Part shown: positions 1 through 64,000 of the stretch, piece by piece
How the letters are laid out: every line of letters begins with the position of its first letter
Numbering within the stretch: position 1 is the first letter of the stretch
Origin: Harmothoe impar
Taxonomy: Eukaryota; Annelida; Polychaeta; Phyllodocida; Polynoidae
Direction of reading: 5' to 3'
Assembly (NCBI GenBank): GCA_947462335.1
Contig: OX381710.1
Coordinates: 26,257,772-26,321,771, forward strand
DNA: 64,000 bases
The notes under the pieces: model-generated
What the model saw: the letters and a program-made list of their open reading frames with translations, nothing else
Database searches by the model: none
What the model was told of the DNA's origin: nothing
Translations under genes and position numbers: made by a program

Positions 1-814
1 GTGCCATGAGCTTTGATAATCTCTGTAGCCTTCTCAGCAAACTTGTCATCATGCTCCAGCTCGAATATCTCCTGCAGGGTCTGAGCTAGTCCACAACCTG
101 GAACCGAGAGATACTTCTCGAAGTCCATGCCCAAAGGCTCTGCCGATTCGCTCTCAGCTAACTTTACCAGATCAGCAATTTTCTCGAAGGACCCTACAAG
201 GCCGTTTGTTGCAATTCCTGCCAGTTCCTGGTGAAGGAAACTTTTGACAGCCTTCAGGTACTGGTTGAGGCTGAGATTATGTGAGAGCTGCTTCTCCTCC
301 TCGTAAGGCACAAAGTGGAATTCTTCTAATGTCGGTGGGGTTTGTTGCCCCTGACGCCGTGGGGCAACTGTAGCATGAAGACCTTGGATCTCCACTCCAC
401 CCGCAACACACATATCTAGGACCTTGTCCACCACAACCTTTACAGCTGTAAACATAGAAAATTAACATTTTTCAGGTTTGAAAAGCAGGAAAAGTTCTTT
501 TGCAACTTCTTTTTCATAAAATAAAAACAATGAGAATGCATATATGCACACATATTTTTACACAACATATCAATTTTCAAAATTCTGTGAGTAACCCCCT
601 GGTCAATTATTGGTAATTGTTACATTGTCCTTACCTTGTCTTTCGCTGTCTATTTCTGTGATGTTTTCTGCATGTTTCACAGGGTCAATACGTAGGGACC
701 GAATACGGGTTGGGAGGCGCAATGAGCGACCGGACAAGCCAAGCACCTGCATCTGTAGCATAGTGTCCATGAAGGAGATCCACTCTCCACTCCAACTTAG
801 GTATCCTTCCTCAC
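1..814 (-). CDS. FASN: FASN pseudo-methyltransferase region, incomplete
   Basis: Exons 635-814 and 1-445 follow the dehydratase. They encode [20 protein letters not shown] and then [19 protein letters not shown], which in animal FASN join DH to the inactive pseudo-methyltransferase/structural region. The exon at 1-445 is cut by the window edge, so its donor is not visible. The reading frame is open throughout, with a phase-1 junction (G plus CT) between the exons. Confidence 0.9.
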
Positions 815-3800
815 CTAGAATATCATAAGAACAAGACATATTACACCACTTATATATGAACAGGGTGTTTACATGAATATGATGGCTTGCAGTCTGCATC
901 TGCTTGAACAAGATATTTTATTTGGGTCCAGCTTAGCAATTTAACACTTCAGTGCAATTTTTAATATTTCCAACTCGATGCTTGGGTCATGATTTGAGTA
1001 TGGCAAACGAACATAAACCTTCGTGTATTACATGATGGTTGCATGCAAATCAGACATGTCTATATAAGGTGTCAGGTGTACAGGTGTTTTTGGGTGTACA
1101 GTACAGTACTCAAATATGAATCATACTCAAGGTGTGGGCTAAAACAATTTCCTCAAGCAGGTTATATATGAGATGCAATTTATACAGGGGGAATTTACAG
1201 TAATTATGCAACTAGTGACAGTCACAATAGTAATTGAGTCTGTCTTGATATCAATATAAATAAATATCAATTTAAAAGTCTGGAAAAAATTGCACAGCTT
1301 AATATATACCTTCATTGTTTGCAGAGAGGATACCCTGGAATGTTGGTCCATAGTCATAACCCCGCAGTCGTAGTTCCTTATAGATGTCACCACCCGTAAG
1401 TTGTATGGCTGTGTGGTTCAGCGGCCTGTCAGTAGGGGTCAGTGTGGTGATGTCATGATTTAGGGCATTAATTCTCCCGCTCACCACAAGGGAATCCGCC
1501 TCACACACCTCAAAGTCACCTGACCCTGGCATGATGGACACCTCCAACGTCACCTTCCCTGAAAGTCAAACAGGTCATATTGACAGGGTTGCAGATTTAT
1601 ATGAATATTTTGTGATATATCCTAATGACTAATATTCATTGTATGTACTTGCATGGCACTGACAGGTTATTCATAAATAGTGTATTATGCCTGAACCTTG
1701 TACAATGTTATCTACAGTACTACTTCTAACAGGCCATATCAAGGCAAAAGATTCATAAATAGTGCATTATGCCTGAACCTTGTACAATGTTATCTACAGT
1801 ACTAAATGTACTTCTAAAAGGCCATATTAAGGCAAAAGATGCAACCCTTACCAGTCTTTGGAAGAATAGTTGCACGATGAATATGAACATTCTCAAACTC
1901 GACAGGCATCTGGTTGTAGGTCTGACCAAGGGTCTTGGCCAGCGCACGCCATGCAAGCACCAAGTAGCCAGTTGCCGGGAACAGAACGCGACCATCGATC
2001 ATGTGACCCACCTATGATAAGGATCAAAGCAGGTTTAGATTATTGATAAGTATTGTTTGGTGGGTGCATTGGGTTAAGCTTAATAACAGATTTAAGGGGG
2101 GGGGGGGTCAATAGCAGATATCATGTGACATGCTTATTATTTGGTGTTCCATCTATGTTCTCAATATGTTCAATTAGCCTTAGGAAAGGTTGACTTGGAC
2201 AAAATTATATCCTAAAATCCGATAACTTGCACCTATAGCTTGGGTCTAAAGATTGCTACTTTACCACTCTGCTATACTAGCAAAAGCCATTGTATAACCT
2301 GCACCTTGAGTTTTGGCACTCCCGATTCGTATATATGTACATACACAAGGTTATAAGGTACTTTGAATAAAATGTTGCTTACCAGGAAGTGATCTTCTGA
2401 CTCATCTGAGGCATCAATTTCAAAGGCACACTGTGCTTTGCCACCAGATCCTCCAGAGATGAACAGATCTACCTTGGGTGTGCTCCATGTCTGACTGTGG
2501 TCCCAGCCAACTAGTGGGCCCACCATTGGGGTGCCACGTGCTACAGGGAAACTGACTGGGGCATACAAGTTCAAAGGGTTGAAGTTGACACCCGCCTCGA
2601 ACAGCCTGTAAATATTTAAAGGTAAAATAGGTCATTTTAATCTTAACCTGAATAAGTGGTTTCTCATACCAATTTTTCATTCACTTTTGAATATTTCATT
2701 TGAGAATTTCTCAAACCCCAGCTTTTAAAAACATTGGCATAGCAAGAAAAGAACAACATAAACTGTAAATTTCTCCTTACTTTCCGAGGTTGGTGAGGAA
2801 GAATTCAAGGTTATCAGCATGGTTGCGCTTCATGAGGCCGATAAAGGCACAGTCTGAACTCAGGGACCGTTTCAAAATGGCCTGAAGAAGGCAGTGTGGG
2901 GCTATCTCGATGGTGACAGCATTGGTTGGAATATGTTGAAGCGCCTCTTGGAAGAGTACAGGACTGACCAGGTTGTTGACATGGTAATCAGCAGAGGAGA
3001 AAGCAGCAAGATCTGAACCCCACTGTGCCTCAGGGATGGAGGAAGATACCCAACGAGCGGTTCTGGGGCGACGCTCACGGATCACCTACAAAACAATTAT
3101 CAACAGTTTATATATACATGTATACATGTTTACTGTATTATTGAAGCATCACTTTAATCTGTGTCATTTTTACTATCATTACTTGGCTCTAGATTTTTAG
3201 TAACATCATATTCACCAACTGGATCACATAAATAGGTTTGTGCAAGGTGTTCTGTGCTCAGCCCTAACTGCCATTCAAGCCTGGGTGTGACTAAAGTTTG
3301 TAGCTTTTGCATGTAGTGTCAGCCTACTCTGCCTTTAGCTAAATTACATATGACGACCAAATTAATTGTCTAGTCTGGACACCAACCTTGCTCAGAGCAG
3401 CCTTGAGGGAGACTGCGATAGTGTCCATGAAGTAGGAGTGGAAAGCGACGCCTGCACTGTTGACATTACGAGCAAACACACCCTCTTCTTGTAACTGAGC
3501 TACAAACGTCTTCACTGACTCCAGTGGGCCGGAGATTGTAACAGTGTCGACAGAGTTGTGACAGGCCGGTACGACACCCTCTGGGCAGCGAGCCTTGGCC
3601 TCTTCCCAAGTCAGACCTGATGAAAAAAAAAGGAACATTACAGTATTACTGTTTTATCACTTAAATACATATCTGTTTAATTGATAGTAGCTGTGGAACA
3701 TAAGTAGCTGGGGGTCTACTTGAAGGCTCCCAAAGTGCATAATACAGTGTCCATGACATTGTAGCAGAATTAGGATAACATTCAGCCAAGACTCCGAACT

Positions 3801-6800
3801 ATGAAACTGGATGGAATTAGGAAGGATGACCTTTGCAAAGTGAACCAGGCATTGAAATAAATAATTATTACATACCAACAGCTGCCATACCGCCAGGTGG
3901 CAGACTGGCCTCCTGGACACATCGCCCTCTCCAGTATGCTGCAAGAACCGCTTCTTCTGCGGTTAGTCCTCCATCCGCGTATGCACACCCCAGCTCTCCG
4001 ACTGAGTGACCCACAATGCCCTCTGGTCGGATACCCAGAGATGACAGCACATCCACCATAGCCACCTAAAATTGAATTAGGAACTAAATGTTAACATCAG
4101 TTTCTTTTACACAGAGACATGTGCACAGATAAGACATATTTGTTTAGTTTTATGATATTGATGCAAATCATCCCAATTCCCATTGTTTTTGTTTAAAGAT
4201 TAAAAGAACTTGTATCATTAGAAAGCACACCGTAATGTGTACCTACCTGGATCGCAGCAATGCCAACAAACGAATTGAGTGTGTTTTCAAACACGCGCTC
4301 ATCTCCACTCATTATCAGTTCTTGTAGCTTAACGCCATGTGGTTGGAGAGCTGCTTCTGAGCGAAGTATTGATTGGTGGAAGGCTTCAATTCCCATTAGG
4401 TCACGGCCCATACCATGCCACTGTGTTCCCATGCCAGCAAACACAAACCATACTGGCCGACCCTCTGCACCAGCACGCTGAAATTATGATATCACGGTTA
4501 TAGAATTATGATATCACATGTGAATACGGTAAAACCTCGGTTATAAGCCAAACTTTATTTGCTTTGAGCCAAATTTTAAGCCCCAAACTCCCATTCGGCT
4601 TATATGCGAGGTTTTAATAATGTAGGACCATAGTGAAAACCAATTTCAAGCACTTTTGTTATAGGCCAAATTTTTACTCTCAAACTCACATTCGGCTTAT
4701 AACCAAGGTTTTACGGTAGGTCATTTCAACTAGGTGACTTTTTTCTTCTTCCAAATTTTAGTCTAAATGTGTACAACAGAATTGACATGATTATGGCTTA
4801 GATTTCATTAAAAATTGCATTAATCAATTTGATTTTTTTAAATCCTATATAACCAGACATCTGCAGTGTTTCAGCTGAACAATGAATTGCTTCAAAAGGC
4901 TGATATGAATAAAGAAGACAACCCAACATTGGTAGTACTGTAGATCAATACTAACCTGCACATCTACAGCCTTGTTGTCATGGTTCAGTAGTGCATAACC
5001 CCTGTAGGGATGTGATTGTGCAGGGACTGTGGCAGACTCTTGGACTACTGCCTGCAAGTCAACATTTCCAGGCTGAGCCTGAATAGCTTCAAGGCCTCCT
5101 TTTACTGCCTCCTGGGTCCGTCCAGCCCATGTGACCAGTCGTGGAATGGCTGAGGCAGGGTGAACAGGTGTGACTACAGAGGCGTTGGAGCGGAGCAGGA
5201 CATGGACATTAGAGCCACCAAAACCGAAGGAGTTGATTCCAACATAGCCGCCTTGCCATGGTGTACGCTCAGCTACAACCTGTTTATAAAATAACACATT
5301 CAGATTATTTTCCGTCAATTAGTTTTTGCAAGTTCATCATTGGCTGAACTAAAACAAGAGTTTGATGCTACAATGTATCTGACAAGAACAGAAAGACAAG
5401 ATAAATGGTTAATAAACAAAGGCAAACATATCTACAAATAAAGCTCCACAAAACAAGCGAGTGCCTATTATTACCTTTAGACGTCCATCAGCTAGCGCAG
5501 GAATGTCAGGGTTGGGCGAGTTGTAATGAAGGTTTGCAGGAATGTGACCATCCTCCATAGCAATTAGTACCTTGGCCAAAGCTGCCAGACCTGAAAGGGT
5601 GAAATGTGAAATACAATATAGAATTCAAAACCTGTTTATAAAAGCCTTTTTGGGCCAACCTTTTGTTTCTTTTTATACAGTTTTATAGTTAAAGTAGCTG
5701 TCTTGATCACAATATTGAGTATTAAATATTCCAAGATTTCAGTGACATCATATATTATCGTAATTTTCAGTTCTCTTGGAGTCAATAAATTACACCATAC
5801 CTGAGGTAGGCTCAGGGTGACCCATGTTGGACTTGGTAGACCCAATGAGTAGTGGTCCCTGGCGGCCTGCACAGAACACATCGACAATAGCCCCAAGTTC
5901 TTGAGGGTCTCCTGCCTTAGTTCCTGTTCCGTGAGCTTCCACGTATGATACGTCCACTGGGTTAACCCGAGCTTCTGCATACACAGACTGAAGCAGGCGC
6001 TTCTGTACCTCACCACTGGGGAAAGTGATACCTAGTGAAAAGAAGTAAAATCTGCATGAAAATATTTCTCATATTTTTTCATTTCGAATAATCACCAAGT
6101 GCTTGGATATTGTTTATTGCCAATAATCTTTCATGATCTTAAGGTAGTAGACTCACGTTAAAATTAGATTTCACAGGGCCGCACAGGGCTATGGGCATCA
6201 TGCTCTTGGTCATCATTATACATGAATAGAGCCCTGGTAGGCAGCTGCATTCAAGCATCATGCCGACCCTACGGTGTTGACATGCGCCAACATGGTCTAC
6301 ATGATGCAGCATTGCTCCTCTGGTGAGTTACTAGCCTAGGCTGCATTGGTACATCCTGACAACCAATATTTCCTTTTAGTGACATGCCTTCTTTAAAACG
6401 TTAGAATGCTGTTCTGTTTGTAATATAATGATATATATTAGGGACTGCCCCAAACGTCCCTTTCTTTTACTGTGGAATAGTGCGTCTCTAATACACGGGG
6501 CGTAGGGGTTCCCCCAGTCTAAGATTATGGTGGGTAATCTAGGTTTAAGAGTATAATTATTTAACCCACGGTGGGCGGCTAAGACAAAGGCTTCACACGT
6601 TGGGTATATCGTATACCCGAGGGTTAAGTCAGATAGACGACACCTGGCCAGGGTTCTTCCACATACCCACTGCCCACTGGTCAGCGACTCGGTGTATAAC
6701 ACCTCGTCTCTACCTGGTGGGGCAGTGGGTATATGGAAGAACCCTGGCCAGGTGTCGTCTATCTAACACATACACGAGATACGTGGCCCAGGTTCTAGGT

Positions 6801-9383
6801 GGGAAAGGCGTTAATCGCTAAAAGGTTTGGAGTCCTACATTTATTCTGATGGTTATACAGGTAGAAAGATTAAATCCTATGCTGCCAGTCAAATCGTGGC
6901 AACATGTATAAGTAATAGGCTGAGTATCAACATTTTAAACTGACCAGGTACAAGCTTGAAACAGCCTGGTGGTCCGAACACACAACGACATTTGGTTACT
7001 CTGTACATATATACATCAATGACACACAAATACCAGTACCCTCTGGGCAGAAGGAAACGAATCACTCTTTTCACAATGGAGGTTAAAGAAACCAAAACAT
7101 GACTTGGGGACTTGGACTTTTCACAGGAAAGTGCCCCGAGGTGGTATTTTTAAAAAGAAGAAAGATATTCAAGTCAGGTTTCGTGTAAAGACCCCAAATG
7201 TAGTTTGATAAAAGCAATATGAAACATAATATACTGATGATTTGACTTATACTATACATGTATGAAATGAAAACCCAGACATACCTTCCTTTTTGCCACC
7301 ATCTGAGTTGTTTCCAGAGTTAACAAGAGTTGCGTATTTGCGTCGCGCTAAGGACTCCTTCTGTATGTAGATAACCACGATGCCCTCACTCCGGCAGTAG
7401 CCATTACCTGACGAGATAACCAGGTACAATGTATACTACATATTCAACAAGATTGATAAAATCGGTTTATCAGAAAATTGATATTTTACTGGAAGTAAAG
7501 ATTATACCAGTACTTTCAGATGGTGTGAGGCCCATTTGTGCCCAATAAACCTCCCGTATACACATACCATTCCAGAACAAAATTCTTCCAACTGGATGCA
7601 TGGCTGAAGTTTTCTTGTATATTGTGTTTAAAAATTGCTTGATTTTATATGATACTAGTATTAAAGAAGCCCATAATGAAACCATATTTCTATCTCATGA
7701 TCTTATTTAACAGGACTTAAATGTATAATATGTATTTTTTCTTCACTCACCTGAGGCATCAAAAGACTTGCAGGCTCCATCAGGTGAGAGCATGCCGAGC
7801 CTTAGAAACTGTAACGTAGATTGTGGTTTGAGGCAGAGAGAACAGCCACCCACCACAGCCGCCTCACACTGTCCTGATCGGATGGACCGTAGTGCCTGAT
7901 CCAGAGCCAATAGGGAAGACGAACATGCTGTGTCTATGGCATAACTGGGACCTGTGGAGATCGAGAATAGTAAAACAAATTGATTTATTAAGGACATACA
8001 TCATTGGCAATAGTACCGATCTTATTTCATATAGAATAACAGAATTAAGTTACAGTACCCTTAAGACCACTGAGTTTCCACATCCATTCTTTGAATGAGA
8101 TATTAGAATTAAAACGTGAAATAATTTTATATGTGAGATCAGAAACGTACATTTCTATAAGCCCACAAGAGATCACACATTTTGAGCCATCATCATTTGC
8201 TCCAGTCACAGTTGTTAGTGCTCCCTCATGCTAAATCAACCCACCTTTGAAGTCAAAACTGTAAGAAAGGCGGTTTGCAAACATGGATCGGCAACATCCT
8301 GTCATCTCGTAGCCTGTGATGCCCTCGGCATCATTCGTCCACTGCTCATGGCATTCTGAACTGCTGCAGCCGATAAATACTCCCGTCTTACTGCCCCGTG
8401 CCTCCGTCGGGTTCACACCTGAAACATGGGTATTACAAATAATCAGCAAATGTTATATATTGAATTATGGTATATGATATTTGTAAACCAATGTCATTCC
8501 TGACAGGTATATAAATCCATATTACAGCAGAGGATTGCTCTCATCATGGCCAATAAGTGATTGAATTTGAGAATTTAACATACAAACTGATGCCGATGTA
8601 TTAACTTCAACTTTGCAGATTCCCTTTGATTAGTGCTAATAAAGGACAGTCTCTAGATTATGCCTAGCCTGAACTGAGCCGAAACAAGTCTGTCTTCTTA
8701 CTGGTCCACTTTCATTTCCATCATTGCTATTTTAGAACGTCTTTACTTACCAGCATCAATAAGTGACTCGTATGTGACCTCCAGCATCATTCGTAGCTGG
8801 GGATCCATTCCGTTTGCCTGCTTAGGGTGGACCCCAAAGAAGGCGGCATCAAATTTGGAAATGTCTTTAAGTGTACCACTGCGGCGGGGGAGGCCAAATA
8901 GGCCTGAAATAGAAATAACAAAAAAATCACGATTAAACACAATTCAAAGTTGTTCTTTTTTAATATCTTCTTTCACATAAAATCGTCTTGGGGGACGAGA
9001 TACTTGTATTGTAGTTATTAAGCTAATCGTAGTATATTGTTTATATCTATGGGCTAATTTTCAGCTGGTCAAACGAAACGTGATATTCAATAAAAGCTTA
9101 TCTGACAAAATAGTTGTCAGATTGGCGATGTCTAAGTAAATATTCTACTTCAAACAACACACATTTAATGCTGTTAGACTATCTCACCTGGTGCCCACCG
9201 CCTGTCTGTCTCTGTGACCATGTCATCTCCATTTACAAGGTGCTCGCGGAATTCTGTGATATTATCGGACTCAGGAAGTCGGCCGGAGATGCCGCTCACC
9301 ACCACCTGTTCTTGTACCTGTTCCTTTGCCGTTATTGTCTCTCCCTCCTCCATGGGGAGGTCATCAAACATGCGAGCCGGCAT
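1..9383 (-). CDS. FASN: Animal fatty acid synthase, N-terminal ~1,244 residues (17 coding exons, 3' part outside window)
   Basis: Multidomain cytosolic enzyme that builds palmitate from acetyl-CoA, malonyl-CoA and NADPH. Coding exons, in + coordinates and gene order: 9188-9383 (start ATG; exon extends to 9423), 8751-8903, 8245-8418, 7751-7951, 7285-7407, 5801-6031, 5475-5590, 4956-5279, 4247-4477, 3876-4065, 3387-3616, 2781-3085, 2383-2605, 1852-2011, 1310-1558, 635-814, 1-445. Every junction is GT-AG and every phase joins. Catalytic residues are offset from human FASN numbering by a constant ~23, from an N-terminal extension: KS Cys ~184, His ~316 and ~354; AT Ser ~604; DH His ~902. The domain order KS-linker-AT-DH-pseudoMT and the sequence match FASN much better than other animal type I PKSs. 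The gene runs off the left edge before ER, KR, ACP and TE. No coding defect is seen. Confidence 0.95.
1310..2605 (-). CDS. FASN: FASN dehydratase (DH) exons
   Basis: Exons 2383-2605, 1852-2011 and 1310-1558 encode the post-AT linker and the double-hotdog dehydratase that removes water from beta-hydroxyacyl-ACP. The catalytic His lies in [17 protein letters not shown] (residue ~902) and the second catalytic Asp in [15 protein letters not shown] (residue ~1021). Both are the canonical FASN motifs, so the domain looks active. The 85-bp tandem duplication at 1669-1839 is in the intron between the last two of these exons. Confidence 0.94.
1669..1839. repeat. Two-copy tandem duplication (~85 bp) in a FASN intron
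   Basis: The segment starting ttcataaatagtg and ending aaggcaaaag occurs twice in a row (about 1669-1752 and 1753-1839). The second copy has a small insertion (aatgta) and a few substitutions. It is intronic, with no coding effect. Confidence 0.8.
2781..5279 (-). CDS. FASN: FASN linker and malonyl/acetyl transferase (MAT) exons
   Basis: Exon 4956-5279 encodes the KS C-terminal motif [17 protein letters not shown] and the linker. Exons 4247-4477, 3876-4065, 3387-3616 and 2781-3085 encode the acyltransferase, which loads acetyl and malonyl groups onto ACP. The MAT entry [17 protein letters not shown] and the serine motif [14 protein letters not shown] (Ser ~604) are intact. AFHSYFMD contains the expected catalytic His, and the Arg-containing region that follows resembles vertebrate FASN. 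All four MAT exons begin or end in phases that join (0/0, 0/1, 1/0, 0/2). Confidence 0.94.
4527..4716. mobile_element. TA-flanked palindromic MITE in a FASN intron
   Basis: About 190 bp with terminal inverted repeats: left end CGGTAAAACCTCGGTTATA, right end reading CCGTAAAACCTTGGTTATA on the other strand. TA dinucleotides flank both ends, as for Tc1/mariner-type elements. The middle repeats the same motif (ttcggcttatatgcgaggtttt). A related degraded copy lies at 42,444-42,656 and a fragment near 49,250. Confidence 0.7.
5475..9383 (-). CDS. FASN: FASN ketosynthase (KS) domain exons
   Basis: Seven exons encode about residues 1-398, the condensing domain that extends the acyl chain with malonyl-ACP. 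The N-terminus reads [15 protein letters not shown] before the KS core [13 protein letters not shown]. The nucleophile motif [11 protein letters not shown] is in exon 7751-7951. The two catalytic histidines lie in exon 5801-6031, in [15 protein letters not shown] and [28 protein letters not shown] in exon 8751-8903 is also characteristic of the family. The start was placed at 9383 because it is the first ATG after a good acceptor (ccttacag before 9423) and is in frame with the KS domain. Intron 6032-7284 is the longest in this block. Confidence 0.95.
6032..7284 (-). other. FASN intron, 1.25 kb, contains a hairpin
   Basis: Between KS exons 7285-7407 and 5801-6031. No coding exon is seen; KS homology joins directly across it (KKEG then ITFPSGEV). 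The only clear structure is the hairpin at 6631-6764. Confidence 0.8.
6631..6764. repeat. Near-perfect hairpin, 45-bp arms
   Basis: Arms 6631-6675 and 6720-6764 are reverse complements with one mismatch by eye (core agatagacgacacctggcc), separated by a 44-nt loop. It is likely a fold-back element or MITE end. No clear target-site duplication was found. Confidence 0.8.
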
Positions 9384-11243
9384 GTTGGCTCTGTCTGTGT
9401 CTTTGTCAAGTTCTGTATGGATTCTGTAAGGAAAAATAGAAGTGATTTTAATTGACTAGACTTTCACTATTCAACCTAGGAATGTCTTCCTTAATATTTA
9501 CTAATCTATCATAAATCTGTGGGATGCTTACGTCTTTTAATTTCCCATTCCCTTATATTCTATTAATCGACCTTCTTCTATAAATATATTTTGAAAATCT
9601 CCCAAAAAAACTTTTATTGACAATTATTGAAACTGTCAAACTTTGAACCATATAAAGGGAACATCGTGGTTACATTGTGCGCACATAGGGTACTACTCTC
9701 ACTCTGCTCTAACAGAGCACCCATTGTTTCTATCTTTTTTCACCCTTCTACTTTGGTCCTGTTGGCTGCGGTGCTGGCACGTACAATAGCCAATACCCAG
9801 TGCAGGCAAGTGCGCAACATCCCGATATTGACCATAGGGAACAGGTTTGTTTCATAAAGACCTGTAATTTGTAAATCGCGCAGTCTGGAACATGAGGTGT
9901 CTATTTCTACCTGTGCAGGACACGGCGGACGGGCAATATTTTAAACTCAAAACTCAAGAATGATTTCGTTTCCAATTATTATCATGACAGTATGTCATAA
10001 ACCGTCAATTCCTCTCCAGAAACTATTCTCCACTCAGCACTAACATTGGACCCCTGCCCTACCAATTTCTCCCTCCTTCCCTTTCCTTCTCTCACTGACG
10101 TGTAATCCATTACACTTAACATGGATAATTCATACAGTTTCATGGTCACATTATCTCCTCTTTTGTTTTCCTGTAACGTTAATTCTTCATTAAACTAAGT
10201 TCACTAGTGCCCCTTCCTTCTTTGAAAAAAGGCCCTTATCCTCCCCCCCCCCCCCCCCCCATCCCCGATGTTAACTTCCGCTCATACCCCCCCGCCCCCC
10301 AACCCCCAGCACACTAACTACATGGCACTTTCCCATCTCCAATCGATGTCCAATAGCCAGTTCACTATTACCAAACCCCCTGCCACTCACTGTGTCGCAG
10401 TAGTGTCCAGTGCCCCGGCGGCCCCCCTGAGCACCCCAGTCTCCATGGTGCAGTGAGGTTAGGGGTGACTGGTTAACGAGCTGACAGTTTACCAGACAGT
10501 GCTGATTTACTGCGAGCAGCTCAGTATAGTGTCCAGGTCCGAGTGGGTCAGCTGCCGCCGTGAGTGAGTCACTCGGTGCTCTAATGGTGCTCAATCTGTG
10601 CTGCAGGCGTCACTGTGTGACAGTGTGGGAGAGGTACAGGCGTCAGGTCTAACTCTAATACAACTGGCACCCAGCCAGTCGGCGCCCAACACATACAGGC
10701 GTCACACGTCTACAGCAGACGCCTCTGTGCCATAATCATAGACTTGCTGCCAGAACCTGCGGTAATCATTGAGTTCGCTCCCACCCCACTCTCTCTTGCT
10801 TCCTCCCTCTCTCTGTGTTCAAAATTTGGACTAGGCTATAGATCAAGCAGGGGAAATTCTGAAATTCCCTAACTTGGGATGCAACTTTCTGTGGGAAACC
10901 CATGGGTCTACACCTACATTGCCTGAATCAAACAGTTATACAGAAAATCTGTCACTCTAATTTTCAGTTTACAGGTATAGTACATATAGCAAAATTACTC
11001 AACGAGGCCTGGGCATGTCTAGGGCAGCGTGGGATGATCACAAACTGGACAGAAATAGCAACTCTGCACATTTACATATTATATGCCAATCGTCATAATA
11101 TATTCATGGATATCTTGATCACGCCACTGGCCAGTGTGGTCAGTGTAGTTGGCCGCTCTCGGGTCTGGCCGCCATGTGAGTGTACTGCCCGGCCTTACAT
11201 GTTCTGTTGGTGCCCATGTACACACATACACAGTACACAGTCT

Positions 11244-11688
11244 CTGGGATTCCGCTAAGACTTGTTTTCTATTCGCCAATTTGGCGAATTTGTATCAATT
11301 TTGATTAGCCAAAGTGTATACCAATTAGCCAAATCTTTTTACATATTAGGACCTGGTCATTTTCTCTAAGAAACGGGAGGGTCAAGTGTGTTCATATTGA
11401 TCCAGGCCTACCTCTTTATTTATAGTAACATGCAGGATTTATCTTTAAAGAGGGGTTTATATTTTTAAGTCTTTGATAAATAGAGAGTTGTCAAGCTCAT
11501 CCTAATCCCTTTTTATTAAAGTATATCTAAGGCTTGTTCTTCATTGTACAACCCTCTCAGCTCCCCACTAGCCCAAACAGTCCCACAAATGCAATTAGCC
11601 AATTTGGCGAATTTTCGGCAGGTTGCATTAGCCAAAATGAGCTTTGATTCGCCATTGGCGATTTGGCGAGTGGCGAAAGGAATCCCAG
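11244..11688. mobile_element. Probable inverted-repeat element with TCTGGGATTCC ends
   Basis: The short ends CTGGGATTCC (11,244) and GGAATCCCAG (11,679-11,688) are inverted. The ends are enriched for repeated gccaatttggcgaattt-like motifs. The target-site duplication is unclear, so the family is unknown. Confidence 0.45.
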
Positions 11689-13805
11689 ACAGTGCATATT
11701 AGGTCCATTAGGCCAAACGAAATTGTGCTTATGGACTTTTCCTCCAAGAACCGCTATACTGAATGACACTAGAACTATATATATAGAGAATGGCAAGTAG
11801 AACCTAGGGTATAACCATTAAAAGCAACACCTTTCCCGCTTCTACAAAAGAGAACAAGAAGTTGAAGATAAATGTGTTACCTGGGGGGAGCGCTAGAATG
11901 GCCAATGAGTGAAAAATAGAGGAGGTAAAAGCTTTGGGGAACTTCTGTTTGTTTTTGTAGTCTGAATACAATAGACTTCTTGGAAATATTCCATCTTTGG
12001 TGCCAGTATTTCATTTTTGGTAAGTAAAAAGAACATTTTCTATAGACCTGTGGATTTTTCTGACGAAGTCCCGAAAGGTACGAAACATTTAGGACTTTGG
12101 AACTTAAATAGCTGTGTTTGTGAGCAAGCTTTAAGCAAACAAAATGTTTCGTTTAGTATAAGGAATATCTATCAGTTTGCTTTGCCATTTGCTTTGCACA
12201 TATATGTATACGCTACTTTCTGTTCTATCATTTTAAATGTGATATTCCTAGTCTCTTAGAAATGTCATCTCGGATTCAAAATCCTGTCATCGCTGCCATA
12301 TACATATACTTATGGAGTTAATTCACCCCAGCCCCCAAAGGTAGAGTAGTTTATAGACTTGGAACATTCCACCGAGAACCAAATTAATACTAAATTTCAC
12401 ATCTTTTTAGGCTATTGTCAATACCTGGAATACCTCCGGATATCCCGTTCTCCCTGACTGGTGATGTACGTTTTATATGTGCTTTAATCTGCTGATCCTT
12501 GCCTATTCTTATCTCACCAGGAAACAATGCCTATCTCCACCTACATCACCCCCTCCCCCCCCCCCTACATGCTTATATGACTGGCTAGTGCCTATCACTG
12601 CCTGGTAGTACTGGTACGGGTTTATCATTCTCTTATCACTCCAGGAACTGTCTTATCTCTAAGAGATATATACATAGTAACAGCACTAGTGGTGTCTACT
12701 GGTGAAGTAGTCATTGTCCTTATCATGATCAGCCGTTATTTCCTCATTCTCTCACTTGAATACTACACCTGACTAGTGCGTTGCCAATCAGGTAAGGTGC
12801 TGGTGGAACAATGGAGGAGGGAGGGGGACATGGACATGCTAATAATACTTTTATCTTTAGCCTTCTACTCGAACCTAAAAGGGCGCAAGGACTCGGTAAC
12901 AGCAGTTGGCAACAAAGTACGTCATTGTATTTCTTTTCCTCTCTGCACCTCCCCCCCCCCCTACCACAGCTGGACCTGCCCGTGACATTGACATTGGGGC
13001 ACGGTTACAGGGTGTTACGGAGTGGTGACACCTTATCAGTATCATGGGAGGACCTGGCTATCACCACACTAGTATCACAGATTGCATCACTTTCACTGGA
13101 TCCGTTCTGTTATCTCTCCTATCAGTGTGCTCGCTGATAGTGATACCAGGTACCTGGCCACTCACGGTCCGTCCATGATATAGGTACATGTAGTATTAAT
13201 GCAGCCTTTATGGGATTGGCTTAGGTGGTAGTTGATGCCACGCCCCTGCCTTACTGGTCCTTTTTTCTCATTTAGTTACTCACATCAAACAACATGATCT
13301 GCCTAACCATTTTACTGCCTCGCCTTTATGAATATGAATTGATTAATTATTGATTAATTATCTTTTAGTCTACCAAATTAAGATGGGAACAGTTAAAGGT
13401 GAGTACCCTTGACTAAAAAAAAAGAGAAATACACGTGGACAGCACTGCCCCTGCACTCTAAAATGTACTCCATCAGGGCCCGCGGCGAGTACACACCTGC
13501 CTTCCCACTTTAAATTGTACACCCTTTCGCACTGGTTTTTGCATGGAAACTCATCTCGTTTTCCAGAAGCCCTCTGCCTAACATTGAATTACAACCCGAT
13601 TACAACACGGAAATGTCCGAGAAAAAGTACGTTATATATACATTGTAGTGTAATGGGCAATGTTGTATGGGGAAAATACATTACGTGCTTTCAGAATCTA
13701 ACTGTTGGCTCTCACACAAGTTTAGCGTGTTTTTCCTTCAGAAAAAGAATAGTTTAGATATTGCCAACACCCACCAGGCCGCATACCTTTCATAGTTCAC
13801 TTTAA

Positions 13806-14685
13806 GGTGGGTCGCTACCCTTTGATTTCTTCAAATTCTAAAATCTATCAGAATGGGCCAATATTGCATAGCCAGATACATATATACCTTCCCTAAACTG
13901 TGTTAAAAATTTAGATTTTTTCAAACAAAATTGTGCATTTTGTAACACTTTGAAGGTTTGATTTAATGGTAACTGATAATATTTCAAATTTTTAGAAAAG
14001 TGCTAGTAAATTGCAGATATTTAATATTTAGAACACTATAGATGCTATGATATTGCTCGAAATAACCAAGGGTATAAATCAGGACAATTTTAGATATCGA
14101 TTTTTACCATTTTACCCATCATGCAGTGCCATATGTAATTAATTTAGTCATTTTTTGGCATTATTTTTCATTTTCAAAGGTCCAAAACCCTAAAAATATG
14201 CCTGGGACCCCCTATCAAAATTACTTCTATGTGCTAGCAAATGATCTGAACTATTTTCTGAGAGAGTTTAAAAAAATTCTGTTAATACTGAATACTATTT
14301 TTAGCCAATAAGGCTACACATAATGATGATTTCTTTGTATTCTTTCCCGAAACCCCATATTTTTACCCAGAATGCCATGGCCTAAAATTGTAAAATCATT
14401 TTTCCAGTAAAGGAGAACATATAGGCGTTTTACATGTGATGTTTTACATTTCTGCGCACAATGGTTGATATAAAAAAAAATCATGGAAGTTTTCACAATT
14501 TTTCTCATTTTCAGAAAAAATTAAAATACTTTAATTTTTCAAAATTCTATATCTAAAAAAGTAGTTCGGGACCCCCTATTTTTCTTTGCATTTTCCAATT
14601 CTATATAATTTGAACTGCCTGTAAAAAAAATTTTGCGAGATTCTGTTAACTTTCAGTGACTTTGACCCAAGGGTAGCGACCCACC
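13806..14685. mobile_element. TTAA-flanked 880-bp non-autonomous element
   Basis: Terminal inverted repeats GGTGGGTCGCTACCCTT (13,806 and, inverted, ending 14,685) match over 17 bp. TTAA flanks both ends (13,802-13,805; 14,686-14,689), the target duplication of piggyBac-type transposases. The interior is AT-rich with no long ORF, so it depends on a transposase supplied elsewhere. Confidence 0.75.
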
Positions 14686-15272
14686 TTAAGTTTGTACCGT
14701 ACTGTCTCTCGATACCGCACTCCTTAATTTAGTGGTAGGTCTTCACCCCTGCCGCTATTACAACTTCAATACAAGACATGCGCTCATTCAAAATCTGATC
14801 ATATATTTTAGGATGTAATAACGACAAATAAAGAGTCCAGTCTCCTCTAGCCCCGGCGCTTATACAAGACCGGCGCTCTATTGAAACCAGGCGGATTTAT
14901 CGAGATGGGACGGTGTGTGTGTGTGAGTATATTGGTGGGAGTGCGGGGAGTGTTGGACACGGTTGAGTTGGTGTCCGCTGCAGGCCATTGAGTAGGTAGG
15001 TGGGTGTGGCCTCACACCAGTCACACCACCTCTACTAGAACCCCCCCCCCCCCCCCAACCTATCACCCCCCTCCCCCCTCTCTCTCTCTAACAAACCGGG
15101 CTTGTGGGGTCAGGGTCTGGCAATAACTATACATTTTTAACACTGTTCATAATGTTGTTCCCTGACATAATGCCTGACATGAACAGCATCATTTTCTCAT
15201 ATCTGCCAATATGTCAATTTCTCACGCGCTGATTTCCTCGTCACGATGTTTCAGCCCAGGTCTTAGCCCTGT

Positions 15273-15520
15273 TTGTCTCTTAGTCTGCCATCTCTGTCCC
15301 ATACACCGCCCCCTGCCCTCCCCTCCTCTTCTTTTCTGGTAGTTGTTTCTCTTAATGTCCCGCTCTCCTCCTCCCCCGCCTCTCACTGCCTGTCTCTCTC
15401 TCCCTCTCTCTCTTCCCCTTCCTGCCCCCCCCCCTGTCTCTGTCTCTCTGTGTGCCTCTCTGTCTCCCTCTTCCTCTTCCTGTCCCGCTCCCTCTGTCTC
15501 TGTCTCTCTGTGTCTCTCTC
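15273..15520. repeat. Polypyrimidine (CT/CCT) low-complexity tract
   Basis: A long run of tctctctc/ccctcc/ctgtctctg motifs. Open frames across it encode Ser/Leu/Pro/Cys runs and are composition artefacts. A shorter CA microsatellite lies at about 15,859-15,880. Confidence 0.85.
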
Positions 15521-16934
15521 ACTTCACCAGTATCTATTCCATTGGGGGTGGTGGCATTTTGCAAAAGCAAAACTTAGAAAATACAGCAAGACCCCCCATC
15601 CCCAGCTAGTAATAAATTACTCGTCCCTTAATTAACTCTCCCTTACAGGTGATGTTAAACTCTCTCTCTCCCTGACGTGGTCAACTTGTTGTAGCCTGTC
15701 AGTCTCTCACTCTCTGTCCCTCATTGAAGTTATTCAGTTGTGTTCTCCCTGTTAGGGCTTAGGCCCTCTGCTATAGGCTGGATAACCATGTGCCCTGCTT
15801 GCTCCATGTATAACACAAACACACGCCGGTCACCCAGAGTTCAGACTAGTAGACCTCCACACACACACACACACACGCACACCTACCGACCTGACTGGTC
15901 ATACAGGCTACAGCCAGTCCAGGTAACCTCGGTGTTAGTTGTAACCTGATGTAATCATACCTCACTCGCCCTCTCCCAAACAACATCACGTAACATCTGT
16001 TGTGGTGATATGAGTGTGATTATGAGTCGCGCAGTTCTAGGAAGGGACAGACTGCCGCTGAGGTAAACACTGATGAGACAGGCCCCCCGAAAGGGCTTTG
16101 CACTGATGGACAAGCGATGAACGAGGTAGCTGTAGCAGGTGGTGGTGAGTGGTGAGTGGTGGTTTGGGGGGGGGGGGGCGTTTTAAGACCTATTATTATA
16201 CTTCTCCTCGTATAGTCTACCTAGTCCCACTTTTAATCAATAGTACCGAGCCATTTTCTAGGACACATTGCAGCGTCCCCTGATTTAAACCAGTTTAATT
16301 CAAAGTGCATGATGATTGTCAGTCAGTATAATATTAAAAGCTGGTATTGTAATACTGAGTAAATTTATATTAAGAGTATTACTATTATAATATCAGTAAA
16401 CGTAGCTGTTGACGTTGTCTCTTGTGACATCTGGCATTATTATTTGATTTATAAAGCAAGGTTGTAGACGCTAACAGTAACAATGGTAACTCATATGGTA
16501 ATACTAGCACTAAGTCAGTGGTGGTCATCAGTAGCCTATGAGTATGAGGCTATGTGTTTCAATAAAATAGCCCCCCCCCCCCCCCCCCCCCTCGCCCCTC
16601 ACCCTCAAGTCAACTCAAGGGTCCTACTACTAGGCTACCTGGAGACCCGCTGGAGACCCAATCAGTCAAGCATGAATCATGTGGATGCCTAATAAATTAT
16701 GACAATTAAAATATGATTTCAAATTGATAATCCTCTATAGAATAAATTATATTAAAAAACTATTGGAAGTTATGCGGTTCTAGCACACATGGCCTTCAAA
16801 GGCAACTATCTGCACCGGCGCTGGCCCAGACACTTCCCGGACCCGGTGCAAGGAAAAGCAGACATTCATGGCATCATGGCACTCGTGCAACGTGTGAAAA
16901 ATGAATGAAGTCAGAGAAGAAAATGTCAACTCAC

Positions 16935-17025
16935 CAATTAATTCTATTGTCACACCCTTGTCTTGTGGACGCTTTTCAAGCTGAATTGTTCATGTAAGTT
17001 GAGTGCTTGCTGTCCTTGTGTGTAT
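16935..17025 (-). other. FASN: Inferred FASN non-coding first exon (5' UTR)
   Basis: A strong donor (GTGAGT in minus orientation, just below 16935) lies at the right distance below a TATA-like box at 17051-17060. No ORF with a good start is present. The first coding exon, 9188-9423, needs an upstream donor because it begins with a good acceptor. A non-coding first exon here, followed by a ~7.5-kb first intron, is the simplest model. The 5' end (~17,025) is estimated from the TATA position only. Confidence 0.5.
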
Positions 17026-17039
17026 CTGAGTGGTTTCCG

Positions 17040-17320
17040 TGTGGCGTTGGCTTTAAATATGACACACGAAAGAAGGATGCTCTAAAATGCGGAGGTGGGG
17101 TGAGGCGATAGCGCCATGATCCGTCAGCCAATGAAGGATCCCGACACGGCCCGTCCCCGGAACGCCGACCAATCAGAGGCCGTGTAGTGGGGGTTAAGGC
17201 GGCACGTTATTTGCATGCGTAATGAGTGTGCCCACGTGGGTTTGTTTACAAACGTTGCGCCGAGTGCAGCCGCACCGAGACATCAGGAGAGGGGGAGGTG
17301 AGTTGGGATTGGCTGAGGGG
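17040..17320 (-). promoter_or_regulatory. Putative FASN promoter: TATA-like, SRE-like, CCAAT and E-box motifs
   Basis: In minus orientation, ATATTTAAAG is at 17051-17060 and TCACCCCAC at 17095-17103 (near-match to the sterol regulatory element of SREBP targets). CCAAT motifs lie at 17128-17132, 17169-17173 and (inverted) 17308-17312. A palindromic CACGTG E-box is at 17233-17238. The surroundings are GC-rich with several CpGs, unlike the AT-rich flanks. Vertebrate FASN promoters combine SREBP, NF-Y (CCAAT) and USF (E-box) sites, so the set makes sense here. Motif identity is seen; function is inferred. Confidence 0.5.
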
Positions 17321-17574
17321 AGGTCGGGGAATGGTCGTCACAGGCTGTCAGGCGACGAGAGGGGGTTATTTTTCTATTTGTTGTGCTCATTGACCGGTTC
17401 GGCTGAGTGCAGCGGTACGTAGGCCTACACCCTATACCAGTAGGCCTATAGTGCATATAAATCTGGGCCTTTGCTTTGCCTCTGGGTCCTTAAATAATTT
17501 GGCCTAGCCTATAGGCCCCCCTACTGTACACATTCACCATCGACAGGCCAATGACTATGTAGGTAAGGGAGTGA

Positions 17575-17850
17575 TCAGGGGGGGGGGGGGGGGGGGGTTC
17601 CGCGCAAAGCATGCGAAATTTTTTTCACCCCCCCCCGGTTAACGGGTCGAAATTTCCCCCCACCCCCTACGGGTCGGAAATCGGCGCGCGCGCGGGCCCT
17701 TTGAAGCATAGTAACGTGCGGGCTTTTTGGCCCAAAACAGGTTACTTTTTTTTTACCCCCCCCCAAGAGGGGTCCAAATTTTTTACACCCCCCCCCCGGT
17801 CAAGGGGTCCAATTTTTTTTCTTCTTCTTTTTTTCCTTTTTTTTTTTTGC
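17575..17850. repeat. G/C-run repeat family, copy 1
   Basis: Alternating long G or C runs with cgggtcg, ccctttgaagcatagtaacg and ggggtcc phrases. A diverged same-orientation relative is at 27,530-27,765 (ccctttgagctatagtaatg). No terminal repeats or target duplications were resolved. Confidence 0.5.
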
Positions 17851-18484
17851 CAGTGACCAAATGGTTGAGTAAATGTGGATCTTTGGCAAACTAAATCCAT
17901 GTCTCAGCGATCAATACGTTATGGATTAATAGCAAACGTAAATATGCATATTTTCCCTGACTCATTGGATCAGCAACATTATAAGCTTTAATTTGATACC
18001 AAATATGCCCATATTTTCCCATTTGTAATCATGTTTTTCACTGAAAATTGCAAAACAAAAATATATTATTTGGAGTGGCCTAATTGTGACCCAGTTTCTG
18101 GACACGAGATATTGACTGGGTGCTATTTCTCCACATAATATGGACGTCCACATTATGCTGTTCCTACATCCAAACCATTGTGCCAGGCTTTTTAAGTTTA
18201 TATAACACCTGAGTTATATTTAGAATCACCCAAACAGAATCCCTCACATGCAGGCATATCCTAACCCTGTGAGCCTGTATTCGCCAGTAAAGAACCCCAT
18301 GTATAAAGGCTCAGGCAACCATAATATAGTTTGCTGGTTGTTCCTTTCCAGCAGTCCTCTGATCAAGACAAGTTGCACTGGTGTGACCAGCAGTTGGACT
18401 GTGCCAGTGGTATAGTATTGAGTAGTATTATTGATACCCACCAGTGTGCTGACTGCCACCAGTGTGTCCACAGAAAGTAGTATA

Positions 18485-18664
18485 CCGTATTCGACCTAAT
18501 AAGCGCCCACCCCCTAATAAGCGCCCCCCCCCCTTTTTGGGGCATTTATAGACTGGAACAAAGGCTCAAAGTTCACGATTTTATAGACAATTAAACTCTT
18601 AAGTACTAAAACGCCATAAAAATAATTTTATAAGCGCCCTGGGCGCTTATTACGTCGAATACGG
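18485..18664. mobile_element. TA-flanked MITE with CCGTATTCGAC ends, 180 bp
   Basis: Inverted ends CCGTATTCGACCTAATAAGC and CCGTATTCGACGTAATAAGC, with TA on both sides. A second member with the same ends is at 50,495-50,816, inside a cadherin intron. No ORF. Confidence 0.8.
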
Positions 18665-19171
18665 TACTCCCGTTTGATATTAGACCACATGCTATCAATT
18701 TGGGTAAAATATAACATCTGTAGGCCTACACAATGATACCATGCATTGTTAAATGTATATACCTAGAAACCAATGTGTAATCATCAAATCTAAGAGGATA
18801 CTATTGTTTTATTATCCTTTTATAGACCTTTTTTCAATATGAAAAGTTTATTGATCGTTCCACTACATATTAAAGTGATAAAATGTAGAATCAATTAGTT
18901 GGTACCAGTTTTGCTAGTTTAATTCCAAGCAAAGCCTGATTTATGGTTCTACCACAGCGGTGGGCAGCTGGGCAGGGTGATCCCATTGACACCTATGTTA
19001 ACCAAAACGAGGCACTGGGCAGGTGATCTGACAGATCACTGCCCAGTGACTTTTTTTGTTTGGGTGGGACAGAATTCTGTGTCAATATAAGGTTATGTCC
19101 AAATTATTATGGTATAAATTATCATAAAATTGCTTTGGTAGAACCCTGATCACCCCCTCAGTGTCGGGTTT

Positions 19172-19225
19172 GGGCCTAGGATCACTGCCCTCGGCCTACG
19201 GCCTCGGGCAGTGATCCCACGGCCC
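19172..19225. repeat. Small hairpin
   Basis: gatcactgccctcggcc and ggcctcgggcagtgatc pair with two mismatches around a 3-nt turn, extended by gggcc/ggccc. There are many related cactgcccag phrases at 18,960-19,050. Function unknown. Confidence 0.45.
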
Positions 19226-22200
19226 AACCCCTCCACATCGGGAATGATCAGTTAGTCCCCCTACTGAAGTAGTCTGGCCAGGGACAGCATGATCACATGG
19301 TCCCACTGCTCCCTTCACCCATACACTGTAAAAAATATGCATATAATTTAAACACTTTTACCCAAACATATTGATGGCAAGATCTAAAAGTTGTTCATAT
19401 CTTTAGCTGTGGTTAGAGGGAAGTTTGTGCCCTCATTATAGCGAGGTTTTCCTGTCCATGTAATGTAATGGCTACAATTGAAGCTGCATGCATGACCAGC
19501 GTGACTAACTGTAACCTCAGAGACATTTCCCCTGCCGCATTCAGGTGGACGGCTATACCCCCCCCCCCCTCTCCCCTCCTCCACCTACCCGTCCATTCCC
19601 CCCTCCGCCAATTTTGACCCAAACCAGTTTCCACATTTCTGTGTTCAGTGGATTGGAGAGGCCGCCTGTTGTAGATGTGATGTGATTCTGACAGTTGACA
19701 GCGGGAAGAACTCTGGATATTTACAGCAATAAAAATAGTACATGTATACACATATGTCTATAGCCTATATTTAATCATGTTCTATGTATATTATATCCAA
19801 TGATTACAATAACGTGTCCCGAAAATGGTCTATTGCTCTGCCTCTATTAAACGTATTTTAAAGTGCATTTTGCCAGAAAATCGTAATTACATACATACAT
19901 GTACATTTGTATATGATCAACCAGGAAATAGTTTGTACAATTTGACTAGGTAACAAACCCCTGCATGGTTCTGGATAGTCGATACTTTAGGTCGCACATT
20001 TATTGGTGAATGCTTCGACCCAGCTTTGTATCAACATTGTGTAAGATCATAGATGGTGGTGCAGAGGGGTACCCCCTGAGGTCGGAAAGTCGCCAAAATT
20101 AAGGGGTCCAGGTCACAAAGTCACTTTTTTGGACCCTTTATCCTATTGTCCTTTTTGTCCAAAAGTCGCTAGGTCGCTTTTATTATTGCCTAAGGTCGAA
20201 ATTCGCCTCCTAAACGGCCCAGGTGGCGAGGTCGCTTTTGACCCATCTGCAGCCACATAGATGTCTGGACAAAACAGACATATTACACCATAACAGGTCA
20301 AATGGGGGTCTGTAGACGGCCCAGTAAACCAGAAAGCATAGGCTATATGTAACCACAGATAGGGACAGTCTGTCACTGTCAGTGCACGATGGGTTATCAG
20401 CTACGTTATAGCACTGCATGTGGTGGTAACGTGATCCTCATGATCATATATCTAGCACCTGTGCTACATGCACTGAGCACACCCCACAGGCATGCAAGCC
20501 CGTGCTATTTATTGAAACAGGGTGCAGGGGTGCAATTTCAATTTACATTTTTCCGAGCATTTTGAAAATGAACCTGCTCCTTCAAACATTTTGGCTAAAA
20601 ACTCCTATTTAGACATACTATTTTGAAGAAAATTGCTTAGGGAGATTTTGGTGAAAATAGACCTTTCTTTTGGGTTGAAAACTTGGCAGATTTTAGTCTA
20701 TTTTTATCACTCAATTTCTTCTCAGTTTTATTGGTATATATTTTTTAAATAGTGGTCTTGGAGTCACCACAACATATCCCATATTATGTATTCAGAAGAT
20801 GCGGGATGTCAAGGCATAACGAAAGGGTACTCCATATTTGCGATTCAAGTGCACCGTGGAAACAGCCACTCCCCCCACTTTAAAAAAATATCGTAGCACC
20901 GATGCCTGTGATAGAATCATCCCTTGGAATTGTACGAATTGTCTGTTTTCCTATATTGTCCATAAAGTAGGGCTAAATCACCAATGCTTTTGTCCATTGA
21001 AATTGTCCAGTTTTAAAATTGTCCATTTCCCCAGATTGTCCATAAAATTGGGCAAAATTGTCTAGTCCGTTGTTTTCCAAAAACGTAACGTCTAGGTCTA
21101 CTTTAACATAGAAAATGTATTTCTTACCTATTCAATAATTGAACAAAACCAGGAGGAGCAAAAAAACCTGAGCATTTAGGAGAACGCATATACATACGCT
21201 CAAAAGTGTAATCATCATATCATGCCCTCACTATCTTGCACTATCTGCACCCCTCCCCCACCCCCACCTGTGGGTGCCTGGACCAGGATCCAGGACCTCC
21301 ATCCTCCATATAGATTAGTACCCATGGTCATGTTGTCGTGATAATAGCCTCCGCTGACCACCATAAAGCTCTCATTCTAAGACATCATGATGTGTCATTG
21401 GCCATACTCAGTGAATAATAACCTGAGAGGGGGTTTGGTGATAACCATCATGTGCGCACATAAAGAAAGAAGTATCAAAAACGGGCTGTGCTTTTTGCCA
21501 GTCTAGGGGTATCTCGCCAAAAGGTGTGTGATTTTTGCCTTATTATGAGGCTGTCTGCCAAAGAATACACGTTCCTTTTTCCCCCAAATATATGCGGGGT
21601 ATCGCGTCAAAAGGTGGTGCATACACTGAAAGCCAGTTAAGGTTGTCACTGGTGATGACTTTGGGGCGATTACTGTGCTGGTGTCGAGAGCACGTACCCC
21701 CTCGTCATTAGGGTCGTCACTGAGGGCAGTACGGCCCTATCCCCGCACTCTCAGGACTTTTAGACACCATCTCCGTGAGAGAAAACGCAGATAAAGGGTC
21801 ATACCTCTGAAACTATGCTTGTCAGCATTTTCCAAGAAAACGGTGTTTTTTTCCCAGTAGAAAAAAATTGGCAAAAGGGTGTGTTTTTCACATTGTAATT
21901 GTATAGACAGTAACAATGTGTTTTTTTATTCTTAAATACTATATATGTCATGTCTTTTAGTGTCTCCTTAACATAAGTTACCTATGGATATCCTATGAAT
22001 ATTGGTTTGGCATCAAATTCACCCCAATATAAAACATATTATTTGTTACTGAGGGTGAAGTTCTAACACTGTTACACATGTCAGCGTTTTTCTGAAAAAG
22101 GGGTACTTTTAGGCCTCCCAAAATCAGTGGTTTTGCCATAAAAAGGGGTAGTTTTTCACTCAGAAATCAGTGGAAAGGGGGCATATTTGAAATCCATTAA

Positions 22201-23435
22201 CGAGGATAGTGTCAATTTTGCACTGGGAGTGCGGGGACCGGGCAGTACGCTGTTATACTTTCTGTGCTTAAAGTGTCATGGTCCGTTTCTTTTGTCCATA
22301 ATATATTAGATCCTACTTGAATGTGTTGCCAATTATTAGTACGATATAATATTTGGCGGAAAGGGCACAAAGCAATGTCATCTAAGGGCGATCAAAGCCC
22401 AATTAGAGGGTCTGATGTTGCCTAGATATATTGTCTTACAGTGTAATTTTAGTAGGGGAATTATATCGTGCACTCTAAAAGTAATAAATCGACAAACTCT
22501 AGGGAATGCAATAAAATAGAGTATATAGGTACCACATGACGCACCTCCATATAGAACACTCTGGTTCATTTTAACGCAATTAATTTTTGGGCCCTAATCA
22601 TCGGACCACATCACTTTGAGGAAAATGCTCCAGAATTGACCGAAGTGACCCATTTTCTTTTCTATTTATTTGCATATGTCCTATCTCTCTTTCTCTCTCT
22701 CTCTATATATATAATATGCATATATGCACAATTTGAACTTAAGGTAAGTGGAAAAAGTCTTTTTGTGCAAATCCTTGGGGCAATAAAGTACCCTTGTTCA
22801 ATTCGTGTAGGCTATATATACGCTTGTTATAGAGAAGAAAATATACTTATTGAAAACTTTATCCTGCGCTAGACGGGACCTTCTGCTGTCTTTTTTGAGA
22901 ACCTATGCTAAAAATGGGTTGTTCCGAGACTCCAGAGCATGGTCTAGTGCGTAGTAGCCGGGTTTCACTCACATCCTCCTGCTCATATCATACATTACGT
23001 AGTCGCACTAGGAAAGCAGTGAGAGTGATATAAAGGATAAGCTTCTCCAGTACCGCCAGTTGATAAAGCACTATCGCCGCTGCTTTATCCCGGACACATA
23101 TATCCTGGTTACACAGCCGATAGAGCAGGTAGCTATTACATAAGGTGATACACTGTCCTGGTTATTACATGAGCTATGTCCGTGACCAGGTCCGTGACCA
23201 CTCACTAGGATGTCTTGGTATCGGGGATGTGGAGACCAAAAACAATAATACACCTTTTACGATGCAGAAATCAGGAAAACCCAGGCACTGCTTAATAACA
23301 AAATTCCAAACAGAAAATTCTAATAGTTTCACAACTATGTATAAACGAACACCAAAATTCACTCTGCTACTTTCTGTAATATTTTTCAGAAATTCTATAA
23401 GTTGAACACTGTGATTGTAATTTTGTCTAGAATTG

Positions 23436-24493
23436 TAGGCCTCCCACCACCACCCGGACCACCTTAAAGGAATTTTAAAGGAATCTTTTCCCTGAAGATA
23501 AAGGAATTTTAAAGGAATTCTAAAGGAATATCTGTCAGAATAAAGGAAATGAAATGCAATATTTACTGACATTAAAGCATGTAATTTTGATCATAGTATT
23601 GTTATTGCAAGGATTTGGCATGTAAGGGTAGACAATTTCAATTTATTAATGAATCTGACCTGGACATTGTTTTTAAAAAATCTATAGAATAGTCTGCAGA
23701 ATTTTACGAGTCACAGACATCCTCAATGCTTGCACAGTTTTGAAGGGGCATTCTGGTGCATTTTGGCACAAAACATATTAAAGCTCAGTATCTATCCTCG
23801 GTGATTGGGACTGGAACCTTGTTTTCAGAGGTAAAGTTTTAAGCGCTTTGAAAAATTCAGACTTAACATGGTGTATGCTGGTGTATTTTGGCAAAGAAGT
23901 TTAATCCCCATATTTGTCTCCTTTACGACTGTAGCTGGATCTGGATTCCTTGACTTGAAATGGTGCAATTTTGGGACCCTATCTATTTAGGCAGAGATCA
24001 GTTTCTCCCCGGCCTTAAATACTGGGTCGGATTGGATCTGGACAAATCACAAGAATGACCAATTTGAAAAGAAATAAAACTATGAAATGTGAGGAGTGAC
24101 TGTGTATGAGATATACAGATAGCCATGATTATTCTCTCACCTGTATGGGCTATCATTGTAATCACTGTGTCTGTATCCAGAAAATGTGGAAAATCTAGAC
24201 TTGAAATGGGGCATTCTGGTGCATTATGACAGAAAATATATTAAGGGCTGTATTATCCTTTATGAGTGAGGCTGGAACCTTGTTTATGGCAGTGGAGCTT
24301 TTTGAAAAATCTGGAAATTTAGACTTGAAATGGTGCCATTTGGTGAATTTTTAGTAAGATATCTGTGATGTAATTATGGGATTTGACCATTTTAAAGGAA
24401 ATAAAGGAATGTTCAAGCCACTTAAAGGAATAAAGGAATCATACCCAGTTTAAAGGAATTTTAAAGGAATAAAGGAGTCGGTGGGAGGCCTGG
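23436..24493. mobile_element. 1.06-kb inverted-repeat element with AATTG target duplication
   Basis: Ends TAGGCCTCCCAC (23,436) and GTGGGAGGCCTGG (to 24,493) are inverted. AATTG flanks both sides (23,431-23,435; 24,494-24,498). The subterminal regions carry many taaaggaat motifs and the interior repeats gacttgaaatggtgc-like phrases. No transposase ORF; non-autonomous. Confidence 0.65.
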
Positions 24494-24907
24494 AATTGCG
24501 ATAGAGCTATATTTACAAATACCAATGAAAACTCATAGAGTAACACAAAGCCATCATTTTAAAAACAGTTATTTAATACTGTAGTGGATATCTATATTAA
24601 CGATATTACATAGATCTATACATGATTCTGTGTCAGACTGTTCCTCTGCGGTCAATTTGAGTTGGGCTAGTCCTCATTCATAGACATATTCATGTAAATA
24701 ATTATATAGTATCTGGTTCTGCCTTAGTTCATCCTACACCTCTATGGCTTTTTAACACTAATAAATGCATCTAGGTTATACGTTTAGACACGCGTCAACC
24801 ACAGTCATACACATTTGGTTAAATTCTAAAAGCTTGCATTGGATTAGAAACCCTTTCATCGCATGATATTTGCTAGTTTTCTTGATTTAAATTTATATCC
24901 CTTATAC

Positions 24908-25135
24908 CAGGCATGGGATTCGGTTTTGAAGAAAAATCCAAAAAGCAGCCAAAAGATGTGATCTGCGGGGAATTTTGTATGATTTGCATGGCATAAATCC
25001 CTCTAGAGACAAAGACCCCCCCCCCCCTATTAATGTTAAAATAGTTTTTCACTGGATCTGCACAAATCACAGGGATGACTTTTTTGGCCTTAAAAATCCG
25101 GAAATCCGGATAAATCCGGAAGAATCCCATGCCTG
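24908..25135. mobile_element. 228-bp MITE with 6-bp target duplication TTATAC
   Basis: Terminal inverted repeats CAGGCATGGGATTC (24,908-24,921; inverted at 25,122-25,135). TTATAC is duplicated exactly at 24,902-24,907 and 25,136-25,141. Internal aaatccgg repeats near the right end. No ORF. Confidence 0.8.
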
Positions 25136-25494
25136 TTATACACTCTGTTTTATTAATCCAATCTAGTTGCACTGTGCAGTACAAAACACATGATTTCTAT
25201 TAGCTTGTATGTGCAGTGCACCTCATGCATGTATACTTCTGGAAGCGGACCTCATATCATATTCTTATCTTGATGTGCTTATCCATATCTGATATCTCAT
25301 ACAAGTGCTTACAAGTCATCACATTGTTATATTACAATACGTATGGTACCTTAGCCAAAAATCTTTAATTGTACTCACACGGTCTACATGTATACGTATC
25401 TGACAATACAATATGTACCTTCTTTTTCATGATTCTCAATGACACTGTCAACACTGTCATATATTATAATTTACGCCGTGGGAAGTTACTTTAC

Positions 25495-26032
25495 CATTGG
25501 GGTAGGAAATCTACATCCATAGTGAGATATTGCGCCTTCAGGCCAGGGTTGTGGTGATATCTACAGTATCATGATGTAGATAGGTCCATTATGCGTTTGG
25601 ATCTGAAATGGTGTTAACGCAAGGTGATTAGCATGCAATCTATCAGGAAATATTTTGAGATATTTTCACTAGAATCCGTTTTAGTTACCTCCTGTTATGT
25701 GTTTATCTAAAGAAAAGCAATAGCAATGAATGAGAACTGATTAAGACGTAAACGATAGCCTTAGACCATTGGGTCTCGGACTCTAATGTAACAATCAACA
25801 ATTGCATTTGATGAGAACAACAACGTAGAACATCAGAGGGACGTTAAGAAATTACTCACATCCTATTGGAATTTACCACTGTTGGAAAAGCTGATACAAG
25901 GCTCCTGGCATTAATTCCTGTGTCTGCCACATGAGGCGCCACTATTAGGGTTATGGTGCCATTATAAAATCTACTTGGATGGGTGTCTTTGTTGGGGTGT
26001 GCCTTGGTCAAAGAATAGCTGGAAGCCTGCGT
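25495..26032 (-). CDS. Two candidate distal exons of the cadherin tail, low confidence
   Basis: Candidate 25,860-26,032 has a good donor (GTGAGT) and acceptor (tttgacacag). It reads TQTQASSYSLTKAHPNK... to ...VVNSNR, ending in phase 2. Candidate 25,495-25,560 starts in the matching phase and reads YHHNPGLKAQYLTMDVDFLPQ with donor GTAAAG. They join each other, but the first needs a phase-0 upstream exon, whereas cadherin exon 27,009-27,141 ends in phase 1. An exon would be missing between them, or they belong to another transcript. Confidence 0.3.
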
Positions 26033-26310
26033 CTGTGTCAAAGAAGCAGCACTCGTATATCACACAAGCATTTTTGTGGCACATCACATCAAATTAGCGA
26101 CTGAAGCATATCCAGCTAGCGAAAACAACGTTTTCTGCACATTCATAGTAAACGTTTTTATCTCTTTTTTAAAGTCAAACGTTTGTACAAAAACGCGATT
26201 TTAAAATTCATTTGATGACTAGAAAAACATTAACTTGACGCTCTTTATTTTTAAACGTTCATAAAAATCCCTGGGGTACAGTGTAAGCTTATTTTAAAAC
26301 TTTTGTAGTA

Positions 26311-26440
26311 GTTAAACCACTACTAGACCGCTGTACGTAGGATAATGGTGACAGCCTAGGCTGATCACGAGTCACAGACGAGTGTGCTCAGCCGTGACTA
26401 AGCCATTATCCTTAGTACAGGGGTCTGGAGTGGTTTAACT
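26311..26440. mobile_element. Small fold-back element, ~130 bp
   Basis: gttaaaccactactagacc ... ggtctggagtggtttaac are inverted. Inner arms ctgtacgtaggataatgg and ccattatccttagtacag also pair. It is a short MITE-like hairpin; TTAA lies at both edges, but the boundaries are not certain. Confidence 0.6.
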
Positions 26441-27008
26441 AACTTATGCCACACACTGCATTGAGTGTTTTTCTCACTTTTTGTACCTCATATACAGTCA
26501 GGCCATATATTTTGTTCTGACGACCAGGTGTGGTATAAATATCTATACAACAACCCATGGCATTGAGAATGGTCAAGAGAAACACTAGATCCCTCTTGTG
26601 TTAGTGAGGTGAACTAACTCTTGGGTTAGATATAGCCTGCTTCATGCTGGCTTTGAGCATATATATATAACAATAGATATGCTGCAGAATATGTTGCAAT
26701 GACCGGTTTGCTATCAATTTAACCAACGGCGGGAGGGCCATATAACAATGCATTTAGCCATGTGTGTTAGTGCTCGATTGGGGTTAGTTTTTCACTTTAC
26801 AAGGGTTAACAAACCAATCACAGATTAAATGTATTTGAGACCGAATATTTGAGACCAAATAATTATGATCTCTCATCGCAAACAAACAAAAATCAAAAAC
26901 ACTGTAAGATTGAATTATTAAGCGTTATGACAGCAAAATCTGACATGTACTTTTCTCAAATGGATTTAGTTAGTATTCATGAAGCATTTCCTATAAATAA
27001 GGTCCAAC

Positions 27009-27141
27009 CTGGGTCGAAGGCTGAGCTATCATATGGTGCCCCGATCGGTGTAACCACAGTTGTGCCCGGTTTGGTGGTTCCTGGAGTTGGGGAACGCTTT
27101 TCAAAGGAGTCGGGGGATGCTTTCCCTAATGGTGACACGCG
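27009..27141 (-). CDS. Cadherin cytoplasmic-tail exon downstream of the transposon nest
   Basis: 133-nt exon with a strong acceptor (ggtgttttttacag) and donor G|GTTGGA. It starts in phase 0, exactly matching the end of exon 35,767-35,819. It reads RVSPLGKASPDSFEKRSP, then a Thr/Pro/Gly-rich part, and ends APYDSSAFDP. The hydrophilic composition suits a cytoplasmic tail. It lies across the 8.6-kb intron that holds the LINE, so this gene's intron hosts the transposon nest. Family-level meaning of the tail is not known. Confidence 0.6.
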
Positions 27142-30100
27142 CTGTAAAAAAACACCACATTGATGTATTGTTGATGCTATTTTGAATATAGATTTACACA
27201 CACAGTAGAGCTTAGACTGTGTTTTTTTTAAATTCAGTTTTATTTGGTCTAGGTTTACAAGTAATCAATGATTGCGTTGTTCAGCCACGAAGTAACCTAG
27301 AGCGAGAGTGAGGCAGCTCCACACCAATCATTACTTACAAATAAATGGAATTACAAATCTTACATTTCGCCTACTTTAATATGACATTCTAAAAACCAAT
27401 AACAGATACACATACTAGTATTTATCTGAACTAATAACAGTAGCAACAGATTAGAAAGAATAGATGTCAGTGAGTATCAACTGCATTAACTACACAGATA
27501 ATCTTTGAACTCCAGAACTTAGGGAGTGGTCATTTTTTAACAACAGGGGTTGGGTCGGTGGATTTTCGTACGAGCGGGTCGACATTTTTTGGTCCCCCTT
27601 CGGTCCCCCCCCCCAAAGGCAAGTTGAAATTGAACGTGGCCGACCCCTTTGAGCTATAGTAATGCACTGGCTTGTTTTTTTTTGCTAAAAAAGGGGGCAA
27701 TTTTTCAAAGGGTACACATTTTTTAGGTCCCCCCAAATCCACCAACCCCCCTCCTTTAGTCAATACTGACGAACTTAGTTAATACTATCAGGTATAGTCA
27801 GTAATGCAGACAGACCTTAGTCATTCCATTTCTTTTAGTATTTTTGCATATCATTCTTCTGATCAATATCCCTATGACTAACCTGGAATAACCACTACAG
27901 CCTAAGGCCCGGAGCATTTAGATTATCAGTGTACACATTATCTACGATGTTTGGATCAATTTCTCACCGATTCTGGAGTCACATTGGATTTATATCATTG
28001 TATAATCATCAATTACGCAAGAAAGAGCAATCTCCCGAGGTACTTGGATATTTGCATACCTCCCCGTAATCGTAAAATAAAGCATATACCAACCGCAATC
28101 TTAAAGGTGTTAAAATGAGTTCGATTAAAGATGTGTTATCGATTTCAAAAAGAGAAAAATTTAAAAGAAGGGATTCAGGGGAGAGCTGAAATATACATAC
28201 AACAGGAGCAGTTTGCATGCGTCCAGATTCTTTAGTTTTTTTTGGTAAGGGAGTGTTCATTATTTATGGCAGAGAGGGGGGGGGGTGAGCATTTGAGGGG
28301 GGGGGGGCAATTTTTTTAGGGGTATTCAAAGGGGGGGGGGCTTTTTTTTTTACCCTATTCTTAGGGGGGGGGGCCTTTTTTTTAAGGGGTATTCCTAAAA
28401 ATGTCACGAAGTTAGTACATTGAAATGTCGCGAATTTTGGTAACAGCTTGTGTTATATTTTACCAAATTACGTCAATATTTTCTAAAATTTTCTAAAATT
28501 TTCCTCAAACTCCCAGCAAATTTCTCACTGCATCACTTTTGACACTCAGAATAGCCCACCGTTTTGTCAGTCTTCAAAAAAGTGCCGGCCTCATGTAAGC
28601 ACTGAGGGTAAGGAAAGCGGTGTCATGGCGGTACAGAGGTAAGCAGCACCCAGGAGCGCTCCGGCTATATTGTTGATTTAGTGCTATAATAGAGAGTGTG
28701 GAGTCACCATACTAGTCCAAGAACCCGATAAAGGTTTTGTGGTCACTATAATAGCAACTAATAGCCAATAGTGTGGTTACTTCTCACATACCATACGAAA
28801 ACTGTCGACTGCACCGCCCGCACTGACCAGCCCCGGCCACCGGCTACACAACAACATGGCGACAGCAGAGAGATCCGAGGTACAAGACCTTATCAAGGAG
28901 CTGTCGTATTCAAAAACCAGTACAGGAGAACCTACCTTGAACGCAAGGATGGGGACAGCACTACAACATCTCATGCAGACCACCATGGCGCTGGAGGAAA
29001 CGCAGGAGGCATATAAAAAGTCTCTGGAATTTTCCCAAGGTGAGGTGGATACGTTAAAAGTGTTACATAATGACCTGTCAACTAAGGTAGACGGACTGGA
29101 CAGCAGGCTGGCCAACACAGAGAGGCAAGTACGCGTCAATACAACAGAATTAAAGGAACATCTCACTGCTATAAATGTGCTCGACCACTCCTCCAGGAGA
29201 CGGAACCTTATAGTAGAGGGGGTGGAGTATAACAAGGATGAAGACACACGTATGGTTGCCTACACCCTATTCAAAAAGATCGACCCAGACCTAGAGGAAT
29301 ATGACATTGATATCACGTACAGACAGGGCCCCCCTACTGCCAGATCCAGAAAATGAGTTGTTTAAGCTGAGGAATGATAGCCGCGACAAAATTCTGGCCA
29401 GAAAGGGTACCCTCAGTAAAATGCCAGAACATAGGCATATATACATAAGTGAGGACACCAATATAGATATAAAGAAACAGAAAGCTGACGTACAGGCTAT
29501 TGCCAAACTAGCATATGAGTCTCATCTAGAGGTTAAACCAAGGGGGCGTGGCCTACTCTACGAGGGTCGCTACTATGCTCATGCTGACTTTAATGAACTA
29601 CCTGCGTCACTGAAGCTGGCAAGAGCAAGAACCCTTGTGACAGACTACATTGCATATCACTCAGATCTAGCTCCACTGAGCAATTTCTACACGTGTAAAA
29701 TAGTTTAAAATGGCAACACCTTCTCTTCAGTGGAACAAGCTTTAGCATGGGAAAAGGCTGAGTTTGCTGGTAGAGCCGATAAAATGCAAGACATTAAGGA
29801 TGCTTACACAGCCCTAAAGGCAATGAATATTGCGAAGCACATCATATGTCCAGAGTGGAAAAACATCGACGAGAGCCGCCTGTATGATCTTAATGTGCTT
29901 AACCCTTTCGTGCCCAGAACTCCAAAAGTGCGCGCTTTTACACCTATATATGTTGAAGAGGGCACCCTAGGTGCTCTAGTGCTCAGATTGAGATGATTCT
30001 AGGACTGAATTTAGCACAGTTTCACAGGCCTTCTAACGGTACCAGGTATCCTATGGTAGTATATGTGTGTATGTTGATGGGATGCTAGACTAGAAGATAT

Positions 30101-33100
30101 TATGAGTTTAAAATTGCCTTAAAAGCACTAAAAGTGCGCGCTCTGGCAATAGTAGGACAGATAAAATACAGAAATATTGGTAAAATAGTGAAAATATTGA
30201 TGAAAAATAAGTAAAAACCCTTTTTATTGGTTTTCTCTCGGGATTCCAATTACAATGTTGTTACCCTTCTATTTCCATTAGATATGCCTTCATTTGGAAC
30301 CCCAAAAGAACGTTTTCTAAGCCAATGTAGGCTTTTACCAACTTAAAGAGCAAAGTCTGGCCTTTAGATGGCAATATTGATCGATATCAGTGAAAAGAAC
30401 GTTTGTGGTTGTCATGGCAACCCAAGTTGGAATTTTTTTTAAATAGTGTTGAAAAGGGCACTTCAATAGCTTTCAGAAAATATAATATAAAGCATATGTC
30501 AGAACAAAATATTGATTGGTTACCCAATCTACCAATTGTAATGTAAATAAACTTGACTTTCATGATAGTTCTGGGCACAAAAGGGTTAAGTACACTCAGA
30601 ATGATGAACTGAACGCTGTACTCAAGATGTCAGGCTCCAGGGTGCTTCTGGAAGCAACCAGTGATTTATACTGGGGGGCCGGGGGGGGGGGGGGGCTAAA
30701 ATCCAAGGCCGTGCTCAAAGGCACCTACAAGGGGAAAAATAGGGGGGGCCGAATCCTGATGGATGTAAGGCTCCACATATTTGGAATAGCTATCCCCCCC
30801 TCCCCCAACGATAGAGCTCTTCAAACTGGCGCTAATCAACAACAAGTGACTGCCACGCCCCCTCCGCCACAAGCACAACCAGCGACCACGCCCCCTCAGG
30901 ACAGCCCAGCAGACCGAGCAGCCACTGCAGCCATAGCAAGGAGTGCATCACCCACCTTGCAATGGCCGAACCAACAACAACAGCAGCAACAACAACTACA
31001 GCAACAGCAGGACGCAATCCAACAACAGCCACAACAACAACAACAACAACAGACTGTGCAGCCCGTGGTAGCAGATGGGTCTGATGAGACCATGGTTAAA
31101 ACACCACAAGTGACAATCGCCCAACTACAACAACAACAACGTGACATGCAGCAGCAGCCACGTGACAAGCCGCAACAACAGCAGCCGCAACAACAGCAGC
31201 CGCAACAACAACAACAACAACAAACGTCACCACAGCCCCCCAAGACTGGACCTATTGAGTTCAACCTGTCTCCACATGTAACCACACCGAAGCCGCAAAG
31301 ATACTCTATGAGAACTAGGCCAGAGGGAACGGGAGCAGCCGCAGGGACAATGCCCTCCTCCAGTGTTGAAGGAAAACCCCCAAAGGCTAAATCTGAGACG
31401 AGGAAATTGCAACAACACATAGCTAGTCTCTTCACTCAGAGCAGCAAGAAGAAAAAATGACAATTGCCCATCGTATAACCCGTAAAAACGCTGTGCACAT
31501 AATATGTAACACTCATTAATTTTAAGTAATGAATCAATTAAAGGCTAAAATATCAAAGTATATACATACAATGTAGCAAACACATTCTGTAATTGCCAGG
31601 GCGGAGTAGACAGTCCCCCTAGGGTACAAGGTGGTTTAGGCCGAGAGGGCTAACGACCCTGGTCTAGTTGTGAAACCAACCAAGAGACGCGAAATCAACA
31701 TGATATATTTGACCCAGTAAGGGGGCGACAAGCTCCAGGCCCTATGAATGATTGCATTGACCCACTGAGACACTGCCAGAATATATAAACAGTATGACAA
31801 GGTTATAGCCTACATATAGGAGTTTCGTTAATACATTGATAGTACCGGTATTAAATGTATTCTTTTATATGGTTTTACATTATATATATAATTTGTACGC
31901 TTGTAATAATTTTTTCTAATGAATTATGTTCCTAAAAGGGATTACAACCTCTCATGTACGGTAGATATCTATTAACTCCACTCAAAAGTTATTACATGTT
32001 GATTCCGGGGCGCTGCCGACTGTCATGTACACCAATATAAGTAGAGCTAATTATAATCATCCCATACTAGGTATCATGCATGTCATCATCATAACAGATA
32101 TAAAAAACACTCTCTGTATATCTCTCCATGAGTTTTTTACATGATATAACCAACGAGAAGGGTCTTCTTTTTAAGTGTATGAACGCTAGAAGCATTTATA
32201 AGAAAAAAAGCACTGTTTCTCTGATTGTTAATAGTGATGTGACAGGCGTATGTGAATCATGGCTACAGCCATCCACCTCTGACATGGATATGGTCATTCC
32301 AGGCTATCAATTTGTAAGATTAGACAGGAGGCCTACCATTAATAAGAATGCTGGGGGACTCATGCTGTACATGCGTGATACATATATAGCTGAAGTCGAC
32401 ATAGACTCATCATGTATAAACAAGGAGTATGAAATTCTATGTGTAGATATTTTAATAGGAATTATTAAGTATAAAGTGTATGTCTGCTATAGACCACCTG
32501 ATCATGATGTTGATAAGGCTGCTATATATAACAAATTAAGGGATCTCAAGAAGAATGTTTCAAAAAATAGAAAGATAATAATGTTAGGAGATTTTAATAT
32601 CAACCTGTTTAACGACAAGGATGTTGAAGAAGCCGGAGTGAATAACTTTTGTACAGAGAATGAGCTCTTTCAGCTGATCGACACTCCCACGCGTCTAGTA
32701 TCTAACACGCTAATTGATCACATATATACTAATGTACATAATATAGCTAAAACTGGGACAATTGATTTTCATATTTCTGATCACTCGCCCATATACATGC
32801 TGCTCAAATGTAAACGCACTAAGATTGCAAAAAAAACCATTCAGGCCAGATCTTATAAGAAATATGACTTTTTACACTTTAAAAATAGATTGCAAGCGCA
32901 TGAATGGCAAGAGGTTACAAATATTAATGACCCTGATATTATGTGGGATCGTATAATTAATGTAATACAAGATTACTTAGATATTGATTGTCCTTTAAGA
33001 ATGATAACTATACCTGTCTTTACACCTGAATGGATGTCTCCTACTGTTATTAAAGCCATGGACGATAGAGACTATGCTTATAGAATTGTTAGACGTTATC

Positions 33101-36100
33101 CTAATGAGGACAATTGGCGTATAGCTAACTTCCACAGGAATAATGTAGAAGAAATGATTTTTAATAGTAGGAAAAATAAGGTCCAGACTCTGTTAATACA
33201 TAGGAAAGACGATCCTAAGAAATTCTGGGAAGGGGTGCGTAAACTCCTACCGGTAAAGGCAGCGACCATCCTATTGAAATTAAGGGATAAAACCACAGGT
33301 GATATGGTACCCCCTGGAGGCTGCGCGGCATATATTAACAGGTTCTTTTCTACCATTGGGAAAAAGCTAGATGAACTGCCACCTGCTCCTGCATTTACCG
33401 GTACTAGACATATTAATGCCCCTGAGGTAGACTGTGACCTGCTATACCCGATTGGATATTTGGAATTAATTAAATTAATTAAAGGTATTAAAATTCATAA
33501 ACCATCTGCTATTAAGAATATAAAGAGCCATGTTATTAAGGATGCCTTTCTATCTATTCCTGAAATAATTCTTTGTTTATTTAACAAATGTTTAAGCACT
33601 AAATATTTTCCTTCAGTATGGAAGACTGCCACTGTTGTGCCGCTTCCAAAAAAAGCAAATTCCTTGGATGTAAATGACTTAAGGCCTATTAGTTTGTTAG
33701 CTATACCTGGTAAATTATTAGAAAAAATCATCTGTAATAGGTTACAAACTCACATGTCGATATACCACCTTCTCACTGACCACCAGCATGGATACCGTAA
33801 ATGTCATTCTACACAGTCAGCTATTAGTGCACATATTTGTAATATCCTAGATAACATAATAATTGATAAACCCACCTTTTCTATATATTTAGATTATAAA
33901 AAAGCTTTCGATACTGTCTCACATTCTATTCTTTTTCCAAAAATTTCTAATTTTGGACTTAGCAAAAATACATGCGAGTGGTTTAGGAGTTACTTGACTG
34001 GTAGATCACAGTGTGTTAAGGCCAATAATATCTTATCACACAAGCTTCCTATTACTTTTGGCGTACCCCAAGGGTCCGTATTAGGCCCTGTATTATTTTC
34101 TATTTATGTAAATTCTCTTCCTGATTTGTATAATTATGACATAACCTTGTATGCCGATGACGCGGTGATCTCGACAACAAATGAACATTGTATGCATGAT
34201 GCCCTTAGCCTATTGTCTGAATGGTGTGTTACCAATAGTTTAACCATTAATGAAAAAAAGACAAAATGGATGCTCTTTAATAATATTCACCATGTAAATC
34301 CAACCTTTAAACTTAATGGCATTGATATTGAAAGGGTAACATGCTTCCAATATCTGGGGCTATCTATTGACCCTGATCTAAAGTTTATTCAGCATCGAAA
34401 AATTGTTAGTTGTAATCTCAGAAACAAGGTTCATCAATTAGCTAATATTAGACATTTTGTGGATATCCTCACTGCCTTGGATGTATATAAGAGCATGGTC
34501 TTACCGACTTTTGATTATGTGGATTACATGTGGGACAGGTTGAATGTGGGGGAGAACAAGCAGCTTCAGTACATACAAAACAAATCCCTGAGAATAATTT
34601 ACAAAGTAAAATTAGAAGAAAACCCTACTATGAATACAATTCAACTACATAATGAGAGTAAATGTATGTTCTTAGATAAAAGGAGAAAAATACATTTACT
34701 CTTTTATGCCTTTTCTTTAGCAAAAAATCCACTTTACATTGACGATAGGCCTATTGCAACCAGAAGACACGTTGGTAAAAGAATGCTTGTTCCGCCCACC
34801 CTAAAACCACTAGTCACACGCAGCGCTCGATATAGGGCAGTAACCATATGGAATGAATTAAAGGCAAAGTATACGTTAATTGAAGACCTTTCTGAGTTTA
34901 AAAAGGCAATTAAGTTAGATATTGACACCTGCTTTATGTAAAAAGTAATATATTTTATTGTCATATTAGTTCCTGTCACATGTTCTCATCTCATCTCATC
35001 ACTCATCGTCAACTGAGCTAATCAGAGATAGATTTGTTTACTATACTTAGCTCCTTTGAGAGAATGTACATGATTGCTATGACATAATTTTTATACGTTG
35101 CATCCACTGAGAGACTTACAAAAGAAAGAGGTCCTGATGGAAGAACGGCAACGCGCCGAATCATTGTAATTACCCATGTAATTATTTACCTGAATAAACA
35201 CAAAAAAAAAAGGGAGCTTCCAATTTATAAGCACTGGGGCCCTTAAACTCAACGGTATGTAAGTCAAGTGTCTGAGGTTTGACTATTATCACTCACCAGC
35301 GAGTATCATGAGACGTTTACACTAAAACACCTCACAAATGGATGTATTTGTTGCAAGGTAGTAAATTGTAGGTAAAAAAGTGCCCAGGATTAAATGCATA
35401 CAATTAGTAGACACCAACATCGTTTTTGTAATAAAGTTGAAAACAATCCAGGGTGAGGGGGGGGGCGCTTTTTTTTCAACCTATTCCGAGGGGGGGGGCC
35501 TTTTTTTTTCAACCTATTCCGAGAGGGGGGCCAATTATTTTTGACGTATTCGATTTGCTAAACGCTCACCCCCCCCCTGCCATAAATAATGAACACTCCC
35601 TAAGAACCAAGGTTACGGGTGGTATTCTTTTTTTAGATTACAGGATCTTAAGATTATGCGAATGTCCAGGCTCCTTGAGAGTACATCCCTATGAGCATCA
35701 ATTACCTAACACTAACAGATTTAGCGCTTAACTCTCTTATATATATAGTCTGACTTGTGTACTTACCGTAGAACTAGGAATGGCTATCAAGTCTCGGCCA
35801 GTACGCCTTGGCTTGAGAGCTGGAATCATTATACGAAATATCAGCAACAGACTTGGTGGAGTCAATTGTGTAGTGAGAGGCAATCACCTGGTATTAACAA
35901 TCTTTTTTTTCTGGACTAGTGATACTGCCTGTTGTTTATAAAGAAATATCATAAACCTTTAATCCTATCGGCAATGTTTGAGTGCGGTCAGTTTTAGTCA
36001 CCACTATTCATTCAAATAGTAATAGCTACCTTATGGCAACATGGTTTTAGGTTACTTACATTCTGTAGACCCTTCATCCACATTCTCCTTGAGTCTGGAA

Positions 36101-39100
36101 AGATAGATTGCATATCAAATTATATAAATATCATCAGATTATAGGAAGTGAAGAGAAACTGTAACACACAAAAGTCGATCTATTGAATTGTCAAACGGGA
36201 TATACGTTATCTTACATCAAACGTTATATAACGTTTTGCCACAATAAGTATATATATATTATGTGTATAGAAATATATAAAACATATATATTATATGTAT
36301 AAGATATATAAAACAAATAGATAGGTGTCCAGTTGTCTACCTTTTGGAGGTCTGTGTGAGTTTGATGGCAAGTACAATGATGGTGGCTGTCAGTGCGGCA
36401 ATGATCAGACAGAGTATAGTCATGACCGCCTTCCCCGTCGGTGTCTCCAGCCATGGAGTCTCAGGAGGCGGAGTTGTCGGTGCCTCAGTAGTCGTTATTG
36501 TGGTATTATAGGGATTTTCAACTGAGACAATACCAAAGGCTGCAAGGTCTCCACCTGTTAGTTGATTACAAATTAACATATTCAATGAGGGGACAACAGG
36601 TGAGGTAGGAGGGGCATGGTGACGGGAGGTGTGGGAGTGGGAAGACAACAGGAGAGGTAGGAGGGGCATGGTGACGGGAGGTGTGGGAGTGGGAAGACAA
36701 CAGGAGAGGTATGAGGGGCATGGTGACAGGAGGTGTGGGAGTGGGAAGACAACAGGAGAGGTAGGAGGGGCACGGTGACGGAAGTGTGGGAGTGGGAAGA
36801 CAACGGGAGAGGTAGGAGGGGCATGGTGACGGAGGTGTGGGAGTGGGAAGACAACGGGAGAGGTAGGAGGGGCATGGTGACGGGAGGTGTGGGAGTGGGA
36901 AGACAACGGGAGAGGTAGGAGGGGCATGGTGACAGAAGTGTGGATGTTGGAAGAGAACGGGAGAGGTAGGAGGGACATGGTGACAGAAGTGTGGATGTTG
37001 AAAGACAACGGGAGAGGTAGGATGGGCATGGTGACAGAAGTGTGGGAGTGGGAAGACAACGGGAGAGGTAGGAGGGGCATGGTGAAGGAAGTGTGGGAGT
37101 GGGAAGACAACAGGAGAGGTAGGAGGGGCATGGTGACGGAAGTGTGGGAGGCGGGGGGGGGGCAGGAGAGTTAGGAGGGGCATGATGACGGAAGTGTGGG
37201 AGTGGGAAGACAACAGGAGAGGTAGGAGGGGCATGATGAAGGAAGTGTGGGAGTGGGAAGACAACAGGAGATGTAGGAGGGGCATGGTGACAGAAGTGTG
37301 GATGTTGGAAGAGAACGGGAGAGGTAGGAGGGACATGGTGACGGAAGTGTGGGAGTGGGAAGACAACAGGAGAAGTAGGAGGGGCATGATGAAGGAAGTG
37401 TGGGAGTGGGAAGACAACAGGAGATGTAGGATGGGCATGGTGACAGAAGTGTGGATGTTGGAAGACAACGGGAGAGGTAGGAGGGGCATGGTGAGGGAGG
37501 TGTGGGAGTGGGAAGACAACAGGAGAGGTAGGAGGGGCATGATGAAGGAAGTGTGGGAGTGGGAAGACAACAGGAGAGGTAGGAGGGGCATGGTGACGGA
37601 AGTGTGGGAGTGGGAAGACAACGGGAGAGGTAGGAGGGGCATGGTGAAGGAAGTGTGGGAGTGGGAAGACAACAGGAGACACAGGCCGAATGAGAGCCTT
37701 CTGGTAGAGATGGTCTGCAGGGGGTGGTAGTATTAGGGTAAGGCCCGACACTCGTATGGTACGGTCATCTAGGCACGTAGACGTTGTACCTGTAGTGTTG
37801 TATAAAGCCAGTAGATGTCTCTGGTGTATAACAGGTCTGAGTCTACGTGCCTAGATGACCGTACCATACGAGTGTCGGGCCTTACCCTAATACTACCACC
37901 CCCTGCAGACCATCTCTACCAGAAGGCTCTCATTCGGCCTGTGACAGGAGAGGTAGGAGGGGCATGGTGACGGAAGTGTGGGAGTGGGGGGGGGGGCAGG
38001 AGAGTTAGGAGGGGCATGGTGACGGAAGTGTGGGAGTGGGAAGACAACGGGAGAGGTAGGAGGGGCATGGTGACAGAAGTATGGATGTTGGAAGAGAACG
38101 GGAGAGGTAGGAGGGGCATGGTGACGGAGGTGTGGGAGTGGGAAGACAACAGGAGAGGTAGGAGGGGCATGGTGACGGGAGGTGTGGGAGTGGGAAGACA
38201 ACAGGCATTGTGTTGGAGCACTAGTACTTCGTTTTAAAAGAGTTTCTTTTACTATAGAAATGCGGAAGAGAAAGTCACAATCTTAAGAATTAGTTTGTTA
38301 TGAACAAAATTCGTTATAATAGAGTTTGTAATGACGAGGTTTTACTGTATAATAGGAACTGACTGACGTATTTATATGAAATTATCTTAAAGGTCTATGT
38401 GACACACTGTAGAGCTGTGGGATGGGGTCTCCAGTAGGGGTAAGGAGTAGGTTGGTCAGCTCGTCCGCCGTCATGAATGTCAGGTCTCCGTCATCGTTAG
38501 AGATGGTTGCATACGCTGACACCTGCGTCTGAACAGGGAATGACCTAGCCACACAGGGATGTATATTAGAACTATAGTTGAATATCATTAAATTGGCATA
38601 GTCCGATGATTAGGGCTCAAAATCTGATTTTGCTAAAACTGAACCAGAATCTCCAAAATGACCAAACTTCATGTCCTACTTACTCAATGATATTTTATTG
38701 TACTCCATCTTTCAAATATGATATTATAATGACCTTTTGAACTCATTTAAGTAGAATTTGAAATATGGAAAATATCGGACCATGTCACTTTAAGGCCTAC
38801 AGAGCTGTTCAAAGGTGAGAAAAAATTTGAATTATGCTGCCTCTTTCATTATAGGTATTAGATAGTCTTAAATAAGTACCAAACTGACAGAATAAGTAGT
38901 AATGGCTCAAACCTACGTTGTGGTCTGGAGTAATTTGCGACGTCCTGAAGCTGAAGTTGTAGAAGTTGCTTGATAAATCCCAATACTCACTACTGTATTT
39001 CCTGATAAGCTTGCAACTAGACTCGCCATACGAGTCCTGAAATTGACCAAGGGAAATTCTCTTAAAGGCACAGATCTCGGTACCCCTCCAGCGACAGTCG

Positions 39101-42100
39101 GAGTGGAGCCGGGACAGGTACTCAGCCCTATATATAGGGGAGCTGGGGGTTTAACTGTCTACAACATAAAGACTGGACGTGTGATTAAACATCAGGGGTG
39201 GGTTGTCAATGAATACAACTTAATGAACAATTTGGCTTTTGGTATTATTGGGTATTTTCATTACTTGTTTAAAAAAACTGTTCCCGTATGGTTACAGTTT
39301 TGCAGTCATAGAGAGTAACCTTGCCATATGGTTAGAGCTTTGAAGTCATAGAGAGCAACCCTGCCGTATGGTTACAGTTTTGCCGTCATAGAGAGTAACT
39401 TACTCTTGCTTACTCAGTTGGACGTTGGATGTATATTTGAGAGATATCCCATCAGAACTGATGGAGTAGAAGATGATGGCAATCTGTATGTGCTGTGAGA
39501 GGTCAAAGTAAAAGCCTCCATTTCGAGAATCCTATATATGATAATCCCCCCAAATGAGGAAACCATAACCCTCTCATGAAGGGAATAACCCCATATTCCT
39601 GAGAAAACAGACAAGAATCCATGGATAGAGGCCACAAAAATCTTGGGTGCCACAGATACTCGTGTCATTTTGTTAATGCCTCTTTGAACAGTTGTAATCT
39701 GAAAGGGTTCTAGTCGATAAAATCCATTATTTTCCTGTCTAGGAGGATGTGAAGGATTTGACTGATATGTGATGTCATACTTTCAACACTTTAGTACCAA
39801 TGTAATTGTATTAGACCTGGGTTACAATCTATATTCAATATAATGATAGGCCTTATTGTACTGCTTATCACAATATGTGTATGGTCTTTTATATGATACC
39901 GTACTAGGGAGGGGGGGGGGGGTGTCGGCAGATTTGTGACATACTTTTCTAGGGGGTGTTTGGGAAAGTGTGACAAAGTGTGACATGGGGGTGGGGGGGG
40001 TCTTCAAAATGGCCAAAAAAGGCGTGACATACTAAATGGATCACCCCTAAGAATTTACTTACTGAAATGTGTTTAGATTGCTGTTGAAGTTTATCACGCT
40101 GACCGTGAGTCCAAATACGATGACATTTGATGGTCCATATGTCGAAACTTTGAATGTGACAATTTTGGAAGTCCGTGCAGGATTACCTCCATCCGTAGCT
40201 CTGACCGAAAAACTGTAGGTAGTACCACAGCTTAATACCTTGGCAGTTGCCTTCTTTCGCAAATTTCCTATTGCGGAAGAACAAAGAGAAACCATTTATA
40301 CACTTGTGTAAACTTAGAAGCCAATATGTATTCATCAAATACAAGAGCTTACTATAGTTTCATTTTGCTTTTATAGACTATTCAATTCCAAGCCAAGCCT
40401 GGTTCATATGAGGTCCCCCTACCAATTTCACCTGACCAGGCTGACAGGGGCAACTGGTTTCCGTCTATTATAACCACATGGGTGGTTACTCAAGATCCAG
40501 GCTTGGTTGCGCCCCCTATTTCTTCTACACATTTTAATGTAAATGGGTTCAATACTCTCAGTAAATTGCCTTTTAACAGCTCATCTCCTTTCCTAAATTT
40601 ATGGATCCGCCCCTGCATGTTACCCTTCCCTCCCAAAAGTGAAGAACTGCCAAAATCTGACTCTTCTGCCATGTGTACTTTAGAGCATAGGCATGTTGTT
40701 AAGGCTAAAGGGAAGATTCATGAGGAATGGTGTAAATAGCACTAGCGGACATACTCTCCTGGGAACGTGGACAAGAAAATCTTTCCAATCTTAAAAGCGG
40801 TAATCTTAAAAAAGTTTCCCTCCACATTTTAAGATAATTTTAAGATAATAACATTTATTTCAGATTGTCCTAGCATGACAATCTTAAATTGAAGGTTTCA
40901 AACACCAGATGGCACCACTGTATGAAACCTGGCGCAGTTGTCCATAGTTGTGTTTGATATCAGTTTTGAAGAAAGAAAGAAAAGAAAGAAAGAAAAGGGG
41001 TTTCAGGGGCAGAGAAAAACGGTAAGCATAAGTGGCGCCATCTAGAGCGGGTTTACCTAGGCGATAATCGACTTTAAGATGATCGCTTTTAAGGTTGGAA
41101 AGATTTTCTTGTCCATGTTCCCAGGAGAGTCTGTCCCGACGAGCAGTGTAAATAGGCCTCACCCGCTTGTAGGGCAGCTTTAATTGGGGGAGGGAGAGGA
41201 AATCTATTAAAAATAACTCACCTGCAGAATCTATTTGGAACAGTGGTTGGTACTGGAGGTCTAGTACTGTATATGTGAGTTGTGCATTAATGCCGTCATC
41301 AGCATCAGTTGCCACTGCCCGGAGAATGTTAACATTACTGTTAACTGTACATAGGACACTTGCTGTGTAGATGTTCACTGAGAATGTTGGATCATTGTCA
41401 TTGATATCAGTAACCCTGATTGTTACATCGACGCTGCCAGTTGTTGTGATGACAGTCCCAGGCACTGTCATCTGTACCTGTTGAAATGACAATCCCATTT
41501 TCCACAGGGTTAGGTTAAACATTTAACTGAAAATATAAAGCTTACTGAGATTTCCCTCTGATTCCTCCATTTTGATATGTGTTGACATTTATTAAGATGA
41601 CAGATTGGTATTGGATTAAGTACTGGTTGAGTTGGACTAAAACTGTTGACATAAAGTGAGTGTACATATAATTAAAGCTCCACAATGACACCTTCAACTC
41701 ATAGTAGACTAAAACAGCGCTACAAATGTGATTGGCAAACACTTGGTGAGAATGCTGCTTTAACCACGGGTATGCTTTTACCTGGCATTCAATATCATTG
41801 CCGTGTGTCTCACGGTCTAGTGCCTTCTGAACAGATATGATACCCGAGGAAGAGCCAACCTTCAGATAGGTTTTACAATCTGCAGAACTGACAAAGGAGA
41901 AGGTGGCCCCAGAAGAGCCTGGGATAGTGAGAAGATGTTTATCCACAGCCGTGTTTTCAGGATATTCTCTCAGATAGCGCATACTGAAACTACAGTTGTT
42001 TCTGACGTGAACCTGCAAATAGGCCAATGACAAGAAAAGGGCTCAAATCATATACTTTTAGAAATAGTGAAATATCATGCACTGTGGTGTATTTTGGAGT

Positions 42101-45100
42101 TCTTAACAGTGGAAAATCAGTGGTAAATTCTTAAATGTTTCCCTAAATTACGATTTCGAAGAACTGGTCAACTTTTATTAAACATTGTGTTTGATCTTTT
42201 AAGTTTTCAAGCTAAGGTTGTGTTGTGTTCATTGATACATATCCTTATAACTGTATAACCACATAGAAAATTGTGACTTCCTGTATAACTGAAAGAATCA
42301 CCTGTACCAAGAATAGAGATTGAAATGACATTGACAACGAAATTTGTATTATGGTTAGGTGGATGGATCTCGGGATGGACTTGATTATTTAACCAAGCAT
42401 ACTGTATAGAAGGTATATTATTACTAAGATAACATTCCTAGTACAGTAAAACTTCGCATATATGGGCTGTGGCTAGCACACAAGTCAGATCACCAGTGCG
42501 GCTTATAGGATCAGGGCAAAGTCAAGGTGCAGCTTTTACAGTATAATTACTACAGTATTAAAGTTGATCAGACCCCCTGTCAGGCTTATAAGATATTTCC
42601 AAAGTCTAGATGTGGCTATAATACGCGAATTCGGCTTATACGCGAGGTTTTATGGAATGTTGTACAGCACTTACCGTAACCGTCTTGCAGTCGTGTCTGA
42701 CAGGTACACCGGCATCCTTTACACAAAGGTAGAACAGCTGACTTCCAAAGCTTCCTTTCAGCTCTCCATTTGTCTTGACTACTCCACTTGCAGCATTCAC
42801 CGTAAAAAATGTGAACAGCGAGCCTGAAGCCGGACTCACGTACCACGAGAGTCTCGCATTGCTCCCCGTGTCTGCGTCAGTCGCGGTTGGAGTGAACAGG
42901 GTGGTGCCGGATGCAGTCGGGTCAGGGATACAGTGAGTGATCGGCCCACTTATGATCGGGTTATTGTCATTGACATCTGTCACTGTTATAGTTACCTAGA
43001 AATAAATGTGCCATAGATGCTTTGAAAATTGTATGAGTTTTAATGGGTTATTTTAAAGGTAAATGGAGATGGTATTTGATGTTAATGAGTTAATATTAGA
43101 GGGCTTGTTTTTGGGGTAGATTTAAGGTCTGTTGTGCCTTCCTAGAAGATGGACTGCATTGGCTTATAACTAATTTTCACAAACAATGGTATGTACTTTT
43201 GACATATGAATTGATACACAACTCTTGAAGTGGTGACTTACAGTTGCAGTAGTAATGAGCGGGGGATTTCCACTGTCCTTTGCCATAACTTTAAGTATAT
43301 GAGTGGCTGTTTTTTCCCGATCCAATAAAGATGGATTATCTACTACAATGTGCCCATTTGTTGCGACTATGCCAAATGGCGATGCCTCAATTGCATATGA
43401 TACCTGAAAAATTAAAATAGTTTGTAAATTTGAATATTCAAAGGTTACATTCCATTAGTTAGTCCTTCCAACATTCCGTTATTAACCAACACAGTTTACG
43501 CAATATATGCATCCGCAACCAAGATAAATACTCTCATTGTGCTAGACATATCATACACCTTCCATTCCATACATCTTTTAATTTGGGATTGCCTCCCATT
43601 GCTGAGGTTGAAATGGATTTCCACACCTTATGACCGTTCCACCCACCAAGTGCCCCTTATTTGGTTTACCTTCGGAGGCCTTATTTCTGATTCTCAATGT
43701 ACTTAAGCACTACCCTTTGCACTGAAATAAGACCAGTCTAGCTCTCTTCTAATCTATTATATCCTACTATAGAGTAACAAAGTCAATACAATACCGTTCC
43801 ATTCTCCCTGAAGTCTCTATCAGTGGCAGACATGGTGAGAACATGCTGCCCTGATGATGCATCCTCCGGTACTGATGCTGTTAGATCTTGCCCAGTAACA
43901 AAGACTGGGCTGTTATCATTGACATCTTCTATGTGTATGTGAAGGGTTGCCAAATTTGTCAGTGGCGGCTCTCCATTGTCTGTCACATTGAGCGTGGCTG
44001 TATACCTGTACAATCACAATAACTTACTCAAATGAATTATGTAGAATAGTTATGTTCCTCTGCCTAAACATATCTCCAGTGGCCCTAGTGACTAGACCAT
44101 GCCTTTGTACTAGTGTAAAGTGTAACAGGTTTCCAGGGGGAAATATCTGTTAAACGTCATCGATATTGGACAATGTACTAGTAATATTAGATACCCATGT
44201 AATTAACATCAGTGTCATACCAATTTCTTTCCTATGATACAACAGTTTCCCCGTGTTGTGAGTGTGAGGTTTGGGAATCTCACATTAATTGTTTAGCAAG
44301 TCACGATTATTTCTTGAATAAGTATAAAAAGGGTAGGAAGAAAGTTGAGGTCAGATAATCCAAATTTAAAAAAAGGAAGATTTTGTGACAAATGTGTCCA
44401 GAAAAGGTCATGAAAAATGGAAACTATATTCACCTGATTTCTCATATTACAATTAGCATTTCAGTGACTGCAATACTTACGCGGTAACTGCTTCCCGGTC
44501 AAAAGCCTTGTCGATGCTGAGTTGAAAGGTGTTCCCAAGGAGATTAACAACACCAATATGGTCATCAGAGTCGTTGAAGACTCCAAAGCTTAGCTTCGCA
44601 TTCATGTACACGTCTGCATCATAACCAGCACCCTTCATAACAGAAGTGCTGGTCTTCCCCTCTGGGAAACTAACAAACATACGAGGATGGTTAAAAAATG
44701 GCCGGTTGTCATTGGAATCAAGAATGTTAAAAGTCACAGTTGTCGTTCCAGACAGTCTTACTGTACCTTTGTCCACAGCTCTGACTATCAGAACACCGGT
44801 TCTATTAGTCTCATAATCAAGAGCTGGAGATGCAGATGTGCTGATGACCCCAGTTGTGATGTTAATAACAAAAGAACCATCTGCGTCCCCACCGATGACA
44901 AAATACTCGAGGTCAGCATTGACGGTGGAGTCGTCATCGTAAGCTGTGACTTGTAGTACTTCAACACCGCCTGTTATGTTCTCGTACACAGATGCCGAAA
45001 AGGTCTGATTGAAGTAGGGACAGTTGTCGTTAACATCGGTCAGGGTAACATTGATGGTGACCATTGTACTCCTCACGCTGCCATCACAACAGTTGTCCGA

Positions 45101-48100
45101 TGCTGTAACATTAACGTTGTACTCCCTAGGCCCCTTGTCATAATCAAGTACCTCTGCCACTTGGAACATCCCTGTGTCAGGCTGTACGATGAAGGCTGTG
45201 TCACCATTAGATGCAGTGTCAAATGTGACCTCACCGTGACATCCCTTATCGCGGTCAGTGGCTGTCAGATTCAGTATCGTGACACCAACAGCAGTGTCTT
45301 CAGCAATACTAACAGTTGTAGTCAGACCACTGGTAAATTCAGGATCGTATTCATTTGTACAGATGACAGTGACAACAACGGTTGTGGTCGCAGTTTGCGG
45401 TGGCATCCCTCGGTCGATTGCTTTTACTACTAGTCCATACACACTCTGGTTCTCACAGTCAAGTACAGCATTAACTACAATACTGTTGTCATTGAAGTAG
45501 AAGTCAGTGGAACCCTGACTGGGCACAATACTGAAGGTGTGATTGGCATTAAGCCCCTCATCTGCATCTGAGGTAGAGAGAGTGAGTACAACAACCTCTG
45601 AAGTAGAGTTCTCCATGACTTCTGCAGAATAGTTGGCAGCTACAAACCGGGGACAGTTGTCATTCACATCAGTGATGGTGATGATTGCACTGGTCTCGAC
45701 GTATAAACCTGAGTCGCTCGCTCTAACAGTCAAATTATATTCGGCTGTAACCTCTCGATCCAGAGCCCCATTGACTATGAGAACGCCTGATGATGCATCA
45801 AGGCGGAATGCATCATCTGTGTTACCACTCGTTATACTCCAAACAGTGACACCATCAGCGGTTAGCGCATCATCAGCATCTGTGGCATTCATGGTGAGGA
45901 CGACTAATCCGGCTGAGGCATCTTCAGAAACATCTGCGATATATCCACCTGAGGGTTCAATAATCACCGGAGGGTGTTCATTCACACCTTTTACAAGGAC
46001 TCCAACATAAGCTGTTCCTGTAAGTTCAGCTGTTGGACTCTGGTCGGTAGCAGTTACGGTTAGAGCATAACTCTTGGTGTTTTCAAAGTCTAAGCTCGAG
46101 GAGAGAGTTATATGCCCACTAACTTCATCTATGGCGAATTTCCCTTCGGCATTTCCTGCACTGATATTGTAGGTTATGTTGCTGTTCATGCCTATGTCAA
46201 TGTCGCTGCAGTTGACGTCAACCAGTGACGTGCCAACGGTTGTGTTCTCTAACCAAGTTACAGAGTAAGGACTGTCATTGCATAACGGAGTGTTGTCGTT
46301 CTCATCCAATACTGTCACATTCAGTGTCGTGGTTGCGGATAAAGCGCTGTCTGTGGCTGTGATCTCTAACGAGAAATAATCGGTTGTTTCCCTATCCAAT
46401 CTTTTCTGAACGGTGACAGCTCCATCTGACTCCATTGAGAACTTTGCTTCATTATTTCCGCCGGTAATTGCAAATGATACAGTGTCACCTCTATCCTCAT
46501 CTGTAGCTGAAATGTTTGCGCCAATCGCTTGTCCTAACGTATAACCTTCCGATATCGAAACAGTATATGATGGACTGCTAAATACCGGAGTGTGTTCATT
46601 AACATTTGTAATGCTTACTTGGGCGCTGATCTGTTCCGACAGGCCTCCTCCATCGCTCACATTAACAGCTAGCTGAAATAGAGTATGGGATTCGTAATCA
46701 ACTGCCGTGCTGTTTGACACTACTATCCCAGTTCCTGACACCTCAAATGCACCATTGTGGTTTCCACTAACTATTTCAAAAGTCAGAGCAGCATTGTTTC
46801 CTTCATCAGCATCAGAACAGTTCAGAGCAATGGAACTGAGCACTGTACCATTTGCAGAGTTTTCTGCTAGTATTTGATGTTGTAGGACTTGAGTACACAC
46901 TGGAGAGTTGTCATTAGTGTCATTCACAGTCACTGTGAGTGTGGCATTGGCTGAATTTGTTCCTACTTCCTCAACAGCGTTAACTGTGAGTGTGTAACTA
47001 GCAGTTGTCTCTCGGTCAAGGGAGGCTCGCACGGCTACATCCCCAGTGTCTGAGTCTATGATGAAATGTCCTGCACTATTCCCTTCTATGATGGTATGCA
47101 CCAACTTGCCATGTCCAGCCTGCACAGAGTCACTGTCTGTAGCACTCACAGTAGCAATTTGTGTACCTATAGTGGCATCCTCGCTTACAGATACTGCGAA
47201 ACTACTGCTGCTGAACACTGGGCCAGCCTCATTCACCGGAGTCACTTCCACCTTGAAGGTTACTGTAGCGCTGAAGGTGCCATCAGTGATGTTCACATAG
47301 CCTTCATAAGAAGTCACTCTTTCATAGTCAAGTGCACCTAGAATATCAAGATATGCCATAAGCTACTACAAAGTAAGATAAGGGAAGTGATGTATTTGAC
47401 AATCAGGTTTATGGATTATGCAAGCTACCAAAGTTTTTGAGATTTTCTTTGGGTCTGGCCTTAACAAATAAGAGGCCTATCTAGAATAGGCCATGCAGTA
47501 CTCAGTTCCTCAAAAACCGACCAATAGAATGCCCTAGATGTATTTAACGGTTATCTAAGGTTGTGAACTGTTGGAGCTCCTTAATGTTTGATCCATTTTG
47601 CACATGAATTCAAACCTGACCATCACCTACATTACTGGGTTTAGCCAACATTGCTCTGAAACTATGTATACATACATTGCTAAGTCATTATGTTCACAGC
47701 TTGATCGCCCATACAAAAACCCTTGTTTGAAAAATTGTTATAAGACCAGTTATAGAGAGAAATATGCATAAAACGAAGTAGTCCTACCTGCGGTTGATAA
47801 TTCACTCCCAACAACTGTGATGTTTCCATCATCTGGCGACACCACAACACTATAACTCAGCGTGTTATGCACTGCTGATATATCAGCGTCCGTACAATTG
47901 ATCGTGGTCAGGGTTGTCGCAGCTGTAAAGTGTACAAAGGTCGATTACAGATAAGAAAATTACCTAAAACATTGTTATAAAACACCTTATGTCTCCAAGA
48001 TGCGAGGTACAGCTCAATCGGCAGCTCTAATTCCTGACTTATGGTGGCTGATAAATCTCTCTTTAACAGATGCTGATTCACCCTTACACACAGAAAAGAA

Positions 48101-51100
48101 GTAGAATCACTGTAACTCCCGATGTGATCACTGAGGTAACTCTCCCCAGGACTCTAACGTGACTCAGGACTCTAAAATTACTCTATAATGACTCTGTTCT
48201 AAGACTCCCTAATGATTGGGACTCACTTTAGAGTTGTGGGGAGAGTTACCTCAGTGATCGGGGCTGGACTCCCATTTGAGAGTTACAGTGATCCTACTTC
48301 TTCTCTCTGTGTACAGATACTGAGCGAATCTTTAGGCCCCTGAATATTATAGCATTATAGCATTTATAAGGTTGAATCACGGTCCTAAAGAAATACACTA
48401 TATACCACCTGCAACCTCTACTTCAAGGCGAGGAGACCCTTACATGTTAGGTAGCATATAAGATTGCGTTTCGCTTAAGGCAGGAGCTTTGATAAGCTAC
48501 TTTAGTATTGATCGTACAAGATAAGAGATTGAGTTCAGCCCAGAATTTAGAGATAAGCGATTGGCTACATGGCGATTTGGATTTTACTAAAGACTGGCAC
48601 AAAAGCTGCTGCCATGTAAGTAGCATATGGAAATGTCACTTTTTATCAGTCTCTTACTGTCATCTCTAGTATGTGAGTAGTATGTGGAGAGATGGGTTAT
48701 TACCAGGCTATTGTACCACAGCTGCTACCATGTAAGTAGCATATGGAAATGGCACTTTTCATCAGTCCCTCACTGTCATCTCTAGTATGTGAGTAGTATG
48801 TGGAGAGATGGGTTATTACCAGGCTATTGTACCATAGCTGCTGCCATGTAAGTAGCATATGGAAATGTCAATTTTTATCAGTCCCTTATCATCATCTCTG
48901 GTGTGTGAGTAGTATATGGGGAGATTACCAGGCTATTGTACCTGAGTACCATAGCTGCTGATAAATAAGTAGCATACGGAAAAGTCACTTTTTATCAGCA
49001 TCATCTTTCGGCTATAATATTGTACCTCGCATGCTAAAGTATGAGTAGTGTACATTGGAATGTCAATTTTTATCAGACTAACATCATTTATTATCAGGTC
49101 ATGGCACCTAGTTTACTGAGGTGTAATCTAGTATATCAGAAAGTAAATATCATTGCCTATTCATGTGGCTACAGAAATAGCACTACGGAGCCTCTTGTAC
49201 ACTAGACATTCAATCCTGTCCTTTTAATACTCAGATAATCACTATGTACCATTCGGCACACTTGGCTTATATGCAAGGTTTAACCATACTTTAGCAGCTA
49301 TTCAAATATTCTTAACTTTAACTTAAGTGTAGACACCCTCCCCCTTTTGAATAGGGTATGTTACATTACCTGCAGCTTCTGCCGTAGACAGGAGAACGTA
49401 GCCCTGAGTGCAGGATGGTGTGTTGTCATTCACATCCGTGACAGTAACATTAACAGTTGAGGTTCCTGTGCGAGGAGAATCGACATCCCCATCGACAGCC
49501 AACACGGTGATTGCGAGTGGTAAATTGTTGTTTTCTACCTCGTAGTCTATTGGGCATCTCAAACTAATCTGGCCCGAGGCAGAGTCGATGACGAAGTATT
49601 TCGATGAATTGCTACCTGTAAGAGGAATAGTTTCACATAACGCTTCTGAAGTCGATTTGATCAGAGTTCAATTGCTCCATTGAGAACTCTGTCTGATATA
49701 ACCTTCAGCAGAACCATCTGTATGGCCGAATTAGTCTCTAATGCTTTGAAAATGGTGGCATGAATTATCAGTACAATAATTGATTTGAAGACACGTGAGC
49801 CATTAATGCATTCTAGGATATCAACTGTTAACTCATAAATCAGTGCAATTGCTAGATATTTAAGTTAACACAGAAAATAAGCAGTGACTTGGATCTCTGT
49901 AGAACCACAAATTGTCATGTAAATACTCACTCTCTATGGAGTATGTCACATCCCCTTGGACTCCATAGTCTGTGTCGTTGACGCTAACGAGAGCTACAGC
50001 GGTTCCTGCAGCACTGTCTTCACTCTACACAATGGGATGCAGAAAGCGTATTGACACTCTACTCATGCACAATTTTAACTTATAGGTATTATAAGAGACA
50101 TACGTTCTACAAAGTAAAAAACAAAGTTGAGTTAAACTTAGGTAAGCCTAACAATTTCGTCTCTTTTGAATAGAACGCTTTTCACATTCAAAGTGTGAAG
50201 CCCAGATAGTCCTGAATAAACAAAGTTGAGTTAAACTTAGGTAAGCCTAACACATTTTCCCTTTTTTGAATAGCACGTTTTTCCCATTCCAAGTGGTAAG
50301 CTTTACCCCAGATAGCCCTGAAGCTGGAATCCTTACCAGAGTTGCTGTTAGTGATACAGAGCCTGGGTCATGTTGGTTTATGGGCGTTACGGCAACCACT
50401 AGAGACGCTGTACCATAGAGAGGGCCCGCAGTGGTCCCCCCATCCGACACCTGTTTGTCAGAGCAAATGCAGGGATATAGTTGAAAAAGTAATACCGTAT
50501 TCGACCTAATAAGCGCCCTCCCCCTAATAAGCGCCCCCCCCCTTTTTTGCAGATTTCCCCCCAGAATTTTTGCATTTTTTCTTGATGTTCCTGCGATTTT
50601 ATTACTGTTTTTCGAGCATTTATGTGCCATGGAGCACTTGATACCTATGCAGGTTTGAGGTGAAGCCAAGTGTGAAGGTATTGGGGTGATTAAAGCCTTG
50701 TCGAAGTCACTAAGAAGGTCCAGTGGGGGGCGCTTATTAAAATGAATATTTGAGGCTGATTTTTCCACTCAAAATAATATCTTAAGCGCCCAGGGCGCTT
50801 ATTACGTCGAATACGGTATTGATTATTTAACAGTGCAACCATGAACCCATCAACTGTTTGTTTTGGAAGTTTACCTTAAACTTGTAAGATAGCCTTTTAA
50901 TTCAGAATACTGTAGTCTAAGGTGTGGTCAAACTAGTCATAGACAAGAGTGAATTGCACAACCTTTATTCGTCATTTCCTGTTTCACAACTGTTTTGACC
51001 AGGCCTACTATCACCGCAAGACAATATTAAAAATATATACATGTTCAACATAATTCATGGCCGGAGTACTTAAATGTGATTTGAAGTACGCGTTATGTCT

Positions 51101-54100
51101 ACTAGTTAGAATCTGGATGAATAATTGATAATCGTTAATTTTAAATTAAAAAATTACTTAGAAACAGGGGAGGGGTGTATCAGTGAGGAGACAGTAATTT
51201 TGTCAAATACACAATGTACAACACACTACTGTATAGTCACTTGCTAGTACCTGTACTTGCATACTGTACTTGGCTGGGTCGTCCCCTCCAACATCCAGAT
51301 CTATGGCCTGTGCTATCTTCACATCCCCCGTGCTGTTGTCGATCAGGAACTTTCCCTGTGAGTCTCCACTGAGGATGAGGTAGCTGAAGGTGGGGGTGCT
51401 AGCATCACCGTCCGTAACACTGCTTAGCGAACCTACCACCTGAAAGTGAAATATGTATACATTTCTACGATGCAATCTCAAGAAATCATTAAACATCCAT
51501 GTTTAATTGCTGAACTCTTGATAAGTACTCAGGATCATTGACACTATGGCAATAAAATCATTGGATTGTTTGTTTATAGAATGCTAAATATCTGAATAAA
51601 TACAAATCTTACTGTGCCAACGGTGGCATTCTCATTCACTGAGAAAACGTGTACGCCAGATGCAAAAACAGGATCGTGCTCATTGACGTCAGTAATGGCT
51701 ATGGTGACATTAGACTCAATGGACTTTTGCGGGTTACCGGAATCGGTGGCTCTAGCGGTAACTGTATACGAGGTAACATTGTTTACTCCGTCTGCCTCAT
51801 AAGGCGTAAAGCCTGTCCTGATCACCCCACTCGCTGAGTCAACCACAAAGGCAGAGCTGACAGAGTTCATCTGATCTGTTATGAGTAGAAAAATATATAG
51901 GAAATCAATAGGATGAATCATATATAGTTGAGGTCGATTAAATTCAGAATTATGTACTATTTCAGCAGTTTGATAAAGGTTTTTAGAACCTCTAATACTG
52001 ATTTACATTATTTGATAAAGATTTGCAATGCTAATTAGAAAGTTCAAAACAATGACCTTACAAAAAATGTATACAATTCAGTCAATGCTTCAAAACAATA
52101 CATGACAGCTTGACTGAAAGCATTAGGATTTAAAAAAAAGATATATCTAAGCATATATATATAACCATTTATTTACCATCAACAATGCCTACGATGGAAT
52201 AGGTCATGTCCCCTGAACCAGTGGCATTCAGTGTGTACACTGCCGTCCCCAGGGACACAGTCTCTGCTACAGAGAGACTCTGAGATGAAGGATCTTCATT
52301 CCATGAGGGTGTCACTTCATTAACATCAGTTACCTGATTAGCAAATCAAACAATTATGATATTATGAATAATTACACCCTTACTTATCTATAGTTAATGA
52401 ATCTAGACCTTGGGCAGTACAAGGTTTTAAGGGTTTCAATTGGTTTACACTGAACTTGGCCTACTAATTCACAGAGTAATTCACAGAGTACGTGAACAAG
52501 TAGTTGAATGTCTTGCAATCATATCTAAATGGAGCGGGAAAATAAGTGGCTTACTATTCCACACGACCAAGGATATTCCCCTGTACGTTTAAAGTTTAGC
52601 CTAGCTATTCCTGGGAAATGGACATGTTCAGGATGATTGATATAATTATGAAAACAAATGACGAGAAAGGGTTGATAATGAACTTACTTTGACATTGACG
52701 GTTGCAATGGCAGTTTTCCGGGTAGAGCCCCCAATGTTATCAGTTGCAGTGACGGTTAGGTCATATAATAACTTGGTTTCATAATCCAGCGAATTGCTAC
52801 TCAATTTCAATTCACCAGTTGAGTTGTCTAAAGTGAACTTATTCGACACATCGTCACCAGCAGTTATTTCATATGTCACAGTAGATCCAGTGGCATCTCC
52901 ATCGGAGCAAGAAACATTGGCAATGGATGTATCTGTAAAAGCGAAAATAGTTTTTTTTGGTGTAGTATGTGTCACCACAAATTACTGCGAGGTTCTCATT
53001 TTGAAACAGGCAACATACATTTAACTTATCTTTACTTAAATCTGTGAATTATTCAGATTTTCTAAAATGTCAAATTTATTAAATCTATATAAGCCTTTTT
53101 TTCTCTCTCCGACTCGGCTTAGAGGTAGGGCTCACAAAATATGTAGGGTTTACAGTAGATGGAGTAAGAGCATTCGATGGGGCGAGAGCATTAGATGGAT
53201 TGGTAGTATTAGATGGTTTGGAAGCATTAGATAGTGTTGGTTATTTGTTAACTTAGATAAGTGGTAGCATTAAATCATATACTTACCCACAGCTGAGTTC
53301 TCATCTATGACAGCAAACAGCTGATCGGGATTACACACAGGGGTGATGTCATTTACATCAGTGACAAACACCGTAACAGTTCCCGTCACAGAATTTCCCA
53401 GTTCATTTACAGCCTTCACTGTCACCACGTAAGTTGTTGAGTTTTCAGATGAGTCGCGATCTAGCAAGGCTTTTGTTCTTAGAGTTCCTGTATCACTTCC
53501 AATTGTGAAAAGTCCTGATGCATTGCTCCCCCCTTTAACAGGACATAACAATGTTCTATTAGTCAAGAGGCCGCATGTTTCATGCGCAGATGAGGTGTAC
53601 ATATAACCATTGAACATCATTCAATGTCCTGCAGGGTGCAATATCTTTACACTGATTAGGAAAATGGAGGTAGATGAGAGGAAAGAAATGCGTATTCTGA
53701 GATTTCGAAACCCAAAATTATTAGTATTATTTTTTTATTCTTAGTTTCTTTTCACAACAATGTAAGACTGCCCAGCTAACAAAAAAACTTTATTTTACAT
53801 CGAAATAACATTTTAAACTTTACATAACGTTATGCCATACTAAAGAACCTCAGAAAAACGTTGACATATAACGTTATATAACGTTATAAAATGGTGTATA
53901 ACGTTATTTGTTTACTGGGTGGTGAGCTAAATAACTTCAAGGTTAAATATTTTTTTACCTGCATCAGTGGTAGACACAACAGAATACACCAGTGCCCCAA
54001 CAGCTTCAGAAGCCTTTACAGTGACAATAGCTGTGCCGCACGCTACATCTTCCAGGATGGTGTAGTTTCCTTGGTCGGCACTTGCACCATTAGACGTCCA

Positions 54101-57100
54101 GGTTGGAGCTACATCAGCTACATTCTTCACCTGAGGTTTTTATTTCTCATTATTTTTTTTGGTATGTATCTTGGTTTATTAGTATTCAAAAATAATTAAA
54201 GAACAAGTTTTGTCCTATAATTGGAGTAAATTATTTTTCCTGACAGAAATTTAGGTCAGAACTAAACTGTTTCTTTACCGATTAGGCCTTGAATTATAAC
54301 ATTAAATATACAGCAGTCCAACATTATAGCACTCCAATTCACTATATGGGTATATATCTAAAACTGGACATCGACATCCATGTAAGTCTTTCTATCAGAA
54401 AGCTATATTCAGTCTCATCAAAGTAGAAATCCATGGGTTGCTATATGAAGGAGAAGGCCATATTCATGCCTAACTGAATGTCTGTGTGGGTGTACATGAG
54501 TGTGTCCATGAGTGTGTACATTCATGCTGCGGCCACGATGCATTCATGCTGCAACTGTGATGTACTCACATGTTGCATCTAAATTGGCGTCTCTTATTGA
54601 AATTTCCCCTTTTGGTGTTATAGATCTTAATAGAACAAATAGGGTATTTTTTAGGGAAATTTCACTTTTTGCGTTTCCGAACTTTTTCTCGCCAAATAGG
54701 GTATTTTTAGGGAAATTTCATTTTTTGCGATTTCCAACTTTTTTTCTCGCCAAATAGGGTGTTTTTAGGCAAATTTCACTTTTTTGCGATTTCATACTTT
54801 TTTCTCGCCAAATAGGGTGTTTTTGGGCAAATTTCACTTTTTTGCGATTTCCAACCTTTTTCTCGCCAAATAGGGGGTTTTTAGGCAAATTTCACTTTTT
54901 TGCGATTTCCAACTTTTTTCTCGCCAAATAGAGGGTTTTTAAGGCAAATTTCACTTTTTTGCGATTTCCAACTTTTTTCTCGCCAAATAGGGTATTTTTA
55001 GGCAGATTTCACTTTTTTGCGATTTCCAACTTTTTTCTCGCCAAATAGGGGGTTTTTAGGCAAATTTCACTTTTTTGCGATTTCCAACTTTTTTCTCGTC
55101 AAAAGCTATGGAATCTGCATCCATGTCTGATCCCTTTGATGGACTCTGGATGGACCCATGCATAGTGATTGAAGACCTACATAGTGGACATAAGGTCAAG
55201 TGAAAAAGTGCAAGTCATTTGTTTTGCAACTTGCACTGAACTGAACCTAATAGCCCTTGACTGGATTGTCAACAATCAATTAAACTATGACCAAACTCCC
55301 TCTATTTCGGAGAACAAATACACTATCAAAGGTTTTATATTTTTTCAAAATAACACCCTTTGTAGAATGGCTCGATATTCAAGAATCCTACTGCGAATAA
55401 AAATATGTCAAATTCTAATTCTAAATACCTGAAAAATGAGAAATGCTGGCGTTCACGGTTTATGTAGGAAATGTACTAAAAACACCAAAAATATGCAACA
55501 AAACCCTAATTTTCTCAAAAACTGTTCAGTAGGATTTTTTCTAACTGAGGTTCCAGTGTTTTCTACCCTCATATTACACATTGGCATAGAGAATATATTG
55601 GTACCTAGTCGGGATTTTGCACTAGAAGCAATCTGTGAGGCAAAAAACTGCCAAAATGAGCCACTGGTCTGAAGTATAAAACTGGGCATCGATCACTATA
55701 GAGCTACAAAGAGAGAGAATCGATGTCCAGTAACAAAACCAATCATTATTCAACCAATTTCATTGACAAAGTAGTAGGAACTGTGGGAACCCACTATTAT
55801 CATTACTGCAGTCTTATATAATGGTACCATTCCTTGCGAAATGGGAAAAAGACGAAAACTATAAGTATACCTTGACATGAACTGTAGCAGTCGATGTTCT
55901 ATTTGGAGTGCCATCATCTGTTGCAGTCGCCACCAACGTATAGGAAGGTGTAGTCTCATAGTCTAATGCGTTGGTCGTCACAATCTCTCCACTTGTAACA
56001 TTAAGGGAGAATTTAGGAGACACGTCATCCCCAGATATAATGGCGAAAGTCACTGAAGTTGCAGTTACATCAGCGTCTGTGGCTGTCAGCGTCACAACCT
56101 CTGTACCTGTAAGACAATGGTGTATTAGTCACAGGATGCTGCATGTAATACAAGTATCGCCAAGTCTCAGGTATTACTTGAAACTCGTGCATAACCCAAA
56201 CCCCCACTCAGGGATCCTATCACCCGCGTGTGAATTTGCTTTCTGAAAGACCCACCGATTATACAAGAGAATTTGTTTCCGCCTGCTTGGTTCTCTATGG
56301 TTATTCAAGGTGGAGTTGGTGAACACTAATTCTTTTCCCGATACAAATAAATGGATTTAAATACCTAGCAGCCGTTATAAATATGCTAGCCCCTAATTAA
56401 ATTAAACATTACAATTGTGAATTCAATTATAAAATTATTATCATTCAATTATTTGGGTCCACAGAACTATATCTCGCATATGGCTGTGTCTCACGACCTT
56501 GGGCCAATGTTTTTGTCTCTGACCGGGTGCCGTCTCTGACCAGGTGCCGATTCTGACCAGGTGCCGTCTCTGACCAGGTGTCAGAAAAAGGGTGTTTTAA
56601 AAAGAATTATACTCATATATATAAGGATGTGTAAAAACGTTATGGCAGTTGTTATATAATTGTAATTATAATTAGCCTCCTGCTGTTGGTATTTTGACCT
56701 TATCAAGCCAAGCCGGTCAGAGACGGCACCTGGTCAGAGACGGCGCCTGGTCAGAGACGGCACCTGGTCAGAGAAGGCACCCGGTCAGAGACAAAAACAT
56801 TGGCCCAAGGTCGTAAGACACAGCCACATATCGTTTCTCTTTAGAGTGCGATAGGCAACTTTTTTCCATATTGCATGTTACAATAGGTCGGCCTATCTCA
56901 ATACACGTTCTCTCAGAATTAAAGGGCTGTAACCTACTTTTTTAATACAGCCATTTTCCACAGAGGTAACAATGTGTAACATAGGCTTAAAGGAAAAATG
57001 TTATTGTGATAACCCATTCATTCAAGTGAAGAGCTTTATTCCCAAGTAGGTTCAGCCCACGAAGTGGCACAGGGAAGGTTGTGTTTCATTCAAGACCAAT

Positions 57101-60100
57101 CAATGCATGGATGTAAATCTAAAATGGTACGACACTTGGAGGTTGCTGACAAACCAGTTCAATTGATATACTTATAGTCTTATTATTCGTTATTAATAAC
57201 ACTGATTATAATTATCAGGATTCAATGATTGGTCATAAGCCTAACACCCGTTTTTTGTTACTATAGTAATATAATAGTATTAAAGGTGCAAACATTGCAG
57301 ACAGAACAACAAGGACAGAATCATACTGATGAGGTACACTTACCTGATGCTAAGTTTTCAGCAACTTCAACAACATACACTTGAGGATTAAACAATGGGC
57401 TGTTATCGTTCACATCAGTTACAGAGACGGTGAGTGAGGCAGTTGCTGTATAGCTCCCGTTTACCACGGCATTCACCGTCAACACATAGTGCGCCGCATT
57501 TGTAGCTTCACGGTCAAAGGGACATTTGGTCCTTATGACACCAGTTGTCTCTCCAACATCAAAGAATCCAGACTGTGCAGTATTACCTGAAGTAGGTTAT
57601 AGACAGTTAAAAAACGACGTTATTAAAAGATTGTTGATGAAATAACATTTTTCTTGTATAAATGTACATAAAAATTACTAGTCAATATGATACATATATA
57701 TCCATATAACACTATACATATTCACGTTGCATTTCATACCAACACCACAGGGAAATCACACAATAATTGTAGCTAACAGATCTACACAATTGAGTGGACA
57801 CTATTTCAGTCCGGTTAGTATCAAATCACTGCCAGATGAGGTTACAGTGCATCTTATTAGGAACGATGAAATAGAATAGGAACGGGTACGTGAGCATGAT
57901 CTGTTATAAACTCAAATGAGCTATTCATATATAGCCAGTGCATTAGCAGAGTGGCCATTTTCCCTGCTTCTTACCTGCATCTACCACATTAACAATGGAG
58001 AAGGCTATTGGTTCTGTCCCATTGGCTGTGAGTGTGTACAGGGATGTGCTCACTGCCACATCCTCTGCTATTGTCACGGTACCCTGATCTGATCCACTAC
58101 CTGACGTGAAGACGGGAGCAGTATCACCAACATCGATGACCTTGAATAGTGCAAGAATTTGACAAATTAAGTGGATATTGTGCGAGTCAGTCTTTTACAT
58201 GTGCATAATAATACTACCGCTTTAAAAAAAAACTCAAATCCCTTTGGGAAATCTAGAAAATCAAGAGTCACTAGGAATAGAAATCTACCCTCCCAATTCC
58301 TAGCTTATCATTGTAAGAATTATGGCTTATGTAATAAACACTAGAGAAATCTTAGATGAAATGAAGGTTTATGTTTCATTGTTAAAGGTGCAATTGACAC
58401 ATTTTCTTAATATATAACATCTAGATTAAATACATTTCTAGTATATTAAATAATGGTCTCATTGTATCTCAAAAAACACAATTTCAGTACATTATCAAAT
58501 GAATTCAAGCAAAAAAATAATGAATATTACATTCTGTGACTCCAATGGAATTGTAGTACAATGCTTACAAGTGGTCAACAGCAATTCATTCAAATATGAC
58601 ATTGCTATATGAGTGCAGCTACATGCGACATTTTGATTTTGACAAGACTTCTTTCAGCTAAGATATGTCATAGTTTCAGACAAAAGATCTGTACATAGCA
58701 TACTGAAAAGCATACCACCATACTTAATAATGACAATTACATCCTACCTCTCCAATGAAACTGTATGTTGCTTACCTGGACCTGCACTGTTGCAGTTGAT
58801 GATTTTGCTGGAGAACCTGCATCAGTTGCTGTGATCACCAAAGAATATGATGATTTTGTCTCATAATCTAAGGCAGCATTAGTAGTCATAATGTTAGCAC
58901 CAGAAAAGCTGAACTTGAGAGCTCCCCCGTCATCTCCAGAAGTAATGGCATAGGTAAGAGTGTTACCGGTTGTATCCGCATCATTGCACGTTACTGTAAG
59001 CACTGCTGTACCTGAAATGCAATGCAATGAGATTAGTGGTTCACCTCTTGCATCAATTAACACAAAGTTGTGTGGACTTTGCAGTTATTCTTGTAACTAT
59101 AGTTTCCGCTATTTTCTTACTTTGTGTTCTGAATTCTTAAAAATCCTTGCTGCCTAATCCTCAAAAGTGCCAAGAATGGACGATGGCTATATGTATAAAA
59201 GCTACATCTAGTCTACAAATAGGGATAATTATACATAAAAGAATTTCTGTAAAGGTCATTTCCTTACTTCCTGCTGTATTCTCAGCAATGCTTGTGACAT
59301 ACACTTGTGGATTAAAGATTGGATAGTTGTCGTTGACCTCAGTGATAGTCACAGTGATGTTCTGTGTCACTGTGTGAGATGCTGTAGCTGCAGCTTTTAC
59401 AGTTAGAACTAACGATTCTCCATCAGCTACATCTCGCTCCAACAACAGAGTAGTCCATATCTTCCCTGTGCTTCCTCCAACTGTGAATGGGGATGATGCC
59501 ACTGCAGCACCACCTGTTAACACAGAAAACAATCACTTGTGGTTGTAAACATGTCTAATTGTGACGAAGCCTGGGAAATCGTAACATTAGTGGGAATAGC
59601 CATAAATGCTCTAAACATGATATTTCAGGAGATATAGCTAAAAATGTGAATACTTAAGAGAAAATGACCTTAGACTAACTATTCCCAAGGAATCTTTTGA
59701 AGCTATTATCAAAATTCTATTTTCATTCTAAATTGGTCTTATTTGGAATGTAAAAAGAACGTTTTTAGCCATTTTTAGCCCATTAGTTGATATTGGGTTG
59801 CCATGGCAACCATCAATTCATTCTTTTGGAATAAAAAGTATCCTTATCCAATTGCCCCATCCGTGAGGTTTTCAGAACTGAAAACAGAATGCCAATATAA
59901 CTACCAGATCCAAATCTAGGTGCAACAATATGCATATATTGGTTTAATTTCTAATAATTATGATTTATATGGATTATTTGAAAATAGATTGATATGTGAT
60001 TGCATTGCAGTTTATTCTAAATTCCTACATGTCCCTACCATCCCATGTTTCAGAGGTCATTTCTCAGTAACTATTTCAAATATTTTGATGCTTGAAGCAT

Positions 60101-63100
60101 CAAATTGTAGCTGAAGACATGAACTTGAATAAAGGTGTTTTCCCCTAATGTCACGTTTTCCCATGTTTTGTCACAATTGACATATAGAAGGCTAAAAGTA
60201 AAATAGGTCTTTCAATTGGGGTAAATTAAAACATTGTAAGACAGTACTTTGAGCTATTTTAGGACATTTTCAATTTCATCAACCAATCTATAAAGACTCA
60301 TGGGCTATGACTTGCAGTTTTGACTGCTTGGAGCAATCATCATACCCCCTGGTCAATATTGGCATATGAATTGCCAGAGATGCATCGTCACCAAGTCTCA
60401 TTATAACACTTCAGATGGCTGTTTATCTTGAAAATGGTTGGACATAAAGGGGTTGATGAGCTTGTGTATGGACTGGGGTCACACAGAATTCAAGTGCATT
60501 CTACTCTCTCCATAATTTCCTTCTATTCCCTCACGTTTTATGATTCCATTAGTAACCATGATTTCCTACAGCATTCAAATCAGCTATACCTGTTTTGGGT
60601 CAAACACAGGATATTCAACTGACAGTTTGCTGACAACCATTAAAGAATAATACCATATGTACAATGAATAACTTACCTGCATCCACCACACTCTCGATTG
60701 TGTAGACAATGGGTGCTGTTCCGTTAGCTTCGAGTGTCAGCACGGCTGTGCCGACTGCCACACTTTCTGCGAGTGTTGCAGTAGTGGCAGATGTAAAGAC
60801 AGGGTCGGTGTCACTCACATCAGTTACCTGAACACCAGAAACAAGTGGTCAACAGCAATTCATTCAAATATGACATTGCTATATGAGTGCAGCTACATGT
60901 GACATTTTGATTTTGACAAGACTTCTTTCAGCTAAGATATGTCATAGTTTCAGACAAAAGATCTGTACATAGCATACTGAAAAGCATACCGCCATACTTA
61001 ATAATGACAATTACATCCTACCTCTCCAATGGAACTGTATGTTGCTTACCTGGACCTGCACTGTTGCAGTTGATGATTTTGCTGGAGAACCTGCATCAGT
61101 TGCTGTGATCACCAAAGAATATGATGATTTTGTCTCATAATCTAAGGCAACATTAGTAGTCATAATGTTAGCACCAGAAAAGCTGAACTTGAGAGCTCCC
61201 CCGTCATCTCCAGAAGTAATGGCATAGGTAAGAGTGTTACCGGTTGTATCCGCATCATTGCACGTTACTGTAAGCACTGCTGTATCTGAAATGCAATGAG
61301 ATTAGTGGTTCACCTCTTGCATCAATTAACACAAAGTTGTGTAGACTTTGCAGTTATTGTTGTAACTATAGTTTCCGCTATTTTCTTACTTTGTGTTCTG
61401 AATTCTTTAAAATCCTTGCTGCCTAATCCTCAAAAGTGCCAAGAATGGACGATGGCTATATGTATAAAAGCTACATCTAGTCTACAAATAGGGATAATTG
61501 TACATAAAAGAATTTCTGCAAAGGTCATTTCCTTACTTCCTGCTGTCTTCTCAGCAATGCTTGTGACATACACTTGTGGATTAAAGATGGGATAGTTGTC
61601 GTTGACCTCAGTGATAGTCACAGTGATGTTCTGTGTCACTGTGTGAGATGCTGTAGCTGCAGCCTTCACAGTTAGAACATATGACCCTCCATCAGTTACA
61701 TCTCGCTCCAATAACAGAGTAGTCCATATCTTCCCTGTGCTTCCTCCAACTGTGAATGGTGATGATGCCACTGCAGCACCACCTGTTAACACAGAAAACA
61801 AACACTTGTGGCTGTAAACATGTCCAATTGACATATAGAAGGCTAAATGTAAAATAGGTCTTTCAATTGGGGTAAATTAAAACATTGTAAGACAGTACTT
61901 TGAGCTATTTTAGGACATTTTCAATTTCATCAACCAATCTATAAAGACTCATGGGCTATGACTTGCAGTTTTGACTGCTTGGAGCAATCATCATACCCCC
62001 TGGTCAATATTGGCATATGAATTGCCAGAGATGCATCGTCACCAAGTCTCATTATAACACTTCAGATGGCTGCTTATCTTGAAAATGGTTGGACATAAAG
62101 GTGTTGATGAGCTTGTGTATGGACTGGGGTCACACAGAATTCAAGTGCATTCTACTCTCTCCATAATTTCCTTCTATTCCCTCACGTTTTATGATTCCAT
62201 TAGTAACCATGATTTCCTACAGCATTCAAATCAGCTATACCTGTTTTGGGTCAAACACAGGATATTCAACTGACAGTTTGCTGACAACCATTAAAGAATA
62301 ATACCATATGTACAATGAATAACTTACCTGCATCCACCACACTCTCGATTGTGTAGACAATGGGTGCTGTTCCGTTAGCTTCGAGTGTCAGCACGGCTGT
62401 GCCGACTGCCACACTTTCTGTGAGTGTTGCAGTAGTGGCAGATGTAAAGACAGGGTCGGTGTCACTCACATCAGTTACCTGAACACCAGAAACAAGTGGT
62501 CAACAGCAATTCATTCAAATATGACATTGCTATATGAGTGCAGCTACATGTGACATTTTGATTTTGACAAGACTTCTTTCAGCTAAGATATGTCATAGTT
62601 TCAGACAAAAGATCTGTACATAGCATACTGAAAAGCATACCGCCATACTTAATAATGACAATTACATCCTACCTCTCCAATGGAACTGTATGTTGCTTAC
62701 CTGGACCTGCACTGTTGCAGTTGATGATTTTGCTGGAGAACCTGCATCAGTTGCTGTGATCACCAAAGAATATGATGATTTTGTCTCATAATCTAAGGCA
62801 ACATTAGTAGTCATAATGTTAGCACCAGAAAAGCTGAACTTGAGAGCTCCCCCGTCATCTCCAGAAGTAATGGCATAGGTAAGAGTGTTACCGGTTGTAT
62901 CTGCATCATTGCACGTTACTGTAAGCACTGCTGTATCTGAAATGCAATGAGATTAGTGGTTCACCTCTTGCATCAATTAACACAAAGTTGTGTAGACTTT
63001 GCAGTTATTGTTGTAACTATAGTTTCCGCTATTTTCTTACTTTGTGTTCTGATTTCTTTAAAATCCTTGCTGCCTAATCCTCAAAAGTGCCAAGAATGGA

Positions 63101-64000
63101 CGATGGCTATATGTATAAAAGCTACATCTAGTCTACAAATAGGGATAATTGTACATAAAAGAATTTCTGCAAAGGTCATTTCCTTACTTCCTGCTGTCTT
63201 CTCAGCAATGCTTGTGACATACACTTGTGGATTAAAGATGGGATAGTTGTCGTTGACCTCAGTGATAGTCACAGTGATGTTCTGTGTCACTGTGTGAGAT
63301 GCTGTAGCTGCAGCCTTCACAGTTAGAACATATGACCCTCCATCAGTTACATCTCGCTCCAATAACAGAGTAGTCCATATCTTCCCTGTGCTTCCTCCAA
63401 CTGTGAATGGTGATGATGCCACTGCAGCACCACCTGTTAACACAGAAAACAATCACTTGTGGCTGTAAACATGTCCAATTGACATATAGAAGGCTAAATG
63501 TAAAATAGGTCTTTCAATTGGGGTAAATTAAAACATTGTAAGACAGTACTTTGAGCTATTTTAGGACATTTTCAATTTCATCAACCAATCTATAAAGACT
63601 CATGGGCTATGACTTGCAGTTTTGACTGCTTGGAGCAATCATCATACCCCCTGGTCAATATTGGCATATGAATTGCCAGAGATGCATCGTCACCAAGTCT
63701 CATTATAACACTTGAGATGGCTGCTTATCTTGAAAATGGTTGGACATAAAGGTGTTGATGAGCTTGTGTATGGACTGGGGTCACACAGAATTCAAGTGCA
63801 TTCTACTCTCTCCATTATTTCCTTCTATTCCCTCACGTTTTATGATTCCATTAGTAACCATGATTTCCTACAGCATTCAAATCAGCTATACCTGTTTTGG
63901 GTCAAACACAGGATATTCAACTGACAGTTTGCTGACAACCATTAAAGAATAATACCATATGTACAATGAATAACTTACCTGCATCCACCACACTCTCGAT
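27009..64000 (-). CDS. Giant cadherin-superfamily adhesion receptor (N-terminus outside window)
   Basis: Single-pass cadherin with about 25 linker motifs (DxNDNxP type or variants) in view. Exons in gene order: 63979-64000 (cut), 63188-63433, 62701-62936, 62328-62478, 61537-61782, 61050-61285, 60677-60827, 59268-59513, 58776-59011, 57975-58140, 57344-57586, 55871-56106, 53959-54130, 53287-53532, 52688-52932, 52177-52333, 51613-51875, 51251-51439, 50337-50450, 49931-50024, 49370-49615, 47788-47922, 44481-47337, 43795-44005, 43242-43403, 42675-42995, 41782-42012, 41222-41477, 40063-40267, 39404-39531, 38991-39036, 38408-38528, 37683-37789, 36341-36554, 36060-36094, 35767-35819, 27009-27141. They total about 9.3 kb (~3,100 residues). 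Phases join throughout except at 40063/39531 and 37683/36554, where an exon may be missing. No EGF or LamG domains are seen, which argues against classical Fat. Family member not identified. Confidence 0.9.
27530..27765. repeat. G/C-run repeat family, copy 2
   Basis: Diverged same-orientation relative of 17,575-17,850 (gcgggtcgacattttttggt; ccctttgagctatagtaatg). Lies in the large cadherin tail intron, outside the TAA-flanked element. Ends unresolved. Confidence 0.5.
29676..30786 (+). other. NADAR (YbiA-like) domain in LINE ORF1, split by a MITE
   Basis: First half 29,676-29,902: LSNFYTCKIV, NGNTFSSVEQALAWEKAEF, then EWKNIDESRLYDL. Second half 30,590-~30,786: KYTQNDELNAVLKMSG, SRVLLEATSDLYWGAG, and GKNRGGRILMDVRLHIFG after a poly-G tract. 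These follow the NADAR profile in order: LSNFY start, FxSVEH/Q helix, W..K, KFxQNxxL, TG..xLVEA..D..WG, and GxNxLGxxLMxVR. NADAR proteins act on ADP-ribose linked to nucleobases or on related riboflavin intermediates. The assignment is by motif recognition; a profile search was not run. One stop codon lies just after CKIV. Confidence 0.75.
29903..30585. mobile_element. piggyBac-type MITE (683 bp) inserted in LINE ORF1
   Basis: Terminal inverted repeats CCCTTTCGTGCCCAGAAC (left) and CCCTTTTGTGCCCAGAAC (right, other strand) differ at one position. TTAA flanks both ends (29,899-29,902; 30,586-30,589). CCC ends plus a TTAA target are hallmarks of piggyBac elements. Two subterminal aaaagtgcgcgct motifs. 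No transposase ORF. It interrupts the NADAR domain after SRLYDLNVL. Confidence 0.88.
31461..32127 (+). other. LINE inter-ORF spacer
   Basis: 667 nt between ORF1 and ORF2 without a long open frame. AT-rich toward ORF2. No recognised motif; how ORF2 is translated is not evident. Confidence 0.6.
32128..34941 (+). CDS. LINE ORF2: endonuclease-reverse transcriptase, 937 aa, uninterrupted
   Basis: Target-primed retrotransposition enzyme. Residues ~1-240 form an exonuclease-endonuclease-phosphatase domain with CESWLQ, YRPPD, LGDFNINLF, IDHIYTN and SDHSPI. Residues ~470-740 are the RT: WKTATVVPLPKK, LRPISLLAIPGKLLEK, LTDHQHGYRKCHSTQSA, IYLDYKKAFDTVSH, GVPQGSVLGPVLFSIYVN and the catalytic LYADDAVI (YADD). 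The C-terminus has the jockey/CR1-like tail with RYRAVTIWNEL. The start at 32,128 is the first in-frame ATG and includes the endonuclease. No stop or frameshift, so the protein could be functional. No RNase H domain is seen. Confidence 0.93.
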   Translation: MSFLHDITNEKGLLFKCMNARSIYKKKSTVSLIVNSDVTGVCESWLQPSTSDMDMVIPGYQFVRLDRRPTINKNAGGLMLYMRDTYIAEVDIDSSCINKEYEILCVDILIGIIKYKVYVCYRPPDHDVDKAAIYNKLRDLKKNVSKNRKIIMLGDFNINLFNDKDVEEAGVNNFCTENELFQLIDTPTRLVSNTLIDHIYTNVHNIAKTGTIDFHISDHSPIYMLLKCKRTKIAKKTIQARSYKKYDFLHFKNRLQAHEWQEVTNINDPDIMWDRIINVIQDYLDIDCPLRMITIPVFTPEWMSPTVIKAMDDRDYAYRIVRRYPNEDNWRIANFHRNNVEEMIFNSRKNKVQTLLIHRKDDPKKFWEGVRKLLPVKAATILLKLRDKTTGDMVPPGGCAAYINRFFSTIGKKLDELPPAPAFTGTRHINAPEVDCDLLYPIGYLELIKLIKGIKIHKPSAIKNIKSHVIKDAFLSIPEIILCLFNKCLSTKYFPSVWKTATVVPLPKKANSLDVNDLRPISLLAIPGKLLEKIICNRLQTHMSIYHLLTDHQHGYRKCHSTQSAISAHICNILDNIIIDKPTFSIYLDYKKAFDTVSHSILFPKISNFGLSKNTCEWFRSYLTGRSQCVKANNILSHKLPITFGVPQGSVLGPVLFSIYVNSLPDLYNYDITLYADDAVISTTNEHCMHDALSLLSEWCVTNSLTINEKKTKWMLFNNIHHVNPTFKLNGIDIERVTCFQYLGLSIDPDLKFIQHRKIVSCNLRNKVHQLANIRHFVDILTALDVYKSMVLPTFDYVDYMWDRLNVGENKQLQYIQNKSLRIIYKVKLEENPTMNTIQLHNESKCMFLDKRRKIHLLFYAFSLAKNPLYIDDRPIATRRHVGKRMLVPPTLKPLVTRSARYRAVTIWNELKAKYTLIEDLSEFKKAIKLDIDTCFM
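35767..36554 (-). CDS. Cadherin transmembrane and juxtamembrane exons
   Basis: Exon 36,341-36,554: Thr/Pro-rich stalk (TTITTTEAPTTPPPETPW) and one membrane helix (VMTILCLIIAALTATIIVLA), followed by KLTQTSK. Exon 36,060-36,094 (35 nt) adds RLKENVDEGSTE. Exon 35,767-35,819 (acceptor gattccag, phase 1) adds SLKPRRTGRDLIAIPSST. Phases join (2, 1, 0) and basic residues follow the helix, so the N-terminus is outside the cell. An alternative acceptor at 35,887 would bring an early stop and a short tail; the 35,819 acceptor keeps the frame open. Confidence 0.8.
36592..37679. repeat. 51-bp minisatellite, ~21 copies
   Basis: Unit of 51 (sometimes 52) bp built from aggtaggaggggcatggtga, cggaagtgtgggagtgg and gaagacaacaggag. 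It is G-rich on the + strand. Because 51 is a multiple of 3, both strands stay open over hundreds of codons (17-residue repeats with HHAPPTSPVVFPLPHF on minus). It lies in the cadherin intron upstream of the TM exon. A further ~5 copies continue at 37,944-38,205, after the palindrome. Confidence 0.95.
37680..37943. repeat. Perfect palindrome with 103-bp arms inside the minisatellite
   Basis: Arms 37,680-37,782 and 37,841-37,943 are exact reverse complements by eye, with a 58-nt spacer. The left arm carries nearly all of a cadherin exon (37,683-37,789, minus). The right arm carries the same coding sequence in the opposite orientation and lacks the acceptor. The minisatellite on both sides keeps one orientation. 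Confidence 0.92.
37683..39531 (-). CDS. Cadherin membrane-adjacent domain exons
   Basis: Four exons in phase with each other: 39,404-39,531 (DSRNGGFYFDLSQHIQIAII...), 38,991-39,036 (TRMASLVASLSGNTV), 38,408-38,528 (TQVSAYATISNDDGDLTFMT...) and 37,683-37,789 (CLDDRTIRVSGLTLILPPPA...). They lie between the last cadherin repeat and the TM exon and have no cadherin motifs. Alternating strands and helices would suit a SEA/ferredoxin-like membrane-adjacent fold, but this is inference. The phase of 37,683 (ends phase 0) does not match the TM exon (needs phase 1), and 40,063 (ends phase 2) does not match 39,531 (starts phase 0). Confidence 0.6.
37944..38205. repeat. 51-bp minisatellite, second block (~5 copies)
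   Basis: Same unit and orientation as the block at 36,592-37,679, resuming directly after the palindrome. Ends near acaacaggcattgtg. Confidence 0.93.
40063..44005 (-). CDS. Cadherin: last membrane-proximal cadherin repeats
   Basis: Exons 43,795-44,005 (IEDVNDNSPVF, ATDRDFRENG), 43,242-43,403 (LLDREKTATHILKVMAKDSG), 42,675-42,995 (VTDVNDNNPIISGP, ATDADTGSNARLSWY), 41,782-42,012 (KALDRETHGNDIECQV), 41,222-41,477 (VTDINDNDPTF, ATDADDGINAQLTY) and 40,063-40,267 (YSFSVRATDGGNPARTSK). Canonical calcium motifs (DxNDNxP, DAD, LDRE) are present, so these repeats should be rigid calcium-bound domains. All junctions are phase-consistent (0, 1 or 2). Confidence 0.92.
40747..41136. mobile_element. 390-bp inverted-repeat MITE in a cadherin intron
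   Basis: About 53-bp terminal inverted repeats: GGACATACTCTCCTGGGAAC at the left and GGACAGACTCTCCTGGGAAC at the right (other strand), continuing through GGACAAGAAAATCTTTCCAA with few mismatches. No ORF; target duplication not resolved. Confidence 0.8.
42013..42674 (-). other. Cadherin intron with degraded MITE
   Basis: No exon is seen. 42,444-42,656 is a diverged relative of the TA-flanked element at 4,527 (cagtaaaacttcgcatata ... ttatacgcgaggttttatgg). It ends only 18 bp from the donor of exon 42,675-42,995. Confidence 0.55.
44481..47337 (-). CDS. Cadherin giant exon: 951 codons, about nine cadherin linkers without an intron
   Basis: One uninterrupted 2,857-nt exon (phase 1 in, phase 2 out) encoding about 8.5 tandem cadherin domains. 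Linkers in order include VNEAGPVF, NDTNDNSPVC, VNEHTPVF, LDENDNTPLC, VNEHPPVI, TDVNDNCPRF, TNEYDPEF, TDVNDNCPYF and LDSNDNRPFF. Calcium motifs such as LDRETT and DADE/DADD are mostly kept. Many N-x-S/T sequons suggest glycosylation. Good donor (GTAAGT at 44,480) and acceptor (gatattctag at 47,338). Flanking repeats are each split into short exons, so the lack of introns here stands out. Confidence 0.95.
47788..54130 (-). CDS. Cadherin: diverged older two-repeat modules
   Basis: Exons 53,959-54,130, 53,287-53,532, 52,688-52,932, 52,177-52,333, 51,613-51,875, 51,251-51,439, 50,337-50,450, 49,931-50,024, 49,370-49,615 and 47,788-47,922. The ~246-nt exons carry the canonical linkers (VTDVNDITPVC, TDVNEHDPVF, VTDVNDNTPSC). 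The ~157-172-nt and 114-nt exons carry weaker ones (VKNVADVAPTW, VTDVNEVTPSW, VTPINQHDPGS). The repeating phase pattern 0-1, 1-1, 1-0 is the same as in the recent tandem copies, so the gene grew by repeated duplication of a three-exon, ~211-residue unit. Confidence 0.9.
48087..48312. repeat. 226-bp imperfect palindrome (MITE-like)
   Basis: acacagaaaagaagtagaat with cactgtaactc and gatcactgaggtaactctcc pair with the inverted copy at about 48,226-48,312 (ggagagttacctcagtgatc ... tctctctgtgt). Several indels, so it is old. Intronic. Confidence 0.75.
48605..49090. repeat. ~116-bp tandem repeat, ~4 diverged copies
   Basis: Unit phrases catgtaagtagcatatggaa, cactttttatcagtc, atctctagtatgtgagtagt and ggctattgtacc recur about every 116 bp, more diverged toward 49,000. 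Intronic. Confidence 0.8.
50118..50322. repeat. Two-copy ~100-bp tandem duplication beside an exon
   Basis: acaaagttgagttaaactta, ggtaagcctaac and cccagatag(t/c)cctgaa occur at ~50,118-50,214 and again at ~50,219-50,322, just 14 bp from the donor of exon 50,337-50,450. No exon is duplicated. Confidence 0.8.
50495..50816. mobile_element. TA-flanked MITE with CCGTATTCGAC ends, 322 bp
   Basis: Ends CCGTATTCGACCTAATAAGC and CCGTATTCGACGTAATAAGC (inverted) flanked by TA. Same family as 18,485-18,664, but with a longer, different middle. It lies in a cadherin intron 44 bp upstream (in gene sense) of exon 50,337-50,450. Confidence 0.82.
54610..55100. repeat. 58-bp tandem repeat, ~8 copies, in a cadherin intron
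   Basis: Unit contains tctcgccaaatagggt, tttttaggcaaatttcac and tttttgcgatttccaac. Copies start every 58 bp (54,691; 54,749; 54,807; 54,865; 54,923; 54,982; 55,040). The first copy is the most diverged. No exon in this 1.7-kb intron. Confidence 0.92.
55871..58140 (-). CDS. Cadherin two-repeat module next to the recent duplication
   Basis: Exons 57,975-58,140 (VIDVGDTAPVFTSGSG, LYTLTANGTEPIAFSIVNV), 57,344-57,586 (VTDVNDNSPLFNPQVYVVEV) and 55,871-56,106 (TLTATDADVTATSVTFAI, NALDYETTPSYTLVATATDD). They are homologous exon by exon to the three-exon units at 58,776-64,000, with the same phases, but clearly diverged. Canonical and non-canonical linkers alternate. Confidence 0.92.
56476..56833. 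repeat. ~358-bp palindromic element with tctgaccaggtgccg repeats
   Basis: Outer arms: left tggctgtgtctcacgacctt, right the inverse of tggctgtgtcttacgacctt. Inner arms carry 3-4 direct copies of tctgaccaggtgccg on one side and ggtcagagacggcacc on the other. Middle ~100 bp AT-rich. Lies in the 1.2-kb cadherin intron 56,107-57,343. Confidence 0.85.
58569..60841 (-). repeat. Tandem duplication copy 1 (2,273 bp, carries a MITE)
   Basis: Starts acaagtggtcaacagcaatt. Contains exons 58,776-59,011, 59,268-59,513 and 60,677-60,827. Differs from copies 2 and 3 by the 614-bp insertion at 59,561 and by scattered substitutions, some changing amino acids (TTNAALDYE vs TTNVALDYE; RDVADGESLV vs RDVTDGGSYV; TLAESVA vs TLTESVA). 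Confidence 0.93.
58776..64000 (-). CDS. Cadherin: recently duplicated two-repeat modules
   Basis: In protein order each module is a 151-nt exon (VTDVSDTDPVFTSATTATL, LTLEANGTAPIVYTIESVV), a 246-nt exon (ASSPFTVGGSTGKIWTTLLL, ITEVNDNYPIFNPQVYVTSI) and a 236-nt exon (LTVTCNDADTTGNTLTYAI, ALDYETKSSYSLVITATDAG). Phases 0-1, 1-1 and 1-0 make the unit freely repeatable. The first repeat of each module has no DAD-type calcium motif and its linker is SDTDP instead of NDNxP. The second repeat is canonical. Exons run off the right edge. Confidence 0.94.
59561..60174. mobile_element. 614-bp MITE in duplication copy 1 only
   Basis: Imperfect ~33-bp terminal inverted repeats: left GTGACGAAGCCTGGGAAATC, right (other strand) GTGACAAAACATGGGAAAAC. 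AATT is duplicated (59,557-59,560; 60,175-60,178). Copies 2 and 3 keep the empty site ccaattgaca, which defines the insertion exactly. No ORF of note. Confidence 0.88.
60842..62492 (-). repeat. Tandem duplication copy 2 (1,651 bp)
   Basis: Exons 61,050-61,285 (236 nt), 61,537-61,782 (246) and 62,328-62,478 (151), spaced exactly as in copy 3 (offset 1,651). Exonic total 633 nt = 211 codons, so each copy adds two cadherin repeats in frame. Confidence 0.95.
62493..64000 (-). repeat. Tandem duplication copy 3 (cut by window edge)
   Basis: Nearly identical to copy 2, with only a handful of substitutions (for example near 62,900, 63,053, 63,714 and 63,815). It shares with copy 2 the derived differences from copy 1 and the absence of the MITE. 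Exons 62,701-62,936, 63,188-63,433 and 63,979-64,000+. More copies may follow outside the window. Confidence 0.93.

What the first reader, a model, noticed from the sequence alone, without database searches (positions are those of the whole stretch)
29676..30786. A LINE ORF1 protein fused to a NADAR (ADP-ribose-related N-glycosidase) domain
Seen: directly after an L1-like coiled-coil/RNA-binding region, the same ORF continues with LSNFY, NTFSSVEQA, EWK, KYTQNDEL, LLEATSDLYWGAG and GKNRGGRILMDVR, in the order of the NADAR/YbiA profile. Known: NADAR proteins are linked to ADP-ribose metabolism, and some remove ADP-ribose from guanine in DarT1-NADAR toxin-antitoxin pairs. Inference: a retrotransposon could use it to protect its RNA, cDNA or target DNA from a host ADP-ribosylation (PARP-like) defence. 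It sits in the protein that packages element RNA. I do not know whether this LINE-NADAR fusion has been described.
Basis: partly seen in the sequence, partly recalled or inferred. Interest (0 to 1): 0.92.

Follow-up and report, generated by a model that had tools for sequence, protein, structure and literature searches.

The report
Jumping gene carrying an ADP-ribose eraser
A broken copy of an animal jumping gene still spells out, in pieces and inside the protein that is predicted to wrap the element's RNA, a NADAR enzyme domain that keeps every tested catalytic residue, and this domain likely lets working copies strip ADP-ribose marks off their own RNA or DNA and so would blunt a host defence.

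The parts
28859..29197 (+). ORF1 N-terminus and predicted long coiled-coil helix (frame 2); domain borders approximate, mapped from P0001
   Evidence: tblastn P0001 2-167 = 28865-29362; P0001 model helix 25-112
29198..29459 (+). L1-type RRM (by homology), interrupted by one frameshift at about 29340-29366
   Evidence: frame 2 ORF ends at 29356, tblastn moves to frame 3 at 29367; P0001 model E115-E198 matches LINE-1 ORF1p
29460..29645 (+). L1 ORF1p-like C-terminal domain (CTD)
   Evidence: P0001 model H202-H246; LINE-1 ORF1p trimer match reaches residues 256-259
29646..29898 (+). NADAR domain, N-terminal part, with an in-frame TAA at 29706-29708
   Evidence: PF08719 12.6 bits on 29709-29993; tblastn P0001 170-348
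29899..30589 (+). inserted MITE-like element, TTAACCCTTT(C/T)GTGCCCAGAA inverted ends, TTAA at both borders (one TTAA belongs to the target)
   Evidence: absent from P0001
30586..30786 (+). NADAR domain, C-terminal part (EA..D..WG.G and GKN..G..LM..R), with a poly-G expansion
   Evidence: PF08719 32.1 bits E 1.6e-7 on 30516-31457; tblastn P0001 348-427; G runs
30787..31460 (+). Gln/Pro-rich ORF1 tail ending in a lysine run
   Evidence: P0001 also has a low-confidence Ala/Thr/Gln/Pro-rich tail
32128..34941 (+). ORF2, 937 aa, endonuclease + reverse transcriptase, open
   Evidence: PF00078 E 7.1e-37, PF14529 E 2.1e-8, PF03372 E 1.9e-6 on 32104-34938; P0006 79%, P0007 59% identical over 100%
35193..35211 (+). 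AATAAA followed by A10, possible 3' end of the LINE
   Evidence: no convincing target-site duplication

Best explanation
This is a decayed copy of a non-LTR retrotransposon whose ORF1 has a NADAR domain fused behind a region predicted to be an L1-type coiled-coil/RRM/CTD module, and in working copies the domain likely acts as an N-glycosidase, carried in the element's RNA-protein particle, that would remove ADP-ribose from nucleobases of the element's own RNA, cDNA or nicked target. Shown: the fusion in uninterrupted relatives, the kept catalytic residues, and NADAR as the best conserved ORF1 domain between the window copy and its relatives. Predicted: the fold of two relatives (AlphaFold). 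Inferred: that ORF1p trimerises and coats the element RNA as human L1 ORF1p does, which places the hydrolase on the RNP; that its substrate is base-linked ADP-ribose, as for characterised NADARs; and that the pressure is a host ADP-ribosyltransferase (guanine-specific CARP-1/pierisin-type enzymes or PARPs).
Against: No activity was measured, no host ADP-ribosyltransferase was sought or found, and the host species is unknown. Another NADAR activity is on riboflavin intermediates, the one TIGR02464 is named for, and a preference for soluble ADP-ribose derivatives has been proposed for viral NADARs. This copy is dead in ORF1. That P0001 and P0007 share a contig rests on equal length and source (5515, ena), not on a contig that I read. 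A single origin of LINE NADARs is neither shown nor rejected: p-AU 0.166, but only 3% of 200 bootstrap trees have one clade.
Confidence: 0.45

Rival explanations
1. The NADAR domain acts on soluble ADP-ribose/NAD-derived signals or on proteins of the particle (ORF1p, host factors) rather than on nucleic acid.
For: [quoted passage not shown] ZAP restricts LINE-1 (PMC4441479, PMC4423928, seen as listings only; that ZAP is PARP13 is recalled).
Against: Covalent fusion to an RNA-binding module would place the enzyme on nucleic acid; characterised NADARs act on guanine-ADPr in DNA.
Confidence: 0.25
2. NADAR serves as an RNA-metabolism or binding module, as in nematode SNA-3, helping RNP assembly or RNA processing, with catalysis secondary.
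For: [quoted passage not shown] The Ectocarpus paper suggests processing of RNA intermediates.
Against: All six tested residues are kept in 8 of 8 LINE rows. In SNA-3 itself mutation of such residues impairs function, though its authors leave open an indirect effect.
Confidence: 0.2
3. The domain is a passenger: a captured NADAR gene fragment next to or inside a dead LINE, not part of any functional ORF1.
For: In this copy the two halves are in separate ORFs and each half alone is below the Pfam cut-off.
Against: P0001, P0002, P0003, P0004, P0005, P0089 and P0090 carry NADAR behind the RRM-type region in one frame with the catalytic residues kept.
Confidence: 0.03
4. ORF1-NADAR and the ORF2 at 32128-34941 belong to two different insertions.
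For: ORF2 is open over 937 codons while ORF1 has a frameshift, a stop and an insert; 667 bases separate them.
Against: The best ORF1 relative and the second-best ORF2 relative both lie on an ena contig of 5515 bases, enough for 571 + 940 codons; same strand and LINE order. None of the other six fusion proteins' contig lengths recurs in the ORF2 list.
Confidence: 0.1

Closest known systems
Tx1-clade LINEs of Crassostrea gigas with NADAR in ORF1 (PMC12477816, passages read)
   Same: LINE ORF1 protein with a YbiA-family NADAR domain
   Different: The passage seen gives no architecture or residues. The ORF2 here is not L1-like: 50.7 bits to a human L1 RT segment, rank 53 of 81 scored, against 248.6 for P0087. 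No Tx1 ORF2 was on hand; that Tx1 belongs with L1 is recalled. The Gln-rich C-terminal tail is additional to the six shorter fusion proteins found here; the oyster ORF1s were not seen.
Ectocarpus Gypsy LTR elements with NADAR in Pol (PMC12477816, passages read)
   Same: retrotransposon that acquired NADAR
   Different: LTR element; domain in Pol, not in an RNA-binding ORF1p
Human LINE-1 ORF1p (2yko, 2ykp, 2ykq)
   Same: coiled coil, RRM, CTD order and predicted fold
   Different: no NADAR domain
DarT1-NADAR toxin-antitoxin and stand-alone NADARs (8BAU, YbiA 2B3W)
   Same: NADAR fold and catalytic residues
   Different: stand-alone or operon partner of a toxin; not fused to a retrotransposon protein
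NADAR in animal RNA virus polyproteins (PMC9503650, passages read)
   Same: selfish RNA-copying element carrying NADAR alongside its replication machinery
   Different: positive-strand RNA viruses; not sequence-compared here

Membership tests
NADAR (PF08719 / TIGR02464, YbiA type) | score above curated cut-off | tested here: met
   window read-through 61.8 against 35.1; P0001 84.1; P0001 75.8 against 73.7 for TIGR02464. Each window half alone is below the Pfam cut-off.
NADAR (PF08719 / TIGR02464, YbiA type) | catalytic residues | tested here: met
   E43, K50, E125 equivalents and YbiA-type W, D, W in 8 of 8 LINE rows; in the 14 other rows five positions are 14 of 14 and the last W is 12 of 14
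NADAR (PF08719 / TIGR02464, YbiA type) | fold | tested here: met
NADAR (PF08719 / TIGR02464, YbiA type) | ADP-ribosyl or N-glycosidase activity | not testable with these tools
   needs an assay
non-LTR retrotransposon (LINE) | ORF2 with endonuclease and reverse transcriptase | tested here: met
non-LTR retrotransposon (LINE) | L1-type ORF1p (coiled coil, RRM, CTD) | tested here: met
   on P0001 and the A3 profile, carried to the window by homology; by Pfam alone Transposase_22 reached only 18.3 bits in P0005, below its cut-off of 22.4, and was not listed for the window pieces or the other fusion proteins scanned
non-LTR retrotransposon (LINE) | target-site duplication / 3' end | tested here: inconclusive
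   AATAAA-A10 at 35193-35211; only a 9-base repeat (28596 and 35228) found beside it
non-LTR retrotransposon (LINE) | many copies in the host genome | not tested
   The genome search did not complete
L1 superfamily (to which Tx1 belongs, recalled), judged on ORF2 | reverse transcriptase close to L1 | tested here: not met
   50.7 bits, rank 53 of 81 scored of 84; P0087, the one L1-like row, 248.6. No Tx1 reference was compared.
DarT1-NADAR toxin-antitoxin | adjacent DarT/ART toxin | tested here: not met
   no ART domain in the window's ORF1 pieces or ORF2, nor in P0001-P0005 and P0007; the rest of the window was not systematically scanned

The most novel reading that the evidence does not exclude
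Animal LINEs of at least two superfamilies share an ORF1-NADAR module and use it as a retrotransposon-encoded counter-defence: an RNP-borne eraser of base-linked ADP-ribose, the eukaryotic mirror of DarT-NADAR conflicts in bacteria and phages, implying that some invertebrates ADP-ribosylate the nucleic acids of their transposons.
Probability: 0.3. Interest if true: 0.88.

Novelty: new variant of a known kind. Interest (0 to 1): 0.66.

Why it matters
What NADARs do in animals is unclear, and guanine-ADP-ribosylating enzymes of clams and butterflies have no settled role against selfish elements. An eraser with its catalytic residues kept, built into a retrotransposon's packaging protein, makes a concrete prediction, nucleic-acid ADP-ribosylation as a transposon defence, that can be tested with a purified domain and a retrotransposition assay.

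Tried and rejected
Passenger or artefact reading: rejected by seven uninterrupted relatives. Intact siblings in the host genome: the genome search failed in all 12 tries, so species, copy number and a family consensus could not be checked. Related loci: P0001, P0002, P0003, P0005 and the ORF2 alignment A4 in viral contigs, and A4 in genome contigs, gave no relative. The alignment A3 was too diverse for that tool. Window piece 30516-31457 against phages: no match, though P0005 matches 713 phage records through its NADAR region. The profile search with A1 scored only the 7991 candidates sharing most words and did not return P0002, P0004 or P0005, so the number of fusion proteins is a lower bound. 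Origin of LINE NADARs: tree unresolved (1 of 19 inner branches starred; bootstrap not settled); six of eight LINE rows fall together, P0004 and P0005 among the others; one clade in 3% of 200 bootstrap trees, yet not rejected, p-AU 0.166. No animal-host or RNA-virus NADARs were in that tree. Congruence of RRM+CTD and NADAR identities: r 0.84, 11 of 720 permutations as high, only 6 rows. Target-site duplication: nothing convincing. ORF2 clade name: not assigned; that it looks CR1/Jockey-like is recalled, not tested. Papers: 10 searches; of what was listed and opened only PMC12477816 was seen to report NADAR in retrotransposons. Not every listed paper was opened, some lists were cut (22 found and 20 listed; 14 and 10; 74 and 10), and subscription journals and preprints are not covered. 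The tail translation was in the wrong frame and is not used; one search gives the window's tail.
Full report
OBSERVATION. Pfam NADAR gives 12.6 bits on the piece 29709-29993 (E 0.17), 32.1 on 30516-31457 (E 1.6e-7) and 61.8 on both joined with X (E 1.2e-16; cut-off 35.1); the piece 29295-29705 alone gave none. With ORF1 read through with X it is the only family at E 0.01 or better, 54.2 bits. So the domain is real, though in this copy it is broken.

HOW THIS COPY IS BROKEN. tblastn with the intact relative P0001 gives three collinear pieces: P0001 2-167 at 28865-29362 (frame 2), 170-348 at 29367-29900 (frame 3) and 348-427 at 30585-30809 (frame 3). There is one frameshift, at about 29340-29366 (the frame-2 ORF ends at 29356), a TAA at 29706-29708, and a poly-G expansion in the second NADAR half. 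The gap between the NADAR halves is an insert bounded by TTAACCCTTTCGTGCCCAGAA (29899-29919) and its inverted copy with one mismatch (30569-30589); 100 shuffles gave none. The empty site reads LNVLKYTQNDEL in frame, like LNLLKYRQSDDL in P0001.

RELATIVES. A search of 5.8 billion proteins with the read-through found five proteins at E 1e-5 or better, all with PF08719. The best, P0001 (571 aa, ena), is 46% identical over 96% of the query. A second search with alignment A1, which scored only its 7991 best candidates, also returned five, three of them new: P0089 and P0090 have NADAR, and P0091 has a coil and RRM-like stretch without it. That makes seven uninterrupted proteins with NADAR behind an RRM-type region; P0004 as predicted lacks the coil. 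The NADAR part is the most conserved between window and P0001: 0.60 against 0.35 (coil), 0.39 (RRM) and 0.51 (CTD). Against P0002-P0005 NADAR (0.31-0.33) also exceeds RRM and CTD (0.16-0.25).

CATALYTIC RESIDUES. PMC11543638 (abstract and passages) places E43, K50 and E125 of P. nicotianae NADAR at the active site. In E. coli C7 NADAR, K95 (the K50 equivalent) and D171 (the E125 position) are needed for hydrolysis; E88A (E43) had only a minor effect in vitro while E88Q was inactive, and substitutions of E88 and D171 failed to rescue from DarT1. 8bau is the P. nicotianae protein with ADP-ribose. PMC9303266 (abstract and passages) cites four YbiA residues; the homologues mutated in SNA-3 are of types E, W, D and W. 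I placed W, D and W by motif in the YbiA row. All six distinct positions are identical in 8 of 8 LINE NADARs, the window's dead copy included; in the 14 other rows five positions are 14 of 14 and one is 12 of 14. So these are marks of the whole family, kept in the LINE branch, not LINE-specific.

THE PARTNER ORF2. The 937-codon ORF2 at 32128-34941 has endonuclease and RT domains. Of 83 relatives the closest full-length ones are P0006 (79%), P0007 (59%) and P0008 (58%). P0007 lies on an ena contig of 5515 bases, the same length and source as for P0001; the two ORFs need about 4.54 kb. I take them as one element, but the contig could not be read. Against a human L1 RT segment the window ORF2 scores 50.7 bits, rank 53 of the 81 scored (of 84), while P0087 scores 248.6. 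In an RT tree without printed supports, rooted on L1 by choice (74 of 85 rows kept), it groups with P0006-P0009, and P0087 sits next to L1. So the ORF2 is not L1-like. If Tx1 belongs with L1, as I recall, it is not Tx1 either, but no Tx1 sequence was compared and no call named its clade.

ORIGIN OF THE DOMAIN. A tree of 8 LINE NADARs and 14 others (12 phage and plasmid rows, 8bau, YbiA) is poorly resolved. Six LINE rows fall together and P0004 and P0005 fall among the others; one clade appears in 3% of 200 bootstrap trees but is not rejected (p-AU 0.166), and the label is clustered beyond all 500 shuffles. P0005's NADAR reaches about 44% identity to plasmid NADARs of Pseudomonas and Cupriavidus. 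Several captures, or one old capture, are both open.

MECHANISM. Human L1 ORF1p is a trimer (titles) that coats L1 RNA (recalled). By homology this ORF1p would do so, which places NADAR on the element's RNA and near the cDNA. Characterised NADARs hydrolyse N2-guanine-ADPr. Animals have writers of that mark: pierisins in butterflies, and N2-guanine DNA ADP-ribosylation in six edible clams, with CARP-1 purified from one (PMC11209040, abstract and passages). That NADARs erase those particular marks is an assumption stated as such in PMC11543638. Two ZAP papers, seen only as listings, report restriction of LINE-1; ZAP being a PARP-family protein is recalled. I therefore favour erasure of ADP-ribose from the element's own nucleic acid; soluble or protein substrates and a mainly non-catalytic RNA role remain open.

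NOVELTY. PMC12477816 (passages read) reports NADAR in Pol of Ectocarpus Gypsy elements and, from Repbase, in ORF1 of several Tx1 LINE families of Crassostrea gigas. So LINE ORF1-NADAR is published in brief. What I found in no paper that I saw is the fusion with a non-L1 ORF2, the coil-RRM-CTD-NADAR architecture by structure, and residue-level retention.

LIMITS. The host is an animal, judged by cadherin repeats; the species is unknown. The asymmetry of an open ORF2 beside a broken ORF1 is unexplained.

Noticed in passing
window 29899-30589: TIR-bounded MITE-like insert with TTAA at both borders, inside the NADAR coding region; piggyBac-like by TTAA (recalled, not tested).
   Followed up: yes
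window 28248-28280 and 35569-35601: 33-base inverted repeat (94%) brackets the whole LINE, with similar G-run/T-run repeats inside each end; the LINE may have inserted into a DNA transposon, or two copies may flank it.
   Followed up: partly
window 28859-34941: ORF1 has a frameshift, a stop and an insert while the 937-codon ORF2 is fully open; chance, or different ages.
   Followed up: partly
window 36592-37679 and 37944-38205: 51-base minisatellite, 21 and 5 copies, with long overlapping ORFs in several frames and GC skew 0.393 in the 36001-40000 block.
   Followed up: no
window 54636-55103: 58-base tandem repeat, 8 copies.
   Followed up: no
window 44480-47362 (-): Large open stretch with 8 cadherin repeats. 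Other minus-strand ORFs look cadherin-like by eye; the one scanned, 40887-41522, matched no Pfam family at E 0.001.
   Followed up: partly
window 4848-5318 (-): Ketoacyl-synthase C-terminal extension (PF16197), probably an exon of a fatty-acid or polyketide synthase.
   Followed up: no
Prevotella phage Lak-B5 MK250024.1 245613-246467: tblastn match to P0005 covers residues 118-386, starting well before the NADAR domain (28% identity).
   Followed up: no
protein P0091: LINE ORF1-like coil plus RRM-like stretch without NADAR, on a 264-kb contig, E 4.6e-18 with the ORF1-NADAR profile.
   Followed up: no
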